DNA from: an uncultured Flavobacteriales bacterium
GTDB lineage: Bacteria; Bacteroidota; Bacteroidia; Flavobacteriales_F; PHOS-HE28
Length of the DNA: 64,000 nt
Assembly (NCBI GenBank): GCA_937872175.1
Contig: CALMPI010000043.1
Span: forward strand, 1 to 64,000
Direction of reading: 5' to 3'
Shown one piece after another: positions 1 through 64,000 of the stretch. Each line of letters opens with the position of its first letter. The stretch's first letter is position 1. The position numbers and the translations under genes were made by a program. The notes beneath the pieces were generated by a model that was not told the origin of the DNA, did no database searches, and saw only the letters and a list, made by a program, of their open reading frames with translations.

Positions 1-24
1 CCGGATCATCAAGATCTATCCCGC

Positions 25-1623
25 TCAACCTATCAACAGGTTATTAGAGGTGCCCGTCATTGATTGACCTTCCCATGGTAATAGTTCAAAATCGCCTCCG
101 TTGACGATGTTGCATGGGTCGATGCCACAGATATCGGGTGGCCATACCTCAATGAACACATAGGTCAAGTTCCCCTTCCTATTTGAACCCGAGTTAAGTG
201 GTTCATAGCGTAGTATGGCCAATCCGGCGAAACCAGGGTCTGGGGTGTATTCGAAGGAGGCGGACAATGCATTGGTTATCACACCGCCGCCCCGTATGAT
301 GGTAAGGCAGGTATGCTCGGTGGGGATGCCGCCGCCGACCATTTGGTCTTCATCATTATCGAGGAAATTGTCGATGAGCAGGGGACCTAGCTGCCCTTGT
401 TTGTAGACGTACGGCGCCAGCGTCCCATAGTCCGAGAAAATGTCATCCACTCCGGCCAATCTGCTGCCGCATTCTAGACGAGACGCATACGTGTCCACCC
501 AACCAGACCACAGGTCACCGTGATGATCGTTGACATGATAGTCGATGTCACATAGAACATTCGCTTCATCTTGTGTGGGTATGCGTGACTGGCCGGCGAC
601 ATTTCCCGGGTGCATCAGGTAGGGTGTGGCCCCAGGGCAAGTGGCATCCAGATGTTCCATGCTACTTCCGCCGAACGAAAGCGGGGCATAGACTTCCAGC
701 GGCGAAGTGGTCGGGCCATCGAAGAACACATTACAAGGATCTTCCAGATCTGCGCTGGCGGCATAGTTCCCGCCCCAGGCAGTGCAAAGGAGATGATTGT
801 TGATGAATGGTAAGCTGTTGGGGTAAAGTCCCAGGTCATAACGCGAAAAGAAAACAGCCGATGGATCCCACCAACTTCCGAAAATACCGGGAGAAGGCTC
901 TGCTGTGTGAGAAAGAAATCCCAGACAGTGCATCGCCTCATGTGCAATGACGGTATACAGGTCGAGCACACCAAGTGGCGGTGCCGCAGGTAGTTCATGG
1001 AACGTGAACTGGTCGAAGTCGATCTGAATATCCGCGTGATAGTGGGCGAAGTTGCCCTCATCGGGAAAGCACTGGGTGGACGCGTACCATGCGTCGAACC
1101 CACCGTTTATCGTGCGCCAAGCCTCCCCGTCTAACACACCTTCTCGTAAGACCTGTGGCGTGAAGTCATTGAAGGGGTTCGCATCTCCATCCGGAATGGT
1201 GATGAAGTTGTACAAGGGGGTTCCTCTACCCACCTGGTTGAGGACAGGTAAGAAAGTCTGATTGATCCTTACATTGACAAAGGCCGAAGGTCTCGGCAAA
1301 GGGTATGGATTCGGAGCTGCCTCGATCAGTTCAGATAGATCGGAGAAGACCTGACAGGCCGCCGCCTGTCGCTGAGGACCGTCAACAGGATCATTGAACC
1401 CGACCGGCCCCCAATTCTCGAAGATCAGATTGAAGATACCTACTTGGCAAGAACCACCGGAGCCGCGGAAAGAGCCCGCTTCCGGAAGGCGAATGTCCTG
1501 CCTCGTATAGCTAGCCCCGAAACGGTCCCTCACCGTTTGTCCATGGGACGCGCCAACGGACAGTAGTGCGTGAGTAAGGGCCAAGATGAAGCGATAATCC
1601 AGGAAAAGGTCCGCTGCTTTCAT
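25..1623 (-). CDS. Secreted zincin-type metalloprotease-like protein
   Basis: The 532-residue protein begins with a hydrophobic stretch ending near GASHG, which fits a signal peptide. Around residues 228-239 it has HEAMHCLGFLSH, an HExxHxxGF zinc-peptidase motif. A later YLMHPG near residue 335 resembles the Met-turn and is followed by a segment like the end of a catalytic domain (PTQDEANVLCDIDYH). This suggests an extracellular zinc protease. The third metal ligand is unclear, because the distal His is one position later than in the strict metzincin consensus. The protein stops soon after NGGDFE, a string that normally opens a carbohydrate-binding or lectin-like domain in Bacteroidota surface proteins. 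No T9SS sorting domain is present, so the 3' end may be frameshifted and continue beyond the window. It follows the next gene by 27 nt on the same strand, and both are lower in GC than the rest of the window. Confidence 0.65.
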   Translation of the reverse strand: MKAADLFLDYRFILALTHALLSVGASHGQTVRDRFGASYTRQDIRLPEAGSFRGSGGSCQVGIFNLIFENWGPVGFNDPVDGPQRQAAACQVFSDLSELIEAAPNPYPLPRPSAFVNVRINQTFLPVLNQVGRGTPLYNFITIPDGDANPFNDFTPQVLREGVLDGEAWRTINGGFDAWYASTQCFPDEGNFAHYHADIQIDFDQFTFHELPAAPPLGVLDLYTVIAHEAMHCLGFLSHTAEPSPGIFGSWWDPSAVFFSRYDLGLYPNSLPFINNHLLCTAWGGNYAASADLEDPCNVFFDGPTTSPLEVYAPLSFGGSSMEHLDATCPGATPYLMHPGNVAGQSRIPTQDEANVLCDIDYHVNDHHGDLWSGWVDTYASRLECGSRLAGVDDIFSDYGTLAPYVYKQGQLGPLLIDNFLDNDEDQMVGGGIPTEHTCLTIIRGGGVITNALSASFEYTPDPGFAGLAILRYEPLNSGSNRKGNLTYVFIEVWPPDICGIDPCNIVNGGDFELLPWEGQSMTGTSNNLLIG

Positions 1624-1650
1624 GGTGGTCGGGGTGGTGATCGAGAGCGC

Positions 1651-2715
1651 TCATTCAGACATTCGGATGCAGCGGCTCGTGGTGATCGATTCAGGGGAGA
1701 CGAGTTGAACGAAGTAGACGCCAGCGGGAAAGCCGACATTACCGAATATGGCCCTCCCTCCGATGATCTCTTGTTGGGTCAGGATACGTCCGAGCGAATC
1801 CATGAAAAAAGCTTGCCCGGCGAACAGGGGATTGTTGGTTTGGATAACGATCATCCCAGAGTTCTGCCAAACAGCAAAACCGGTTGGTTCTTCTGTTACT
1901 ATCGTCGAGAGGGGGGCGTTCACGCCGATATGCGCTGTATCCGTTGCGAAACAGCCTATGGCATCAGTGATCGTATAGATATACGCACCTTCACCCAGAC
2001 CGGTCCGGGTGAACCCTGTATCTCCATCCATCCAAAGTATCGACCATGGTCCGTTGCCATCCAGTACGTTCACTTGTACCCCACCATCCATGGCACCAGG
2101 CGCAGTGCAAGAGTTGATGCTCAAGGAAGCTTCAAAGCATAGGACCGGCGTAGGTTCGGTCCAATTCGACGGTGTTGGTGTACATGGCGGGGTCTGGTTG
2201 GTCATGCACAACGTGTAGCCAAGGTCAACGGATGAGTTCATGGCACTGATCTGTAGCAGGATAGTATCTTGTGGTGGGGCCAAACCTTGCGCGAAGCCGA
2301 ACATCGGTATGCCGGGCAGCGCAGTGAAGCAATATCCCGGATAAAGCGTTGTACAATCACCCCCGACCCAAACACTGACTTGGCAGCTGTCTGAACATTC
2401 TATCTCGAACAATAGGTCGCAGGTTACCCGTACAGCATACCACACATCACGACTTGGAGCTGAGATCGCGTTTGTGTGACCAAGGCACGCATTGGGATTC
2501 GTTGGATAAGGGAAATTCACGAGGGCTTGGTCTGTGGAATCGATGATCGGCGGCGAGAATCCGGACCCGCCTTGCAGTGGATTGCAATGCCAGGAGGTTG
2601 GCAGGTAGGTCACTCCAAGGGCGATGGCCCCAGCACAGTCATCATTGGCCACCTGCGCTTCAGCCAAACCCGTTAGCAGCAAACACCACCATACCGCGAA
2701 ACTGTGGATCTTCAT
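1651..2715 (-). CDS. T9SS type A sorting domain protein with a SprB-like repeat
   Basis: This 354-residue protein has a signal peptide ending near GLAEAQ. An N-terminal domain opens with NDDCAGAI, a common start of adhesin-like domains in Bacteroidota. Residues about 200-265 (from SINSCTAPGAMDGG to DAIGCFATD) match the SprB-type repeat, with the usual gL..GtY and tDa.GC features. The last 70 residues end in GVYFVQLV...TTSRCIRMSE, typical of the type A sorting domain that directs export by the type IX system and surface attachment. It is probably exported across the outer membrane; its ligand is unknown. It sits directly upstream of the metalloprotease-like gene and may be co-transcribed with it. 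GC content is visibly below that of the genes from sufB onward. Confidence 0.75.
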   Translation of the reverse strand: MKIHSFAVWWCLLLTGLAEAQVANDDCAGAIALGVTYLPTSWHCNPLQGGSGFSPPIIDSTDQALVNFPYPTNPNACLGHTNAISAPSRDVWYAVRVTCDLLFEIECSDSCQVSVWVGGDCTTLYPGYCFTALPGIPMFGFAQGLAPPQDTILLQISAMNSSVDLGYTLCMTNQTPPCTPTPSNWTEPTPVLCFEASLSINSCTAPGAMDGGVQVNVLDGNGPWSILWMDGDTGFTRTGLGEGAYIYTITDAIGCFATDTAHIGVNAPLSTIVTEEPTGFAVWQNSGMIVIQTNNPLFAGQAFFMDSLGRILTQQEIIGGRAIFGNVGFPAGVYFVQLVSPESITTSRCIRMSE

Positions 2716-2822
2716 GGCTCTTCCGTGGTTTCGATGACACCCCGCGCAGCCACCAACAGCGATACAGAGATAATGCCCAGCGTGTAGATTTCCAAACCTG
2801 GCCGATCACTTTTTGCCGTAGT

Positions 2823-2988
2823 GCGTGAGCGGGCGCAGCGGCAGCTTGACGGAGCACCGGCCCTTCAGCGCACGGAGCGAGGAGGCTGCGAGGTACGAGC
2901 AGACCCCGCAGCCCGATGCGATGCGGGCCGGGGCAAGGCAACTACAGCGGAGCACGCGACCCCGAGGCTTTTGCGAGGGGGCACGCCC
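2823..2988 (-). repeat. Interspersed intergenic repeat, copy A
   Basis: Read on the minus strand this 166-bp element starts GGGCGTGCCCCC and ends CGCCCGCTCACGC. Its first 47 nt (2942-2988) match the copy at 18667-18713 at 46 of 47 positions, and its last 23 nt (2823-2845) match 18807-18829 at 22 of 23. The middle differs. It fills most of the gap between sufB and the T9SS gene. A short reading frame through it is not considered a gene. Confidence 0.8.
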
Positions 2989-2994
2989 AACTAC

Positions 2995-4443
<1,449 letters not shown>

Positions 4444-4468
4444 GGTGGGGTTGGCTAGAACAGGGTAG

Positions 4469-4487
4469 GTCGACCCGGTGGGTCGAC
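4469..4487. repeat. Perfect 8-bp hairpin between the Fe-S carrier gene and sufB
   Basis: GTCGACCC (4469-4476) and GGGTCGAC (4480-4487) are perfect inverted arms around a 3-nt loop. It lies in the 79-nt spacer of a presumed operon and has no U-tract, so it may tune or process the transcript rather than terminate it. It could also be a small REP-like repeat. Confidence 0.6.
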
Positions 4488-4522
4488 GCTACAGGTGCCT
4501 ATTTGGATGATCGGTACCACAC

Positions 4523-4849
4523 TCAGATGCTGAAGCTCTCGCCACAGCCGCAGGTCCGGCTGGCGTTGGGGTTCACGAACTGGAAGCCTTTGCCATTGAG
4601 GCCGCCGCTGAAATCGAGGGTGGTGCCGAGGAGGTACAGCAGGCTCTTCTTGTCCACCACCACCTTCACGCCGTTGTCCTCGAAGACCTTGTCGCCTTCC
4701 TTCATCTGGTCGTCGAAGGTGAGGTCGTACATCAGGCCGCTGCAGCCGCCGCCTTTCACGCCTACGCGCACGAAGTGGTTCGGGCCGCGGCCCTCCTGGC
4801 CCAGGAGCTTGGTGACTTCCGCTTTGGCGGGTTCGGAGACCTTGATCAT
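4523..4849 (-). CDS. A-type iron-sulfur carrier protein (IscA/SufA/ErpA family)
   Basis: A-type carriers accept clusters from the Suf scaffold and deliver them to target enzymes. The 108-residue protein is of normal length and carries the three conserved cysteines: Cys36 in GGGCSGL, and Cys100 and Cys102 in the C-terminal TCGCGESF. The FVNPNA segment before the last two cysteines is typical. It is the first gene of a minus-strand unit with sufB. Upstream lie a -7 promoter element at 4925-4932 and an inverted repeat TTTAGA-N5-TCTAAA at 4896-4912, placed where a repressor could block early transcription. This suggests iron- or cluster-dependent control. Which subfamily (SufA or ErpA) it belongs to cannot be decided from the sequence alone. 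Confidence 0.92.
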   Translation of the reverse strand: MIKVSEPAKAEVTKLLGQEGRGPNHFVRVGVKGGGCSGLMYDLTFDDQMKEGDKVFEDNGVKVVVDKKSLLYLLGTTLDFSGGLNGKGFQFVNPNASRTCGCGESFSI

Positions 4850-4895
4850 CTGTTACCCGCCATAGCCTCGGCGGAGGAGGGGTCCTGTTCTCTTA

Positions 4896-4912
4896 TTTAG
4901 AAACGGTCTAAA
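4896..4912. promoter_or_regulatory. Candidate operator TTTAGA-N5-TCTAAA upstream of the Fe-S carrier/sufB unit
   Basis: Perfect 6-bp inverted repeat with a 5-bp spacer, 47 bp before the carrier start codon and just downstream of the predicted transcription start. The AT-rich site stands out from the GC-rich surroundings. An iron- or Fe-S-responsive repressor (Fur/DtxR- or Rrf2-type) is a plausible reader; this is inference from gene context. Confidence 0.45.
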
Positions 4913-4924
4913 CAAGTTCCAGAG

Positions 4925-4932
4925 CAAAGGTA
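4925..4932 (-). promoter_or_regulatory. Bacteroidota -7 element (TACCTTTG) for the Fe-S carrier/sufB unit
   Basis: On the minus strand it reads TACCTTTG, a full match to TAnnTTTG. It predicts a transcription start near 4918-4921 and a leader of about 70 nt that contains the TTTAGA/TCTAAA inverted repeat. Confidence 0.55.
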
Positions 4933-4998
4933 CAGCCCGCGGCCATGGCGGCCAAGGGTGGCGGTGGAACACCTGTCGCGGTCCCGAGGTTCACCGGG

Positions 4999-5006
4999 TA
5001 CCTTCG
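4999..5006 (+). promoter_or_regulatory. -7 element (TACCTTCG) for thiL
   Basis: TACCTTCG differs by one base from TAnnTTTG and lies 13 nt before the ATG at 5020. It supports that start over the upstream in-frame ATG at 4945, which would lie before the transcript begins. Confidence 0.5.
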
Positions 5007-5019
5007 CGGCCCAAGAGCC

Positions 5020-6081
5020 ATGGCAGACCCTTCCTCCCGCACCGAGCTCTCCGCCCTTGGCGAGTTCGGCCTCATTGAGCGCCTGGCCGCGCGCGTCCAG
5101 CTCGCCCAGCCCTCGACCGTGAAAGGCATCGGCGATGATGCCGCTGTGATCGACCCTTCGGCAGGCACAGGTGGACAAGGTCTGCACCAGGTGGTCACCA
5201 CCGACATGCTGATGGAAGGCGTGCACTTCGACCTGAGCTACATGCCGCTGAAGCACCTGGGCTACAAGGCCATCGTGGTGAACCTGAGCGACGTGTACGC
5301 CATGAACGCCGAGCCGAGGCAGGTGACGGTGGCGCTGGCCCTGAGCAACCGGTTCCCTGTGGAAGCGGTGGATGAGCTCTACGAGGGCATGCTGCTGGCA
5401 TGCCGGCATTACGGCGTGGATCTGGTGGGCGGGGACACGTGCAGCAGCCGCAGCGGCCTGGTGATCGCGGTGACGGCTATCGGTGCCGCCAAGCCGGAGG
5501 AGCTCGTGTACCGCAGCGGCGCTGGCGAGCACGACCTGCTGGTGTTGAGCGGGGACCTGGGCGGCGCTTACATGGGCCTACAGGTGCTGGAGCGCGAGAA
5601 GGCCGTGTTCACCGAGACCGGCGCCCAGCCCGACCTTGCCGGGCACGACTACATCCTGGAGCGCCAGCTGAAGCCGGAGGCGCGCAAGGACATCGTGGCC
5701 CTGCTGAAGCAGCTCGGGGTGAAGCCCACCGCCATGATCGACATCAGCGACGGGCTGGCGAGCGAGGCCATCCACATCGCCCGCAGCTCCGGCGTGGGCG
5801 TGCGGCTCTATGATGAGAAGCTGCCGATCGACCCGCACACGTTCAGCACGGCCCGAGACTTCCACCTCGACCCCACCACCTGCGCGCTCAGCGGCGGCGA
5901 GGACTACGAGCTGCTGTTCACCGTCCGCCAGGCCGACTACGAGGCCATCAAGGGCAACCCGAACCTCACCGTGGTGGGTCACATGACCGATGCGAACAGC
6001 GGCTACCGGCTTGTGGACAAGCAGGGTGGCGAGCACGAGCTCACGGCCCAGGGGTGGGACGCGTTCCTGAAGAAGGGGTAG
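5020..6081 (+). CDS. thiL: Thiamine-monophosphate kinase
   Basis: ThiL phosphorylates thiamine monophosphate with ATP to make thiamine pyrophosphate, the last step of cofactor synthesis, in the cytoplasm. The 353-residue protein has the PurM-like fold signature: GIGDDAA near residues 37-42 for Mg-ATP binding, the NLSDVYAMNAEP segment, VGGDTCSS, and the C-terminal SGGEDYELLF motif. The frame opens further upstream at 4945, but that N-terminus is low-complexity and precedes the promoter element, so ATG 5020 (MADPSSRTEL) was chosen. It is transcribed divergently from the Fe-S carrier gene. Its stop codon is separated by only 1 nt from the convergent stop of the next gene. Confidence 0.93.
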   Translation: MADPSSRTELSALGEFGLIERLAARVQLAQPSTVKGIGDDAAVIDPSAGTGGQGLHQVVTTDMLMEGVHFDLSYMPLKHLGYKAIVVNLSDVYAMNAEPRQVTVALALSNRFPVEAVDELYEGMLLACRHYGVDLVGGDTCSSRSGLVIAVTAIGAAKPEELVYRSGAGEHDLLVLSGDLGGAYMGLQVLEREKAVFTETGAQPDLAGHDYILERQLKPEARKDIVALLKQLGVKPTAMIDISDGLASEAIHIARSSGVGVRLYDEKLPIDPHTFSTARDFHLDPTTCALSGGEDYELLFTVRQADYEAIKGNPNLTVVGHMTDANSGYRLVDKQGGEHELTAQGWDAFLKKG

Positions 6082-6082
6082 G

Positions 6083-7675
6083 TCACTCCTTCACCACACG
6101 CAGCACATTGCGTGTGCTGCTTTCCCGCAGCTCCACGGCGTACAGCCCGGCCGGCCAATCGGAGCCGAGGTCGTCACGGTAGCTCCCGCTGTACACCACG
6201 CGTCCGCTGGCATCCATGGCGCGAATGATCGTGTTCGGCGTTGGGCGCGGGCTGATGCGGAAGCCATCGGTGAAGGGGGAGGGGTAGGCGGTGATCTCCG
6301 TCCCGTGCGCCTGGTCCTGGACCCCGGTGGAGCTGTTGCTGATCCGCCCGATGGTGTACGTCTGCACGCCGCTCGCGCCTGATTGCAGCGGGGGGAAGCT
6401 GAACAGGTCGTTCGCGTGGTTGCTGAAGTAGAGCGTGCCGTTGGCGGGGCTGGTGAGGCTCTGGCTGACCACGACGCCGAGGGGCGCGCTGTTCGAGGCC
6501 CATCGAGGTGTGCCGTTGGGGTCGAAGGCCACGATCGTCTGCGCGTATTGGCCCATGCTCACCGCATCGCTTACCACGCCGTTGCCCCAGTCCACCTGGC
6601 CGCGCACGCTTCCGATGAGGTAAGGGTTGCCGGCACCATCCACCGCAAGGCAGCCGCGCAGGCCGGCCTCCACATCACCGGTGATGGGCCCGCCCGCCGT
6701 GTCGCTCTCCACGGTCCAGAGGAACTGACCGGTGCTGTCCGCCTTGGCCAGGAACATGGCCGAGATCCAGTCCGCGCCGTTCACCGGCAGGCCTCCCCAC
6801 ACGGTTGCGTCCAGGATGCTGCCGGCGATGTAGGCGTGCCCGAAGGCGTCGGCCACCACCACGGGGAACTGGAAGGTGACATCGTGCGCGAACTGGGCCC
6901 AATCGCCGGTGCCGTCGGGCTTGAAGCGGCACAGGAACATGAGGTAAGGCTCGTTCACCGGGAGCGTAGGCGTGAGGCCGCCGAAGGCGAGCCCACCATT
7001 ATCGGTACCCCCGCTCACGTACAGTCCACCCCACGGATCGAAGCTCAGGCCGCCGATCGTCTTTCCGCCATCGATGGTGCGGAACTCGACGTCGTTGCCG
7101 CTGGCATCCACCCGGTTGATGTGGGTGAGCATGAAGTCGCTCGTGGCGTACCACAGGTCCCCGTTCGGGTCGATGGCCAGGGCGGCCATCATGGTCGCGT
7201 TGGGCTGCGCGATCGAGATGTTGCGCTTCCACAGGGGTATGCCGGTGGGGCCGAACTTGATGAGGTAGAGGTCCACATCCAGCCCGCTGCCGGTGTGCCC
7301 GAGCGTGGACCCGTCACAGAGCGCAAGGGTGTCCATGAACTGGCCGGCCACGTAGACGTTCCCAGCGTCATCCACCGCGCCGCAGTTCACGGTGGTGGTG
7401 GTCCCCACTGCGCACGACCACAACGGCTGGCCGATGCCGGGGTCCAGGCGATGCACCACGGCCGCGCCGAACACCTCGCTGCCATAGATCTGGGTGACCC
7501 CGTCGACCCGGGCGGTCATCAGTTCACCTTCGGGCGAGGAGGCCAGCACATGCCGGGGCATGCTGGGGTTCATGGTCCAGTTCACGGGCCAGCCCACGAG
7601 CCAGTCGGGTTGTTGCGCTGATGAGGTGAGCACCAGAAGTGCGGCCAGGATGGCGAGGGGGTGATGAGTTCTCAT
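6083..7675 (-). CDS. T9SS type A sorting domain protein with beta-propeller-like repeats
   Basis: The 530-residue protein has a signal peptide ending at about TSSAQ. The body contains several propeller-type units with the pattern D..GN.Y..G, for example DDAGNVYVAGQF, DPNGDLW, DPWGGLYVSGG, DAFGHAYIAGS and DGAGNPYLIGS, like the SBBP class. The C-terminus (about residues 460-530) is a type A sorting domain: AYPSPFTDGF, then AMDASGRVVYSG, then WPAGLYAVELR. It is expected to be exported by the T9SS and placed on the surface or released. No catalytic motif was seen, and the ligand is unknown. It is convergent with thiL with no room for a separate terminator. Confidence 0.8.
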   Translation of the reverse strand: MRTHHPLAILAALLVLTSSAQQPDWLVGWPVNWTMNPSMPRHVLASSPEGELMTARVDGVTQIYGSEVFGAAVVHRLDPGIGQPLWSCAVGTTTTVNCGAVDDAGNVYVAGQFMDTLALCDGSTLGHTGSGLDVDLYLIKFGPTGIPLWKRNISIAQPNATMMAALAIDPNGDLWYATSDFMLTHINRVDASGNDVEFRTIDGGKTIGGLSFDPWGGLYVSGGTDNGGLAFGGLTPTLPVNEPYLMFLCRFKPDGTGDWAQFAHDVTFQFPVVVADAFGHAYIAGSILDATVWGGLPVNGADWISAMFLAKADSTGQFLWTVESDTAGGPITGDVEAGLRGCLAVDGAGNPYLIGSVRGQVDWGNGVVSDAVSMGQYAQTIVAFDPNGTPRWASNSAPLGVVVSQSLTSPANGTLYFSNHANDLFSFPPLQSGASGVQTYTIGRISNSSTGVQDQAHGTEITAYPSPFTDGFRISPRPTPNTIIRAMDASGRVVYSGSYRDDLGSDWPAGLYAVELRESSTRNVLRVVKE

Positions 7676-7795
7676 GGGTGATCGTGCATCGGGAAGACAA
7701 GGCCCATGAGCGCGGCGTTGCCCACCGGCGACGGACGCCGTTCTTCATGCTGATGGAGCGGGACGAATGAGGGATGGGCCGGGTGTAGCGGCGGC

Positions 7796-9355
7796 TCAGG
7801 CCGCCCGGCTCCCACCGCGCGCTTTCTCACGGACCAGCTCACCGTAGGGCCTGCCGGTGAGATGGCTCTCGGCCCAGGTCAGGGGATCGAGATGCTCGAA
7901 GGCGGGCTGTTCCAAGGGGTCTTCGGCCAATAGGGTGAGGTCGTCGTGGAAGCGCCGGAAGGCCGCGCGCTGCTGACGCTGGTCCAAGGGCTTGAGCAGG
8001 TCGCGGACGAGGCGCAGGAAGACCTGTTCGAAGCGATGGGTGCGCGAACGGTCCTTCAGGTACCGCTCCGTATTGCGCAGGGTGTAGGGCAGCAGTTCCT
8101 TGTCCTCGGTCTCCAGCCGGAGCATCAGCTCGAGCATCCGCGCATAGGCCACGATGCCGCCCAGGTCGTCGTGGGCCTCGTTCAACAGGCGATGGCACCA
8201 GCGCAAGGCCTCCGCCGGCCGGCCACCTCCGAAGAGGGCCACGGCCATCTGGTACATGCATCCGGTCCGTCGCAATGCCCCCAGGGCCTCGCCGTGCCTG
8301 GCCAGCCCGCGTTCGACCCCAGGGAGCATGGCCAGCGCTTGGTCGAACGCGCCACTGGCGCAATGGATGCTCAGTTCCAGGGAGGTGCCGGTGGCGAAGA
8401 GCTTCATCTCCAGGTCCTCGGTCTCGGGCATGCGCCATTCGGCAGGCGCGGCGCGATAGGAGTGCACGTGGTCCCTGGCCTCGTCGAACCGTCCGGTGCG
8501 GACGCAGACATAGGCCAGGTTGCTGAGCACCGCCAGCAGACGGTATGGCTCGTCGATGAACAGGGCACGCTCGGTGATCATCAGGTCGCGGTTCACGAGC
8601 AGATGCGCCCGGCTGGCCTCCAGATCGCCGGTGGCGAACGCGGCCACGGACTCGAGATGATGATGCAGGTAACGGGCCTGTCCGGAGCTCCGCTCATCCA
8701 CCCGGGGTCGGCCCGCGCGCGCCATGATGGTCCGCACCCGCTCGACCTGTGCCACGCTGCGGGCCTGGCCTTCGCCATAGAGCGCCAGGAACACGTCGCT
8801 CTTCAGGTCCCACAGCGCGTTGAGCTCGGCCATCCGCGAAAGGAGCCCTGCTGCACGCTCGCGCTGGTCATCCATCTCCGCGCTGGTCACCCCTTGGTAG
8901 TGCGTGCGTTCCATCAGCCGTCGCTGCCATTCCTGCACCTCCACCAGCACATGAAGCTTCTCATGCCTGGTGGCCAGTCGTTCAACGCCCGCCAGATGCC
9001 GTTCCGCATCGGCGTACAGGGCGCGTTGATAGAGCACCTCCACTTCATGCATGCGGCGACGAAGACGTGCGTCCACGGAAGAATGCGCATGATAGGCCGA
9101 GAGGCTTTCCAGGATGGTGTTGTGCAGGCGCTGCTTGGCGATGGCGAATCGCGCCGTGAAGCCGCGTCCCTTGAAGCGCTGCAGAAGCGCCTCCTCGTCG
9201 TACGTCTCCATGGAGGCGATGGCGTTGAAGAGCAGGAGATGGTTGCTCTGGCCCTTGATGCGATGCCGACCTGCGTAGAGCTTGAAGTAGCGCTTCTCCG
9301 CCGCGTCCATCGTGCGGATCAGACGGTGGACCTGATCGGACGCTTTCCTGGACAT
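7796..9355 (-). CDS. Conserved protein of unknown function with KRYFKLY motif, helical-repeat rich
   Basis: The 519-residue protein (start at MSRKASDQVH; the longer frame from 9415 adds an unlikely N-terminus) has no signal peptide or membrane segment. Near residue 20 it has AEKRYFKLYAGRH, followed by NHLLLFNAI and a YDEEALLQRF segment. I associate this arrangement with an uncharacterised Bacteroidota family of about 500 residues. The rest is almost entirely amphipathic helices with paired-helix spacing like TPR/SEL repeats, such as ALYADAERHL and GRFDEARDHV. It is probably a cytoplasmic helical-repeat protein, perhaps a scaffold or regulator; no enzymatic motif was found. TAGCTTTC at 9376-9383 on the minus strand could be its -7 element. 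It reads as a single gene. Confidence 0.7.
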   Translation of the reverse strand: MSRKASDQVHRLIRTMDAAEKRYFKLYAGRHRIKGQSNHLLLFNAIASMETYDEEALLQRFKGRGFTARFAIAKQRLHNTILESLSAYHAHSSVDARLRRRMHEVEVLYQRALYADAERHLAGVERLATRHEKLHVLVEVQEWQRRLMERTHYQGVTSAEMDDQRERAAGLLSRMAELNALWDLKSDVFLALYGEGQARSVAQVERVRTIMARAGRPRVDERSSGQARYLHHHLESVAAFATGDLEASRAHLLVNRDLMITERALFIDEPYRLLAVLSNLAYVCVRTGRFDEARDHVHSYRAAPAEWRMPETEDLEMKLFATGTSLELSIHCASGAFDQALAMLPGVERGLARHGEALGALRRTGCMYQMAVALFGGGRPAEALRWCHRLLNEAHDDLGGIVAYARMLELMLRLETEDKELLPYTLRNTERYLKDRSRTHRFEQVFLRLVRDLLKPLDQRQQRAAFRRFHDDLTLLAEDPLEQPAFEHLDPLTWAESHLTGRPYGELVREKARGGSRAA

Positions 9356-9464
9356 GGTTCCGGACTTGGATAGATGAAAGCTAGCCGGTATACCCCACCC
9401 CGGGTGCCCGACCACGAGGAACGGCCCGCTTGCTGCGGGCAGCGGCTCGAACAGGTGGGAACGA

Positions 9465-9492
9465 CAACGCCCTGGACCAGGCCAGGGCGTTG
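9465..9492. terminator. Strong hairpin terminator downstream of the lipoprotein gene
   Basis: Arms CAACGCCCTGG (9465-9475) and CCAGGGCGTTG (9482-9492) are perfectly complementary around the 6-nt loop ACCAGG. It lies 21 bp beyond the stop of the minus-strand lipoprotein gene and upstream of the next minus-strand gene. A U-tract is poor, as is common in this genome. Confidence 0.75.
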
Positions 9493-9512
9493 ATCATGTT
9501 CGTTCGGTCAGT

Positions 9513-9824
9513 TCAGTTCCCTGACGAACCGATGTTCTTTTTCTTGTTCCGTTCCCCGTCGGCATCCTCATCCCCATCATCGGAGATGTCCCCGTCGTCC
9601 TCACCACCCTGCTCGTCGAGGTCTCCGGAGCGCAGGATGCCTTCCGAGCTCTGTGGCTCTTCCTTCAGGATGGACGTCGAACCGTTGTCCGCCTCATTGG
9701 GTCCCTGTTGCAGCCGTTTGTCCTCACCGGTCAGCACATCACCTGCAGGTACGACCTGCTCCTTGGTGCAGGCGGCCAAAGCCACCACCAAGAGCAGGAA
9801 GACGATGAGGTTCCGGACCATCAT
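9513..9824 (-). CDS. Small acidic lipoprotein
   Basis: The 103-residue protein has a lipoprotein signal (LLLVVALAAC), with the lipidated Cys near residue 19. The mature part is low-complexity and very acidic (GGEDDGDISDDGDEDADG), then has a basic RNKKK patch. No domain is recognised. Its ATG overlaps the stop of the histidine kinase gene as ATGA, which suggests translational coupling. The end of the kinase gene also carries a full -7 element (TACCTTTG, 9829-9836) 4 nt before this ATG, so it probably also has its own leaderless transcript. The tract could be a calcium-binding or charge spacer; that is speculation. Confidence 0.7.
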   Translation of the reverse strand: MMVRNLIVFLLLVVALAACTKEQVVPAGDVLTGEDKRLQQGPNEADNGSTSILKEEPQSSEGILRSGDLDEQGGEDDGDISDDGDEDADGERNKKKNIGSSGN

Positions 9825-12800
9825 GTTCCAAAGGTAAGGTGCCCGGGGCCGGATCGCAAATCCGGAGCGGTGGAAGGGGATGGACCGTTGCTCGGCAGGT
9901 CGATGGTGACCTGTGTGCCCTTGATCCGACCGTCTCCGCCCTGCACCTGCTCGGGACCGGTGATCCGGATGTCCGTCACTTGGAGGTTCCGCAGCACGTC
10001 CGCCCGCCCTTTGGTGATCTCGATCCCTCTGGAGATGTGGTCCCCGCTCTGCTTGAGCGCTTTGCTCTGTTCGATGCCAAGCCCATCATCGGCGATCACC
10101 ACCCGCACCCGGCCGGCCTCTCCCGGGTGGACCCGGATGCTGACCTGACCTTGGCGCTCGGTGGGCAGGATGCCATGCCAGATGCTGTTCTCCACGTATG
10201 GCTGCAGCATCATGGCCGGCAACCGCACCTGGAACGTGTCCACTCCCGGATCCACCGTCAGTACGTAGCGAAAGCGGTCCTTGAAGCGCATGTGCTCCAG
10301 GACGAGGTACAGCTCCAGTCGTTCCAGCTCCTCCGCAAGGCTGGTGGTATCGCTCTGGCTGGCATCAAGGTTCTTGCGGATGAGCTTGGCGAAGCTGGTC
10401 AAATAGCGGTTCGCCGTGGCCCGGTCCTGTTTGTTGATGTGGAACTGGATGCTGTTCAGGGCATTGAAGATGAAGTGCCGGTTCATGTTGGCGTTCAATG
10501 CCTGCTGCTCGAGCTGGAGCATGCGTGAGCGGAGCATCAACTGGCGGGTGCGCTCCAGGCGATGACGCTGAACGGATCGATACCGGGCCACACCGCCCAC
10601 CGAGCCGATCACCACCGCCCCGGTAAGCGCGAAGAACCACCATCGGGCCCAGAACGGCGGCTGTACATCGAAGGAGTACTCCTTCGGTGGGCTCCATCGG
10701 CCGTTGCGTCCCCTGGCCATCACTTGGAACACGTAGTGACCGTGGGCCAGGTTGCTGAAACTTGCCGATCGCACATCCGTTTCCGGCAGCCAGTCATTGT
10801 CATGGCCCAGCAGGCGATAGCGGTAGACCACCTGCTCCGGAGCGCTCAGGCTGATGCCGGTGAAATCGAAGGTCAGGTGGTTGCGCTCGTAGGGGAGCAG
10901 GAGGCCGGTGGGAAGCCCCGACAAGGGGTCGGTACCGGTGGACCGCCCCTCCCAGCCCGAGGGCCTGAGGAACCAGCGCAGGCCGGTGATGTGCAGCGGG
11001 ATGACGTCCGCGTGCCGGGTGGGCTCCGATGCGGGCGGATGAAGCACCAGTCCGCGCGAGGTGCCGAAGAACAACCGGCCCCTGGTGTCCAGATGCGATG
11101 CGTTCAGGTTGCACTCCAGGCTCAGCAGCCCGTCGCTGCTCGTGTAGTGGGTCACCCCGCCCCCGGTGGCCAGCAGGCTGTCCGGTGCCACCTGGAAAAG
11201 GCCGTTGTTGGTGCCCACCCAGATCCGTCCGTCGCTCGTCACACGCAGCAGATCGATGTAATTGGAGCCGAAGTCCGGTGCAAGGCGGAGCACACGCGGG
11301 CCGGATCCGGTGAAGCAGACCAGACCGTCCGCGGTGCCGGCCCAGACCCGTCCGCGGCGGTCCTCAGCCAGGCAGTACACCGCCCCGGTCGGGAGCTCCC
11401 GGCCGGCGGCCCAGGTCGTCCAGCCCTTCGCGCCACGCCGCGCCACGCCCACTTCATGGGCCACCCATAAACGGCCTTCGCCGTCGCGATGCAGGGCCCG
11501 GATGGACCGGAGCGGTACGCCGGGCGGTCCGGGTTCCCGCCGCAACCGGTCCTCGCGGATCGAGAACAGCCCTTCCCGGGCGCCGCACCACAGCGTCCCG
11601 TCCGGATCCTCGTGCAGGGCCACGATGCGATCATCGCGAAGGGACAGGCTGTCCGGAAGCGGCACCACCACGCCATTGCGCAGCCTGCACAACCCATCGC
11701 TGGTGCCGAACCACAGGCTGTTGTCCCGGCGCCGCAGCCCGGTCCATACGGTGTTGTTCGGCAGCCCGTCCAGCGTGCTCACCAGCGCCATGCCGTCCAT
11801 CCGACAGATCCCGTTGCCGTACGTCCCCAGCCATAGGTCGTTCGCGCTATCGGCCACCAGGCACATCACTTGATCGCTGCACAATCCGTCGCGCTGCGTG
11901 TAGGTGACGAACCGGTCCCCGGTCCAGCGCAGGATGCCCGCCCCATCCGTTCCGAGCCACAGGTCGCCATTGTCGTCCACCGATACGCACCAGATGTTGT
12001 CGTTCGGCATGCCCTGGTTCACGGTGAGCGCCCGGATGCGTCCGCCTTCGATGACGTTGACGCCGAACTTGCTGGCCAGCCATACGCGGCCCTGGCGATC
12101 GATCGTCACGCTGCGTACGTTGTTCTGCAGGAGCCCGTCGGTCTCATCGATCTCCTCCACGGTGCCATCGGGCCGGAGCGCGAAGACCCCTTGTCCGAAC
12201 GTGGCCACCCAGAGGGTGCCATCCTCGCCTGCGGCCATGCTGCTCACGTTGGAGCGGTCCTCGCTGCCCAGGATCACGGTCGAGCAGCGGCCATCGGCCC
12301 ATCGGAGCAGGCCGTTGCGCAGGCCGATGTGGACGGTGCCATCCGCCAGGCAGAGCAGCGATCGCACAGTACCGGCGGTATCCGTGGGAAAGCCCTCCAG
12401 ATCATGCACCCTGCCGTCCTCGTGCACCAGCACACCCCGGTCCTCCACCCCGATCAGCACCCGCCCGCGGGCATCCGTGGCCAGGGCGGTGATGCGCGGG
12501 CGGTCGAGGCCCGGCAGCGGGATGGGGATCACCTCCGTACCGTGCCTGAAGCTCACGAGGCCTCCGCCGGTGCCGCACCACATCGAGCCGTCGGGACGCG
12601 GAAGAAGGGCGTTCACCTGCGCGTCGGGCAACCCTTGTTGCAGAGCATGGTTGCGGAACCCGCTGCCGTCGAACCGGCTCACGCCGCCCAGCGTACCGAC
12701 CCACAGAAAGCCCTGTTCGTCCTGGGCGATCGTGCGCACCTGGCTTTGGGCGAGCCCGTCCCTGGTGGTGTAGTGGATGAAACCGAACTGCTGGGCATGC

Positions 12801-12853
12801 AGCAGACCCATGGAACCGAGCAGCAGCCCGAGCAGCAAGCCCGTGCGCCGCAT
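9821..12853 (-). CDS. Propeller-sensor histidine kinase, LytS-like transmitter
   Basis: A 1010-residue membrane sensor. After a signal peptide (LLGSMGLLHAQ) come about 600 residues of two-component-regulator propeller repeats (GFLWVGTLGGVSRFDG, GTLWVATFGQGVF, GDLWLGTDGAGIL and others), then a Y_Y_Y-type Ig-like domain (YRYRLLGHDNDW). One transmembrane helix follows near residues 690-715, then a LytS-family transmitter with the phosphoacceptor His near residue 793 in NRHFIFNALNS and an N-box LQPYVENSIWHG. The usual NPHF is NRHF here. The two LytTR regulators immediately upstream are the natural partners: the adjacent regulator's stop overlaps this ATG by 1 nt. The signal sensed is unknown; related propeller sensors often bind sugars or other small ligands in the periplasm. 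Confidence 0.9.
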   Translation of the reverse strand: MRRTGLLLGLLLGSMGLLHAQQFGFIHYTTRDGLAQSQVRTIAQDEQGFLWVGTLGGVSRFDGSGFRNHALQQGLPDAQVNALLPRPDGSMWCGTGGGLVSFRHGTEVIPIPLPGLDRPRITALATDARGRVLIGVEDRGVLVHEDGRVHDLEGFPTDTAGTVRSLLCLADGTVHIGLRNGLLRWADGRCSTVILGSEDRSNVSSMAAGEDGTLWVATFGQGVFALRPDGTVEEIDETDGLLQNNVRSVTIDRQGRVWLASKFGVNVIEGGRIRALTVNQGMPNDNIWCVSVDDNGDLWLGTDGAGILRWTGDRFVTYTQRDGLCSDQVMCLVADSANDLWLGTYGNGICRMDGMALVSTLDGLPNNTVWTGLRRRDNSLWFGTSDGLCRLRNGVVVPLPDSLSLRDDRIVALHEDPDGTLWCGAREGLFSIREDRLRREPGPPGVPLRSIRALHRDGEGRLWVAHEVGVARRGAKGWTTWAAGRELPTGAVYCLAEDRRGRVWAGTADGLVCFTGSGPRVLRLAPDFGSNYIDLLRVTSDGRIWVGTNNGLFQVAPDSLLATGGGVTHYTSSDGLLSLECNLNASHLDTRGRLFFGTSRGLVLHPPASEPTRHADVIPLHITGLRWFLRPSGWEGRSTGTDPLSGLPTGLLLPYERNHLTFDFTGISLSAPEQVVYRYRLLGHDNDWLPETDVRSASFSNLAHGHYVFQVMARGRNGRWSPPKEYSFDVQPPFWARWWFFALTGAVVIGSVGGVARYRSVQRHRLERTRQLMLRSRMLQLEQQALNANMNRHFIFNALNSIQFHINKQDRATANRYLTSFAKLIRKNLDASQSDTTSLAEELERLELYLVLEHMRFKDRFRYVLTVDPGVDTFQVRLPAMMLQPYVENSIWHGILPTERQGQVSIRVHPGEAGRVRVVIADDGLGIEQSKALKQSGDHISRGIEITKGRADVLRNLQVTDIRITGPEQVQGGDGRIKGTQVTIDLPSNGPSPSTAPDLRSGPGHLTFGT
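9829..9836 (-). promoter_or_regulatory. -7 element (TACCTTTG) inside the end of the kinase gene
   Basis: The minus strand reads TACCTTTG, then four bases, then ATG at 9824. The element lies within the last codons of the kinase and predicts a leaderless mRNA for the small lipoprotein. Confidence 0.6.
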
Positions 12854-13605
12854 CAGAAGGTGGGGATCAGGGCGAGGAAGTCGGGCATTTTGCGGCGCGA
12901 AACGGGGATCATGGCGCCATTGTCCAGCACGGCCATGTTGCCTTCCCCCCGGCTGAACGCGCGCAGGTGCTCCAGGTTGATGATGTATGACTTGTGGACG
13001 CGGAAGAAACGCTTCGGGTCCAGGTTGTTCTCGAAGACCCGGATGTGCTTGCTGCTGATCTGCCGCTTGCCGTCGCGTGTGTGGATGGTGGTGTAGCTGT
13101 CGCTGGCCTCCAGGTAGAGGATGTCCTCGTGCTTCACCAAGGTGAGCCCGTCGCGACCCGGAACGGCCATGCGTTTGCTCAAGGGTGAGGCCGGGTCCAG
13201 GAGCAGCGCCGCGATGGCACCGGTCTGTTGCGGTGCGGCCGAGGGGTCCGATGCCATGCGGCGGAGCTTTGCCGCCGCCCGCTTGAGCTCCTCCACATCG
13301 ATCGGCTTCTCCAGGTAGTCAAGAGCGTTCTCCTTGAAGGCCTGCAGCGCATATTCGTCGTAGGCGGTGGTGAAGACCACCGGAAGCTCCTGTCCTTGCA
13401 GGGAATGGAGCAGCGCAAAGCCATCCTCGCCCGGCATCTTGATGTCCAGGAACAGTGCCTGAGGGCGTTCCGTTGCGATCAGTTCGCGCGCTTCCTGGGC
13501 GCTTCCGGCCGAGCCCATCACGACCAGGTCGGGGCAGTGCTCCTCCAGCATCATCCGCAGGTTCTCCCGGGCGTCGGGTTCGTCGTCCACGATCAGTACA
13601 CGCAT
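12853..13605 (-). CDS. LytTR-family response regulator
   Basis: The 250-residue protein has an N-terminal receiver domain: acidic pocket VDDEPD near residues 7-11, phosphoacceptor Asp54 in LFLDIKMPG, conserved Thr in FTTAYDEYA and Lys in LEKPID. A C-terminal LytTR DNA-binding domain covers about residues 145-250 (LVKHEDILYLEASDSYT, FFRVHKSYIINLEHL, IPVSRRK). It should bind promoter DNA when phosphorylated by the overlapping downstream kinase. The frame is open upstream to 13794, but the receiver domain starts at MRVLIVDDEP, so ATG 13605 is chosen. It is a close neighbour and paralogue of the regulator at 13716-14489. Confidence 0.9.
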   Translation of the reverse strand: MRVLIVDDEPDARENLRMMLEEHCPDLVVMGSAGSAQEARELIATERPQALFLDIKMPGEDGFALLHSLQGQELPVVFTTAYDEYALQAFKENALDYLEKPIDVEELKRAAAKLRRMASDPSAAPQQTGAIAALLLDPASPLSKRMAVPGRDGLTLVKHEDILYLEASDSYTTIHTRDGKRQISSKHIRVFENNLDPKRFFRVHKSYIINLEHLRAFSRGEGNMAVLDNGAMIPVSRRKMPDFLALIPTF

Positions 13606-13715
13606 GGCCGAGGGGTTTGGTGGGCTCAAGCTAGGGCGGTCCGCGGTGGCTTGGGTGACCGTCGCCTGATCGGTGCGCCCGATCGAGCGGACCGTTGCTG
13701 CGGCCATGTGGACCG

Positions 13716-14489
13716 TCAACGGACGCGTTCGAGGAAGTCGGCCACGCGTTCGCGTGCGATCGGGACCCTCCGCCCGTCGCGGAGCACCGCCCAATGGCCG
13801 TCGTCGCGCAGGTATTCACGCAGGTGCTCCAGGTTCACGATGTGCGAGCGATGCACCCGCAGGAACAAGGCCGGATCGAGCAGTTCCTCATACACGCGCA
13901 GGGTGCGGGTGTCGAGGTAGCGCGTGCCATCGCTGAAATGCAGCTGGGTGCAGTTGCCCTCGGCCTCCAGGTGGCTGATGCGGTGCGGGTCGAACAGCTT
14001 GAACCCTTTGGCGTGATCGATCACGATGCGGCCCGCGGGCAGTGAGGCCTCGCGGACGGCGGCGTTCAACCTTGCCCGATACGCCCTCGCCTCCGCTGGC
14101 CGTTCATGCTGTTCGCGGATCCGCCCGAGGGCCTTCATCACCGCCGCCCGCAGCTCATCGGGATCGATCGGCTTCAACAGGTAGTCCACCGCATGGGTGT
14201 GAAAGGCCTGCAGCGCGTAGTCCTTGAAGGCCGTGACGAAGACGACCAGGGCGCGCAGGTCGCGGAGCTCGGCCAGCAGGTCGAGCCCCTCGGTGCCGCT
14301 GGGCATGCGGATGTCCAGGAAGAGCAGGTCGGGGTCAAGTTCCGCGATCCGCTCGCGCGCTCTCACCGGTCCATCGGCCGTTCCCGCCACCTCCACCTCG
14401 GGGCATAGGTCCTCCAGCATCAGCCGCAGGTTCTCCCGGGCGGGTTCCTCGTCATCCACGATCAATGCCCGCACCCGCTGCGCCCCCAT
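13716..14489 (-). CDS. LytTR-family response regulator (second copy)
   Basis: The 257-residue protein has a receiver domain (VDDEEPAREN, phosphoacceptor Asp59 in LFLDIRMPSG, Thr in FVTAFKDYA, Lys in LLKPID) and a LytTR DNA-binding domain (ISHLEAEGNCTQLHF, LFLRVHRSHIVNLEHL, VPIARERV). It shares its layout and several identical motifs with the next gene, so the pair probably arose by duplication. The start at ATG 14489 (MGAQRVRALIVDDEE) is supported by a -7 element (TATTTTCG, 14495-14502) only 5 nt upstream. The frame is open up to 14645, but that extension is low-complexity. It is the first gene of the regulator-regulator-kinase-lipoprotein unit. Confidence 0.88.
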   Translation of the reverse strand: MGAQRVRALIVDDEEPARENLRLMLEDLCPEVEVAGTADGPVRARERIAELDPDLLFLDIRMPSGTEGLDLLAELRDLRALVVFVTAFKDYALQAFHTHAVDYLLKPIDPDELRAAVMKALGRIREQHERPAEARAYRARLNAAVREASLPAGRIVIDHAKGFKLFDPHRISHLEAEGNCTQLHFSDGTRYLDTRTLRVYEELLDPALFLRVHRSHIVNLEHLREYLRDDGHWAVLRDGRRVPIARERVADFLERVR

Positions 14490-14494
14490 TTCGG

Positions 14495-14502
14495 CGAAAA
14501 TA
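14495..14502 (-). promoter_or_regulatory. -7 element (TATTTTCG) abutting the LytTR regulator start
   Basis: The minus strand reads TATTTTCG, then five bases, then ATG at 14489. This is a leaderless arrangement and probably the main promoter of the signalling operon. Confidence 0.5.
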
Positions 14503-14804
14503 GCGGTACCACCGGAGCGACCGTTCTTCTCTTCGTCGCGACCGTTGCCCGGATCGCGCTGGCGATCGGACGACGGGCATGGTAGCTTGGGGTCACCATT
14601 GAACGCAAATCCCTTGTTGCCATGGTTCCCATGAACTCCCATCACAGGCTCTGGATCTTCTCCGACCAGGGCAGTTGAACCTCGCAGTGCTCATGTCAGG
14701 TTTTGGTGTGGAGGGTCGGTCCGCCGGGTGGTGGGCCGGCCCTCCGGCGTTCTTCGGCAACCCTTCCGGCGCTCCTGGCGTACAACGGGGTGAAGAACAG
14801 GCCC
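14503..14804. other. Gene-poor divergent spacer with a strong hairpin and a possible plus-strand promoter
   Basis: This 302-bp stretch separates the LytTR operon from a plus-strand pair of small genes. TAGCTTGG at 14582-14589 on the plus strand resembles a -7 element. A 13-bp stem follows at 14710-14722 / 14733-14745, including two G-U pairs as RNA, with a 10-nt loop. If the promoter is real, the small gene at 14805 has a structured leader of about 210 nt. A micro-ORF of 18 codons starts at the ATG near 14621. No riboswitch class is recognised. Confidence 0.35.
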
Positions 14805-15068
14805 ATGGCCCAGCACACCACCCCCCACGAGATCCGCGTGCGCATCGACCAGCTCGAGCGCCTGCTGATGTTCGACTATGACCCCGCCTCCCAGGATGCG
14901 CTCTTCGACATTGTGGATCCCAATGGACGCATCGTCAAGACCGGCGATGTCAGTGGGCCCGTCACGCGCGTGCGCATCACCGACCTGGATGGGGAGGAGT
15001 ATTTCCTGATGGTGCTCGATGGCGAAGTGAGCACGGTGAAGCCCATCCACCTGCGCCGCGCCGTCTGA
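14805..15068 (+). CDS. Small protein of unknown function resembling a stand-alone sorting-domain fold
   Basis: The 87-residue protein has no signal peptide. Its second half (FDIVDPNGRIVKTGDV, RVRITDLDGEEYFLMVLDGE) follows the pattern of a type A T9SS sorting domain (v.D..Gr.v..g ... l..G.Yl..l), but without the linker or conserved end. The resemblance is weak and could reflect any small beta-sandwich. The N-terminal 30 residues are charged and helical. The frame extends upstream to 14703, but ATG 14805 (MAQHTTPHEI) begins the well-behaved coding part. Its TGA overlaps the ATG of the next small frame by 1 nt, suggesting a two-gene unit. Confidence 0.55.
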   Translation: MAQHTTPHEIRVRIDQLERLLMFDYDPASQDALFDIVDPNGRIVKTGDVSGPVTRVRITDLDGEEYFLMVLDGEVSTVKPIHLRRAV

Positions 15069-15244
15069 TGATCGCACCCGCTGCCGTCATTCCCTCGTAC
15101 CGGGCCCTCACCATCGTGGGCAATGTGCTGCGCATCGATCGCAACGGCATGGCCCATGTTCCTTTCGAGAGCAGCACCACGGCCGGCGATCGGGTCGAGG
15201 TGGTCTTTGTGCTGGTGCCCGCCGCATCCGAGGAGCGCAGCTGA
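15068..15244 (+). CDS. Very small hypothetical protein (58 residues)
   Basis: A short frame starting MIAPAAVIPSYRAL and ending VPAASEERS, coupled to the preceding gene by a TGATG junction. The middle (LTIVGNVLRIDRNG, then DRVEVVFVLV) could form two or three beta strands. There is no signal peptide or known motif. Third codon positions are GC-rich, as in real genes nearby. It is a plausible gene, but the coupling to 14805-15068 is the main support. Confidence 0.45.
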   Translation: MIAPAAVIPSYRALTIVGNVLRIDRNGMAHVPFESSTTAGDRVEVVFVLVPAASEERS

Positions 15245-15320
15245 TCGGTGCTCCCGCACCGCTCCCTGAACCGGAACCGCCTTCCGTCGGTCCGCGCATA
15301 CGGATCGCTTCACCGTCCGA

Positions 15321-15328
15321 TAGGTTGG
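15321..15328 (+). promoter_or_regulatory. Possible -7 element (TAGGTTGG)
   Basis: TAGGTTGG is an imperfect TAnnTTTG match 17 nt before the ATG at 15346. Confidence 0.35.
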
Positions 15329-15345
15329 TGGCAAACCCTGTTGCC

Positions 15346-17181
15346 ATGAACCGATCTTCACTATGTCTCGCGCTGCTGTCCGCGTATGCCTGGGCGATCC
15401 CCGTTGACGGGACCGCACAGGGCACGGCGATCACATCCATCGGGAACGACCGCCTGGAGGTGGGGCTCACCTCCTGGGGCTTGATCGGTGCGGGGGCCGA
15501 TGGGGCCAGCCCGGCGTTCGAAGTGCCGCCGGGAGCGGGCGCTCATGTCCTATGGGGCAGCGGATTGTGGGTCACCGGGCGTGGTCCGGGTGATGCGCTG
15601 CATGCCGCCGGTGCGGACTACGGAGGTCTGTTCGATTCCGATTATTGGACCGGCCCGCTCACCACCGACGGTTCCGCCACCGCCCTGCCCGGCGTGGCCC
15701 AGGCCTACGACCGCATCTGGTGCGTGGAGCGCTTCGACATCGAACAGCACCTGAACTTCCACGACTGCGTGGACGACCCCGATTGCGATGAGGCCCTCGT
15801 GTTCCCGGGATACCAACCCGCCCAGTCATTGATCGACTGGCCGGCGATGGGCGACATCGCCCTCGGCCTGGATCCCTACCAGGCGCCGTTCGTGGACCGC
15901 GATGGGGATGGCGCCTACGATCCGGATCTCGGCGATGTGCCCTGCATCCTGGGCGATCGCGCCTGCTTCATGGTGCTGAACGACCAACGGCCGCACAGCT
16001 TCTCGCAGGGTCTTCCGCTCGGCATCGAGCTCAGGTTGATGCCCTTCGTCTTCGATACGAACGACCCCGAACTGGCCAACACGCTCTTCCTGCGTGCGCA
16101 CGTGATCAACCGCAGCAGCAACGCGTACACCGATGTGCGCATCGGGTTGCACACCGACTTCGACCTGGGGGACCCGGAGGATGACATGATCGGCACCGAC
16201 CCGTCCCGCAACCTCTGGTTCGCCTACAACGGGGATGGCTTCGATGGTCCGTCCATCTGGGGCCCTGGTTTTGGCGGCCAGCCCCCCGCCTTCGGTGTGC
16301 GGCTCATCAAGGGTCCGCTGGTGGAGGCCGATGGCAACGACGACCCTGTCGTTCCGCTGATCCCCGGCTTCAACGGCCAGGGCTTCGCCGACCAGCAGAT
16401 CGACAATGAGCGCTTCGGGCTCACGGGCAGCCGGTACTACACCACGACCTCTGGCGCCACGGGTGTGCCCCAGAGCGCCGTGGACGTGGAGCGCTACCTG
16501 GCCGGTCAATGGCTGGACGGCCTGCCGCAGACCTACGGGGGAAACGGGTACTCGCTGGATCCGAACGCGACCCCTGCGCGGTTCGTGTACCCTGGAGACA
16601 GCGATCCCCTCGGAGCGGGCACGGATGGTGCGGCACAAGCGCCGTGGTCCGAGGTGAGTGAGGGCAACACACCGGGCGACCGCCGCATGGTCGGCGTCAC
16701 CGGTCCCTTTGTGCTGGAATCCGGAGAACATGCCGATCTGCTGTTCGCCTACCTCTTCGCCCAAGCGCCCTCCGGGGGTCCGCTGGCCAGTGTCACCGCC
16801 CTGCAGGCCGCGGCGGACAGTGCGCTCGTCAACGTCATCGGCGACGTGGGCGGCATGGCCGGTGTGTTCGGCATCGCCGAAGAGAACGCGTTGTCCGTTT
16901 GTGCCCCGCACCTCGTCACTGTGGGCCTGGTGGACCACCGCCGCTCCATGGGTGTCCAAGTGTTCCCGAACCCGGCGACCGATCAGCTCGTGGTCCTGAC
17001 ACCGGGTACCGCCGCCGGTGCCGAGCTCACGCTGCGTGATGCCTCCGGGCGCCTCGTCCGTGCGATGCGCACAACCGGTGAACGCTCGGCCATCGATGTG
17101 AGCGACCTCGCGAAGGGCGTGTACCTCTGCGAAGTGACGGACCGTGGAGCGCGCTTCACCGGAATGCTGGTGAAGGAGTAG
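15346..17181 (+). CDS. T9SS type A sorting domain secreted protein
   Basis: The 611-residue protein (ATG 15346, MNRSSLCLAL; an in-frame upstream ATG at 15325 is less likely) has a signal peptide ending near DGTAQ. The middle region is rich in aspartate loops (DRDGDGAYDPDLGD, DLGDPEDDMIGTD), suggesting calcium-binding sites, and contains WGSGLWVTG and HTDFDLGD. I associate this pattern with large secreted proteins of Bacteroidota, but no named domain can be assigned. The C-terminus (about residues 535-611) is a type A sorting domain: VFPNPATDQL, LRDASGRLVRAM, DLAKGVYLCEV and GMLVKE. It is expected to be exported by the T9SS. A strong terminator follows. Confidence 0.8.
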   Translation: MNRSSLCLALLSAYAWAIPVDGTAQGTAITSIGNDRLEVGLTSWGLIGAGADGASPAFEVPPGAGAHVLWGSGLWVTGRGPGDALHAAGADYGGLFDSDYWTGPLTTDGSATALPGVAQAYDRIWCVERFDIEQHLNFHDCVDDPDCDEALVFPGYQPAQSLIDWPAMGDIALGLDPYQAPFVDRDGDGAYDPDLGDVPCILGDRACFMVLNDQRPHSFSQGLPLGIELRLMPFVFDTNDPELANTLFLRAHVINRSSNAYTDVRIGLHTDFDLGDPEDDMIGTDPSRNLWFAYNGDGFDGPSIWGPGFGGQPPAFGVRLIKGPLVEADGNDDPVVPLIPGFNGQGFADQQIDNERFGLTGSRYYTTTSGATGVPQSAVDVERYLAGQWLDGLPQTYGGNGYSLDPNATPARFVYPGDSDPLGAGTDGAAQAPWSEVSEGNTPGDRRMVGVTGPFVLESGEHADLLFAYLFAQAPSGGPLASVTALQAAADSALVNVIGDVGGMAGVFGIAEENALSVCAPHLVTVGLVDHRRSMGVQVFPNPATDQLVVLTPGTAAGAELTLRDASGRLVRAMRTTGERSAIDVSDLAKGVYLCEVTDRGARFTGMLVKE

Positions 17182-17204
17182 CGGCAGGCCTGATCATATC
17201 GACC

Positions 17205-17242
17205 ACCAAGGAGCCCCGCGATCGTTCGCGGGGCTCTTTGGT
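17205..17242. terminator. Bidirectional terminator hairpin
   Basis: A 17-bp stem (17205-17221 with 17226-17242, one G-T position) with a GC core AGCCCCGCGA/TCGCGGGGCT, flanked by A- and T-rich ends. It lies between convergent genes and fits both strands. Confidence 0.85.
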
Positions 17243-17257
17243 GCATGGAGGAGCGGA

Positions 17258-18562
17258 TCACGCCACCACGTTTCTCCGGCTCATCAACTCCTCCACCGCA
17301 TCCGCCTCCACGGGGATGTCCGCGAACAGATCGATCGGGTTGTCGCGCGACACCAGGATGTTGTTCTCCAGGCGGATGCCCAGCTTCTCCTCGCGGATGT
17401 AGATGCCCGGCTCCACGGTGAAGACCATGTCCGGCTGGATCATCTCGTTCCACAGGCCCACGTCATGCACGTCGAGCCCCAGGAAGTGGCTGGTGCCGTG
17501 CATGAAGTACTTCTTGTAGAGCGGGCGTTCGGGGTCCTGCTTCGCCACGTCGGCCTTGTCCAGCAGGCCCAGGCCGATCAACTCGCTCTCCATGATCTTG
17601 CCGACCTCCTTGTGGTAGTCGGCGAGCAGGGTGCCCGGGCGCAGCAGTTGCGTGGCGGCGTTCTTCACGCGCAGCACGGCGTTGTACACGTCCTTCTGCC
17701 GCTTGGTGAAGCGGCCGTTCACGGGGATGCAGCGGGTGAGGTCGCTGGCGTAGCCGCCGTACTCGCAGCCGAAGTCCATCAGGATCACATCGCCGTCGTT
17801 GCACACCTGGTCGTTGGTGATGTAGTGCAGCACGCAGGCGTTGTAGCCGCTGGCGATGATGGGCGTGTAGGCATGGCCGCGCGAGCCGTTGCGCAGGAAC
17901 TCGTGCGTGATCTCGGCCTCGATCTCGTATTCCTTCACGCCGGGCTTCACGAAACCGCACACCCGCTCGAAGGCCTTGCCGGTGATGGCGATGGCGCGCT
18001 TCATCTGCGCCACCTCCTCCTGCGTCTTGCGGCTGCGGATGCGGTGCATGATCGGCGCGCTGCGCTTCACGCTGTGCAGCGGGTATTGGGCACGCAGTTC
18101 TTTGTTCTTGCGGTCCTCGCGCGTCTCCACCTCGTTGTGCTGGCGCAGGTGCTCGTTGCTGTTCAGGACCAGGTGCTCGCACTGCGGCACCAGGCGCTTG
18201 ATCGTGGCCTCGTAGCTGCTCGTCCACAGCACGGTGGCGATGCCGCTCAGGTCGCGCGCCTCCTGCTGGGTGAACTTGGCGCCTTCCCAGATCGCGATCA
18301 GCTCGCTGGTCTCGCGCACGAAGAGGATCTCGCGGTCCTTCGGGTCCACCGCATCGGGGAACAACAGCAGGATCGTCTCCTCCTGGTCGATGCCGGTCAG
18401 GTAGAAGATGTCGCTGGCCTGCTTGAACGGCATCGTGCCATCGGCGCTGGTGGGCATGATGTCGTTGCTGTGGAACACGGCCAGGCCGCCTTTCTCCAGG
18501 TGCTGACGGAAACGGGCGCGGTGCTCGCGGTAGGTAGCGGCTGAGAGCGGGTTGTAACGCAT
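17258..18562 (-). CDS. pepP: Xaa-Pro aminopeptidase (M24 family)
   Basis: A cytoplasmic dinuclear metallopeptidase that removes N-terminal residues preceding proline. The 434-residue protein has an N-terminal creatinase-like domain and a pita-bread catalytic domain with all five expected metal ligands: Asp in MDFGCEY and Asp in YASDLTR, His in HGTSHFLGLDVHD, Glu in VEPGIYI and Glu in GIRLENN. The start at ATG 18562 (MRYNPLSAAT) is chosen over an open frame reaching 18739. It matches homologue N-termini and lies 4 nt after a -7 element (TACCTTCG, 18567-18574), so the mRNA is probably leaderless. It is monocistronic, with a terminator at its 3' side. Confidence 0.93.
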   Translation of the reverse strand: MRYNPLSAATYREHRARFRQHLEKGGLAVFHSNDIMPTSADGTMPFKQASDIFYLTGIDQEETILLLFPDAVDPKDREILFVRETSELIAIWEGAKFTQQEARDLSGIATVLWTSSYEATIKRLVPQCEHLVLNSNEHLRQHNEVETREDRKNKELRAQYPLHSVKRSAPIMHRIRSRKTQEEVAQMKRAIAITGKAFERVCGFVKPGVKEYEIEAEITHEFLRNGSRGHAYTPIIASGYNACVLHYITNDQVCNDGDVILMDFGCEYGGYASDLTRCIPVNGRFTKRQKDVYNAVLRVKNAATQLLRPGTLLADYHKEVGKIMESELIGLGLLDKADVAKQDPERPLYKKYFMHGTSHFLGLDVHDVGLWNEMIQPDMVFTVEPGIYIREEKLGIRLENNILVSRDNPIDLFADIPVEADAVEELMSRRNVVA

Positions 18563-18566
18563 AGGG

Positions 18567-18574
18567 CGAAGGTA
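18567..18574 (-). promoter_or_regulatory. -7 element (TACCTTCG) abutting the aminopeptidase start
   Basis: On the minus strand TACCTTCG, four bases, ATG. Leaderless arrangement, one mismatch to TAnnTTTG. Confidence 0.6.
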
Positions 18575-18605
18575 TGGCGGGCGCGAAGCTCCAATTCTCA
18601 AGCTC

Positions 18606-18634
18606 CAAGCTTCAAGGCCCGCCTTTGAAGCTTG
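18606..18634. repeat. Hairpin of AAGCTTCAAG-type repeats
   Basis: CAAGCTTCAAGGC and GCCTTTGAAGCTTG form a 13-bp stem with one bulged base and a 2-nt loop. Further variants of CTTGAG/CTTGTG words continue to about 18665. It lies in a 357-bp gene-free gap that also holds repeat copy B. Confidence 0.55.
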
Positions 18635-18666
18635 AGACTTCAGCCTTGTGACTTGAGGCTTGTTCT

Positions 18667-18829
18667 GGGCGTACCCCCTCGCAAAAGCCTCGGGGTCGCG
18701 TGCTCCGCTGTAGCCGGACTTGTCAGGGCCGGCACCCACGGCGCTGCGGTGGCTTCCTTCGGTCGCCTCCTCGCCGCTCGTGGTTGCAAGGCCCTTCCCG
18801 CGCCGGGCTGCCGCTTCGCCCGCTCACGC
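18667..18829 (+). repeat. Interspersed intergenic repeat, copy B
   Basis: This 163-bp element starts GGGCGTACCCCC and ends CGCCCGCTCACGC. It matches copy A (2823-2988, opposite strand) at 46/47 positions at its left end and 22/23 at its right end, while the central ~90 bp differ. No coding potential is accepted here. Confidence 0.8.
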
Positions 18830-18891
18830 TGTCGATCCTCCCGGGATCACCTGCTCAATAGAGTGGTGCCACCTTCATCACCTCCGCTCCG

Positions 18892-18899
18892 TATCCTTG
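18892..18899 (+). promoter_or_regulatory. Possible -7 element (TATCCTTG)
   Basis: TATCCTTG lies 20 nt before the ATG at 18920 and has one mismatch to TAnnTTTG. Confidence 0.4.
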
Positions 18900-18919
18900 G
18901 TACGTCCAACACAGTACCC

Positions 18920-19192
18920 ATGCCTCACATCCTCGCCTCCATCTCCCTCACCCCCGAAGGCATGGCTCACATCCGCGCCACCCCGGAACTGCAGAAGGCG
19001 GAGATGGAGTTCGTCAACAAGTGGAAGGAGGATGGGCTTCTCGAGAGCTTCTTCATCAGCGCCGACCGGACGGGAGCGTTCCTGCTCCTGAGCGGTGTGG
19101 AGCTGGGCCGCGCAAAGGAGCTGATCGGCATCCTGCCCTACTTCCCGTACATGGCCGAGGTGCAGTACTTCGAGCTGGACAAGCAGTTCTGA
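18920..19192 (+). CDS. Small dimeric alpha/beta-barrel-like protein (muconolactone isomerase-like)
   Basis: The 90-residue protein has an alternating strand-helix pattern: a first strand ILASISLT, a long helix to EFVNKWKEDGLLESFF, the strand GAFLLLSGV, a helix GRAKELIGIL, then PYFPYMAEVQYFEL. This resembles the dimeric alpha/beta-barrel fold of the muconolactone delta-isomerase and YciI-like families. No catalytic residue can be assigned, so function is not inferred. Its stop lies 3 nt before the next ATG, so the two are likely co-transcribed. The open frame reaches back to 18632 through the repeat, but that part is not coding-like. Confidence 0.65.
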   Translation: MPHILASISLTPEGMAHIRATPELQKAEMEFVNKWKEDGLLESFFISADRTGAFLLLSGVELGRAKELIGILPYFPYMAEVQYFELDKQF

Positions 19193-19195
19193 GCC

Positions 19196-19618
19196 ATGGC
19201 GAAGGCCAACAAGACCCAAGCCACCTCCGCCAGCGTGGAGGCCTTCATCGACAAGCACCCCAAGGAGGAGATGCGCGATGACAGCCGGGTGCTGATGAAG
19301 CTGATGCAGGAGCTCACCGGCGAGGAGCCGCACATGTACGGCCCGTCCATCATCGGCTTCGGCACCTACCACTACACCTACCCCAGCGGCCATTCGGGCA
19401 GCGCGCCCCTGGCGGCCTTCAGTCCCCGCAAGCCGGAGCTGGTGATCTACCTGGGCCAGGAGGCCTTGGAGCCGGAGGCACTGGCCAAGCTGGGGAAGCA
19501 CCGGGCTACAAAGGGTTGCCTCTACGTGAAGCGCCTGGCCGACATCGACCTGAAGGTGTTGAAGGCGATGATCAAGCGGTCCATCGCGGCCACGCGCAAG
19601 GCCTATCCGTGGCGCTGA
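19196..19618 (+). CDS. DUF1801-type protein
   Basis: The 140-residue protein matches the pattern of the DUF1801/YdhG family: N-terminal helix SVEAFIDKHP, the segment MYGPSIIGFGTYHYTYPSGHSG, the strand ELVIYLG, then KGCLYVKRLADIDLKVLKAMI at the C-terminus. Members are small cytoplasmic proteins of unknown biochemical role, some associated with iron or copper homeostasis in other phyla. It sits 3 nt after the isomerase-like gene and upstream of the sdh operon, which has its own promoter element. Confidence 0.75.
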   Translation: MAKANKTQATSASVEAFIDKHPKEEMRDDSRVLMKLMQELTGEEPHMYGPSIIGFGTYHYTYPSGHSGSAPLAAFSPRKPELVIYLGQEALEPEALAKLGKHRATKGCLYVKRLADIDLKVLKAMIKRSIAATRKAYPWR

Positions 19619-19651
19619 TTTCCAGCAGCTTAGGAATTCGCGCAGGCCGCC

Positions 19652-19659
19652 TACCTTCG
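19652..19659 (+). promoter_or_regulatory. -7 element (TACCTTCG) for the sdh operon
   Basis: TACCTTCG lies 43 nt before the sdhC ATG, giving a short leader of roughly 35-40 nt. One mismatch to TAnnTTTG. Confidence 0.5.
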
Positions 19660-19702
19660 CCGCCGCGAACGCGACCATACCGTTCGCTGTTCACTGGACA
19701 CC

Positions 19703-20380
19703 ATGGCACGATCCGCCCTCCTCGGCTCCTCCCTGACCAAGAAGTACTGGATGGCCCTAACGGGCCTTTTCCTTTGTCTCTTCCTGGTGATCCACCTCGC
19801 GGGCAATCTTCAGCTGCTCGACGCAAGCCCGGAGGGCAGGCTGAAGTTCAATGCCTACGCCAAGTTCATGACCACCTTCCCGTTGATCAAGGTGGTGAGC
19901 TACGTGCTGTACTTCAGCATCCTGTTCCACGCCTTCGACGGCATCCTGCTCGCCATGCAGAACCGCCAGGCCCGCCCCACGCGCTACGTGAAGGAGAATC
20001 CCTCCGCCAACCGCACCTGGTACAGCGGCCAGATGGCCCTGCTGGGCACGCTGCTCCTGGTGTTCATCGTGCTGCACATGAAGCACTTCTGGTACGAGAT
20101 GCACTGGGGTGGCCTGCCGGTGGATGCCGAGGGCAACACCGACCTCTTCACCGTGGTGGCGGCCGCCTTCCGGGAGCCCCTGTACGTGTTGTTCTATGTG
20201 GTGGCCATGGCCGTGCTGGGCTTCCACCTGCTGCACGGGTTCCAGAGCGCCTTCCAGAGCCTGGGCCTCAACCATCCGCGGTACACCCCGATCATCAAGA
20301 ACGTGGGGGTGTTCTTCGGCGTGGTGGTGCCCATCCTCTTCGCCCTCATCCCGGTGTGGATGTTCGCCTTCCCCGGTTGA
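19703..20380 (+). CDS. sdhC: Succinate dehydrogenase cytochrome b subunit (b558 family)
   Basis: The membrane anchor of succinate:quinone oxidoreductase. The 225-residue protein has five predicted membrane helices, starting near [20 protein letters not shown]. Histidines within the helices ([25 protein letters not shown]) are suitable ligands for two b hemes. A single large subunit without SdhD is the arrangement of the diheme b558 type, expected in menaquinone-using Bacteroidota. It is followed by sdhA after 28 nt. A -7 element lies 43 nt upstream. It probably works with the SdhA and SdhB encoded next, at the inner membrane, linking the TCA cycle to the quinone pool. Confidence 0.93.
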
Positions 20381-20408
20381 TCCTTCCCTTAGATCCGTCC
20401 GCAATTCC

Positions 20409-22424
20409 ATGAGCAAGCTCGACAGCAAGATCCCTCCCGGTCCCATCGACAAGAAGTGGACCTACCACAAGGGGCACATGCGCATCGTGGCGCCTGCGAA
20501 CAAGCGCCGCATCGATGTCATCGTGGTGGGCACCGGCCTGGCCGGTGGTGCCGCCGCCGCTTCCCTGGCCGAGATGGGCTACAACGTGAAGGCCTTCTGC
20601 TTCCAGGACAGCGCCCGCCGGGCCCACAGCATCGCCGCGCAGGGGGGCATCAACGCCGCCAAGAACTATCAGAACGACGGTGACAGCACCTACCGGCTGT
20701 TCTATGACACCGTGAAGGGCGGCGACTACCGCGCCCGCGAGGCCAACGTGTACCGCCTGGCCGAGGTGAGCGCCAACATCATCGACCAGTGCGTGGCCCA
20801 GGGCGTGCCCTTCGCTCGTGACTACGGCGGACTGCTCGACAACCGCTCCTTCGGCGGGGTGCAGGTGAGCCGCACCTTCTATGCCCGTGGACAGACCGGC
20901 CAGCAGTTGCTGCTCGGCGCCTACAGCGCGCTGATGCGCCAGGTGGGCAAGGGCGCGGTGCAGATGTTCGACCGTCACGAGATGCTCGATGTGGTGGTCG
21001 TGGACGGCAAGGCGCGCGGCATCATCGCCCGAAACCTGATCACCGGTGAGATCGAGCGGCACGGCGCGCATGCGGTGCTGCTGTGCACCGGCGGTTATGG
21101 CAACGTGTTCTTCCTGAGCACGAACGCCATGGGCAGCAACGTCACCGCCGCGTGGAAGGCGCACAAGCGCGGGGCCTTCTTCGGCAACCCCTGCTACACG
21201 CAGATCCACCCCACCTGCATCCCGGTGAGCGGCACGCACCAGAGCAAGCTCACCCTGATGTCCGAATCGCTCCGCAACGACGGTCGCATCTGGGTGCCCG
21301 CCAAGTTGGAGGATGCCAAGGCCATCCGTGAAGGGAAGAAGAAGGGCAGCGACATCCCCGAGGCCGACCGCGACTACTACCTGGAGCGCCGCTACCCGGC
21401 CTTCGGCAACCTGGTGCCGCGCGATGTGGCCAGCCGTGCCGCCAAGGAGCGTTGCGATGCGGGCTTCGGTGTGAACAGGACCGGGGAGGCCGTCTACCTG
21501 GATTTCAGCGCGGCCATTGAGCGCTACGGCAAGCTGCAGGCCAACGTGCTGAAGATCGAGAACCCCAGCAAGGAGAAGATCACAGAGCTTGGGCGTGCCG
21601 TGGTGAGCGAGAAGTACGGGAACCTCTTCGACATGTACGAGAACATCGTCGGCGAGAACCCCTACGACCACGCGATGAAGATCTACCCGGCCGTGCACTA
21701 CACGATGGGCGGCCTGTGGGTGGATTACAACCTGCAGACCACTGTTCCGGGCCTCTTTGCGCTGGGCGAGGCCAACTTCAGCGACCACGGCGCCAACCGC
21801 CTGGGGGCCTCGGCGCTGATGCAGGGCCTGGCCGACGGCTACTTCGTGATCCCCTATACCGTGGGCGATTACCTGGCCGACGACATCCGCACCGGCCCCA
21901 TCGACACCAAGCGACCCGAGTTCGACGCCGCCGAGAAGGAGGTGACGGACCGCATCAACCACTTCATCACCAACAAGGGCACCAAGCCGGTGGACGAGTT
22001 CCACCGCCGCCTGGGCAAGGTGATGTGGGACAAGTGCGGCATGGCGCGCAACGAGCAGGGCCTGAAGGAGGCCATCCAGGAGATCCGTCAGATCCGCGCG
22101 GAGTTCTGGAAGGATGTGCGCGTGCCCGGCAAGGCCAACGAGTTCAACCAGGAGCTGGAGAAGGCCGGTCGCGTGGCCGACTTCCTGGAGCTGGGCGAGC
22201 TGATGTGCATGGACGCGCTGCACCGCAACGAGAGCTGTGGCGGCCATTTCCGCGAGGAGTACCAGGAGATGGAAGGCCCTCAACAGGGCGAGGCCAAGCG
22301 CGACGATGCCAACTTCGCCTACGTGGCCGCCTGGGAGTGGCTGAGCGAGGCCGGCAAGGCCGAGCTGCACAAGGAGCCGCTGACCTTCGAGGAGGTGAAA
22401 CTGACGCAGCGGAGCTACAAGTAG
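20409..22424 (+). CDS. sdhA: Succinate dehydrogenase/fumarate reductase flavoprotein subunit
   Basis: The catalytic subunit, oxidising succinate to fumarate with covalently bound FAD. The 671-residue protein has the dinucleotide-binding motif [13 protein letters not shown] near residue 40 and the FAD-linking His in [13 protein letters not shown]. It also has the substrate-site region [15 protein letters not shown] and the [20 protein letters not shown] capping signature. Its length fits the larger flavoproteins of the b558-type enzymes. ATG 20409 ([10 protein letters not shown]) is the first sensible start after sdhC. Unlike most operons, sdhB does not follow directly: about 550 bp carrying a four-helix-bundle gene between inverted repeats lies in between. 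The left repeat begins at the last base of the stop codon. Confidence 0.96.
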
Positions 22425-22973
22425 GTGAATGGCGAATGGTCATTGGTGAATGGGAAATACCCGGAGCTGACATGAGCCAGGAACGACTGGATGCCTTCAA
22501 TGAACTCTGCGTGGAGGAGCCGAACGAACTCTATGGGTCCATCAGCAGCTACCGTGACCTCATCATCTGGCAACACTCCATGGACACCACAGAGATGGTG
22601 TATGAGTTCGCGGCGCTGCTGCCCAACGAGGAGCGTTTCGGCCTGGTCAGCCAAATGTGCCGGGCGGCGGTTTCCATGCCTGCCAACATCGCAGAAGGAT
22701 GGGGCCGCGGCACCAGTAGTGATCGCCAACTGCTCAGTTACCTCCGGATCACGCGTGGTTCACTGTACGAGCTCGAAACACATCTGGAACTTGCTCGTCG
22801 GCTATACCGCAAGCTCCGCTTGGACCCTACGCCGATCACATCTCGCCTCACCTCGATAGCGCGGATGTTGAACAAAATGATCGTGAAGATCGAGGCCCGT
22901 TACGAATCACTTCGCAAGGACCGTGATGGCAGATGAGGCCTGCCCATTCGCCATTCACCATTGACCATTCACC
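22424..22973 (+). mobile_element. Candidate miniature cassette: inverted-repeat-flanked four-helix-bundle gene inside the sdh operon
   Basis: The left end (22424-22454) and the reverse complement of the right end (22943-22973) are 31-nt units built from GGTGAATGG words and agree at 26 of 31 positions. They bracket a single gene for a four-helix-bundle protein. The element starts at the sdhA stop and ends exactly before the sdhB ATG, so it splits an otherwise compact operon. No transposase is encoded, so any movement would need an enzyme in trans. A related hairpin without a gene lies at 55544-55617. Mobility is inferred. Confidence 0.55.
22472..22936 (+). CDS. Four-helix-bundle protein (23S rRNA intervening-sequence protein family)
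   Basis: The 154-residue protein has the family hallmarks: SYRDLIIWQHSMDTTEMVYE in the first helix, MCRAAVSMPANIAEGWGRG at the second, then SYLRITRGSLYELETHLELAR and a C-terminal helix. Members were first found inside intervening sequences of 23S rRNA genes, occur widely in Bacteroidota, and form small helical bundles; their function is not established. The start is taken as ATG 22472 (MSQERLDAFN), giving about 24 residues before the conserved core. The gene lies between sdhA and sdhB and is flanked by GGTGAATGG-type inverted repeats. No promoter element was seen, so it is probably read with the sdh operon. Confidence 0.88.
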   Translation: MSQERLDAFNELCVEEPNELYGSISSYRDLIIWQHSMDTTEMVYEFAALLPNEERFGLVSQMCRAAVSMPANIAEGWGRGTSSDRQLLSYLRITRGSLYELETHLELARRLYRKLRLDPTPITSRLTSIARMLNKMIVKIEARYESLRKDRDGR

Positions 22974-23723
22974 ATGAAACTGACACTGAAGATCTGGCGC
23001 CAGAACGGTCCCAACGACAAGGGCCGCATGGAGACCTATCCCGTGAACGACGTGTCCGAGGACATGTCCTTCCTGGAGATGCTGGACGTGCTGAACGACC
23101 AGCTGATCCGTGAGGGCAAGGACCCGGTCGCCTTCGACCACGACTGCCGCGAGGGCATCTGTGGCATGTGCAGCCTGTTCATCAACGGTGAGCCCCACGG
23201 CCCGGGCCGCGGCATCACCACCTGCCAGTTGCACATGCGCAAGTTCAAGGATGGGGACACCATCTTCATCGAGCCTTGGCGCAGCGCCGCCTTCCCGGTG
23301 ATCAAGGACCTGAGCACCAACCGCAGCGCCTTCGATCGCATCCAGGCCGCCGGCGGCTTCGTGAGCGTGAACACCAGCGGCAACCTGGTGGACGGCAACG
23401 CGGTGCCCATCCCGAAGGATGACGCCGACAAGGCCTTCGACGCCGCCACCTGCATCGGCTGTGGCGCCTGCGTGGCCACCTGCCCCAACGGCAGCGCCAT
23501 GCTCTTCGTGGCCGCCAAGGTGAGTCAGTTCGCCCTGCTGCCCCAGGGCCGTCCCGAGGCCAAGCGCCGCGTGCTGGCCATGGTGGACCAGATGGACAAG
23601 GAGGGCTTCGGCAACTGCAGCAACACCGGCGCCTGCGAGGTGGAATGCCCCAAGCAGATCAGCCTGGAGCACATCGCCCGCATGAACAGGGAGTACCTGG
23701 CGGCGAGCGTGACGAAGGAGTGA
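22974..23723 (+). CDS. sdhB: Succinate dehydrogenase/fumarate reductase iron-sulfur subunit
   Basis: The electron-transfer subunit carrying three Fe-S clusters. The 249-residue protein has the [2Fe-2S] ligands in [12 protein letters not shown] with the later Cys of TTCQLHM. The ferredoxin-like motifs follow: [14 protein letters not shown], and [12 protein letters not shown] near the C-terminus. Only SdhA and SdhC from the same operon are needed to complete the complex. Its ATG directly abuts the right inverted repeat of the inserted cassette, so its initiation region is supplied by the repeat rather than by sdhA sequence. This could uncouple its translation from sdhA. Confidence 0.96.
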
Positions 23724-23727
23724 CCTT

Positions 23728-24045
23728 ATGAAGCAGAGAAGGCTCCTGACGATCCTTCTGGTCCTTCTCGCGTCATCAAGCTTTGTCATCGCCCGGTACT
23801 GGTATGACATCTCCCAGGTCATGATCGGCTCTGGGTTGTTTTCCTTGGACGATACAATACAGGACACGCAGGCCATCAAGCACTGGCTATTCCTGCTTCA
23901 AGGCATTGCGCTCGGTGCGCATTGCTTTACCTCATTCAAACTGGTCGGAGCAAAAGCGATCAAGTTGCTGAGCGGTGTGCTGCTTTGTGTATGGATCGTG
24001 CTTGTAATGGTTCACGCAGTTGTTGGTGCTAGCATCTTGTCGTAG
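23728..24045 (+). CDS. Small membrane protein of unknown function
   Basis: The 105-residue protein has three predicted membrane segments (about residues 5-23, 52-73 and 78-103). The middle one contains LQGIALGAHCFTSF. No family is recognised. It begins 5 nt after the sdhB stop, so it may be read with the operon, but its base composition is clearly more AT-rich than the sdh genes, suggesting a different origin. A role in the respiratory complex cannot be inferred. Confidence 0.6.
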   Translation: MKQRRLLTILLVLLASSSFVIARYWYDISQVMIGSGLFSLDDTIQDTQAIKHWLFLLQGIALGAHCFTSFKLVGAKAIKLLSGVLLCVWIVLVMVHAVVGASILS

Positions 24046-24050
24046 AACGC

Positions 24051-24140
24051 ATGTTCTTTCCAAGCAAACTCCCCCACGTCGGCACCACCCTCTTCACGAT
24101 GATGAGCAAGCTGGCGGCGGCGTGTGGCGCATTGCCCTAA
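24051..24140 (+). pseudogene. Decayed 5' fragment of the neighbouring aminotransferase
   Basis: A 29-codon frame (MFFPSKLPHVGTTLFTMMSK...) matches the start of the intact aminotransferase at 24746 (MRISSKLPHVGTTIFTVMSK...) at both protein and DNA level, by eye about 80% over 70 nt. It then ends at a TAA. Only the first 30 codons remain. The toxin-antitoxin pair lies between this fragment and the intact gene. Confidence 0.75.
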
Positions 24141-24145
24141 CTTTG
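24138..24145 (+). promoter_or_regulatory. -7 element (TAACTTTG) for the toxin-antitoxin pair
   Basis: TAACTTTG is a perfect TAnnTTTG match, 18 nt before the DUF433 ATG. Its first three bases are the stop codon of the aminotransferase fragment. Confidence 0.65.
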
Positions 24146-24163
24146 GTCGTCAAGCCGTTGACC

Positions 24164-24388
24164 ATGACCTATTTGATGGAGCGCATCACCGTCGACCCGC
24201 AGGTCTGTGGAGGTCGCGCCTGCATTCGGGGCATGCGGATCCGCGTGACGGACATTCTTGACCTGTTGGCAGCCGGCCTTACCGCCCAGCAGGTGGTGGA
24301 GGAGCTGCCGGATCTGGAGCTGGCGGATGTGGAGGCGGCGCTGAAGTTCGCCAGCGGGCGCCTCGACCATCCGATCCTTGCCGCGTGA
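24164..24388 (+). CDS. DUF433-type antitoxin
   Basis: The 74-residue protein has the DUF433 signature: ITVDPQVCGGRACIRGMRI, then VTDILDLLAAGLTAQQVVEELPDLELADVEAAL, a small helix-turn-helix-like fold. In many genomes such proteins are paired with a DUF5615 PIN-like protein, as here. The pair overlaps by 4 nt (GTGA), which is typical of toxin-antitoxin translational coupling. ATG 24164 (MTYLMERITV) or the internal Met at residue 5 could be the start. It probably binds the toxin and represses its own promoter at 24138-24145. Confidence 0.85.
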   Translation: MTYLMERITVDPQVCGGRACIRGMRIRVTDILDLLAAGLTAQQVVEELPDLELADVEAALKFASGRLDHPILAA

Positions 24389-24720
24389 CCATCTGGCTCG
24401 ACGCTCAGCTCTCGCCGGTCCTGGCCAACTGGATCCGCAACACCTTCAAGGTCACCTGCTTCCCGGTACGTGAGCTCGCCCATACCAGCGCCACGGACGA
24501 GGTGCTCTTCATGCGCGCCAGGAAGGAAGCTGACCTGTTGATCACAAAGGATGTGGACATGGTGCACCTCTTGCACCGACATGGCCCACCGCCCAGTGTT
24601 CTCTGGCTGCGCGCAGGCAATACCAGCAATGCCCGGCTGAAGCAGGTGCTGACAGCCCGCTGGGAGCACATCATGGCCATGATCAATGCGAACGAACCGC
24701 TGATCGAACTTGTCGGATAA
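24385..24720 (+). CDS. DUF5615 PIN-like toxin
   Basis: The 111-residue protein starts with GTG overlapping the antitoxin stop. The first strand IWLDAQLSPVLANWI holds the typical acidic residue. LLITKDVDMVHLLHRHGPPPSVLWLRAGNT carries a D.DM and a strand like those of PIN-like nucleases (Mut7-C/DUF5615). Such proteins are presumed RNases that act as toxins with DUF433 partners. Function is inferred from the pairing and fold pattern. It ends 25 nt before the intact aminotransferase start. Confidence 0.85.
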   Translation: MTIWLDAQLSPVLANWIRNTFKVTCFPVRELAHTSATDEVLFMRARKEADLLITKDVDMVHLLHRHGPPPSVLWLRAGNTSNARLKQVLTARWEHIMAMINANEPLIELVG

Positions 24721-24745
24721 GCACACCTGCAATTCCTCGTTGCAC

Positions 24746-25888
24746 ATGCGCATCTCCTCCAAGCTCCCCCACGTCGGCACCACCATCTTCACGGTGATGA
24801 GCAAGCTCGCGCAGGAGTGCGGTGCCATCAACCTGAGCCAGGGCTTCCCCGACTTCCCCATCGACAGCAGGCTCATCGATCTGGTGGACAAGGCCATGCG
24901 GGCCGGGTACAACCAGTATGCGCCCATGCCGGGCCTGCCGGCCTTGCGCGAGGCCATCGCGGCCAAGGTGCAGCGGCTGTACGGCTTCAACTATGACCCG
25001 GACACGGAGGTGACGGTGACAGCGGGTGGTACACAGGCCATCTTCACGGCCCTGGGGGCGGTCGTCCATCCAGGCGATGAGGTGATCATCATCGACCCTG
25101 CCTATGACTGCTACGCGCCCACGGTGGAGCTGTTCGGCGGCAGGCCCGTGCATGTGCGCCTGGGTGCGGACATGAAGTTCGATGCGGGAGCGGTGAAGGA
25201 GGCCATCACGCCCCGCACCCGCATGCTGATGATCAACACGCCGCACAACCCGGCAGGCACCATCCTGCGCGATGCGGACATGCTGCAGATCGCCGACATG
25301 CTGCGGGGCACTGACATCCTCCTGCTGAGCGACGAGGTGTATGAGCACCTGGTCTTCGATGGTGAGCCCCACGCTTCAGCGATCAACTATTCGGAGCTGC
25401 GCGATCGCGCCTTCGTCATCTTCAGCTTCGGCAAGGTGTTCCACGCCACCGGCTGGAAGATGGGTTATGCCATGGCCCCGAAGGCCATGATGGCCGAGTT
25501 CCGCAAGGTGCACCAGTTCAACGTGTTCAGCGCGAACACACCGATGCAGCATGCCTTGGCGGCCTACATGCAGGAGCCTGCGAATTACGAGCAGGTGTCG
25601 GCCTTCTACCAGGCCAAGCGAGATCGCTTCGCGGCCGGCATGCGCGGTTCACGGTTCAAGCTGCTGTCCTGCGAGGGCTCGTACTTCCAGACGGCGGACT
25701 ACAGTGCGATCAGTGACGAGGGCGACCGGGCTTTCGCAGAGCGTGTGGCGCGGGAGCATGGTGTGGCCAGCATCCCCCTCTCGCCCTTTTACAAGGACCC
25801 GCCACCCGGTCTGCGGCTGCTGCGCTTCTGCTTCGCCAAGCAGGACGCTACCTTGGACGCAGCGATCGAGAAGCTATGCAGGATCTGA
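24746..25888 (+). CDS. PLP-dependent aminotransferase (methionine/glutamine transaminase type)
   Basis: The 380-residue protein is a fold-type I class I/II aminotransferase of the KAT/methionine aminotransferase group. It opens SKLPHVGTTIFTVMSKLA, has GYNQYAPMPGLPALREAI, NTPHNPAGT, LLLSDEVYEHLVF, and PLP-binding Lys230 in SFGKVFHATGWKMGY. The last 13 nt overlap an omega-amidase-like gene. This pairing fits the glutamine transaminase pathway, in which glutamine donates the amino group to 2-oxo-4-methylthiobutyrate (methionine salvage) and the amidase removes the resulting 2-oxoglutaramate. ATG 24746 matches the family start. A decayed copy of its 5' end lies upstream of the toxin-antitoxin pair. 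Confidence 0.9.
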   Translation: MRISSKLPHVGTTIFTVMSKLAQECGAINLSQGFPDFPIDSRLIDLVDKAMRAGYNQYAPMPGLPALREAIAAKVQRLYGFNYDPDTEVTVTAGGTQAIFTALGAVVHPGDEVIIIDPAYDCYAPTVELFGGRPVHVRLGADMKFDAGAVKEAITPRTRMLMINTPHNPAGTILRDADMLQIADMLRGTDILLLSDEVYEHLVFDGEPHASAINYSELRDRAFVIFSFGKVFHATGWKMGYAMAPKAMMAEFRKVHQFNVFSANTPMQHALAAYMQEPANYEQVSAFYQAKRDRFAAGMRGSRFKLLSCEGSYFQTADYSAISDEGDRAFAERVAREHGVASIPLSPFYKDPPPGLRLLRFCFAKQDATLDAAIEKLCRI

Positions 25889-26655
25889 GGGTCACGCTGG
25901 TGCAGAGCATGCTCCATTGGGAGGATGCGGCCGCGAACCGGGATATGTTCAGCGAAAAGCTCGCTGGAACGATCGGCATGACCGACCTTGTCGTGCTGCC
26001 GGAGATGTTCACGACGGGCTTCAGCATGCGCAGTGGTGAGCTGGCCGAGACCCCGGAGGGTCCCACTGTGGACTGGATGCGAACGCAGGCCGCCACGCTG
26101 GATGCGGCCCTCTATGGGAGCGTGATCATTGCCGAGGGCGGCCACCGGTTCAACCGCGGGCTTTTCGTGAAGCCCGACGGGCAGGTCACGGTGTATGACA
26201 AGCGGCACCTCTTCCGCTTCGCGAACGAGACGGACCATTACAGCCCGGGCCTTGAGCGGGTGGTGGTGGAGTGGCGGGGATGGCGGCTGTTGCTGCAGAT
26301 CTGCTTCGACCTGCGCTTCCCGGTGTTCGCGCGCAACCGCGGCGACTACGATGCCATCCTGTACGTCGCGAACTGGCCGGAGGCGCGGCGCTATCCGTGG
26401 AGCCAGTTGCTCATCGCGCGCGCCATCGAGAACCAGTGCTACGTGGCCGGGGTCAATCGTGTGGGCATGGACGGCAAGGGCATCCACTACAGCGGCGACA
26501 GTGTGGTGATCGGTCCCCGTGGGGCTGCGGTGGTCGCTGTGGAGCCCTCCCAGGAGGGCGTGGCGACCGCCATCCTTGATCGGGCGGAGCTGGAGGACTT
26601 CCGGGCGAAGTTCCCGGTGGCCCTGGAGGCTGATGCGTTCGAACTGCGCCTCTGA
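25876..26655 (+). CDS. Nitrilase-family omega-amidase (YafV-like)
   Basis: The 259-residue protein has the nitrilase catalytic triad: Glu43 in LPEMFTTGF, Lys109 in YDKRHLF and Cys143 in QICFDLRFP. The short length and FANETDHYSPG segment match the omega-amidase/YafV branch, which hydrolyses 2-oxoglutaramate or 2-oxosuccinamate. It overlaps the upstream aminotransferase by 13 nt, indicating co-translation and a shared pathway: clearing the 2-oxoglutaramate made when glutamine is the amino donor. The substrate is inferred from family and context. It is cytoplasmic, and its stop lies 5 nt before a convergent stop. Confidence 0.88.
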   Translation: MQDLRVTLVQSMLHWEDAAANRDMFSEKLAGTIGMTDLVVLPEMFTTGFSMRSGELAETPEGPTVDWMRTQAATLDAALYGSVIIAEGGHRFNRGLFVKPDGQVTVYDKRHLFRFANETDHYSPGLERVVVEWRGWRLLLQICFDLRFPVFARNRGDYDAILYVANWPEARRYPWSQLLIARAIENQCYVAGVNRVGMDGKGIHYSGDSVVIGPRGAAVVAVEPSQEGVATAILDRAELEDFRAKFPVALEADAFELRL

Positions 26656-26660
26656 TCGGG

Positions 26661-29600
26661 TCAGCGCATGACCGTCACGTGCCCCATGCGCTCCTGTTCC
26701 ATGCCCACGCCACCCTGCTCGTCGTCCACGAAGCGGTAGCGCATCTTCCACACATAGACCTCGTTGGGGACCTCCGCACCATGTGCGGTGCCGTCCCATT
26801 GGTCCGTGGGGCTGTTGGTCTGCCACAGCACTCCCCCCCAGCGATCGAACACGATCAGTTCCATCGTGGCCACGTTCTTGCCCACCGGCCCCCAGGTGTC
26901 GTTGATGCCATCGGCGTTGGGCGTGAAGGTGTTCGGCACATAGATGCTCGCCGGGCAGAACTCGTTCACCTTCACCGAGTCGCGCAGCCCACAGTTGAAC
27001 GTGTTGGTGATGTCGACGAAGTACCAGCCGTACGCGCCGGCAAGGATGATCTGCGCGGTCTCCCCCGAACTCCAGTCGAAGCGGGAGCCCGGATTCCCGG
27101 CATCGATCACCACGAAGTGCGGCTCCTCGTCCAGGCAGGTGAAGACCTGATGTACCGGTATGCTGCTCGGACGCGGATTGAAGCCGGTCACCACGGCGTC
27201 GCTCACGCTGCAATATCCATTGTCCACCGTGACGCTGTAGGTGCCGTTCTGGATCACGTCGATGGTCCGTGTAGCAGCCCCCGTGCTCCACGCGTAAGTG
27301 GCTCCCGGGTTCCCGGCATCGAGCGTCAGTACATCGCCCTGGCAGAGGGCCGTATCCGGACCGAGGTCCACCACCGGCCAGGCCACAAAGCTCACCACGG
27401 CGCTGAAGGTCGTGCTGCAGCCCTGGGGTGTGGTCACCTGCACCGTGTACGTGCCGGCCGTTGTGGGCGTGATGGTGCGTGTGATCGCCCCCGTGCTCCA
27501 CGCGTAGGTGCTTCCGGGATTGCCTGCGTCGAGCAGGACCACTTCGCCGGTACACTCGGTGGCATCGGTCAGCACATCAACCGGTCCGTCCAGCACGGTC
27601 AAGGTCACACTGTCCGAGGTCTGGCACGCGAGGTTGCTGACGGTCACCCCGTAGATGCCGCTCTGTGCGGGACTGATCGTCTGTGCCGTGGCGCCGGTGC
27701 TCCACTGGTAGGTGCTGCCCGGATTGCCGGCATCCAGCAGGACACCCAGGCCGGTGCATATCGTGGTGTCGGGCCCCAGGTCGACCACCGGAGGATCCAC
27801 CAAGATGACCTGTGCGTCGAAGGTGCCGCTGCAGCCCTGTGGGTTGGTCACCTGCACGCTGTAAAGACCGCTAGCGGACACGGTGATCGACTGGCCCGTC
27901 GCATTGGTGCTCCAAAGGTGACTGCTGCCCGCGTTGCCGGCGTCCAGTGTGACCGGTGCGGTGGAACAGGCCGTGATGTCCTGCAAGAGGTCCACGGGAG
28001 CCGGGGCGAAGGTGAGCGTGACCGTATCCGCGCTGACGCAGCCCTGCGGGCTCGTTGCGGTGGCAGTGTAGGTGCCGCTGCCCGTCGCTTGGAACTGCTG
28101 CCCGGTGCTGCCATTGCCCCACACCACGGTGCTGCCCGGGCTGTTGGCCTGAATGGTGAACGAGGCGGACCCGCAGACCAGGCTGTCCGGCCCCAGGTCG
28201 AGCGCGGGCAACGCGTTCAGTGCGACGTTGAAGGTCTTGGTGGTCTGGCAGCCCTGGGCGTCGGTGATCTCCACCACGTAGGTGCCGGTCGCGTTCACGG
28301 AGACCGTCTGGGTCGTCGGGCCGTGCGTCCAGTCGTAGGTGCTTCCCGGGAACCCGGCGTCGAGAACAAGGCTCTGTCCGATGCAACCTGCGACGCTCAC
28401 CGGGTTCACCATGCTGTCGAACGCGTCGGTGATGCGCACCGAATCCGTCACGGAGCATCCGTTGGCGTCCGTGATGGTGACCTGGAAGAGCATCGTGGTG
28501 TCGGCCATCACCGTCGGCGCCGCGATGGTTCCGGAGTTGAGCAGGAAGGCCGGGGTCCAGGCGATGGTGAACGGTGCGGGCACGTTGTGCTGCACATCGA
28601 GCTGGAAGCCCAGTGCGTTGCACAGGGTGGTGTCCTCCGTGGCCGCGATGCTGTACGCCGTGGTCACCGCGATGGTGATCGAGGCCTGGGTGCTGCAGCC
28701 GGTCTGCGTGTCCGTGAGGGTGGCCGTGTAGGTGGTCGTCCCGCTTGGCGTGGCCACAGGGTTCGGGGCGGTGGCGCTGCTGAGGCTGCCGGCGTTGTTC
28801 CAGAGGATCTGCAGGTTCCCGGTCCCCTGCATCACGGCGTTCAACTGGCTGCTCTCCCCCTGGCACAGCGTGAGGTCACTGGCGCTGAGGATCAACGCCA
28901 ATTGCGGGCCAACGGTCACGGTCACCGCATCGCTCGCCGTGCATCCGATGCTGCTGGTGGCCGTGGCGGTGTAGGTCGTGGTGGCGGTGGGGCTGGCCAT
29001 GGGCGCGGCGATGGTCGTGCTGTTCAGGCTTCCGTTGTTCGGGGCCCAGCTCCATTGGATGCCCTGGCCCGAACTGGCGGTGGCCTGCAGCTGGGTCTGC
29101 CCGCCACCGCAGAGCAACACATCATTTCCAGCGTCGATGGTGAAGGCCGGGGCCACCTGCACGAACACCGGATCGCTGACCGTGCATCCCGTTCCGCTGG
29201 TGGCCTCCACGGTGTACCAGGTGTCGGCCAGGGGTGTGGCCACCGGGCTTGCGCTGGTCGGATCGTTCAGCGTGGCACCTGGCGACCACAGGAGCGGCAC
29301 CCCGGTGTTGTCCACGCGGGTGAGCGTCACATTGTCCAATGCCCATACATCCTGTGCGGCACCGCTGTTGACCAGCTGGCGCCAGCGGAAGTGCGTGGCG
29401 GCGGACCATGCGGCCTGTGGGATGGCCAGGGTAAGCGGGGTGAAGGCGGGGTATTGCGACTCGTTCAAGGTTTGGATCACCGTCCAGGCCACCCCGTTCA
29501 AGCTGTATTCCACCACGACGTCCTCGCCGGGTTCGGCACCGTCACAGGGTGCCGTGCCGCCCGAGATCCATAGGCTGAAGATCAGGTTGCCGCCCTGGGG

Positions 29601-31664
29601 CACGCTGACGGGGGTGCTGCGTGCCTGCCTCGTGCCCGCTCCATTGAACAGGAGCGCGTTGCCGTTGACCGCCCCGCAGGTGCCGCTCACGCCACCGCCC
29701 TGCACCTGGGCCCACATCGCCGAGGTGCTGTTGTCCAGCGGATCGAAGCCGATCACCCGCTGCGTGCGGGTGCCCAGCTGCACCGCATCGCCCAGGCAGA
29801 CGATGCTGTCGGCGGTGGTGGCCTCCACACTGTGCACCGTGTTCGGTGTCACCTGAACGAGCACACTGTCGGTGGCGCTGCCGCAGCCCAGTGGGCTGGT
29901 CACGTTCAGCTTGAACCACGTGGTGGTCATGGGATAGGCCACAGGGTCGGGGATGGTGGGATCGCTCACCAGGGCCGCCGGTGTCCAGTACAGTGAATAG
30001 GCGTTGGGGTCGAGGTTCGGCGTGGCGCCGAGCTGCACGGGCTGGTACTGGCAGATCTGGGCCGTGTTCGCTCCGTTGGCCGTGGCCTCCACCGACACGG
30101 GCACCTCGATACCGACGTGGAACGTGAACTCCACGGGACAAGTGGATCCCGGTGCCGTGCCGGAGACCGTGTACGTGTCGTTGGTGGTGGGGGTGAACGA
30201 GTAGCTCAGCCCGTTGGCGAGCACCACCCCCGGTGCGCTGGCGGCCTCCCACTGCGGGTTGTCCATGGGCTCGGGCGAGGTCAACGTCACCGGTCCGTTC
30301 ACGCACAGCAGCGAGTCCTGCACCACCACCGGTACCTCGGTGGCGTTGGCGTTGAACGCATAGCTCTCGCCCGTGCCGAAGCCGGTGGCGTACACATGGA
30401 TGCCCTGTGGGGCGGTGACGCGGTGCGTGCCCGAGGTGATCGTGCGGCTGGCATGCGACCAGGTGGGGCACGTGGCGAAGGCCGTGAAGCTGCCTGCCGG
30501 TACTGCTGTGCCATCCACGGCCACCTGGCCCACCACGGCGGTGGGCACCACCAGTTCCACCCGGTGGCCGGTGATCTGCGGTGAACTCACCGTGCTGAAG
30601 GTGGTGGAGGTGGTGGTGCGGTCGTCCGGTTCGATCACCACCATCGAGGGGTCGCCCGCGTTGGCGCAGTTGTACCCTTCATAGATCACGACCACCGAGA
30701 CGGGCGCCGACGCGTTGATGCACGCGGTGCCTGCAAGTCCGTTCAGTTCGTGGGCCTGGCCGGCATTCAGGGAGATGGGCGCGCCTCCGTTCACGGTGAC
30801 GCTGGTGCCGTTCTGGCCGGCAAGGACGCGTACGGTCGCATTGGAGATCCCGCCGGGCAGGAAGGTCTTGAACGAGGTGCCCCAGCGCTCCAGTGGGAGC
30901 ATCTGCTCCACCACGTGGTCGCAGGCCGGGCAGCCCACCGGCACGTTGGCGCACATGCTTCCGCTGAGCACCACGAAGGGACGGCAGGGACCGCTCGCCG
31001 CTGTGGCCCGGACGCGCGTGCCCGTGAGGTCCAGCGACGACAGGGCCGATTGCACCTGATAGCTCTGGCCCTCGTCGAGCATCACCGTGAAGGGGACGCC
31101 TGCGGGCCGCCCCCCGGCGGTGTTCACGCTGGGGGTGATCTCCACTTCCGTGTCATCGGTGGTGGCCACGATGAGCAGCTCGCTCTTGTAGAATTCGTTG
31201 AACCCGGGGAGTCCCCGGTAGGCCTCGGCGAAATAGTCGGTGCCCAGCGCTTCCACCGGAAGCACCTGGGTGCCATCATGGGTGTAGCTCTGGTAGCTCA
31301 CCGCAGTGACGGCCACGGGTGCGACCGCCTGGATCCGGACCCCTTTTCCGGTCACTGTTTCGGAGCCGACGTGCTCGGCGGTGTTGGGGACGTTCACCTG
31401 CACGACCCCGTTCGCCGGAACACTGAAGGCCTGGCTCCAGCCGGTCTGGGGAATGCTCACCGTGCCACTGGTGGCGGAGGGCGCGCTGATGTACAACCGC
31501 GTCTCCTGGGCACCATAGGCGTTCTGCATGAAGCCGGTCCACAGGTCCGTGCCGAGGGTCGGCATCGGGCCGTTCACCTGGGCCGATGCACTGCTCAGAC
31601 ACAGGACGACAAGGCCGACGACCAGTGCCGGGCGCATGTGCAGGAAGGGGGTTCGGGCGGTCAT
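26661..31664 (-). CDS. Giant surface protein: IgGFc-binding-like, jelly-roll, DAGNPGS repeats, gliding-motility C-terminal domain
   Basis: The 1667-residue protein has a signal peptide ending near SSASAQ. An IgGFc-binding-like N-terminal region covers about 35-330 (TDLWTGFMQNAYG, VTAVSYQSYTHDGTQVLPVEALGTDY, TTDDTEVEITPS). Ig-like stretches follow, then a reelin-like jelly-roll at about 640-780 (MWAQVQGGGVSGTCG, VVVEYSLNGVAW, FRWRQL). Seven ~70-residue units centred on LDAGNPGSTYxWSTG occupy about 1100-1530. A CHU_C gliding-motility C-terminal domain closes it (YVPNTFTPNADGINDTW, VFDRWGGVLWQ), marking type B T9SS export. It is probably a cell-surface adhesin. The frame opens with GTG at 31670, but ATG 31664 or 31637 is more likely. 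Its paralogue lies directly upstream. Confidence 0.85.
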   Translation of the reverse strand: MTARTPFLHMRPALVVGLVVLCLSSASAQVNGPMPTLGTDLWTGFMQNAYGAQETRLYISAPSATSGTVSIPQTGWSQAFSVPANGVVQVNVPNTAEHVGSETVTGKGVRIQAVAPVAVTAVSYQSYTHDGTQVLPVEALGTDYFAEAYRGLPGFNEFYKSELLIVATTDDTEVEITPSVNTAGGRPAGVPFTVMLDEGQSYQVQSALSSLDLTGTRVRATAASGPCRPFVVLSGSMCANVPVGCPACDHVVEQMLPLERWGTSFKTFLPGGISNATVRVLAGQNGTSVTVNGGAPISLNAGQAHELNGLAGTACINASAPVSVVVIYEGYNCANAGDPSMVVIEPDDRTTTSTTFSTVSSPQITGHRVELVVPTAVVGQVAVDGTAVPAGSFTAFATCPTWSHASRTITSGTHRVTAPQGIHVYATGFGTGESYAFNANATEVPVVVQDSLLCVNGPVTLTSPEPMDNPQWEAASAPGVVLANGLSYSFTPTTNDTYTVSGTAPGSTCPVEFTFHVGIEVPVSVEATANGANTAQICQYQPVQLGATPNLDPNAYSLYWTPAALVSDPTIPDPVAYPMTTTWFKLNVTSPLGCGSATDSVLVQVTPNTVHSVEATTADSIVCLGDAVQLGTRTQRVIGFDPLDNSTSAMWAQVQGGGVSGTCGAVNGNALLFNGAGTRQARSTPVSVPQGGNLIFSLWISGGTAPCDGAEPGEDVVVEYSLNGVAWTVIQTLNESQYPAFTPLTLAIPQAAWSAATHFRWRQLVNSGAAQDVWALDNVTLTRVDNTGVPLLWSPGATLNDPTSASPVATPLADTWYTVEATSGTGCTVSDPVFVQVAPAFTIDAGNDVLLCGGGQTQLQATASSGQGIQWSWAPNNGSLNSTTIAAPMASPTATTTYTATATSSIGCTASDAVTVTVGPQLALILSASDLTLCQGESSQLNAVMQGTGNLQILWNNAGSLSSATAPNPVATPSGTTTYTATLTDTQTGCSTQASITIAVTTAYSIAATEDTTLCNALGFQLDVQHNVPAPFTIAWTPAFLLNSGTIAAPTVMADTTMLFQVTITDANGCSVTDSVRITDAFDSMVNPVSVAGCIGQSLVLDAGFPGSTYDWTHGPTTQTVSVNATGTYVVEITDAQGCQTTKTFNVALNALPALDLGPDSLVCGSASFTIQANSPGSTVVWGNGSTGQQFQATGSGTYTATATSPQGCVSADTVTLTFAPAPVDLLQDITACSTAPVTLDAGNAGSSHLWSTNATGQSITVSASGLYSVQVTNPQGCSGTFDAQVILVDPPVVDLGPDTTICTGLGVLLDAGNPGSTYQWSTGATAQTISPAQSGIYGVTVSNLACQTSDSVTLTVLDGPVDVLTDATECTGEVVLLDAGNPGSTYAWSTGAITRTITPTTAGTYTVQVTTPQGCSTTFSAVVSFVAWPVVDLGPDTALCQGDVLTLDAGNPGATYAWSTGAATRTIDVIQNGTYSVTVDNGYCSVSDAVVTGFNPRPSSIPVHQVFTCLDEEPHFVVIDAGNPGSRFDWSSGETAQIILAGAYGWYFVDITNTFNCGLRDSVKVNEFCPASIYVPNTFTPNADGINDTWGPVGKNVATMELIVFDRWGGVLWQTNSPTDQWDGTAHGAEVPNEVYVWKMRYRFVDDEQGGVGMEQERMGHVTVMR
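27060..28400 (-). repeat. Seven tandem coding repeats (~210 nt) in the giant surface protein
   Basis: A recurring DNA block encoding (L/I)DAGNPGSxYxW appears near 27085, 27285, 27495, 27690, 27910, 28120 and 28330, a spacing of about 200-220 nt. Each unit also has VDLGPDTxxC at its N-terminal side and ends in a GxYxVxVxxxxxC pattern. The near-identity of adjacent units suggests recent expansion or gene conversion. Confidence 0.8.
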
Positions 31665-31736
31665 GTCCACCGAAGAGCGGGGTGGTTCGCGCCGTGCATA
31701 CGGGATCCACCGGTCAAGGTTCCCGGCCTGGAACGG

Positions 31737-31765
31737 CGAAGGGCCGGGAGAACCCCGGCCCTTCG
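31737..31765. terminator. Hairpin terminator between the two giant genes
   Basis: CGAAGGGCCGGG (31737-31748) and CCCGGCCCTTCG (31754-31765) form a perfect 12-bp stem with a 5-nt loop, 20 bp after the stop of the upstream giant gene. The two giant genes are therefore probably separate transcripts. Confidence 0.8.
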
Positions 31766-31784
31766 CAGCAACGGTCGCCCGTCG

Positions 31785-34700
31785 TCAGCGGATCAGGGTC
31801 ACATGGCCCACGCTCTCCTTCTCCGCGCCGATCATGCCGTTCACGTCCTCGATGAAGCGGTACTTCAGCTTCCACACGTACACGCCGTCCTGGACGTCCG
31901 TGCCGTTGCGCTTGCCATCCCATCCCACTTCCGCATCCTTGCCGGCGAAGATCTCCTCGCCCCACCGGTCGAAGATCTTCATCTCCATGGTGGCAATGTT
32001 GTAGCCGCTCGGCATGAACAGGTCGTTCACCCCGTCACCGTCCGGCGTGAAGCTGTTCGGCACGAAGCACTGCGGAGGGCAGTACTCCACCACTTCGATC
32101 GAGTCGGTGATGGTGCAGTTCAGCGGGGTGGTGATGTCCACGATGTACCAGCCGTAGGTGTTCACCTCGATGGTCTGGGTCTCCTCGTCGGTGCTCCACA
32201 GGTAGGTGCAACCGGGGTTTCCGGCATCCAGGAGGGTTTTCTTCGGCCAGTAGTCCAGGCAGATCACCTGCTCCTCCTCGGTGATGATGTTCGGCAGGGG
32301 GTTGAAGACCACCTCCACGGTGTCGCGCGTGGTGCAATACCCGTTGAACACGTCCACCCACACCTGTTGCGTGGTGGTGACGAAGGTCGTCTGCGTCAGG
32401 GCGCCGTTGCTCCAGATGAAGGCCTGGCCGGGGTTGCCCGCGTTCAGGTCCATGGTGTCGGTGTCGCACAGCGCCGTGTCCGGACCAAGGTCCACGATGG
32501 GGAAGGGGATGATGTCGATCACCGCATCGGCGGAATCGACGCACCACGTGGGCGTGGTCACCACCACCGAGTAGGTCGCGCTCACGCTGTCCACCTGGAT
32601 GGCCTGGGTGGTCTCACCCGTGCTCCAGAGGTAGCTGCTGCCCGCGTTGCCCGCGTCCAGGGTGATCGTCTCGCTGATGCACACCGTGGTGTCGCGCAGA
32701 TCGATCACCGGCAGCGGATCGAACACGACGTTGATGCTGTCGGTGTTCACACAATCGTTCCCATCCGTCACCTCGACCCAGTACAGGTCGTTCGTGCTCA
32801 CCGTGATGGCCTGCGTGACGGCAGTGGTGTTCCACAGGTACTGGCTGCCGGGGTTGCCGGCGTCCAGGGTCCAGTTCTGTCCGATGCACAGCGAGGTGTC
32901 GGGCCCGAGGACGATCACCGGCAGGGGGTCCACCGTCACGTTGGTGGTGAAGGTGGCCTGGCAGCCGAGCGTGTCGGTGATGACCACGGTGTAGGCACCC
33001 GCCGCGGAGACGGTGATGGTCTGTGTGGTGGCGGTGGTGCTCCAGGCATACGTGCTGCCCGGGTATCCTGCATCGATCACCATGCTCTGGCCCGCGCACA
33101 GCGACGAGTCCGAGATGAAGGTGAGGTCGTCGAAAGGAACGTTGATGTTCACCGTGTCACGGGCCGAACAGCCCAGGGCATCCTGCACCACCACGATGTA
33201 CTGGGCGGTGGAGTCGAACGTGATCACCGGGTTCGCGGTGTTGGCCCCCACGAGCTGGTTCGTCGGGGTCCAGCTGATGATGGCCCCCGGCACGTTGTGC
33301 TGCACGTCAAGGACGAAGCCCACCGGATCGCAGAGCGAGGTGTCCGGGGTGGCCTCCACGACGTAGGCCGTGCTCACCGTGATGTCAATGTCCTCCGTCA
33401 ACACGCATCCGCTGATGGTGTCCGTCACGGCCAGCACATAGGTGGTGGTGGTCAACGGCGTGGCCGTGGGATCTTGCACGGTTGCGTCGCTCAACGAGCC
33501 GGCAGGCGTCCAGCTGTACACCAGGTTGGTGGTGTTGCCGGCGATGGTGGCGTCGAGCAGGGTGCTTTCCCCCTGGCACAGGTCGTCATCCGGTGTGGTG
33601 ATCGTCAGCCCCAGCAGTTGGTTCACGGTGATGGTCACGCTGTCGGTGGCGCTGCAGCCCTGGCCGGTGGTCACCGTCACGAAGTACTCCGTGGTGGTGG
33701 CCGGTGTGGCGATGGGTGATTGGACGAAGGTGGCCGAGAGCGTGCCGTTGTTCGGGGTCCATGTCCAGGTGTGGTTGGTGCCCGAGCTTGGCGCGGCGTT
33801 CAGCTGGATGCCGCCCAGGTCGCAGATCGCGGTGTCCGGGGTCATGGCGATGCTGAACGGCGCACCCACCTCGATGTATACCGAGTCCTGATAGCTGCAC
33901 TGGGTGCCGGTGAGGGTGCTCTGCACATAGTACCACCCCGTGCTGGTGGGGTAGGCCATCGGGTTGGTGATGTTCGCCGCGCTCAGGGTGGCGGCGGGCG
34001 ACCAGTTGATCGTGAGCCCCGTGGTGCCTTGGGCGCCGATGGCGACGTTGTCCAGGCTCCAGTTGTCGTTGCCGGGGCCGCTGCTGGCCAGCTGCCGCCA
34101 ACGGAAGAGGGTGGCTCCCGTCTGCGCGGCAGGGGGAATGGGGTAGCTCACCGTGGTGAAGTTCGGGTAGAGGTACTCCCAGAGGGTGGCCATCACGGTC
34201 CACGCACCACCGCCGTTCGTGGAGTATTCCAGCACCACGTCCTCGCCCGGGTCCGCATCGTCGCAGGGCGGGGCCGCCGCCCCGATCTTGATGGCGAAGC
34301 TCACACTGCCGCCATTGATCACGTTCATCGCACCCGTGGTGGCCTGCCGCGGATTCACGCCGTCGAAATAGAGCGCATCGCCGAACACCGATCCGCAGGC
34401 ATTGCTGATGGTTCCGCCCTGGATCGAGCTCCACATCGGCGAGAACACCAGGTCGAAGGGGTCCTCGGCGATGATCTGGTGCACCTGCAGGTCCAGCTGC
34501 GAGGAATCACCCAGGCACAGGGCGTCCACGGCCGTGCTGGCCTCGTAGAGCAGGATGTCGCCCTGGATCACGTCGATGTACACGCTGTCCAGGCTCACGG
34601 CGCACCCGTTCAGGGTGCTCACGCTCACATAGAACCAGCCGCTCTGCGTGGGCGTGGCGATCGGGTTCTGCAGCGATCCATCGTTCAACTGCGGGTCCGG

Positions 34701-36392
34701 CCACCAGTTGTAGAGGTAGGTGCCGGGTGGGTCCACATCCACGTTCAACTGCACCGTCTCATACTCGCAGATCGTGATCGAGGCCGGTGAAGGCACCCCA
34801 TTGGCGGAAGGTGTCAGCAGCGGCGGCGTGTCCACTTCCACGCTGAAGAAGTACTGCTCCTCGCACTGGCTCAGGTTCTCATAACCCGTGACCACGTACA
34901 CGTCACTCCCGGGGGGCGTGAAGGTGTAGGAGAACCCGTAGTGCAGGGTGTCCGTCGGGTCGGAGATCACCGTCCAGAACGGGTTGAAGAGCGGGTTGGG
35001 CGGGGCCAGGGTCAGCGTGCCGGTGCTGTCCACACCGCAGAACACCGAGTCGATGTTGATGGGCGGCAGCGGGGTGAAGGAGCCCACCGAGTAGGCGTAG
35101 CTCTCCGCACTGCCCATGCCGTACACATAGGCCGACAGGCCACCCGGGCAGGTGAGCGTGTGGCTTCCCTGGGTCAGGGGCACGCTGGCATAGGCCGCTG
35201 TGGGGCAGGCCGGGTAGGCCGTGAAGCTGGCCGCCGGCACCAGCACACCGTCCAGGGAGACCTGGTTGATGTTCGCCGTCTCCGTGATGATGTTCAGGTA
35301 GTGGTTCGTGATCACCGTGGACGACACCGTGCTGAAGGTGATGTTGTCGATCTGCTGCTCCTCGGCGTTCAGGATCAGCAGCGCAGGGTCGCCGTTGCCG
35401 CTGCAGGTGATGCCCTCCATGAGCTGCGCCACGCTGAAGGGCACGTTGCCCTCGAAGCAGGCCGCCTGTCCGTAAGCGTTCACCTCGGTGAACTGTCCGG
35501 CGTTCAGGTTGATGGGCGGACCACCGTTCACCGTCACCACCGTGCCGTTCTGATCGGCCAGGATGCGGTATGTGTAGCCCGTGGTGGTGGAGTAGGGGAC
35601 GGAATAGTACTTCCGGCCCCACACGTTCCTGGGCAGGTTCTGTTCCACCACGTGGTCACAGGCGTAACAGCCGGTGGGGATGTTGGTGCACACCGAACCG
35701 CTGAAGACCGCGAACGGCCTGCAACTACCGCTCTGCGCCGTGCCGATGATGGTCGTGCCCGTGAAGTCGTCCGTCACGTTCGTGCCTGCGGCCTTCACCT
35801 GGTAGGTCTGCCCGGAGTCCAGCTGCACTGTCCACGGCACACCGGCCACGTGGCCGCCCTCGGTGTTCACCGTGGTGGTGATCTCCACCTCGGTGTCATC
35901 CTGGGTGGAGACGATCAGGAACTCGGAGGCGAGGCCCGCCACACCGGATAGACCGCCGTACGCGTGGATCCGGTATTCGGTGCCCAGGGACTGCACGGGA
36001 TACACCGTGGTTCCGTCCGCCGTGTACTGCTCGAAGTTGATGGCGAACACCGCCACCGTGTCCTGCGTCTGCACCAGCACCGACTTGTTGTCGATGATGT
36101 CCGATTGATAGTGCATCGCAGTGGCGATGGGGATCGTCACGGTGGTGGTGACGTTCGGGCTCACGTTGAACGCCTGCGTCCAGCCCACGAGCGGCATGGT
36201 CACCACGCCCACCGTGGCCACGGGAGAACTGATGAAGATGTCCAGGCTCTGGGTGGGGTTGCCCTGGTAGTTCTGCATGAAACCGAGCCAGAACTCCTTG
36301 CCCATCGTAGGCACCACACCCTGGCCATGGACCTGGCCCAGGCTCAGCACCGCCACCACGGGCAGTGCGCGCAGAAAGGATCGCATCATCAT
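31785..36392 (-). CDS. Giant surface protein, paralogue of the downstream gene (IgGFc-like, jelly-roll, repeats, CHU_C)
   Basis: The 1535-residue protein (start MMMRSFLRAL at 36392; the open frame to 36524 is not coding-like) has a signal peptide ending near GQVHGQ. Its architecture matches the next gene. The IgGFc-like N-terminus holds GKEFWLGFMQNYQG, YTADGTTVYPVQSLGTEY and STQDDTEVEITTT. The reelin-like jelly-roll is at about 644-784 (MWSSIQGGTISNACG, LFRWRQLASSG). Five DAGNPGS-type units cover about 1100-1410, and a CHU_C domain ends it (CFVPNSFTPDGDGVNDLF, IFDRWGEEIFAG). It is expected to be exported by the T9SS and to act as an adhesin or matrix protein. TACCTTTC at 36431-36438 may be its -7 element. 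Confidence 0.85.
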   Translation of the reverse strand: MMMRSFLRALPVVAVLSLGQVHGQGVVPTMGKEFWLGFMQNYQGNPTQSLDIFISSPVATVGVVTMPLVGWTQAFNVSPNVTTTVTIPIATAMHYQSDIIDNKSVLVQTQDTVAVFAINFEQYTADGTTVYPVQSLGTEYRIHAYGGLSGVAGLASEFLIVSTQDDTEVEITTTVNTEGGHVAGVPWTVQLDSGQTYQVKAAGTNVTDDFTGTTIIGTAQSGSCRPFAVFSGSVCTNIPTGCYACDHVVEQNLPRNVWGRKYYSVPYSTTTGYTYRILADQNGTVVTVNGGPPINLNAGQFTEVNAYGQAACFEGNVPFSVAQLMEGITCSGNGDPALLILNAEEQQIDNITFSTVSSTVITNHYLNIITETANINQVSLDGVLVPAASFTAYPACPTAAYASVPLTQGSHTLTCPGGLSAYVYGMGSAESYAYSVGSFTPLPPINIDSVFCGVDSTGTLTLAPPNPLFNPFWTVISDPTDTLHYGFSYTFTPPGSDVYVVTGYENLSQCEEQYFFSVEVDTPPLLTPSANGVPSPASITICEYETVQLNVDVDPPGTYLYNWWPDPQLNDGSLQNPIATPTQSGWFYVSVSTLNGCAVSLDSVYIDVIQGDILLYEASTAVDALCLGDSSQLDLQVHQIIAEDPFDLVFSPMWSSIQGGTISNACGSVFGDALYFDGVNPRQATTGAMNVINGGSVSFAIKIGAAAPPCDDADPGEDVVLEYSTNGGGAWTVMATLWEYLYPNFTTVSYPIPPAAQTGATLFRWRQLASSGPGNDNWSLDNVAIGAQGTTGLTINWSPAATLSAANITNPMAYPTSTGWYYVQSTLTGTQCSYQDSVYIEVGAPFSIAMTPDTAICDLGGIQLNAAPSSGTNHTWTWTPNNGTLSATFVQSPIATPATTTEYFVTVTTGQGCSATDSVTITVNQLLGLTITTPDDDLCQGESTLLDATIAGNTTNLVYSWTPAGSLSDATVQDPTATPLTTTTYVLAVTDTISGCVLTEDIDITVSTAYVVEATPDTSLCDPVGFVLDVQHNVPGAIISWTPTNQLVGANTANPVITFDSTAQYIVVVQDALGCSARDTVNINVPFDDLTFISDSSLCAGQSMVIDAGYPGSTYAWSTTATTQTITVSAAGAYTVVITDTLGCQATFTTNVTVDPLPVIVLGPDTSLCIGQNWTLDAGNPGSQYLWNTTAVTQAITVSTNDLYWVEVTDGNDCVNTDSINVVFDPLPVIDLRDTTVCISETITLDAGNAGSSYLWSTGETTQAIQVDSVSATYSVVVTTPTWCVDSADAVIDIIPFPIVDLGPDTALCDTDTMDLNAGNPGQAFIWSNGALTQTTFVTTTQQVWVDVFNGYCTTRDTVEVVFNPLPNIITEEEQVICLDYWPKKTLLDAGNPGCTYLWSTDEETQTIEVNTYGWYIVDITTPLNCTITDSIEVVEYCPPQCFVPNSFTPDGDGVNDLFMPSGYNIATMEMKIFDRWGEEIFAGKDAEVGWDGKRNGTDVQDGVYVWKLKYRFIEDVNGMIGAEKESVGHVTLIR
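32185..33090 (-). repeat. Five tandem coding repeats (~210 nt) in the second giant surface protein
   Basis: DAGNPGS-type blocks occur near 32200, 32410, 32625, 32835 and 33045, about 210 nt apart, and are homologous to the seven-unit array of the paralogue. The difference in unit number points to expansion or loss after duplication. Confidence 0.78.
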
Positions 36393-36430
36393 CGTCAGGT
36401 TCGTTCGGGTCTCAAAGGTCGGTCGGTGCT

Positions 36431-36438
36431 GAAAGGTA
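36431..36438 (-). promoter_or_regulatory. Possible -7 element (TACCTTTC) for the giant surface gene
   Basis: On the minus strand TACCTTTC, 38 nt before ATG 36392, one mismatch to TAnnTTTG. Confidence 0.45.
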
Positions 36439-36533
36439 CCGCAGGGAACGGGAACCGGTCGTGCACAGCCGCTGGTGGACCGACTACATGACGCGAAGGG
36501 TCCGCCCGGCGTTGCCAGCCGCACAAAAACATC

Positions 36534-38114
36534 TCAGGGGAGCGCCCAGTTCACCTCCAGGTCCCAGCCGGCGCGCACGTTCACGGGCTCGGGATGGGTG
36601 AGCACGGGTTCCGGCAGAGCGCCCTCCCGCCAGCGTCCGGGGTCCCAGCGGCCGTTCCCATTAAGGTCTCGCACCACGCGGATGGCGTAGGTGCCGGCGG
36701 TGAGCCCCTCCCACAACACGCTTTGCGGCCCGCCGGAGAGCGGTTGCCGGCGCACGGCCCGCCCCTGGGCATCCTGCAGCAAGGCGATCAGGGCCTCCTC
36801 GGGTCCGCCGACGAACGTGAGCTTCAGGCTGCCGAAGGTGGCCGGGTCAGGTGCCGTCAGGGCCACCGTGGTGCTGTCGTTCCAACCGCCATACAGGTCG
36901 TGTACGGCCTTGGGTTTCAGCAGGATGGAGCCCGTCCGGCCGGCCTGGGGCCCGGCCTTCGGCCTGATCCAAAGCACGCGTCGGTCGGTCGTATCCCGCT
37001 CCACTGCGAAGTGCACGCTGTCCGCCCCCGGGCCGGTGGCCTCGATCCGGTCCGTGTCCACCCGGTCGATCGGACGGGAGGCGCGCAGGGGCACCCCCTT
37101 GGGCCCGGGGCCTCCCGCGCGCAGCACCAGGTTGAAGGGGGGGCGAGGCGGCCTGCGATAGGTCACCGTGTCCGCCGGGGCGGTATCCGGCCTCAGGATC
37201 ACGCGCACGCCGTGCAGCAGGGTGGTGTCCTGCGGCCACGCCAGCACCGTGTCCCTTCCGAGGCCCCACTCCAAGGTCCAGGCGGGACGGGGACCTTCCG
37301 CCGGGGTGCGCACCGAGAGGCTGTCCACCGGCTTGCTGAAGACCAGCTGCAGCGCGCCTTCCGGCAGCACCCGGTCTTCCATCACCTGCGGCTGAAGGCC
37401 CGGCTCGCGGTACAGCTCCAGCACATGGAGGGCGCTGTCGCCGGGCAGCGCCACCACCACGGTGTCGAAGGCGATCTCCTCACCGGGCAGGTCGTAGCGC
37501 AGGTTGCCGTTCATGTCGCGCAGCGCGCGCAGGGCGTAGCGGCCACCGGCCAGGTAGCGCAGCCTGAAGCGGCCCTCGGCATCGGTGCGGGCGATGTAGC
37601 GCGGGCGGCCGGTGGTGAAGGCCGCGGTGTCACCTTCCGGGTAGAGCAGGACGGCCACGGCCTTTTCAGGCATCCCGGTGTAGGCGTGGCGCACCGCTCC
37701 GGTCACCTCCAGGCTGTCCACCGCTTCGCCCGTGGCCACCACGTGCACCAGCTCGTCCGCGGCATTGCCTTCGGTGAGGTCCACCACGGCCGGGCCCAGG
37801 TTGATCACGTAGGTGGTGTTAGGCAGCAGCGGGCCGGGCAGGTCGATCCGCACCTCCCGTGGACCGGTGCGGGTCACCTCCAAGGGGAGCTCCAAAGGCG
37901 GGGACACCACCACGTTCTCGCGCACCTTGCGCAGGTCGATCCGCTCGTCGAACCGCAGGGTGATGGCCCCGCCCGTGAAGCCCGTTGTGCCGCTCGGTGG
38001 TTCGGCGGACACCAACTGGGGTGGATCCTCATCCTTGGGGCCGCCGGTGGGGTCGCGCACCTGGGCACAGGCTGCTAGGAACACCACCAGGGCGGTCGCC
38101 GCGTGCCGGCTCAT
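36534..38114 (-). CDS. Ig-like domain lipoprotein (SbsA-type Ig-like N-terminus)
   Basis: The 526-residue protein starts at MSRHAATALVVFLAAC, a lipoprotein signal with Cys16. The mature N-terminus (DPTGGPKDEDPPQLVSAEPPSGT) leads into a bacterial Ig-like domain with ITLRFDERIDLRKVRENVVVSPP and LPNTTYVINLG. I associate this arrangement with a Bacteroidota lipoprotein family of unknown function. A carboxypeptidase-regulatory-like segment follows (RTDAEGRFRLRYLAGGRYALRAL). A second D.NGN.RWDPG segment lies near the end. It probably sits at the outer membrane. Its ATG overlaps the stop of the GAF gene by 4 nt (ATGA). The much longer frame that opens at 38618 is rejected because it overlaps that gene. 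Confidence 0.8.
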   Translation of the reverse strand: MSRHAATALVVFLAACAQVRDPTGGPKDEDPPQLVSAEPPSGTTGFTGGAITLRFDERIDLRKVRENVVVSPPLELPLEVTRTGPREVRIDLPGPLLPNTTYVINLGPAVVDLTEGNAADELVHVVATGEAVDSLEVTGAVRHAYTGMPEKAVAVLLYPEGDTAAFTTGRPRYIARTDAEGRFRLRYLAGGRYALRALRDMNGNLRYDLPGEEIAFDTVVVALPGDSALHVLELYREPGLQPQVMEDRVLPEGALQLVFSKPVDSLSVRTPAEGPRPAWTLEWGLGRDTVLAWPQDTTLLHGVRVILRPDTAPADTVTYRRPPRPPFNLVLRAGGPGPKGVPLRASRPIDRVDTDRIEATGPGADSVHFAVERDTTDRRVLWIRPKAGPQAGRTGSILLKPKAVHDLYGGWNDSTTVALTAPDPATFGSLKLTFVGGPEEALIALLQDAQGRAVRRQPLSGGPQSVLWEGLTAGTYAIRVVRDLNGNGRWDPGRWREGALPEPVLTHPEPVNVRAGWDLEVNWALP

Positions 38115-38599
38115 TCGAAGAGGGGTTCCAGCAGGGCACCCACCTGCGCCAGGGCATGGGCATCCACCTCGCTGAAGTCGTTCAGCGTGCTGCTGTCGAT
38201 GTCGAGCACGGCGGCCACGTGCCCGTGCCGGTCGCGCAGGGGCACCACGATCTCCGACCGGCTCAGGGGGCTGCAGGCGATGTGCCCGGGGAACTGCTCC
38301 ACATCGGGCACCACCACCGTGCGTTCCTGTTGCCACGCCGTCCCGCACACGCCCTTGCCGAAGCCGATGCGCATACAGGCCACCGGCCCTTGGAAGGGAC
38401 CCAGCACCAGCTCGGCGCCCAGCACGCGGTAGAAACCGACCCAGTGCCACCCGAAGGCCTGGTGCAGGGCGGCGCTCACGTTGGCCATGGCGGCGATGGG
38501 GTCGCGTTCGTCCGCCAACAGCGCGCGCAATTGGGGCATCAGAGCGGCGTAGAGCGACACCCGGTCCGTGGTGGCCGGCAGTGAAAGCGTGGTCTCCAT
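38111..38599 (-). CDS. msrC: Free methionine-(R)-sulfoxide reductase (GAF-domain, MsrC-like)
   Basis: The 162-residue protein is a single GAF domain with the three cysteines of the free Met-R-sulfoxide reductase family: Cys75 in PVACMRIGFGKGVCG, Cys85 in the same block and Cys109 in GHIACSPLSRSEIVVPL. The enzyme reduces free methionine-R-sulfoxide using thioredoxin, protecting against oxidation. The surroundings of the cysteines closely match the E. coli pattern, and the length is typical. It is translationally coupled to the downstream lipoprotein gene by ATGA. A -7 element (TACCTTTG, 38616-38623) lies 16 nt upstream. Confidence 0.88.
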   Translation of the reverse strand: METTLSLPATTDRVSLYAALMPQLRALLADERDPIAAMANVSAALHQAFGWHWVGFYRVLGAELVLGPFQGPVACMRIGFGKGVCGTAWQQERTVVVPDVEQFPGHIACSPLSRSEIVVPLRDRHGHVAAVLDIDSSTLNDFSEVDAHALAQVGALLEPLFE

Positions 38600-38615
38600 G
38601 CGGGGGAAAGGGCCG

Positions 38616-38623
38616 CAAAGGTA
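38616..38623 (-). promoter_or_regulatory. -7 element (TACCTTTG) for the msrC-like gene
   Basis: Perfect TAnnTTTG match on the minus strand, 16 nt before ATG 38599, giving a leader of about 10 nt. Confidence 0.6.
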
Positions 38624-38645
38624 TCGGAGGTGGCGGGGTGGACGG

Positions 38646-39356
38646 TCACGCCGTCGCCGCCGTGCATACGCTCACCCGCAGGTCGGGCACGCGCAGCAAA
38701 GCACGGATGCAGCCTTCCAGGGTGGCGCCGGTGGTGATCACATCATCCACCAGCAGCACATGCGCACCGGCGAGCGAGCGTGTATCACCGAGCTCGAAGG
38801 CTTCCTTCACGTTGGTCCAGCGTTCCCAGCGGCCTTTGCGGGTCTGGGTGGTGGTGCGCACCACACGCATCAGCCCCTGGTCGGGCATGCGCAGGGGCCA
38901 CAATTCGCGAAAGCCGTCGACCAGCACCTGGCTCTGGTTGTAGCCGCGCTCGCGCAACCGCTGCGGGTGCAGCGGCACGGCCAGCACGTGGTCCACGGTG
39001 GCGAAGCGGGGGCTGGCGCGCAGGGCTTCGGCCATCCACCGGCCCAGTTCGAGCCCCACGGCGTGGTCACCCTGGTACTTGAGGCGGTGCAGCATCCGCT
39101 GGGTGCGGCCTCGGCGGTTGAACTGGAGCAGGGCCGCGGCGGCCTCCACCACCACCTTGCCATGGAAGAGCCGTTCCACGCGGTTGTCCGCCTGCAGGTG
39201 CATGCCGGTGCGCGGCAGGTCCAGCACGCACGGCAGGCACACGGCCTTTTCGTGCGTCATCAATGGGCGGTCGCAGGCGCTGCATCGGCGGGGAAGGAAG
39301 AGCTCGGCCGCGTCCAGCAGCCACTGTCCGATCCCCATCGTCGTTGGTTGGGCCAT
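38646..39356 (-). CDS. ComF-family phosphoribosyltransferase-like protein
   Basis: The 236-residue protein has an N-terminal zinc-finger-like CSAC...CLPC (Cys25, 28, 40 and 43). The central block VPLHPQRLRERGYNQSQVL and a PRPP-binding loop VLLVDDVITTGATLEGC near the C-terminus complete the ComF layout. ComF proteins are linked to DNA uptake or handling of imported DNA in competent bacteria; the precise reaction is not established. Alternative starts are ATG 39383 and ATG 39338; 39356 (MAQPTTMGIG) is a compromise. It diverges from the coiled-coil gene, with a small CCCCG/CGGGG hairpin at 39399-39413 in the spacer. Confidence 0.85.
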   Translation of the reverse strand: MAQPTTMGIGQWLLDAAELFLPRRCSACDRPLMTHEKAVCLPCVLDLPRTGMHLQADNRVERLFHGKVVVEAAAALLQFNRRGRTQRMLHRLKYQGDHAVGLELGRWMAEALRASPRFATVDHVLAVPLHPQRLRERGYNQSQVLVDGFRELWPLRMPDQGLMRVVRTTTQTRKGRWERWTNVKEAFELGDTRSLAGAHVLLVDDVITTGATLEGCIRALLRVPDLRVSVCTAATA

Positions 39357-39414
39357 CCCGGTCGACGTGTTGATAATTGCCATCGAAAGCCCTGAAGACC
39401 CCGAAGCACGGGGG

Positions 39415-39422
39415 TAATTTAG
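39415..39422 (+). promoter_or_regulatory. Possible -7 element (TAATTTAG) for the coiled-coil gene
   Basis: TAATTTAG, one mismatch to TAnnTTTG, lies 20 nt before ATG 39443 and directly follows the CCCCG/CGGGG hairpin. Confidence 0.4.
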
Positions 39423-39442
39423 CCGCCTGAGCCCGAACCCCC

Positions 39443-40357
39443 ATGGACCAGACCTCCAGCCCCTCCCAGCCCGCCAAGCCCCGCTCCAACGTCGCCCTTC
39501 TGGCTTTGGTGGTGCTGCTGCTCATCAGCAACGTGGTGATGCTCTATCTGCTCATGCAGAGCAAGCGCCAGGAGGAGGTGACGCAGGGTGAGGTGGTGAA
39601 GGTGACCAGTGAGAAGGAGAACGTGACGCGCATGCTGGAGGACATGCTCGCACAATATGATACCCTGGAGACCGAGAACGAGCAGTTGAACGTGGAGATG
39701 GAGGCCCAGAAGCAGCAGATCGAGAACCTGCTGGAGCAGGTGAAGAAGGGCAACTACAGCCTCGCCAAGGCGCAGAAGGAGGCCGCCACCCTGCGCAAGA
39801 TCATGAAGGGCTATGTGGCCACGATCGATTCGCTCAATCAGGTGAACCTGCAGCTCACGGCCGACAAGGCCAACCTGACGCAGGAGCTGGGGACCGTGAA
39901 GGGACAGAAGGACGCGCTGGAGCAACAGACCGCCGAACAGCAGGCGCTCATCGCCAAGGGCTCGGTGCTCACGGCCACCACCATGAGCGCCGGCGCCGTG
40001 ATGCTGCGCAACAACGGGAAGCAGGTGGACACCGACCGCGCCAAGAAGGCCGAGATGGTGAAGTGCTGCTTCACCATCGGGGAGAACCGGGTGGCCCGCG
40101 CCGGCGACAAGACGCTCTACATGCGCATCATCAGCCCGGACGGCCAGGTGCTGCCGGCCAGCGAGTCCAACAACCGCTTCCAGTTCGAGGGCGTGGAGGG
40201 CGAGTTCAGCGTGAAGCGTGAGGTCAATTACCAGGGCGTGCCGGTGGATGCCTGCATGTTCTGGACCGCCAGCGGCGAGATGCGCACCGGCCAGTACATC
40301 GTGGAGGTGTACGAGGGCGGGGGCAAGGTGGGGCGCGCCACCTTCGACCTGAAGTAG
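39443..40357 (+). CDS. Membrane-anchored coiled-coil protein of unknown function
   Basis: The 304-residue protein has a cytoplasmic N-terminus, one membrane helix (about residues 17-38, NVALLALVVLLLISNVVMLYLL) and a long coiled coil to about residue 175. The C-terminal globular beta-rich domain has VKCCFTIGENRVARAGDKTLYMRIISPDG and ends in GKVGRATFDLK. I recognise the overall plan from Bacteroidota but know no function. It probably acts in the periplasm as an envelope or division-associated factor; that is speculative. It ends 14 nt before the convergent outer-membrane gene. Confidence 0.75.
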   Translation: MDQTSSPSQPAKPRSNVALLALVVLLLISNVVMLYLLMQSKRQEEVTQGEVVKVTSEKENVTRMLEDMLAQYDTLETENEQLNVEMEAQKQQIENLLEQVKKGNYSLAKAQKEAATLRKIMKGYVATIDSLNQVNLQLTADKANLTQELGTVKGQKDALEQQTAEQQALIAKGSVLTATTMSAGAVMLRNNGKQVDTDRAKKAEMVKCCFTIGENRVARAGDKTLYMRIISPDGQVLPASESNNRFQFEGVEGEFSVKREVNYQGVPVDACMFWTASGEMRTGQYIVEVYEGGGKVGRATFDLK

Positions 40358-40371
40358 GCCGCTTCCAGCGC

Positions 40372-43300
40372 TCAGAAGAAGGCGCGGATCTGCGCGCCAC
40401 CCACGTGCACAGCAGGCGTGTTCTCGCTCTTGCGCCCGTTGTAGGTGATGTCCACCTGCAGGTTCTGGTTCAACCGCCGCTGGATGCTGAGGCTCCAGGT
40501 CCAGTTGGTGCCCACCTTCAGGCCGCCGAGCATCTCGTTGCCCAGGCTGGTGTTGGGGTCACCGTCGTAGCGGATGTCCACCAGGTCCAGGTTCAACTGG
40601 ATGCTGCCCTTGCCGGCGGTGTTCCAGCGGGCTTCCAGCCCCAGGTTCTGCACGGTGGCGGCCTCGCCACCCAGTTCTTCACGGTTCAGTTTGTCGGTGT
40701 AGCGGTAGCTCAAGGCTGCGCGCAGGTCGGTGTTGGGCCTCCAGGTGATCCGTGGCCGCGTGGTGTACTGGCGGATGCTGTACGTACGGCCGCTCAACAG
40801 GTCCGAGGCGTTGGCCACCCGCCCGGCCTCTCCCTCCAGGTCCGCGGTCCACTGCTGGGTGGTGTTCCAGCGGATGCGCACCTGGTTCAGTTCGCGCAGG
40901 CGTGATTCGAAGCCGTTCAACAACAGGGTCTTCGTGCGGTCGCTCTGGAAGGTGTGGTCCACGCTCCACTTGGGGCTCGTGCGGTCGTAGAACAGGGTGT
41001 TGCGCAGCGAGCTCGTGAAGGCGGTGAGCAGCGTATCCGCCGGATCGATGCGGAAGGGGTCGAGCGCCTGCCCCAGGTCGGCGGTGCTCGTCTTGCGGTC
41101 ACTGCGGAAGGAGGCCAGGTCGGAGAACTTGGCGATGAACCGGCGGATGCCCGTGCGCCCGCCCCAAGCCACCGACGGCCGCAGGTCCAGCGAGGCGCTC
41201 AGCTGATTGCTGAAGGTGCGCGAGTAGGTGTTGCTGGGCACGAACACCCGCACGTAGTTGGCCTCGTAGCCGAAGTTGGCCTGCTCGAACTCGTTGAGCT
41301 CCTTGAGGCCGTTGCCGTTGTAGTCGTTCCAGATGTACAGGCCCTGCCCGGCGGGCACCTCCACATAGAGGAACTCGCGTTGCTGCTCCAGCCCCGACCC
41401 CAGCTCATAGAACAGGTCCCACACGGCCACCCCCTTGCCCAAGGTGAGGTCGTGGTCGATGCGCATCAGGTAGGTGTCCTCCGGCCGCTGAGCGGTGAGG
41501 GTGCTGTCCACGATGCGGAGCTGCCGGTAGGTGAAGGTGGTGGCCAGCCGGTGGCGCGCATCGCGGCCCACGCCCAAGGTGGCCGTTCCGGCCGTGGCCA
41601 CCGTGCTGCGCGCGAGCCCGCCGTCGCGCAGGCCCTGGTCGTAGCGCTGGCCGCCGCCCACGCGGAAGGTGGTGCGGGCCGTGTCCCGGCTCTGGATGAA
41701 GGCCTCCCAGTCGTAGAACTGGTAGCTGCCGGCCAGCAGCGCCGACCCCGTGTCCGCCCGAAAGCGGTTGCGTTCGTGCTCATCCTGCAGGCCGATGGTG
41801 AACCAGCGCATGCGCCGCGCCAGCCGGGCCTTGTGCCGCAGGAATTCGGTGCGCACCGGGTCCGTGGTGGTCAACAGGCTGGCGGTGCCGGTGAGGTCGA
41901 AGCGGCCCGGGTGCAGGTCGCTGATCAGGTCGTGGCGCCATCCGGCATACCGGTCGCGGACCTGGAAGGTGTTGATCACGTAGCGCAGCCGCCCGGCCTT
42001 GCCCGCCCGAAGGCCCACACCCAGGCCGGCCAGCAGTTGGTCGCCGTCGAGCGGACGGCCCACGGCGTTCCAGTTGCGCTCGAACTCCACCGCACGGTAC
42101 CGCTCCACGGGGGTGAAGGAGGCGGTGAGCGCCTCGGTCTCCAGCCCCAGTTCCAGCGCCCAGGTGCTGTCGGCCGCACGCAGGGGGATGGCCTGGTCCG
42201 CCTTGACCCGTGCGGCGAAGGCCTGGTCGTCCGCCGCATCCCGGCCGCTGAAGGTGTTGCGGTCATAGCGGCCGTAGGCCAGTTCGGTGCTCAGCCTCAG
42301 CCCGCCGGCGGTGCTGTGGTCCGCGCCCAGGGTCACCACCTGCTGGGAGCGGGGCGGGATCAGCACACGCACCGGGGCATGGTCACCGCGCCGCACGATG
42401 GCACCGCCCACCGTGTCCGGCGCCACCCAGCGGAACACCCGGCCGTTGGGCGTGAACTCCTGCTGCACATAATCGCCCAGCCCGGCTCCGACGGTGGAGA
42501 AGGTGATGCGGTACCGCGCGCTGTCCGGTGAGGTGCTGTACACGTACACCGGGCTGTAGCCCAGGGAGTCCACCGCCTTGTACAGCACCTGGTCGGCGTT
42601 GTAGGCCACGGTGTCCACCCCGGGTGCCACGGCGGCCAGGGGATCGTCGCCCGCTTCGGCCAGGGCCAGTTGCTCTTCGTCCGTGAGGTCCTGTTGCAAT
42701 GGCTGCCCCTTGTGATCCTGCTCGCTGAACACATTGAGCCGAAGGGTCGTCCGGCCACGCGTCCAGGTGTCGTCCAGCCGCACCAGCGTGCGCATGTAGT
42801 TGCGGTCCGAGTACTGGAACTCCACGGTGATGCGGCGGTCCTTGGTGATCAGGCGGCGGGCGGTGAAGGTGAGCTCCGCGGTGTTGTAGTCGATCACGTA
42901 GTCGTTCTCCTGGCCGCGCACCAGTTGCTGGCCGTCGATGAAGACACGCTCGGTGCCCGAGAGGATGATGATGAAGGTCTCACCGGCATCGCCGCGCAGC
43001 CGGTAGGGGCCCTGAACGCCTTCGACCCCCTGGATGACATTGCGCGCGAACTTGCCCTTGGAGATCGCGACGGAGGTGCCCAGCGCATTGGTGGCCTTCG
43101 CACCCTTCATGCGGGTGTTGAACGAGAGGCCCTTCGACTTCTTGAGGTAGGTGAGGAAGTGGCTGTTCGGGCGCTGAAGCACGAAGTCGCCGGCGATCAG
43201 CTCCCAGTTCTCCTCGAACAGCTTGATGAACACCTGGTCGAAGTCCTGCAGCTCCAGGGTGTTCCCCTCGGCTTGGATGGGGATGTTGTTGTCCGTGATC

Positions 43301-43875
43301 GAGGCCTGCACCTGGATGCGGTCCGTGATGCGGCCGCTGAGCTCCAGGTTCAGCGAGGAGTTCACCGACAGGTCCTGGTTGTTGCCGAAGAGGATGCCGC
43401 GCGAGATGCTGCCGCTCTTGTTGAGGCCGGCGTTGCCGAAGAGGTCCTCGCGCTGCGAGGGCGCCTCGTACTTGAAGGGGTCGCGCCGGTCGGGGTCCTC
43501 GCTCAGCAGCCGCATGCGGTCCTTGTGCCGCCGTTCGCCGGCGAAGAGCAGGGGCCACACCCGGTACCGGGCGATGAGCGTGTCGCCGACCGCGCCGCCG
43601 ATCACCCAGAGCCTGGCGCGGTAGGGGTCGAGCCGGTGGTCGGTGGACGGCATCTCGGCGCCTGCCCGCCACAGGGAAAGGCTGCCCGGTGCGATGCTCA
43701 GGGTGTCGAGCACAAGGGTGTCGCCGGTGAGCACGATGCTGCGCGTGCGCCGGTTGTCACCGGGGCCCTGACCCAGGACCTGCAGCGCCGGCACCAGCAC
43801 CAGCAGCAGGGGCAGGAGCACGACCCCCCGGGAACGGGCCGGACGCGGTGCGGTGGTGGTAGGGTGGCGCCCCAA
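40372..43875 (-). CDS. Large outer-membrane-type protein of unknown function, probable TTG start
   Basis: The protein is about 1167 residues from the proposed TTG at 43875. A signal-like segment (VVLLPLLLVLVPALQVLGQ) is followed by a domain with SGSISRGILFGNNQDLSVNSSLNLELSGRI and DNNIPIQAEGNTLELQDFDQ, then FRWVAPD. The last ~500 residues are alternating beta strands ending in an aromatic F-F, typical of a barrel. I recognise it as a Bacteroidota family of about 1100 residues without assigned function. The ATG at 43917 is also in frame, but the -7 element TAATTTTC (43881-43888) lies downstream of it and 5 nt before the TTG, so a transcript from it would not contain the ATG. A GTG further in is a third option. 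Confidence 0.75.
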   Translation of the reverse strand: MGRHPTTTAPRPARSRGVVLLPLLLVLVPALQVLGQGPGDNRRTRSIVLTGDTLVLDTLSIAPGSLSLWRAGAEMPSTDHRLDPYRARLWVIGGAVGDTLIARYRVWPLLFAGERRHKDRMRLLSEDPDRRDPFKYEAPSQREDLFGNAGLNKSGSISRGILFGNNQDLSVNSSLNLELSGRITDRIQVQASITDNNIPIQAEGNTLELQDFDQVFIKLFEENWELIAGDFVLQRPNSHFLTYLKKSKGLSFNTRMKGAKATNALGTSVAISKGKFARNVIQGVEGVQGPYRLRGDAGETFIIILSGTERVFIDGQQLVRGQENDYVIDYNTAELTFTARRLITKDRRITVEFQYSDRNYMRTLVRLDDTWTRGRTTLRLNVFSEQDHKGQPLQQDLTDEEQLALAEAGDDPLAAVAPGVDTVAYNADQVLYKAVDSLGYSPVYVYSTSPDSARYRITFSTVGAGLGDYVQQEFTPNGRVFRWVAPDTVGGAIVRRGDHAPVRVLIPPRSQQVVTLGADHSTAGGLRLSTELAYGRYDRNTFSGRDAADDQAFAARVKADQAIPLRAADSTWALELGLETEALTASFTPVERYRAVEFERNWNAVGRPLDGDQLLAGLGVGLRAGKAGRLRYVINTFQVRDRYAGWRHDLISDLHPGRFDLTGTASLLTTTDPVRTEFLRHKARLARRMRWFTIGLQDEHERNRFRADTGSALLAGSYQFYDWEAFIQSRDTARTTFRVGGGQRYDQGLRDGGLARSTVATAGTATLGVGRDARHRLATTFTYRQLRIVDSTLTAQRPEDTYLMRIDHDLTLGKGVAVWDLFYELGSGLEQQREFLYVEVPAGQGLYIWNDYNGNGLKELNEFEQANFGYEANYVRVFVPSNTYSRTFSNQLSASLDLRPSVAWGGRTGIRRFIAKFSDLASFRSDRKTSTADLGQALDPFRIDPADTLLTAFTSSLRNTLFYDRTSPKWSVDHTFQSDRTKTLLLNGFESRLRELNQVRIRWNTTQQWTADLEGEAGRVANASDLLSGRTYSIRQYTTRPRITWRPNTDLRAALSYRYTDKLNREELGGEAATVQNLGLEARWNTAGKGSIQLNLDLVDIRYDGDPNTSLGNEMLGGLKVGTNWTWSLSIQRRLNQNLQVDITYNGRKSENTPAVHVGGAQIRAFF

Positions 43876-43880
43876 GGGCG

Positions 43881-43888
43881 GAAAATTA
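43881..43888 (-). promoter_or_regulatory. -7 element (TAATTTTC) 5 nt before a TTG start
   Basis: The minus strand reads TAATTTTC, five bases, TTG at 43875. It has one mismatch to TAnnTTTG and suggests a leaderless TTG-initiated mRNA. Confidence 0.45.
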
Positions 43889-43976
43889 CCCAGCCCGTTC
43901 ACGCAGCCGGTGCCCATCAAGATCCGATCGTTGATGAGCGGCCCGGAGGCCGCTGACCTTCCACTGAGGGCCCGGG

Positions 43977-43984
43977 TACATTTG
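43977..43984 (+). promoter_or_regulatory. -7 element (TACATTTG) 4 nt before a GTG start
   Basis: TACATTTG is a perfect TAnnTTTG match; four bases later the GTG at 43989 begins the substrate-binding protein gene. Confidence 0.6.
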
Positions 43985-43988
43985 GCCG

Positions 43989-45722
43989 GTGACCTTGGAG
44001 AACGCACGGAACCCGTGGCTGTTGTGCACCGCGGCCCTGGCCCTGCTGATGGCCTGCGGCGGCGACGGTGAGGACCGCGTTCGGCGCGTTCAAGGCGGCA
44101 AGCAGTACGGCGGGGTCTTCAACATGAACGAGGACGGCGGGGTGCGCAGCATCTTCCCGCTTCATCTCTCCCAGGCCGCCGAGCATCGCATCGCCTCGCA
44201 GATCTATCAAGGCCTGGTGCGCTTCGATCCGGCCGACCTGAAGGTGCTGCCCTGCCTGGCCGAACGCTGGGAGGTGGATGCCGACGCCACCACCTTCACC
44301 CTCCACCTGCGCAAGGACGTCCGCTTCCACGCGGATCCGGCGCTGACCTCCGAGGACGACCGCCTGGTGGACGCGGAGGACGTGCTGTACTGCTTCCGCG
44401 CGTTGTGCACGGCCGACCCTGAGAACCGCATGTTCTGGCTGTTCCAGGACAAGGTGCTCGGCGCCAACACCCACTATGCGAACACCGCCGCCGGCGGCGA
44501 CCGGGAAGCGCCCATCGCCGGGCTTGAGGTGCTTGATCGGCACACCTTCCGCATCAAGCTGGCCCACCCCAACGCCGGTTTCCTGCAGGTGCTGGCGCAC
44601 CAGGGCTGCTGGATCTATCCGCGGCAGCTGGTGGAGGCCTACGGCGATGACCTGATGGCGCACGCCATCGGCACGGGACCGTTCAAGTTGCGCACCTATT
44701 CGCCGGCCGAGGCCTTCGTGCTGGAGCGCGACCCCGATCACTGGGACCGCGACGAGCATGGCAACCCGCTACCCTTCCTCGATGCCGTCCGCATCACCCT
44801 CGACCCCGACAAGAACAAGGAGCTCGAGGCCTTTCTGGCCGGGCGCCTGTCCTGCCTCACCGAACTGCCGGTGGACCGCCTCGGCCTGGTGAAGGACTCG
44901 GTGGATGCGGCGGGCAGGAAGCGGTTCATCCTCCAGTCCGTCCCTGGCTCGGCGGTGCAGTTCTATGGGTTCAACCTGCACGCCCCCCCGTTCGAGGACC
45001 CCCGGGTGCGCCGGGCCTTCAGCCTCGCGATCGACCGGCGCTATCTGGTGGACAGTGTGCTGGGCGGGCTGGCCGTGCCCGCCGAGCATGGCTTGGTGGC
45101 GCCCGGCCTGTCCGGTTATCCGTACGACGCTGTGGCCGGGCACCGGTTCGATCCCGAGGCGGCGCGGGCGCTCCTGGCCGAGGCCGGCTTCCCCGGTGGG
45201 AGGGGCTTTCCCCAGGTGGTGCTGAACGCCAGCCCTGGCTTTGGGTACATCCAGGTGGCGGAGGCCGTGCAGGACATGCTGCAGCGCCATCTCGGCGTGC
45301 CCCTCATCCTGTCCGTACTGCCCATGGACCAGCACTACACGTCCATCGAGCGCGGACGCGCACGCTTCTGGCGCGAGGGCTGGGTGGCCGACCTTCCGGA
45401 CGCCGAGAACTTCCTCTCCCTGCTGTACGGCAAGAACGCCCAGGCCGACACGGCCCTGCCCACCTACCTGAACACCACCCGCTATGCCGATGCGCGCTTC
45501 GACTCCCTGTTCGCCGAGGCGCAGCGCACCGTGGATGACGCCCGGCGCATGCAGCTCTATGCTGCCGCGGAGAACAAGGCCATGGCCGATGCGCCGGTGA
45601 CCCCGCTCTACCACGAGCGTACCATCCGGTTGCTGCGACCCGATGTGCGGGACATGCCCCTGAACGCGATGGACCTGCGCGACCTGGGCCGCGTGTGGTC
45701 CGATCCCGGCGTCAGCCGCTGA
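43989..45722 (+). CDS. ABC transporter substrate-binding lipoprotein (peptide/nickel class, SBP family 5)
   Basis: The 577-residue protein starts at GTG 43989, which the -7 element supports. It has a lipoprotein signal ending LLMACGG. The mature protein follows the family 5 pattern: IYQGLVRFDP, LAERWEVDADATTFTLHLRKDVRFH, DAEDVLYCFRAL, IGTGPFKLRTYSP, DPDHWDRDEHGNPLPFLDAVRI and the RRAFSLAIDRRYLVD segment. Such proteins bind oligopeptides or related solutes for import. No permease or ATPase genes are adjacent, so the partners must be elsewhere. Its stop overlaps the end of the convergent gene by 11 nt. Confidence 0.88.
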   Translation: MTLENARNPWLLCTAALALLMACGGDGEDRVRRVQGGKQYGGVFNMNEDGGVRSIFPLHLSQAAEHRIASQIYQGLVRFDPADLKVLPCLAERWEVDADATTFTLHLRKDVRFHADPALTSEDDRLVDAEDVLYCFRALCTADPENRMFWLFQDKVLGANTHYANTAAGGDREAPIAGLEVLDRHTFRIKLAHPNAGFLQVLAHQGCWIYPRQLVEAYGDDLMAHAIGTGPFKLRTYSPAEAFVLERDPDHWDRDEHGNPLPFLDAVRITLDPDKNKELEAFLAGRLSCLTELPVDRLGLVKDSVDAAGRKRFILQSVPGSAVQFYGFNLHAPPFEDPRVRRAFSLAIDRRYLVDSVLGGLAVPAEHGLVAPGLSGYPYDAVAGHRFDPEAARALLAEAGFPGGRGFPQVVLNASPGFGYIQVAEAVQDMLQRHLGVPLILSVLPMDQHYTSIERGRARFWREGWVADLPDAENFLSLLYGKNAQADTALPTYLNTTRYADARFDSLFAEAQRTVDDARRMQLYAAAENKAMADAPVTPLYHERTIRLLRPDVRDMPLNAMDLRDLGRVWSDPGVSR

Positions 45723-46455
45723 ACCGGTCCCCCGCCACTTCCGTGGCGATGAAGCGGTGCACCAGCTGCTTGGCGAGCGGCATGAAGGTCTCGATGTGCG
45801 GCACCTCCCAGTCGCATTCGAAGCCGAAGGTGGCCGGCACCGGCAGGTGCGGCCGGCCGGCGATGAGCTCCGCGCGGATCACCTCGTACGTGGTGCGGAG
45901 ACCCAGGGGCCGGCTGCCTAAAAAATGGGTCACCACGCTTCGCCAGTGCAGGTCCACGTCGGCGTCGCGCAGCAACGAGACCGAGTACGTGTAGATGCGT
46001 GCCTCACGGCCCTGGCGAAGCAGCAGGTAGCCCGCGCGCGGATCGAGCGGAAGCACCCCCACCGACCCGAACTGGATGTGCTCGCGGATGCGCTCGCGCA
46101 GCTCGCTGCCCTGGGCCAGGTGGTCGCGCAGTTCCGGAACGGCATCGTCGATCACCTCATCGATCACCCCCAGCGCACCGGTCGGCTCGGGCAGCGGGGC
46201 ATACGCCACCGTGCCCTTGCGCGGGTCGAGCCCGGTGATGTCCCGTGGCATGGTGGCCCGCAGAACCTCCGCGCGCTGCTGCAGTTCGAGCAGGTCGTTC
46301 AGGTGGTCGGCCACATCCAGCAGGTAGGGGTAGAGCTTGCGCTCGGCGAACCGCTGCCGGACCCGTTGCAGGTAGGCCAGCAGGGTGTAGTGCTTCAATT
46401 CCCGGTCGATCGCCGGGATCAGGATCCAGTCCTTGGGCAGCTGGGCTTGGGCCAT
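45712..46455 (-). CDS. Conserved hypothetical protein, cytoplasmic
   Basis: The 247-residue protein starts MAQAQLPKDWILIP, then DRELKHYTLLAYLQRVRQRFAERKLYPYLLDVADHLNDL, and ends VHRFIATEVAGDRFSG. It has no signal peptide, membrane helix or known motif. The first 70 residues are helical; the rest is mixed with strands (GYLLLRQGREARIYTYSVSLL). I recall similar sequences only from Bacteroidota and cannot assign a function. The open frame continues upstream to 47124 antisense to the OmpA gene, but that part is rejected. An alternative GTG start lies 10 codons upstream. It is convergent with the substrate-binding gene. Confidence 0.7.
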   Translation of the reverse strand: MAQAQLPKDWILIPAIDRELKHYTLLAYLQRVRQRFAERKLYPYLLDVADHLNDLLELQQRAEVLRATMPRDITGLDPRKGTVAYAPLPEPTGALGVIDEVIDDAVPELRDHLAQGSELRERIREHIQFGSVGVLPLDPRAGYLLLRQGREARIYTYSVSLLRDADVDLHWRSVVTHFLGSRPLGLRTTYEVIRAELIAGRPHLPVPATFGFECDWEVPHIETFMPLAKQLVHRFIATEVAGDRFSG

Positions 46456-46552
46456 GGCTCGTACGATGAACGGCGTGTTCACAAAAAAGGTTGCGCCCTG
46501 GTGATGGCGCACACGGGGGGCGGGACCTTTGTGTGAACCGAAAGGTAATGTC

Positions 46553-47503
46553 ATGAAGCTTCGTTCCATCGCCCCGGCCGCCCTCGCCTTCACCCTGTTG
46601 TTCACCGCCTGCGTGCCGCAGCGCAAGTACGAGGAGCTCCAGTCCTCCATGGACGCCATGCGCACCGAATCCGAGGCCGCGCTGGCGAAGGCGCGTGACG
46701 CCCAGGCGACCCTGGACGCCCAGGCCAACGAGATGAGCGACCTGAAGCGTCGCGTGAAGCTCCTGGAGCAGGACACCACCACGCTGGGCACCTCCCTGCG
46801 GAAGATGCAGCAGCAGTACGACAAGATCAATGCACTGAACGACGAGCTCCTGGACAAATACAACAAGCTCCTCGCGGGCGACCGCAGCGAGAACCGCAAA
46901 CTGCTCACCGATCTGGAGGCCCTGCGCCTCGACCTGCAGAACAAGGAGGACTCCATCGCCCGCAGCAGCAAGCGCCTGGCCGAGCGCGAGGCGCGGTTGT
47001 CGGAACTGCAGTCCGAGCTGGACCGCAAGGACGCGGCCATGCGCGACCTGAAGGACCGTGTGAGCCGGGCGCTCACCGGGTTCGAGGGCAAGGGCCTCAC
47101 CGTGGAGCAGCGCGACGGGCGCATTCACGTGAGCCTGGAGAACAAGCTGCTCTTCCCCAGCGGAAGCGCCACGGTGGACAAGCAGGGGCGCGACGCCCTG
47201 GTGAAACTGGCCAAGGCCATCGAGTCCGACCGCGACATCAGCATCCTGGTGGAGGGCCACACCGATACGGACATGATCCTGCCGGGCAGCACCTACAAGG
47301 ACAACTGGGAGCTCAGTGTGGAACGCGCCACGAGCGTGGTGCGCATCCTCCAGGAGGGCAGCGCGATCGAACCACGACGGATCACGGCGGCGGGGCGGAG
47401 CGAGTTCGTGCCGGTGGACCCGGCCGATAAATCGAAGAACCGCCGCATCGAAGTGATCCTCACCCCGGACCTCACCGCGCTGTACAACCTGGTCAAGGAC
47501 TGA
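46553..47503 (+). CDS. OmpA-family peptidoglycan-binding lipoprotein with coiled coil
   Basis: The 316-residue protein starts at ATG 46553 (MKLRSIAPAA) and has a lipoprotein signal ending LLFTAC. A long coiled coil covers about residues 25-175 (KRRVKLLEQDTTTLGTSL, ERLSELQ-type heptads). The C-terminal OmpA domain (about 190-316) shows VSLENKLLFPSGSATVDKQG, ILVEGHTDTD and RITAAGRSEFVPV with NRRIEVIL. It should tether the outer membrane to peptidoglycan. GACCTTTG at 46524-46531 resembles a -7 element 21 nt upstream. It is followed by the DAHP synthase gene, which has its own promoter. Confidence 0.9.
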   Translation: MKLRSIAPAALAFTLLFTACVPQRKYEELQSSMDAMRTESEAALAKARDAQATLDAQANEMSDLKRRVKLLEQDTTTLGTSLRKMQQQYDKINALNDELLDKYNKLLAGDRSENRKLLTDLEALRLDLQNKEDSIARSSKRLAEREARLSELQSELDRKDAAMRDLKDRVSRALTGFEGKGLTVEQRDGRIHVSLENKLLFPSGSATVDKQGRDALVKLAKAIESDRDISILVEGHTDTDMILPGSTYKDNWELSVERATSVVRILQEGSAIEPRRITAAGRSEFVPVDPADKSKNRRIEVILTPDLTALYNLVKD

Positions 47504-47550
47504 CCCGGCCTTGGGCCCTCGCCGCGAACAATGTCCCGGGGACGGCGGTC

Positions 47551-47558
47551 TACTTTTG
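47551..47558 (+). promoter_or_regulatory. -7 element (TACTTTTG) 4 nt before the DAHP synthase start
   Basis: A perfect TAnnTTTG match followed by four bases and ATG 47563; leaderless arrangement. Confidence 0.65.
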
Positions 47559-47562
47559 CAGC

Positions 47563-48684
47563 ATGAGCCGCCTGACGCCGGAGCTGGACCCGCTCCCCTT
47601 GGACCAATGGGGTCTGGGTTTGGAGCGTCCGCTGCACATCGCGGGGCCGTGCAGTGCCGAAAGCGAGGAGCAGGTGATGGCCGTGGCTGCAGGCATCCGG
47701 CGGCATGCCCCTGGTGTACGGGTGTTGCGCGCGGGGGTGTGGAAGCCGCGCACACGGCCCGGCGCCTTCGAGGGGGCCGGCGAGCCCGCGTTGCGCTGGC
47801 TGCGTTCCGCGGCCGATGCCACCGGACTGCTGGTGGCCACCGAAGTGGCGACACCCCACCACGTGGAGGCCGCGCTCAAGGCGGGGATCGACCTGCTCTG
47901 GGTGGGCGCCCGCACCACGCCCAATCCGTTCAGCGTCCAAGCCATCGCCGACGCCCTTGCCGGGGTGGACGTGCCCGTGCTGGTGAAGAACCCCATCAAC
48001 CCGGACCTGCCCTTGTGGGTGGGTGCGCTGGAGCGTCTGCACCGCGCTGGCATCCGCCGCATGGCCGCCGTGCACCGCGGATTCAGTTGGTCGGGGCACA
48101 CGCCGTTCCGCAACACCCCGATGTGGGAGTTCCCCATCCGGCTGATGGCCGCCTGCCCGGGGCTGCCCATGGTGTGCGACCCCAGCCACATCGCCGGCCA
48201 CCCCGACCGGCTTGCCGATGTGGCCCAGCAGGCGCTCGATCTCAACTTCAGCGGGCTGATGGTGGAGGCGCACCCCGATCCGGAGCACGCCCTGAGCGAT
48301 GGCGATCAGCAGGTGACCCCTGAGGCCTTGGGCGCGCTTCTGGCCGGTCTGGCGCATCGCGAAGCAGCCCCGGGCCCCCGGTTGCGCGATCTTTTGGACG
48401 AACTGCGCGATCAGATCGACCAACTGGACGCGGACATCGCCCAGAAGCTCGCCGAGCGCCTGGACATCGCCGAACGCATCGGGTTGTACAAGAAGGAGCA
48501 CAACGTGGCCATCCTGCAGCCCGAGCGCTGGGAACGCATCATGGCCGCCCAGCACGACCTCGGCCGCCGATCGGGCCTTAGTGCGGCCTTCATCGAAGCC
48601 TTCATGAACGCCGTCCACCAGGAGAGCATCCGACGACAGACCGAAGCCTGGGAACGCGCCCTCGAACCCGCGGCAGGATCCTAA
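47563..48684 (+). CDS. Bifunctional 3-deoxy-7-phosphoheptulonate synthase / chorismate mutase
   Basis: Catalyses condensation of phosphoenolpyruvate with erythrose-4-phosphate and, through the fused domain, chorismate to prephenate: the first and a branch step of aromatic amino acid synthesis. The 373-residue protein has a KDO8P-synthase-like DAHP synthase domain (AGPCSAESEEQV, VWKPRTRP, ARTTPNPFSVQ, CDPSHIAGHPDR). A type II chorismate mutase domain begins near residue 275 (LRDQIDQLDADIAQKLAERL, IGLYKKEHNVAILQPERW). The order catalytic-CM is typical of this fusion in Bacteroidota. It is probably transcribed leaderless from the -7 element at 47551-47558. Confidence 0.93.
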   Translation: MSRLTPELDPLPLDQWGLGLERPLHIAGPCSAESEEQVMAVAAGIRRHAPGVRVLRAGVWKPRTRPGAFEGAGEPALRWLRSAADATGLLVATEVATPHHVEAALKAGIDLLWVGARTTPNPFSVQAIADALAGVDVPVLVKNPINPDLPLWVGALERLHRAGIRRMAAVHRGFSWSGHTPFRNTPMWEFPIRLMAACPGLPMVCDPSHIAGHPDRLADVAQQALDLNFSGLMVEAHPDPEHALSDGDQQVTPEALGALLAGLAHREAAPGPRLRDLLDELRDQIDQLDADIAQKLAERLDIAERIGLYKKEHNVAILQPERWERIMAAQHDLGRRSGLSAAFIEAFMNAVHQESIRRQTEAWERALEPAAGS

Positions 48685-48725
48685 GCACCTGCCAACGATC
48701 AGTTGTCCGGCCTGCGGTAGCCGCC

Positions 48726-48733
48726 TAGCTTTG
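48726..48733 (+). promoter_or_regulatory. -7 element (TAGCTTTG) for the FG-GAP surface protein
   Basis: Perfect TAnnTTTG match, 43 nt before ATG 48777. Confidence 0.55.
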
Positions 48734-48776
48734 GGGGATCCGCAAGGAACCGAACCACCCAACCACGAACCTTCAC

Positions 48777-51590
48777 ATGGTCCATCGTTACTCATCCGCG
48801 GCGGCGCTCCTGTTGTCCGCGACCGGGCTTATCGCGCAGCCCGTGTTCACCAACCAGTCGACCAACCTGTCGCACAACGCAAGCAGCGGAGGTTGCATGG
48901 CGGTGGTGGACATGGACTTCGACGGGCTGGATGACATCGTGCAGCTCGACATGAGCAAGCATGTGTACATCCTGTACCAGAACCCCGACCACTCCTTCAC
49001 CACGATCGATTACGGGGTGGTGGACGGCAGCAACCAATGGGGCTGGGCCATCGCTGACATGGACCGCAGCGGCCACAAGGACATCATGAGCGGCGTGTCC
49101 GTCACGCGGTACCTGCGCATCACCTCGCGCGGCGTGTCCCAGCTCGTCGACCTCAATGGTCCCACCATCTTCCACCAGGGTGTGAGCATCGCCGACATGA
49201 ACGGGGATGGCTGGGCCGATCTGTACGCTTGCAACGATGTGGGCCCGAACAACATCTGGATCAACGACGGCACGGGGAACCTGCTCTATGATGGCAACTT
49301 CATCGACTGGAACACGAACCCGGCCTCGGACATGAGCGGGAACTACGCCAGCGTGTTCACCGATTTCGATGACGACGGCGACATCGACCTGCACATCAGC
49401 CACTGCCGCCAGGGCGTGAACAACCCGAACGACCCCCGGCGCTGGGACCGCCTGTTCGTGAACGACGGCAACAACAACTACACCGACCTGGCCATCAACT
49501 ACGGCCTTCAGAACCGTGAGCAGGTGTGGACCACCGACTTCGGCGATTACGACAACGACGGCGACCTCGATGCCTTCAGCACCACGCACAGCACCACGCT
49601 GATGCTGTTCGAGAACGACGGCACGAACAACTACGTGAACGTCACGGCGGGCAGCGGCCTGGAGGCCTACACCGGCTTCTTTCTGCAGGGCCTGTTCCGC
49701 GACCTGGACAATGACGGCTGGCTGGACATCATGACCGGCTCGGCGGACCACTACTTCAAGGGCAACGGGGACGGCACGTTCACCGAGGTGCCCACCATGT
49801 TCCCGTCCGGCAAGAACATGCTGAGCTTCGCCTTCGGCGACCTCAACGAGGACGGGTTCACGGACGTGTACGCCAGCTACGGGGATGCCTATGTGGATGG
49901 CGACCCCAGCTTCCCCGACCGGCTGTGGATGAACACCCCGAACGGGAACCACTGGCTGGACATCGACCTGGTGGGCGTGCAGAGCAACAAGGAGGCCATC
50001 GGTGCCAAGGTGAAGATCTGGGGCCCCTGGGGCGTGCAGGTGCGCGAGGTGCGCAGCGGCGAGAGCTACGGTGTGGTGAACAGCGCCACCCTCCACTTCG
50101 GCCTCGGCTCCATCACCGAGGTGGACAGCCTGGTCGTGCAATGGCCCAGCGGTGCGGTGGACAGCTACACCGATATCGACGCGGACCAGACCATCACCCT
50201 CCTGGAAGGCATCTGCATCGCGCCGGTGGCCGAGATCGCGGCGGGTGGGGATCTGGTCGTTTGCGCAGGTGGAACCCCGCTGACGCTCACGGCGAACCCG
50301 GGCTTCCAGTACACCTGGAGCACCAACGCCACCACCCAGAGCATCGACGTCACCGCCGGGGGTACCTACACGGTGACCATCGATGATGGTACGGGCTGCT
50401 GGAGCCAGGCCTCGGTGACCGTCACCGAGAACCCCGATGAGACGCCGACAGTGACGGTGAACGGCGAGACCACCTTCTGTGAGGGAGGTGCGGTGGAGTT
50501 GACCTGTTCGCCGGCGAACGGCTACACGTGGAGCAACGGCGCCACCACGCAGACGGTGCAGGCCACGGCGGACGGACCGATCACAGTGACCGTGGCCGGT
50601 CTTTGCGGCAACTTCACCTCCGCCCCTGTGCAACTGGAGGTGATCGACACGCCTGACGCACCGGCCACCACGGGCGCCACGATCCTGGGACCGGGTACGG
50701 CCGATATCAGTGCCACGGGCGCGGCCATCACCTGGTACGATCAGCCTTCCGGCGGCACCGCACTGGGCGGCGGCAATACGTGGACCACGCCCTTCGTGAA
50801 CAGCACCACCAGCTTCTGGGCCGAGGATGTGAACACCTTCGGAGGTGGCGCGGCCAGCGGAGGCCGTGTGGACAACACCACCAGCGGTCAGTACCACCAG
50901 AACGATGGCTTCTATCTGCTGTTCGATGCCTATGAGCGCTTCACCATCAACACGGTGAAGGTGTACTCCAACACCGCCGGTGTGCGCACCATCTCGGTGA
51001 TCGACATGAGCGACAACAGCACGGTGGCCAGCGTCACGCCCAACATCCCCACCGGCACCCAAGTGGTGACCCTCGGGCTGGAAGTGCCGGGCCCGGGGAA
51101 CTATGCCCTGCGCTGCGTGGGCACCCCGAACCTGTGGCGGGACGGCCTCGGCAGCAATCCCACATACCCCTACGCCCTGGGCACCCTCGGCGCCATCACT
51201 GGCACCAACATCGGTGGGCAGAACGCCCTGCAGTACTATTACTTCTTCTACGACTGGCAGGTGGAGGCCTTCGGCGTGGACTGCGCCAGCCCCCGCACCG
51301 AGGCCATCGTCACCGTGAGCTCCGTGGGCATCGGGGAGAATGATGGTGCGGATGCACTTCAGTTGATGCCCAACCCGGCCGATGAGTCCGTGGCCGTGGT
51401 GTTCCCCGCCGGCGACGCCCGCGTCACCGTCGAGGTCTCCGACCTCAGCGGTCGTGTGGTGCGCAGTGTGGGCGGTGCCGGCAATGCGGGACGCCTCACC
51501 TTCGATGTGAGCGATCTGGCCGCAGGACAGTACATCGTCCGCCTCGCCTCCGCCGATCGCCAGCGCGTGACCCGCTTGACGGTGCGCTGA
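48777..51590 (+). CDS. Secreted FG-GAP/VCBS repeat protein with ASPIC/UnbV domain and T9SS sorting domain
   Basis: The 937-residue protein has a signal peptide ending near GLIAQ. FG-GAP/VCBS-type repeats follow with calcium-binding loops (VDMDFDGLDD, DMNGDGWADLYACND, DFDDDGDIDLHIS, DYDNDGDLDAF), making an integrin-like propeller to about residue 390. An ASPIC/UnbV domain spans roughly 392-475 (NHWLDIDLVGVQSNKEAIGA, VREVRSGESYG, LHFGLG). Ig-like segments with a NGYTWSNGATTQTV repeat follow, then a further beta region. The C-terminus is a type A sorting domain (LMPNPADESVAVVF, VEVSDLSGRVVR, LAAGQYIVRLA). It is probably exported by the T9SS and placed on the surface, with a calcium-stabilised propeller that could bind sugars or proteins. 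A terminator follows. Confidence 0.88.
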   Translation: MVHRYSSAAALLLSATGLIAQPVFTNQSTNLSHNASSGGCMAVVDMDFDGLDDIVQLDMSKHVYILYQNPDHSFTTIDYGVVDGSNQWGWAIADMDRSGHKDIMSGVSVTRYLRITSRGVSQLVDLNGPTIFHQGVSIADMNGDGWADLYACNDVGPNNIWINDGTGNLLYDGNFIDWNTNPASDMSGNYASVFTDFDDDGDIDLHISHCRQGVNNPNDPRRWDRLFVNDGNNNYTDLAINYGLQNREQVWTTDFGDYDNDGDLDAFSTTHSTTLMLFENDGTNNYVNVTAGSGLEAYTGFFLQGLFRDLDNDGWLDIMTGSADHYFKGNGDGTFTEVPTMFPSGKNMLSFAFGDLNEDGFTDVYASYGDAYVDGDPSFPDRLWMNTPNGNHWLDIDLVGVQSNKEAIGAKVKIWGPWGVQVREVRSGESYGVVNSATLHFGLGSITEVDSLVVQWPSGAVDSYTDIDADQTITLLEGICIAPVAEIAAGGDLVVCAGGTPLTLTANPGFQYTWSTNATTQSIDVTAGGTYTVTIDDGTGCWSQASVTVTENPDETPTVTVNGETTFCEGGAVELTCSPANGYTWSNGATTQTVQATADGPITVTVAGLCGNFTSAPVQLEVIDTPDAPATTGATILGPGTADISATGAAITWYDQPSGGTALGGGNTWTTPFVNSTTSFWAEDVNTFGGGAASGGRVDNTTSGQYHQNDGFYLLFDAYERFTINTVKVYSNTAGVRTISVIDMSDNSTVASVTPNIPTGTQVVTLGLEVPGPGNYALRCVGTPNLWRDGLGSNPTYPYALGTLGAITGTNIGGQNALQYYYFFYDWQVEAFGVDCASPRTEAIVTVSSVGIGENDGADALQLMPNPADESVAVVFPAGDARVTVEVSDLSGRVVRSVGGAGNAGRLTFDVSDLAAGQYIVRLASADRQRVTRLTVR

Positions 51591-51610
51591 TCGATCGTCA
51601 TTGAGTGAAT

Positions 51611-51639
51611 GGAGCCTCCGGCCAAGCGCCGGAGGCTCC
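51611..51639. terminator. Hairpin terminator after the FG-GAP surface protein gene
   Basis: GGAGCCTCCGGC (51611-51622) and GCCGGAGGCTCC (51628-51639) form a perfect 12-bp stem with loop CAAGC, 20 bp after the stop codon and followed by a weak T-rich stretch. Confidence 0.85.
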
Positions 51640-51664
51640 TTCGTTCGATGCCTGTTCCGTCGGC

Positions 51665-51672
51665 TTACTTTG
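51665..51672 (+). promoter_or_regulatory. -7-like element (TTACTTTG) 5 nt before the ThiF-like gene
   Basis: TTACTTTG, one mismatch to TAnnTTTG, is followed by five bases and ATG 51678. Probable leaderless promoter of the molybdenum-cofactor operon. Confidence 0.5.
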
Positions 51673-51677
51673 GCGGC

Positions 51678-52346
51678 ATGCGCTCCACGGCTCCACCGCT
51701 CCGGTCCACTGTGCTGGTGATCGGCATCGGCGGGTTGGGCCATGCGCTGTTGGAACGCTGTGCCCGGCTGCCGGTCCGGCGCCTCACCTTGGTCGACGGC
51801 GACCGGGTGGAGCCGCACAACCTGGAGCGCCAGCCGCTCTTCGCGCCGGTGGACCTGGGACGGCCCAAGGTGGCCGTGGCCGCCGCATGGCTGCGCCAGG
51901 CCATGCCGGGCACCCTCATCGACGTGGTGGACGCCTTCGCTGACGCGGACTCGCTGCCGAACCTGGTCGAGCAGCACAGCATCGTGGTGGACTGCACGGA
52001 CGATGTGCATGCGCGGACCCTGATCGATCGGGTATGCATGGAACACCGGATCCCCCTCGTCAGCGGAGCCGTGCATGGGAGCGAGGGCCAGGTGCTGGTG
52101 CTGCATGCGCCGGACGGTCAAGGCGATCCGTCGCTTACGCGTGCGCAGGTGTTCGCCGGACGGCCGGGTCCGGGCCAGGACGAGTGCGACATGCGCCAGG
52201 TGCCGTTGGAGGTTCTGGAGGCCGTGGGCGCATGCATGCAGCAACGGGTGGGCGACCTCATCGCCGGACGACCTGTGGAGAACGGTGCCCTGGACCTGTA
52301 CGCGGGGAGCCGATGGACCCGGTTCGCGCCACCGCTGCCGACCTGA
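51678..52346 (+). CDS. Compact ThiF/MoeB/HesA-family adenylyltransferase
   Basis: The 222-residue protein belongs to the E1-like superfamily that adenylates the C-terminal glycine of sulfur carriers such as MoaD. It has the nucleotide-binding IGIGGLGH, VDGDRVEPHNLERQPLF with the NxxRQ motif, and VDCTDDVHARTLID. The C-terminal zinc CxxC pairs of standard MoeB are absent; only DECDMRQ remains in that area. It heads an operon with moeA, mobA, moaD and moaE, so MoaD is the likely substrate, making this the MoeB of the cluster. The start at ATG 51678 follows the promoter element by 5 nt. Confidence 0.82.
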   Translation: MRSTAPPLRSTVLVIGIGGLGHALLERCARLPVRRLTLVDGDRVEPHNLERQPLFAPVDLGRPKVAVAAAWLRQAMPGTLIDVVDAFADADSLPNLVEQHSIVVDCTDDVHARTLIDRVCMEHRIPLVSGAVHGSEGQVLVLHAPDGQGDPSLTRAQVFAGRPGPGQDECDMRQVPLEVLEAVGACMQQRVGDLIAGRPVENGALDLYAGSRWTRFAPPLPT

Positions 52347-52351
52347 CCGCC

Positions 52352-53068
52352 ATGCCCGCCGCCCTTGGCATCGCCGTCATCGCCCTGCTGTATGCCTCCG
52401 TGGGCCACGGTGGAGCCAGCGGTTACCTGGCGCTGATGGCCCTGATGGGGCAGGCCCCGGCGGACATGCGACCCGCCGCGCTGTGGCTCAATCTGCTGGT
52501 GAGCGCCGTGGCCACGGTCCAATACGCGCGTGCCGGGCACTTCACATGGCGCCTCTTCCTGCCCTTCGCGCTCCTGTCCGTACCGATGGCCTACCTCGGC
52601 GCGCGGATCACCCTGGGGGCGGAGACCTACGAAAGCCTCCTGGCGTTCTGCCTGCTGCTGGCGGCTTTGCGCCTTCTGGGTGTGTTCGGAGCGCCCGCCA
52701 CCGTGCTGCGCCGCGTTCATCCGCTGGGTGCACCCCTCCTCGGTGCGGCCATCGGTCTGATCTCCGGCCTGGTCGGGATCGGCGGTGGCGTGCTGTTGAG
52801 CCCGGCCCTCCTGTTGCTGCGCTGGGGTGATGCCCATCGCACCGCCGCGGTCAGTGCTCCCTTCATCCTGGTGAACAGCGCCGCAGGGCTCATCGGGCTT
52901 CACGCCGTCGGCCCGCCGGCCGGCCTGCACATCCGATGGCTATTCGCCGCGCTGGCCGGTGCGCTGATCGGCAGTACACTGGGTGCCCGCGTGCTGCCCG
53001 ATCTCCGGCTGCGGCAGGTGCTGGGCGCCGTGCTTCTGCTCGCCTCCACCAAGCTGCTGCTGGCATGA
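52352..53068 (+). CDS. TauE/SafE-family membrane permease
   Basis: The 238-residue protein has about eight predicted membrane segments and the family's duplicated motif: YASVGHGGASGYLALMAL near the start and LISGLVGIGGGVLLSPALLLLRW in the second half. Members move sulfite, sulfoacetate or related anions, or remain uncharacterised. Here the gene lies between the ThiF-like gene and moeA, overlapping moeA by 4 nt (ATGA), so it is co-expressed with cofactor synthesis. A role with sulfur or oxyanion traffic is possible; the substrate is unknown. ATG 52352 is 6 nt after the previous stop; ATG 52313 would overlap it. Confidence 0.82.
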   Translation: MPAALGIAVIALLYASVGHGGASGYLALMALMGQAPADMRPAALWLNLLVSAVATVQYARAGHFTWRLFLPFALLSVPMAYLGARITLGAETYESLLAFCLLLAALRLLGVFGAPATVLRRVHPLGAPLLGAAIGLISGLVGIGGGVLLSPALLLLRWGDAHRTAAVSAPFILVNSAAGLIGLHAVGPPAGLHIRWLFAALAGALIGSTLGARVLPDLRLRQVLGAVLLLASTKLLLA

Positions 53069-54240
53069 TCGACGTGCAGGAGGCCCGTGCCACGCTGATG
53101 CGGCATGTCCGCGCAGTTCCCGCGGAGGTCGCACCCCTCTCCGGTGCCGTGGGGCGCTTCCTGTACGCGGATGTCGTGGCCACCGATGCCTTTCCACGGT
53201 TCGACATGAGCGCGGTGGACGGCTACGCCGTGGGATCCGGCCCGGGCCCTTGGAGGCGCATCGGCACCGTGGCCGCAGGTGACCTGCTGGACCGGCCCAT
53301 CGGTGCGGACGAGTGCGCGCGCATCTTCACGGGCGCCTGCGTACCCGAAGGCGCGGCGGCCGTCCTGATGCAGGAGCGTTGCGATGAGGCCGCCGGGCAG
53401 GTGAGCACCTTGGTCGGAACTCCCACGCCCGGCGCCAACATCCGTCGTCGGGCCGAGGGCTATCGCCAGGGCGACCTGCTTATGCATCGCGGCGAGCGCC
53501 TGGACCCTGCCGCCATCGGTCTGCTGGCCTCGTCGGGGATCCGGTCGGTGACGGTGGCTCGACGACCACGGGTGGCCGTGGTCCGCACCGGGGGTGAGTT
53601 CATCACCGTCGATGGCATTGCCGAGGGGCGGATCCACAGCAGCAATGAGGTGATGCTCCAGGCGGCGCTTCTGGAGGTGGGCGTGCCCATGGCCTCACCC
53701 CCCATCACCGTGGAGGATGACCGTGACCGTCTGTGCGAAGCGCTCCGAACAGCCTGTGCCGGTGCTGACCTGGTGCTCACCACCGGCGGCGCCTCCGTGG
53801 GGGAGCACGACCTGCTGCGGCCCGTGCTGGAGCAGCTGGGCGCCACACTGCACTTCCACGGTGTCCGCCAGAAACCGGGCAAGCCGATGCTCTTCGCCAC
53901 GTTGGACGGTACGCCCGTGATCGGGCTGCCGGGCAACCCCCGCGCGGTGCTGGTGCTCTTCGAGGTGTATGTGCGCGGCTTTCTTCGCGCGCTGCAGGGT
54001 GCCCGCCATCCCGGTCCTGCGGAAGAGCTGCTGCCCCTGGCAGGATCCGTGGAGCGCAAGGGCGAACGCGACGAGTTCCGCGCGGCGAGCGTGCGCGACG
54101 GCCGGGTGGAGCTGCTGCCCGATGAAGGCTCCCACCTGCTCGGCGGCCTCGTGGGCGGTGCCGTCCTGTGTCACCTGGAGGCTGCACGGACGCGCCTCAA
54201 CAGCGGAGATCGGGTGCGCGTGATCCGTCCCCTGCCATGA
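53065..54240 (+). CDS. moeA: Molybdopterin molybdenumtransferase MoeA
   Basis: MoeA inserts molybdenum into adenylated molybdopterin at the end of cofactor synthesis. The 391-residue protein has the expected blocks: SAVDGYAV near residue 50, GACVPEGAAAVLMQE, the MogA-like domain with VLTTGGASVGEHD, and VRQKPGKPM followed by IGLPGNPRAVLVLFEVYV. The C-terminal domain is present (SVERKGERDEFRAA). The ATG overlaps the permease stop (ATGA), and its own stop overlaps the mobA start in the same way, so the genes are tightly coupled. Confidence 0.95.
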   Translation: MIDVQEARATLMRHVRAVPAEVAPLSGAVGRFLYADVVATDAFPRFDMSAVDGYAVGSGPGPWRRIGTVAAGDLLDRPIGADECARIFTGACVPEGAAAVLMQERCDEAAGQVSTLVGTPTPGANIRRRAEGYRQGDLLMHRGERLDPAAIGLLASSGIRSVTVARRPRVAVVRTGGEFITVDGIAEGRIHSSNEVMLQAALLEVGVPMASPPITVEDDRDRLCEALRTACAGADLVLTTGGASVGEHDLLRPVLEQLGATLHFHGVRQKPGKPMLFATLDGTPVIGLPGNPRAVLVLFEVYVRGFLRALQGARHPGPAEELLPLAGSVERKGERDEFRAASVRDGRVELLPDEGSHLLGGLVGGAVLCHLEAARTRLNSGDRVRVIRPLP

Positions 54241-54803
54241 ACGATCGGACCTGGACCGGTGTGGTGCTGGCCGGTGGCCGCAGCCGCCGCATGGGTACGG
54301 ACAAGGCCCTGATCGAACTCGACGGGTCGACGCTGCTGGACCGTGCGGTGGAGCTGCTGCGACCGCACGCGCGGGAGCTGCTCATCATCGGTGACGTCGA
54401 CCGGCATGGTCATCCGCATGCCCGCACCATCGGCGACCGCCGCCCCGGTCTGGGCCCGCTGGGCGGTCTGATCACGGCGCTTGAACGCAGCCGCTATGGC
54501 CGCATCATCGCCCTGGCCTGCGACATGCCCGCCGTGAACGACCGCCTGATCCTTCGCTTGAAGGCCAATTGCGACGCCTCCGTGGATGCGGCGGTGCCCG
54601 TGCATGATCGCGGCATCGAACCGCTCGCTGCGGCATACCACCTCAGGTGCCTGGCACCCTTCGAACAGGCGGCCGACGCCGGCGACCTGAAGCTCACCGA
54701 TGCCCTGGAGCGGGTCAGGTGGGCTTCCGTGGAAGTGACCCCGGGGCGCGGGGGCTGGCCGCCCGATCTTTTCCGCAACATCAATACGCCGGCCGATCTT
54801 TGA
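54237..54803 (+). CDS. mobA: Molybdenum cofactor guanylyltransferase MobA
   Basis: MobA attaches GMP to the molybdenum cofactor to form the dinucleotide used by DMSO-reductase-family enzymes. The 188-residue protein has the nucleotidyltransferase signature VVLAGGRSRRMGTDKALIELDG, the GPLGGLITAL loop, ACDMPAV with the metal-binding Asp, and the closing NINTPADL (normally NINTPEDL). Its length matches the family. It overlaps moeA by 4 nt and is followed by moaD after 4 nt. Presence of MobA suggests the host has bis-MGD enzymes. Confidence 0.92.
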   Translation: MNDRTWTGVVLAGGRSRRMGTDKALIELDGSTLLDRAVELLRPHARELLIIGDVDRHGHPHARTIGDRRPGLGPLGGLITALERSRYGRIIALACDMPAVNDRLILRLKANCDASVDAAVPVHDRGIEPLAAAYHLRCLAPFEQAADAGDLKLTDALERVRWASVEVTPGRGGWPPDLFRNINTPADL

Positions 54804-54807
54804 GCCC

Positions 54808-55032
54808 ATGGAGGTGCTGCTCTTCGGACTGATCGCGGAACGCGCGGGTACGCACAGGATCGAGCTGTCCGCCAACAGCACAAGCGAACTGAAGGACCGG
54901 CTGGCGGAGCGCATCGAAGGCCTGGCCGCGCTGAGCTACGCGATCGCCGTGGACCGCAGGATCCAACACGGCGACATGCCCCTCAAAGGCACCGAGGAGA
55001 TCGCCGTGCTGCCCCCATTCGCCGGAGGATGA
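54808..55032 (+). CDS. moaD: Molybdopterin synthase small subunit MoaD
   Basis: The 74-residue ubiquitin-like sulfur carrier ends in the obligatory FAGG, whose terminal glycine is adenylated and then thiocarboxylated. The beta-grasp pattern is clear: MEVLLFGLIAERAG, ELKDRLAERI, SYAIAVDRR and EIAVLPPFAGG. It lies 4 nt after mobA and 7 nt before moaE, its partner in molybdopterin synthase. Confidence 0.93.
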   Translation: MEVLLFGLIAERAGTHRIELSANSTSELKDRLAERIEGLAALSYAIAVDRRIQHGDMPLKGTEEIAVLPPFAGG

Positions 55033-55039
55033 TCCGCCA

Positions 55040-55543
55040 ATGGTACAGATGACACCGATGGATACAGAGGCGGCAAGATCCCCGCATAAGAAGCGGGACA
55101 TCTTCGTGGAGGGGCCGATCGATCCGGCCTTCATCGCCACGAGCATCGCCAGGCATGCCACCCGCACGGACATCGGTGCCCACGAGATCTTCCTGGGCCA
55201 GGTGCGCGCGGACCGCGTTGCGGGGGCGGATGATCATCCATCCGGTCGATCGGTCACCGCCATCGAATACACCGCCTACCGCGACATGGCCTTGGAGCGC
55301 ATGACCGCCATCCGCGAGGAGGCCTTCGCCCAATGGCCCAGCATGACCTGCCTGCACGTGCACCACAGCCTGGGCACCATCAAGGCCGGCGAGCTGTGCT
55401 TCATGGTCTTCGCCAGCGCACCGCATCGTGCTGCCGCGCGCGAGGCCGTGGCCTGGGTGGTGGACCGCATCAAGGCCGAGCTGCCCATTTTCGGGAAGGA
55501 GATCGTGGAGGGTGGTGGGCATATTTGGAAATCCAATGGATAG
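55040..55543 (+). CDS. moaE: Molybdopterin synthase catalytic subunit MoaE
   Basis: MoaE transfers sulfur from MoaD thiocarboxylate to precursor Z to make molybdopterin. The 167-residue protein has IDPAFIATSIARH, EIFLGQVRADR (normally GxFxGxVR), IEYTAYRDMALERM, HHSLGTIKAGELCFMVFASAPHR, and the active-site lysines in RIKAELPIFGKEI. The first ~15 residues are an unremarkable extension; an ATG at 55061 would also be possible. The gene stops at 55543, where the GGTGAATGG hairpin repeat begins, separating it from moaCB. Confidence 0.93.
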   Translation: MVQMTPMDTEAARSPHKKRDIFVEGPIDPAFIATSIARHATRTDIGAHEIFLGQVRADRVAGADDHPSGRSVTAIEYTAYRDMALERMTAIREEAFAQWPSMTCLHVHHSLGTIKAGELCFMVFASAPHRAAAREAVAWVVDRIKAELPIFGKEIVEGGGHIWKSNG

Positions 55544-55617
55544 GGTGAATGGTCATTGGCGATCAGCGAATGGTGCCGATCCTGGTTCCATTCTCCAATG
55601 ACCATTCGCTATTCGCC
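55544..55617. repeat. Gene-less hairpin built of GGTGAATGG-type inverted repeats
   Basis: GAATGGTCATTGG (55547-55559) pairs perfectly with CCAATGACCATTC (55595-55607). An inner GAATGG/CCATTC pair (55568-55573 with 55588-55593) and an outer GG(T/C)GAA pair extend the structure over 74 bp. It starts right after the moaE stop and ends 7 nt before the moaCB ATG. The words are the same as in the inverted repeats around the four-helix-bundle cassette at 22424-22973. Confidence 0.8.
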
Positions 55618-55624
55618 TGCATTC

Positions 55625-56542
55625 ATGATCGACATCACGCACAAACCCACCACCCTGCGCGAGGCCACGGCCACGGCGCTGGTCACCGTGAGCGACCCGG
55701 CCACCATCACGGCGTTGAAGGAGAAGCAGGTGCCCAAGGGCGATGTGCTGGAGAGCGCCCGCGTGGCGGCCTTGTTCGGCGTAAAGAAGACCCACGAGCT
55801 GATCCCCGATTGCCATCCGCTGCCCATCGAGCATGCGGCGTGCACGTTCGAGGTGGGGGCGATGGAGATCGTCGTCACCATGCGGGTACGCACCATCTAC
55901 CGCACCGGGGTGGAGGTGGAGGCCATGCACGGTGCCAGCGTGGCGGCCCTCACCATCTACGACATGCTCAAGCCCATCGACAAGGGCGTGGTGATCTCGG
56001 GCATCCGGCTGTTGGAGAAGAAAGGCGGCAAGAGCGATTGGAAGGACCGCTTCGACATGCCCGTGAAGGCGGCCGTGCTGGTGATCAGTGATTCGGTGAG
56101 CAGCGGGAAGAAGGAGGACAAAGCGGGAGAGGCCATTGCCGAACGCCTGCGGAAGCTCGACGTTCAGGTCGCTGGACAGGTGGTGGTCCCGGACGAGCCT
56201 GATCAGGTCGCCGCGAAGGTGAAGGCCTGGGCCGATGAAGGTCTGGACCTGGTTCTCACCACGGGCGGCACAGGGCTTTCACCCCGCGACCGCACGCCCG
56301 ATGCCATCGCACCCCTGCTGGACCGGGAGGTACCCGGTATCATGGAGGCCGCGCGCAGCTACGGCCAGGAGCGCATGCCCTGGGCGATGATGAGCCGGGG
56401 CATCGCCGGCATGATCGGAAGAACGCTGGTGATCACCCTGCCCGGTTCCACACGTGGGGCGCAGGAGACGATGGATGCGCTTTTTCCGTTCGTGCTTCAT
56501 GTGGTGAAGGTGCAGGAACATGCGTTCAGGCATGGGCGATAG
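55625..56542 (+). CDS. moaCB: Fused MoaC-MoaB molybdenum cofactor protein
   Basis: The 305-residue protein joins two activities. The MoaC half (residues ~1-150) completes precursor Z synthesis together with MoaA and shows KKTHELIPDCHPLPIEH and VEAMHGASVAALTIYDMLK. The MoaB/MogA half (~155-305), which adenylates molybdopterin, shows VLVISDSVSSGKKEDKAG, LVLTTGGTGLSPRDRTPDA, PGIMEAARSYG and GRTLVITLPGSTRGAQE. Such fusions are common in Bacteroidota. ATG 55625 (MIDITHKPTT) lies 7 nt beyond the hairpin repeat. The longer frame from 55556 would run through the repeat and is rejected. Confidence 0.93.
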   Translation: MIDITHKPTTLREATATALVTVSDPATITALKEKQVPKGDVLESARVAALFGVKKTHELIPDCHPLPIEHAACTFEVGAMEIVVTMRVRTIYRTGVEVEAMHGASVAALTIYDMLKPIDKGVVISGIRLLEKKGGKSDWKDRFDMPVKAAVLVISDSVSSGKKEDKAGEAIAERLRKLDVQVAGQVVVPDEPDQVAAKVKAWADEGLDLVLTTGGTGLSPRDRTPDAIAPLLDREVPGIMEAARSYGQERMPWAMMSRGIAGMIGRTLVITLPGSTRGAQETMDALFPFVLHVVKVQEHAFRHGR

Positions 56543-56578
56543 GCCGTTTCTAAGCTCTTCCGGTCGGTGAGGCTCCGA

Positions 56579-56586
56579 TACCTTCG
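56579..56586 (+). promoter_or_regulatory. -7 element (TACCTTCG) 4 nt before the nucleoid-associated protein start
   Basis: TACCTTCG, four bases, ATG 56591. Leaderless arrangement; it separates this gene from the molybdenum-cofactor operon. Confidence 0.6.
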
Positions 56587-56590
56587 CCGC

Positions 56591-57613
56591 ATGATCAACG
56601 GCAAGGAGGCGATGGTGGAGGAACTGGTGCTGCACCGGGTGGGCACGGATGGATCGCCCAGCGTGCTCTCCGACGTGAGCGCCGTGCTGCAGGGGCCCGA
56701 GGAGCAGGAGTTCCTGCGCCGCCTCTTCCTGAAGCCCTTCGCCTCGGTGGCCGTCACCCACACCTTCGGCGACGGAGCGCAGGGTGCTGACAACGCGCTT
56801 CAGGCCCTCTGCGCCAAGGCTGCGAAGGCGAAGGACCTGGTCGGCGTGTCCAGGGCCATCGCCAAGCTCCTCATCGACACCGCCGCGGAGCATGAAGTGC
56901 GTGCAGGGGACCTCTTCGTCGTCCGCTTCCACGCCGTGGAGCTGGCCGGGGCCGTGCACGATGCGGTGGGCATCCTCAAGTTCGACGACAAGGAGGTCTT
57001 CCTGGAGAGCAAGGTCAGCGGGAGCCACATCGGCATGCGCCTCAAGCGCGGGCTGGGGGGGCGCAGGCCGGACCAGGCCCTGCTGGTGCTCTTCACGCCC
57101 GGGGAGCACACCGTGCTGGTGATCGATGACGATCCGCGCAGCGGGTTCTGGCAGCAGGCCTTTGCCGGGCTCCGCACCAAACAGGACCACGTGAACAGCA
57201 CCAACAACCTGCTGGAGATGACGCGTTCGTTCATCACCGAGCAGCTCCCGCAGGACTACGAGATCCCGAAGGCCGACCAGATCGACCTGCTGAACCGCTC
57301 CGTCCAGTACTTCAAGGACAATACGGAGTTCGACCGGAGCTCCTTCGCCCGCGAGGTGTTCCAAAGCGAGGAGGTGATCGGCTCCTTCGAGCGCTTCGGC
57401 GACCGCTTCCAAGAGGAGCGCGCCGTGGACCTGGAGGACCGATTCGCCATCAGCGCCGACGCCGTGAAGAAGCAGGCCCGTGTGTTCAAGAGCGTGCTGA
57501 AGCTGGACAAGAACTTCCACATCTACATCCACGGCGACCGCAACAAGATCGAGCGGGGAGTGGACGAGAGCGGCCGGAAGTTCTACAAGATCTACTACGA
57601 GCAGGAACTGTAG
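56591..57613 (+). CDS. 37-kDa nucleoid-associated protein (NdpA/YejK family)
   Basis: The 340-residue protein matches the nucleoid-associated NdpA family: a start resembling ELVLHRVG, VSRAIAKLLIDTAAEHEVRAGDLFVVRF, IGILKFDDKEVFL, then a C-terminal domain with NRSVQYFKDNTEFDRSSFAREVFQ and FKSVLKLDKNFHIYIHGDRNKIERG. Family members bind the nucleoid in Gram-negative bacteria, and many are found near mobile or phage-related loci, though no such genes are adjacent here. It has its own promoter element and faces moaA convergently, with a CATGTG palindrome between. Confidence 0.88.
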   Translation: MINGKEAMVEELVLHRVGTDGSPSVLSDVSAVLQGPEEQEFLRRLFLKPFASVAVTHTFGDGAQGADNALQALCAKAAKAKDLVGVSRAIAKLLIDTAAEHEVRAGDLFVVRFHAVELAGAVHDAVGILKFDDKEVFLESKVSGSHIGMRLKRGLGGRRPDQALLVLFTPGEHTVLVIDDDPRSGFWQQAFAGLRTKQDHVNSTNNLLEMTRSFITEQLPQDYEIPKADQIDLLNRSVQYFKDNTEFDRSSFAREVFQSEEVIGSFERFGDRFQEERAVDLEDRFAISADAVKKQARVFKSVLKLDKNFHIYIHGDRNKIERGVDESGRKFYKIYYEQEL

Positions 57614-57615
57614 GG

Positions 57616-57643
57616 CATGTGCGCATGTGCACATGGCCACATG
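57616..57643. repeat. 28-bp palindrome of CATGTG units between convergent genes
   Basis: CATGTG-CG-CATGTG-CACATG-GC-CACATG is a palindrome with only the two central dinucleotides unmatched. It begins 3 nt after one stop and ends 3 nt before the other, and could act as a bidirectional terminator or be a small repeat. Confidence 0.6.
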
Positions 57644-57645
57644 AA

Positions 57646-58632
57646 CTATCCCCCGATCGCCACCATCGGCCGTGCGCTCAGGTCGTGGAGCACTTCTTCC
57701 TGTGTATCGGGCCTGAAGGGAGGTAGTCCGCCGAGCATGGCGTGCTTGGCCAGCACATTCGCCTCGATCAAGGGCACGATGTCCTCGCCTCGGCGCAGGG
57801 CGGACAACAGGTCGGTCTCCTCGCGGGCGAAGAGGCAGTTGCGCATCTTTCCTTCCGCGGTCACCCGCAGTCGGTCGCAGGTGCCGCAGAAGGGCTCCGT
57901 CACCGTGCTGATCACGGCGAAGGTGCCGGGCCAGCCCGGTACCCGGTAGGCCTTGGCCGTGCTGTGCGGGTCGTCGTTCAGTTTCTCGAAGGCATGCACA
58001 CTGCCGATGCGGCCCAGCATCTCGGCGTAGGTGTACACGCGATCGCGGCCCCAGTGGTTGCCCGCGAAGGGCATGAACTCGATGAAACGGACGTGCAGGT
58101 CGTGGTCGCGGGTGAGCTCCACGAAGCGGAGCAGTTCGTCGTCGTTCACCTTGCGCATCACCACCATGTTCACTTTCACCCGGAGGCCCTTCCGCAGGGC
58201 GAGCAGGATGTTGGCATGCACCGTGTCGAAACCATCGCGTCGCGCGATCTTCCGGAAGCGATCCGCATCGAAGGTGTCCAGGCTGACGTTCACCCCCTTC
58301 AGACCGGCATCGAGCAAACCATCCAGGTGCTTGTGCAGACTGAGCGCGTTGGTGGTGAGTCCCAGCTTCACCGGCAGCTGCGAGAGGTCGCGCACGATGC
58401 CCACCACATCGGATCGCACCAGCGGTTCGCCTCCGGTGAGCCGGATCTTGGTGATCCCGTAGCGCACTGCGAAGAGCCGCGCGATGGTGGCGATCTCCTC
58501 CCGTGTCATCAACTCCTCGCGCTTCAGGAACTGCTGGTCCTCCGGCATGCAGTAGGTGCAGCGCAGGTCGCACTTGTCCACGATGCTGATGCGCAGGCTG
58601 CGGTGCGTGCGGCCGTGCCGGTCGGTCAACAT
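57646..58632 (-). CDS. moaA: GTP 3',8-cyclase MoaA
   Basis: A radical SAM enzyme for the first step of molybdenum cofactor synthesis (GTP to 3',8-cyclo-GTP). The 328-residue protein has the SAM cluster motif CDLRCTYC (Cys21, 25 and 28), the TGGEPLVR motif, and the C-terminal second cluster CGTCDRLRVTAEGKMRNC. It ends in the GG pair essential for activity. The start at ATG 58632 (MLTDRHGRTH) lies 4 nt after a -7-like element (TATTTTTC, 58637-58644), so the mRNA is probably leaderless. It is on the opposite strand from the other moa genes, with NdpA in between. Confidence 0.95.
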   Translation of the reverse strand: MLTDRHGRTHRSLRISIVDKCDLRCTYCMPEDQQFLKREELMTREEIATIARLFAVRYGITKIRLTGGEPLVRSDVVGIVRDLSQLPVKLGLTTNALSLHKHLDGLLDAGLKGVNVSLDTFDADRFRKIARRDGFDTVHANILLALRKGLRVKVNMVVMRKVNDDELLRFVELTRDHDLHVRFIEFMPFAGNHWGRDRVYTYAEMLGRIGSVHAFEKLNDDPHSTAKAYRVPGWPGTFAVISTVTEPFCGTCDRLRVTAEGKMRNCLFAREETDLLSALRRGEDIVPLIEANVLAKHAMLGGLPPFRPDTQEEVLHDLSARPMVAIGG

Positions 58633-58636
58633 GCCC

Positions 58637-58644
58637 GAAAAATA
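58637..58644 (-). promoter_or_regulatory. -7 element (TATTTTTC) 4 nt before the moaA start
   Basis: The minus strand reads TATTTTTC, four bases, ATG 58632. One mismatch to TAnnTTTG. Confidence 0.5.
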
Positions 58645-58704
58645 GCCCCGCGGCCGGGTGCCCCGCTTGCCGAGCTTTGCCCTGTCCGCTTTCGCCCGGC
58701 CCGC

Positions 58705-61700
58705 ATGCGTCCCGTCCTGCTGATCGCCACCTTGCTGAGGGTCCTCGCCATGGACGCCCAGCTGCTGTTCGACCGTATCGGTGTGGAGCAGGGCCTGCCG
58801 TCCGACGAGGTGCATGCCCTCTTCGAGGACCGTGATGGGTTCGTCTGGGTGGGCACCACCGATGGCCTCGCCCGGCTGGAAGGGACCCGTGTGCGGACGT
58901 TCCATCATGATCCGGTCGACAGCAGCAGCCTGGCGCACGACCAGGTCAACGGCATCGACCAGGCGCCTGATGGAACCCTCTGGTTCGCCACCATGAGCGG
59001 GCTGTCCCGGTTCGTGCCCCGCTCCGGCACCTTCGTCAACGTGCGGGTCACGGCCTCGGGTAATGACGCCCTTCAGGCCAACCGCATGCGCCAGGTGGTG
59101 GCCGTGGGCGACACGCTGCTCTGGGTGGTCACCGAGGCCGGGCTTTTCCGAGGCGACCCGCGGAACGGGCGGCTCCACAGCGTGCAGGACCGTCCACCGG
59201 GGGAGGGTCCGGCCGGCCGCGTGCGATCCAACTCCTCGCTCTTCTGGGATGCACCGAGCGCCACCATCTGGGCCGCCACGGCCCGGGGCATCGCGTCGTG
59301 GGATGCCGCCACCGATCGGTGGACGGACCACCGCAACAGCACGATGCTGCCATGGTCGGACCTCTCGGCCACAGGGGCGCCGGTCGTGCATCAGCAGGCC
59401 TTGTGGTACATGCGGCATGGCCCCTACACGCTGTTCCGGTACGATCTGCGGACCGGCGACCTCGCCGCCTTGCCCGCTGTCGAGGAACGCCCCGATCGCT
59501 TCGAGCTTCGCTGCCAGGCCTTCGATGCCGAGGGCCGCCATTGGATCGCCACCTGGACGCACCGCCTGTTCGTACGCGCGCCGAACGGGCCCTGGTCGGA
59601 GGTGCGACCGGATGGGATCGGATCACCATCCACCCGTGCGGGGTGCCTGCTGCCGATGCGCTCTGGTGTGTTCCTGCTCGGGACCGCCGGGGGTCTGGCC
59701 GTGCTGCGGCCTGGGGCGCAGGCGCATACCGTCCTTCCCTTCGATGCGTCGCCCTTCGCGGTCTCCGTCCTCCGTGCCTGGGGAGAGGATACGCTGCTGG
59801 TGGGCACCGAGGGTGCTGGTGTGCACCTCGTCGATCGCCGGACCGGCGCATCCACCGCACTCCGGGTCGACGTGCCTGGAGCACCCGATGATGTCCGCTA
59901 CGCCGCCAACCTGGTGCATGCCTTCGGTGCCATGGCCGGTGGGCGCGTGCTGGTCTGCACGGGCCGTGGCCTGGCCGAGCTGGATGTACACGCCGCCACC
60001 CTTCGTCCCGCCAGGGGCATCACCGAGCTGTTGCCCAACGGTGCGGCCACCGTCTTCACCTTCGCTGAGCGCACCGAGGATGCGCTGTGGCTCGGCACCT
60101 GGCAGCGCGGGCTGTGGCGCGTGGACCCGCTTGCGGGTGAAGCGCAGCGCGTGGACACCGTGGACGGTCCATGGGGGCGGCTGCCGAACCTCATGCTGCT
60201 CAGCTGGCTCTCCACGGCCGACGGTGGTCATTGGGCCGGGCTGAACAACGGCGGAGGCCTGGCCCGGTTCCACGGGGGCCGCTGGTCGGCCGTGATGAAC
60301 GCCGCAGGCGCCCATGTGGGCGGCGTGGTGCGCTGCATGGCCCAGGGTCCGGACGGCCTGCTGTGGCTGGGCACCCATGAGCATGGGCTCGTTGTGCACG
60401 ACCCGGCCGGCGTATCCGAGCGGTATTTCGGGCGGCGCGACGGACTGCCCGGCACGCGCATCCTGGCGCTGTGCGCCGCGCGGGACGGTTCCATCTGGGC
60501 CGCCACGCCACAGGGGCTGGCGCGTCGACCACCGGGCGCGGCCACCTTCGCCGCCATGCAGCTGCCCTCGGCACTGGACGGGCAGGCGTTCTCCCGGGCC
60601 CTGGTGGAGCTGCCCGACGGCCGCCTCGCCATCGGGGTCGGTCCGCGGATCCTGCTGCACGATCCCCTGCGCGAACGACATGGGCCGCCGCCGGTCCCGG
60701 TGTTCACCGCCCACCGCGTGGGTGATGCGACCGTGCTCGGTGCGCCGGCGGACCTGGCCCTTGAGCCCGACCGAAAGGCCCTGATGCTTGAACTGGGCGG
60801 CCTCGGCGTGATGCCCGGTGAGGCCCCGCTCTTCCGCTACCGCACCCTTCCTGCGGATCCCGCGTGGAAGGAGATCGGTACCGCCAAGCGGATCGATCTG
60901 TTCGATCTGGACCCGGGATCGCATCAGGTCGTGGTGCAGATCAGCCTTGACGGTGTGCACTGGGCGCCGGAAGAGGCCGTGGCGGCCGTGCAGGTGTTGC
61001 CACCCGTTCACGCCACCTGGTGGTTCAGGGCGCTGGCCCTGCTCGCGTTCGGTGCGGTCGCCTTCGCCGGGTTCAAGGCCTACCTCCATGCGCGGTTGCG
61101 GCGGCAGCGCGAGGCGTTCGAGCGGGAGCAGGCCGTACTGGCCGAGCGGATGCGGATCGCCGGGGACATGCACGACGACCTGGGGGCCGGGCTCAGCGCG
61201 CTGAAGCTGCGCAGCGAAATGGCCCTTCGCGTGGAACAGGACCCCGCCAAACGTGCGCACCTCGGCTCCCTGGCCCGGACCGCCGGTGAGCTCATCGGCA
61301 GCATGCGCCAGATCATCTGGGCCATGAACGGCGACCAGGCCGAGCTGGCCGACCTGGTGGCCTACACCACCAACCACGCCCGCCGCTATTGTGATGAGCA
61401 TGGCATCCGCCTGCGGGTGGACGTGGACGAGCGGATGCCGCTGCGGACCTTGAGCGCCGAACAGCGGCGCAACATCTTCCTGGTGGTGAAGGAGGCCCTG
61501 CACAATGTGGTGAAGCATGCCGCCGCCCGGCAGGTGCACCTGGTGATGGCCTGGGGCGAGGGGGCGCTGGACGTCCGCATCACGGATGATGGGCCGGGGC
61601 CTCCCGCCCACGCCGAGGCCACCGAGGGCAATGGCCTGCGCAACATGGGCCGGCGGATCGCGGCCTTGGGCGGAACGCTCACCCTGGAGCGCTCCACGGA

Positions 61701-61809
61701 CCCCGACCACCCCGGGGCCTGCCTGCGCTTCCGTGTGCCGATGGAAGCCCCCCCTAACCTTCGTTCTATTGGACGCCCGACCCGGCCGGATGACCTTCGC
61801 AGCACATGA
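58705..61809 (+). CDS. Propeller-sensor histidine kinase with HisKA_3 transmitter
   Basis: The 1034-residue protein has a signal peptide (LLIATLLRVLAMDAQ). A two-component-regulator propeller follows (GFVWVGTTDGLARLEG, GTLWFATMSGLSRF, LWLGTHEHGLVV, SIWAATPQGLA), then a Y_Y_Y-like domain before a membrane helix near residues 770-790. The transmitter is HisKA_3 with phosphoacceptor His823 in GDMHDDLGAG. An HATPase domain follows (LHNVVKHAAARQVHL, DDGPGPP, GNGLRNMGRRIAALGG). The ATG overlaps nothing upstream, and its stop overlaps the LuxR-type regulator as ATGA, so they are a pair. GAGCTTTG at 58672-58679 may be its -7 element. Confidence 0.92.
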   Translation: MRPVLLIATLLRVLAMDAQLLFDRIGVEQGLPSDEVHALFEDRDGFVWVGTTDGLARLEGTRVRTFHHDPVDSSSLAHDQVNGIDQAPDGTLWFATMSGLSRFVPRSGTFVNVRVTASGNDALQANRMRQVVAVGDTLLWVVTEAGLFRGDPRNGRLHSVQDRPPGEGPAGRVRSNSSLFWDAPSATIWAATARGIASWDAATDRWTDHRNSTMLPWSDLSATGAPVVHQQALWYMRHGPYTLFRYDLRTGDLAALPAVEERPDRFELRCQAFDAEGRHWIATWTHRLFVRAPNGPWSEVRPDGIGSPSTRAGCLLPMRSGVFLLGTAGGLAVLRPGAQAHTVLPFDASPFAVSVLRAWGEDTLLVGTEGAGVHLVDRRTGASTALRVDVPGAPDDVRYAANLVHAFGAMAGGRVLVCTGRGLAELDVHAATLRPARGITELLPNGAATVFTFAERTEDALWLGTWQRGLWRVDPLAGEAQRVDTVDGPWGRLPNLMLLSWLSTADGGHWAGLNNGGGLARFHGGRWSAVMNAAGAHVGGVVRCMAQGPDGLLWLGTHEHGLVVHDPAGVSERYFGRRDGLPGTRILALCAARDGSIWAATPQGLARRPPGAATFAAMQLPSALDGQAFSRALVELPDGRLAIGVGPRILLHDPLRERHGPPPVPVFTAHRVGDATVLGAPADLALEPDRKALMLELGGLGVMPGEAPLFRYRTLPADPAWKEIGTAKRIDLFDLDPGSHQVVVQISLDGVHWAPEEAVAAVQVLPPVHATWWFRALALLAFGAVAFAGFKAYLHARLRRQREAFEREQAVLAERMRIAGDMHDDLGAGLSALKLRSEMALRVEQDPAKRAHLGSLARTAGELIGSMRQIIWAMNGDQAELADLVAYTTNHARRYCDEHGIRLRVDVDERMPLRTLSAEQRRNIFLVVKEALHNVVKHAAARQVHLVMAWGEGALDVRITDDGPGPPAHAEATEGNGLRNMGRRIAALGGTLTLERSTDPDHPGACLRFRVPMEAPPNLRSIGRPTRPDDLRST

Positions 61810-62441
61810 ACACCGATCCCATCCGTGTGAGCATCGTGGAGGATGACCCCATCATCCGGGAGACGCTCCGCACCCTGTTCGGGGATGAGCCGGGCCTGGA
61901 GCTCTTCACCGCCCACAACAGTGCGGAGGACGCCATGCTGCGCCTGGGCACCAACTGCCCTCAAGTGGCCATCATGGACATCAACCTCCCGGGGTTGAGC
62001 GGGATCGACTGTGTGCGCGAGCTGAGCCGGCGGTGCGGCGCCACGCAGTTCCTGATGTACACCGTGCACGACGATGACAACCGGGTGTTCGAGGCGCTGA
62101 AGGCCGGGGCGAACGGCTACATCCTCAAGAGCGCCACCCCCGACGAGATCATTGAGGCGGTGAGGGAACTGCACGGTGGAGGCAGCCCCATGAGCGCCCA
62201 TGTCGCACGACGTGTGGTGGCCCATCTGCGGCCGCGGTCGACAACCCCGGTGGACGGGGTGCGGCTCACCGAACGGGAGCAACAGATCCTCTCGCTGCTG
62301 GCCGAAGGCCTGTTGTACAAGGAGATCGGAGAGCGCCTGGGCATCACCGTGGGCACCATCAAGCAGCACATCCACCGCATGTACGAGAAGCTGCACGTCC
62401 AGAACCGCACCGAGGCGGTGAACCGCTACTTCGGTCGATGA
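61806..62441 (+). CDS. LuxR/NarL-family response regulator
   Basis: The 211-residue protein has a receiver domain (VEDDPIIRETL, phosphoacceptor Asp58 in AIMDINLPG, Thr in MYTVHDDD, Lys in YILKSATPDE). A NarL-type helix-turn-helix covers about residues 150-211 (LTEREQQILSLLAEGLLYKEIGERLGI, VGTIKQHIHRMYEKL). It overlaps the kinase before it and the kinase after it by 4 nt each (ATGA both times), so one regulator is translationally coupled to two HisKA_3 kinases. Confidence 0.93.
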   Translation: MNTDPIRVSIVEDDPIIRETLRTLFGDEPGLELFTAHNSAEDAMLRLGTNCPQVAIMDINLPGLSGIDCVRELSRRCGATQFLMYTVHDDDNRVFEALKAGANGYILKSATPDEIIEAVRELHGGGSPMSAHVARRVVAHLRPRSTTPVDGVRLTEREQQILSLLAEGLLYKEIGERLGITVGTIKQHIHRMYEKLHVQNRTEAVNRYFGR

Positions 62442-64000
62442 CGGCGTTCGTCAGGGCCTGCATGTGCGCGGCCGCGCTGCTCGCCATGGTCCCACCGCTC
62501 GGGGCGCAGCAGCGCATGGGCCGCACCATGCGCCAGCTCCCGCCCTTTCCCGATGCCGACCTCCACCGCAGGATGGAGGGCATCCTGCTGCAGATGGACG
62601 CCTTCCATGCGGACTCGGCGCTGCGCCTGATCAACGAGGCCCTGGTGCGCGCACGCGCCGATGAGGAGGCGCGTTGTTACCTGCTCAGCTATCGCGCCGA
62701 AGTGCTTTACTACGAAGGCCTCTTCAACGAGGCCATGCGCGATCTGGATGCGTGCGGAGCCCTGGCCGACCGGCTCGGCGACAGCACGCTGATGGCCAAC
62801 GTCCTCAACATGAAGGGCCTGCTGCACGAGAACATCCAGGACAACCGGCTCGCCCTGCCCTACCTCAGGGCGGCCCTGCGCCTGTTCCCACCGCGGCCCG
62901 AGGCGCGTTATCCCGTCACCGAGCTGCACCACATCCATGGCAACCTCGGCACCTACCTCACCACCCTGGGCGCGCATGACAGTGCCGAATGGCACCTGCG
63001 CCGTTCGCTGGCCCTGGCCGAGGAGGCCGGGGTGGGCCGTGCCGCCGCCGTGGCGTGGTGGGGCCTTGGCAACCTGGCCGTGCAGCGGCAACGCGCCGAC
63101 AGCGCCCTGCACCGGTATGACCGCTCCTTCGCGATCGCCGCCGAACACGCCGATCACGACATCGGCGTGGATGCGCTGGTGGGGCGCGCACGGGCGCTGG
63201 CCGTCGCCGCGAGGCGGGAGGATGCGCTTCGTGCGCTGGAACGCGCCCGTGCCTATCTCATGGAGAACCGCTCCGGGATCGGGCTGGTGACCCAGCGCAA
63301 CTTCGCCCGTGTGGCCAGCGCGACGCTGCGGCAGTTGGGGGATGTCCAGGGGGCCCTGGCCGATCTGGCGGACTGGCACCGCATCGACAGCACCATCACC
63401 GCCCGCAACATCCGGTCGGGCCTGGCCGCACAAGCCGAGCTGCTCCGTGCGGACAACGATCTGGAAGTGGAGCGCCTGGAGCGCCAGCGCATCGCCGCAG
63501 AGCTCGATCGCGCGCGCGTCGTCCGCCTCTTCATCCTGGCCATCGGCGGGCTGCTCCTGGGGGTGATCGTGGTCATCTTCCTGCTCGTCTCCGGCAGGCA
63601 GAAGACGCGGCGTCACCTGGCGGAGAGCGAATTGCTGCGGGAGCGGCAGAACCGGACCATCGCCGAACTGCGGGTGCGCGAACAGGTGGGCCGCGATCTG
63701 CACGACGACCTCGGTGTGGGCCTCAGCGGGTTGAAGTTGCGCAGCGAGATGGCCCTGATGCCCGGGAGCCGCATCGACCGCGAGTCGCTCCTCCGTGAAC
63801 AGGCCCGCCGCGCCGAGGAGCTCATGGCCAGCATGCGCCACATCATCTGGGCCCTGCAGGACGACCAGGGCGAGCTCGCCGACCTCGTGGCCTATATCAA
63901 CAACCACGCGCGCACCTACCTCACCGAGCACGGCATTCCGCTCGACGTGAAGGCCGACGGTCCCTGGCCGTCCCTGACCGTGGGCACCACGGAGCGACGC
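62438..64000 (+). CDS. TPR-containing HisKA_3 histidine kinase, partial (runs past the window end)
   Basis: From ATG 62438 (MTAFVRACMCAAAL, a signal-like N-terminus) a frame stays open to the window edge. The sensor region is TPR-like helical repeats (LRLINEALVRARADEEARCYLL, HRYDRSFAIAAEHADHDIG, ALAVAARREDALRAL), about residues 45-330. A coiled segment and one membrane helix near residues 361-387 follow (LFILAIGGLLLGVIVVIFLLVSG). The HisKA_3 transmitter has phosphoacceptor His422 in GRDLHDDLGVG and the SMRHIIWALQDDQGELADLVAYI segment, close in sequence to the propeller kinase upstream. The HATPase domain lies beyond the edge. It overlaps the regulator by 4 nt. Because no stop occurs in the window it is easily missed. 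Confidence 0.88.
   Translation, partial: MTAFVRACMCAAALLAMVPPLGAQQRMGRTMRQLPPFPDADLHRRMEGILLQMDAFHADSALRLINEALVRARADEEARCYLLSYRAEVLYYEGLFNEAMRDLDACGALADRLGDSTLMANVLNMKGLLHENIQDNRLALPYLRAALRLFPPRPEARYPVTELHHIHGNLGTYLTTLGAHDSAEWHLRRSLALAEEAGVGRAAAVAWWGLGNLAVQRQRADSALHRYDRSFAIAAEHADHDIGVDALVGRARALAVAARREDALRALERARAYLMENRSGIGLVTQRNFARVASATLRQLGDVQGALADLADWHRIDSTITARNIRSGLAAQAELLRADNDLEVERLERQRIAAELDRARVVRLFILAIGGLLLGVIVVIFLLVSGRQKTRRHLAESELLRERQNRTIAELRVREQVGRDLHDDLGVGLSGLKLRSEMALMPGSRIDRESLLREQARRAEELMASMRHIIWALQDDQGELADLVAYINNHARTYLTEHGIPLDVKADGPWPSLTVGTTERR

Follow-up and report, generated by a model that had tools for sequence, protein, structure and literature searches.

The closest described systems are those of Flavobacterium and Bacteroides, in which the same sigma-A -7 element (TAnnTTTG or TAHHTTTG) is found as in the genome analyzed here, Shine-Dalgarno (SD) sequences are not used, and a minority of messages carry very short leaders (PMC6847099, PMC9723704, PMC7366714). 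In F. johnsoniae, the -7 element is followed at 4-5 nt by the transcription start site (TSS); leaders exceed 10 nt in 87% of cases, and about 13% of probable promoters give leaders of at most 10 nt (PMC6847099), while 5.5% of messages are leaderless in F. psychrophilum (PMC9723704) and about 3.7% of 5' UTRs are shorter than 10 nt in B. thetaiotaomicron (PMC7366714). It is from a few cultured species that leaderless messages have been called rare in Bacteroidota. In Actinobacteria and Deinococcus-Thermus, a sizeable share of genes (averages of 19% and 39%, respectively) likewise has a promoter element whose short distance to the start codon is fixed; however, their element is a Pribnow-like -10 box, unlike the one found here, and the survey, which could identify only Pribnow-like promoters, reported leaderless genes from a single one of 37 Bacteroidetes/Chlorobi genomes (2.4%) (PMC3160421). 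Finally, Flavobacteriales with an altered anti-SD resemble this genome in lacking SD use and in having a non-canonical anti-SD core, which is UCUCA in Chryseobacteria and relatives and UCUCC here (PMC9976891, PMC10783764). The mechanism is already known, and what we describe is a high dose of a known kind, conserved in relatives; added here are a higher share in the lineage, gene-by-gene conservation, pairs of leadered and leaderless orthologues, and the altered anti-SD core.

The window, i.e., the whole stretch of DNA analyzed, covers positions 1-64000 of contig C43 from a 4.3-Mb, 52-contig genome (GC 65.6%, about 66%) of an uncultured Flavobacteriales bacterium, which sets it apart from the GC content and cultured status of the Flavobacterium and Bacteroides systems. 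The original prediction was that nine of its genes have a TAnnTTTG-like -7 element 4-5 nt before the start codon. With d as the number of nucleotides between the end of the -7 element and the start codon, each of the nine element/start pairs was found at its claimed coordinates:

9829..9836, minus strand: -7 element TACCTTTG, 4 nt before ATG 9824 and 7 nt before a second ATG at 9821
14495..14502, minus strand: -7 element TATTTTCG, 5 nt before ATG 14489
18567..18574, minus strand: -7 element TACCTTCG, 4 nt before ATG 18562
43881..43888, minus strand: -7-like element TAATTTTC, 5 nt before TTG 43875, the weakest start
43977..43984, plus strand: -7 element TACATTTG, 4 nt before GTG 43989
47551..47558, plus strand: -7 element TACTTTTG, 4 nt before ATG 47563
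51665..51673, plus strand: -7-like element TTACTTTG (d=5) or TACTTTGG (d=4), before ATG 51678
56579..56586, plus strand: -7 element TACCTTCG, 4 nt before ATG 56591
58637..58644, minus strand: -7 element TATTTTTC, 4 nt before ATG 58632

The claimed gap of 4-5 nt was found as well, with d=4 at 9824, 18562, 43989, 47563, 56591, and 58632 and d=5 at 14489 and 43875; of the two options before ATG 51678, the one with d=4 scores better. The match to TAnnTTTG is perfect in only three elements (9829-9836, 43977, and 47551), and the other six deviate. Four of these imperfect elements (TATTTTCG, TACCTTCG twice, and TATTTTTC) match or nearly match the trained consensus of the genome, T-A-C/T-C-T-T-Y-G, and the remaining two, at 43881 before TTG and at 51665, are weaker. 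At all nine sites, the top-scoring 8-mer within 45 nt of the start is the listed element. Within the window itself, nine genes fall at d=4-7 and other 4-nt bins reach nine (d=40-43); this count alone is not extreme, and the case draws its strength from genome-wide and comparative tests. An Rfam search of the window gave no matches.

The nine genes behind the elements are all real. Pfam/NCBIfam matches were obtained for seven of them, and the other two, at 43875 (no Pfam/NCBIfam match for the product) and 9824, are backed instead by orthologues with matching N-termini:

9513..9824, minus strand: small lipoprotein-like gene (103 aa), whose start overlaps the upstream stop by 4 nt (ATGA)
13716..14489, minus strand: LytTR response regulator gene
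17258..18562, minus strand: Xaa-Pro aminopeptidase gene pepP (AMP_N, Peptidase_M24)
40372..43875, minus strand: large gene of unknown function, TTG start uncertain
43989..45722, plus strand: family 5 extracellular solute-binding protein gene, with no in-frame start upstream
47563..48684, plus strand: bifunctional DAHP synthase / chorismate mutase gene
51678..52346, plus strand: ThiF/MoeB-like adenylyltransferase gene
56591..57613, plus strand: NA37 (37-kD nucleoid-associated) protein gene
57646..58632, minus strand: moaA (GTP 3',8-cyclase) gene, by orthology and TIGR02666 above cut-off

Regulators and core enzymes are thereby included, as had been proposed (e.g., the LytTR regulator at 14489 and the DAHP synthase at 47563). 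Several starts are closely constrained. The DAHP synthase has no in-frame start upstream before a stop and its next one is a TTG at residue 13; in PepP the AMP_N match runs from residue 11, with a GTG at residue 29 as the next in-frame start; in MoaA the profile matches from residue 2, the next start being a TTG at that same residue; and the next in-frame starts of the solute-binding protein are TTGs at residues 3 and 12. Gene starts were assigned by a simple purpose-built caller, which missed moaA at 58632. This gene overlaps a long two-component ORF at 57742-61809(+), and its dismissal as a spurious antisense ORF inside the latter was considered and rejected based on orthologues and TIGR02666. 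The true start of the two-component gene is probably downstream of 58632, its best Reg_prop match beginning near 58792. The nearest named genomes with the DAHP synthase are uncultured Flavobacteriales, and some isolate names suggest activated sludge.

For the genome-wide distribution, distances were taken from TAHHTTYG elements to ATGs opening ORFs of at least 80 codons in 1.19 Mb (28% of the genome), a procedure that involves neither gene calling nor start choice. The ATG counts at d=0 to 13 were 1, 0, 0, 2, 21, 11, 10, 7, 2, 3, 2, 2, 3, and 2. This amounts to 49 ATGs at d=4-7 (12.2 per position); the density is 2.3 per position over d=8-13 and 3.8 over d=14-44, and a second, broad hump is centered on d=16-23. 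The peak at d=4 (21 versus a background of 3.8 per position) has a Poisson p of about 8e-10 and the excess at d=4-7 one of about 5e-12. Reversed and scrambled motifs gave flat distributions, the control GTTTHHAT having four matches in total at d=4-44, and in the whole genome TANNTTTGNNNNATG occurs 33 times versus 6 for the reversed pattern. The 4-5 nt peak that the original prediction had made its own check is present, and its assertion that the spacing goes beyond chance is borne out by the sharp peak at d=4, the flat controls, and the retention in orthologues described below. With a TSS 4-5 nt past the element, two modes and an abrupt cutoff below exactly 4 nt are expected, since a start codon at d<4 would be absent from the mRNA and few ATGs should be found at d=0-3.

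The size of this class was estimated with an EM model in which the motif, the distance distribution, and the choice of start were all free, applied to 898 genes. The motif obtained was T A C/T C T T Y G, with C as often as T at position 7, a difference from the published element of Flavobacterium and Bacteroides. The model expects 144 of the 898 genes (16%) at d=4-7, versus 24 for shuffled upstream regions under the fixed model, so that about 13% remain once the null is subtracted. A refit with reversed upstream regions was unstable for the full set, assigning a motif to every gene, and was excluded there. Among genes that are first in their transcription unit, 95 of 532 were placed at d=4-7 (EM nulls 8-23), and a run on inner-operon genes alone was dropped as it converged on an unrelated motif. 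Counted from the elements, 27% of those with an ORF start within 44 nt have it at d=4-7 (95% range 21-34%). The share among element-bearing genes is about 24-30% (27-30% by the self-trained model), varying with the element degeneracy accepted, and as a sequence-based estimate it is a different measurement from the published 3.7-13% in Flavobacterium and Bacteroides, which are RNA based. Judged from sequence, about a quarter of the recognizable housekeeping promoters lie 4-7 nt before a start codon, with messages that probably begin at that codon. The proposed common leaderless translation is thus upheld at the level of some 13-16% of genes and a quarter of recognizable promoters, but leadered genes still dominate.

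The near absence of SD sequences was confirmed: SD-like motifs precede 1-5% of genes, as they do in the reversed control, and are at control level in every gene class, with 1% in leaderless-like genes versus 0% in the reversed control. The 16S tail reads AACAUCUCCUUUUU, the 3' end being GGCUGGAACAUCUCCUUUUU (L218, G000:C35:258-1781, minus strand). Its anti-SD core, UCUCC, differs by one change from the canonical CCUCC, based on the single 16S gene found in this draft genome. An rpsU gene with an SD matching the UCUCC anti-SD was looked for, and no rpsU was found in the genome portion examined. Two near-equal RpoD-like sigma factors were identified, both about 290 aa, starting with MRQLKITK and without an N-terminal extension or region 1.1, as in the short Bacteroidota type:

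L219, G000:C24:3727-4434: RpoD-like sigma factor
L220, G000:C23:16682-17389: RpoD-like sigma factor

As for the -33 TTTG, leadered genes show a weak enrichment of TTG 19-21 nt upstream, which is not clear in the leaderless set; the -33 element is also weak in F. johnsoniae (PMC6847099).

Conservation was assessed in same-genus stretches of up to 20 kb, with 83 orthologues having an aligned N-terminus and with elements scoring at least 5 bits. An element at d=4-7 is kept in 62 of the 83, versus 9 expected from upstream control windows. The DAHP synthase at 47563 has d=4-6 in all but one of its 20 same-genus orthologues, at protein identities as low as 63%. Measured against the protein, its start codon and element are displaced together, by anything from -3 to +9 nt, while the spacing stays at 4-6. 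Similar retention was seen for the LytTR regulator at 14489 (d=5-7 in 11/12), moaA at 58632 (d=4-5 in 7/8, often with a GTG start), the solute-binding protein at 43989 (same spacing in 4/5), and the ThiF/MoeB-like gene at 51678 (d=4-7 in 14/14, with a control rate of 0.25). For the lipoprotein-like gene at 9824, the start in relatives corresponds to the second ATG (d=7), and at 43875 the element and the TTG are conserved, whereas the upstream reading frame is not. Two genes behave differently. The short spacing of pepP is shared with G025 alone; in most other relatives, this element or one like it lies 17-35 nt upstream. In NA37, the same TACCTTCG element is 4 nt from the start here and 35-38 nt upstream in four of the closest relatives (L068, L069, L070, and L081), so that the leader would be about 31-34 nt shorter here, which looks like a recent leader loss. 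Being leadered in most relatives, pepP and NA37 are predicted natural leader-loss pairs, ready for asking how non-SD ribosomes pick start codons.

In a wider survey, an exact TAHHTTTG was required with an ATG at d=4-6, 9-11, or 20-22. This genome gave 56/22/30 (controls 4/4/3) and 34 same-genus genomes gave 1527/701/899, with d=4-6 exceeding d=9-11 in 32 of the 34. Two same-genus genomes are without a d=4-6 peak (G021, 8 versus 8, and G027, 16 versus 17). In the phylum sample, d=4-6 exceeds d=9-11 in 47 of 48 same-class genomes; in the AT-rich same-class genome G212 (genus g28, 200 kb) the raw share is 11%, not above control. Family f44 from another class (G159, G163, G171, G194, and G202) gave 484/138/168 versus controls of 164/158/161, and families f37 and f43 show little or no d=4-6 peak. 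Within the phylum sample, d=4-6 exceeds d=9-11 by the largest factor in f44. A dominance of leaderless genes in f44 was considered and dropped, the share of about 29% (0.12-0.50) coming from a 174-kb sample that is nearly all G202. Since the peak is found in many genomes and is small in others, it is a general but variable feature of Bacteroidota promoters. Leaderless use had been presented as a trait of this genome; the peak is real, but it is common to much of the class and not special here.

Taken together, we consider it very probable that the elements belong to sigma-A (sigma-ABfr type) promoters with the start codon at the TSS or 0-3 nt past it, giving leaderless mRNAs. An ordinary housekeeping sigma-A promoter would have its -7 element very near the gene, RNA polymerase would begin the transcript with the start codon itself or 0-3 nt ahead of it, and the ribosome would start on the 5'-terminal AUG (sometimes GUG) without SD pairing, by the general leaderless route of an initiator-tRNA-loaded 30S or 70S. 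The transcription start point is placed by analogy with F. johnsoniae, and both it and the translation of a leaderless message are inferred. Some of the cases at d=6-7 may carry leaders of 1-3 nt and be leaderless only in a loose sense, and 9824 could be translated by coupling, given its ATGA overlap with the upstream stop.

Non-SD initiation in Bacteroidota draws on upstream sequence context (PMC6847099), and start context matters here too, C being strongly enriched at -1 and -2 before all starts. The TTTG-like sequence could accordingly be read as a translation-initiation signal, either U-rich or a ribosomal-protein-binding site, with the true TSS further upstream. We regard this as improbable, because the full TA..TTYG recurs with an unchanged consensus at d=16-23, which would not be expected of a translation signal tied to one spacing and indicates a function independent of contact with the start codon; in the pepP and NA37 orthologues, too, the element lies 17-38 nt ahead of the start. 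In addition, inner-operon genes carry an exact element at d=4-7 less often (4/243) than other genes do (36/655, p=0.007), a depletion that fits a promoter rather than a ribosome signal. It is slightly less probable still that the promoters are real but the start codons mis-assigned, with translation beginning downstream on a leadered mRNA: 14489, 51678, and 56591 do have in-frame alternatives a few codons downstream, and 43875 opens with TTG, but no other start is plausible for the DAHP synthase, moaA, pepP, or the solute-binding protein, the MoaA and AMP_N profiles match from close to the N-terminus, and the element-start spacing is conserved among orthologues. Lastly, a coincidental placement of a short AT-rich motif beside start codons, which a degenerate element and the small sample of the window might allow, has next to no probability and is already refuted by the distance distribution, through the genome-wide excess at d=4-7, along with the orthologue retention far above expectation and the recurrence of the peak across the genus.

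With promoters at or next to the start codon as the preferred reading, a broader one is offered tentatively, as having somewhat less than an even chance of being right: leaderless initiation may be a standing second translation mode at about a quarter of promoters in this high-GC genus without SD use and with a UCUCC core, with genes switching by leader loss or gain and leaders of ~3-9 nt being selected against. The data suggest that the leaderless share varies among lineages, with about a quarter of recognizable promoters in this genus. The finding also bears on annotation: start codons in these genomes can be recognized by a -7 element lying 4-7 nt upstream.

Leaderless-like genes (n=105) start with 93 ATG and 12 GTG versus 180 ATG and 8 GTG in leadered genes, alternative starts having been scored for ATG only. 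C at -1 was considered as a leaderless initiator and rejected, being equally strong in leadered and inner-operon genes. The enrichment of C before start codons reaches 62-77% at -1 and 50-59% at -2 across all gene classes (1.19 Mb), and the corresponding context in F. johnsoniae is A-rich.
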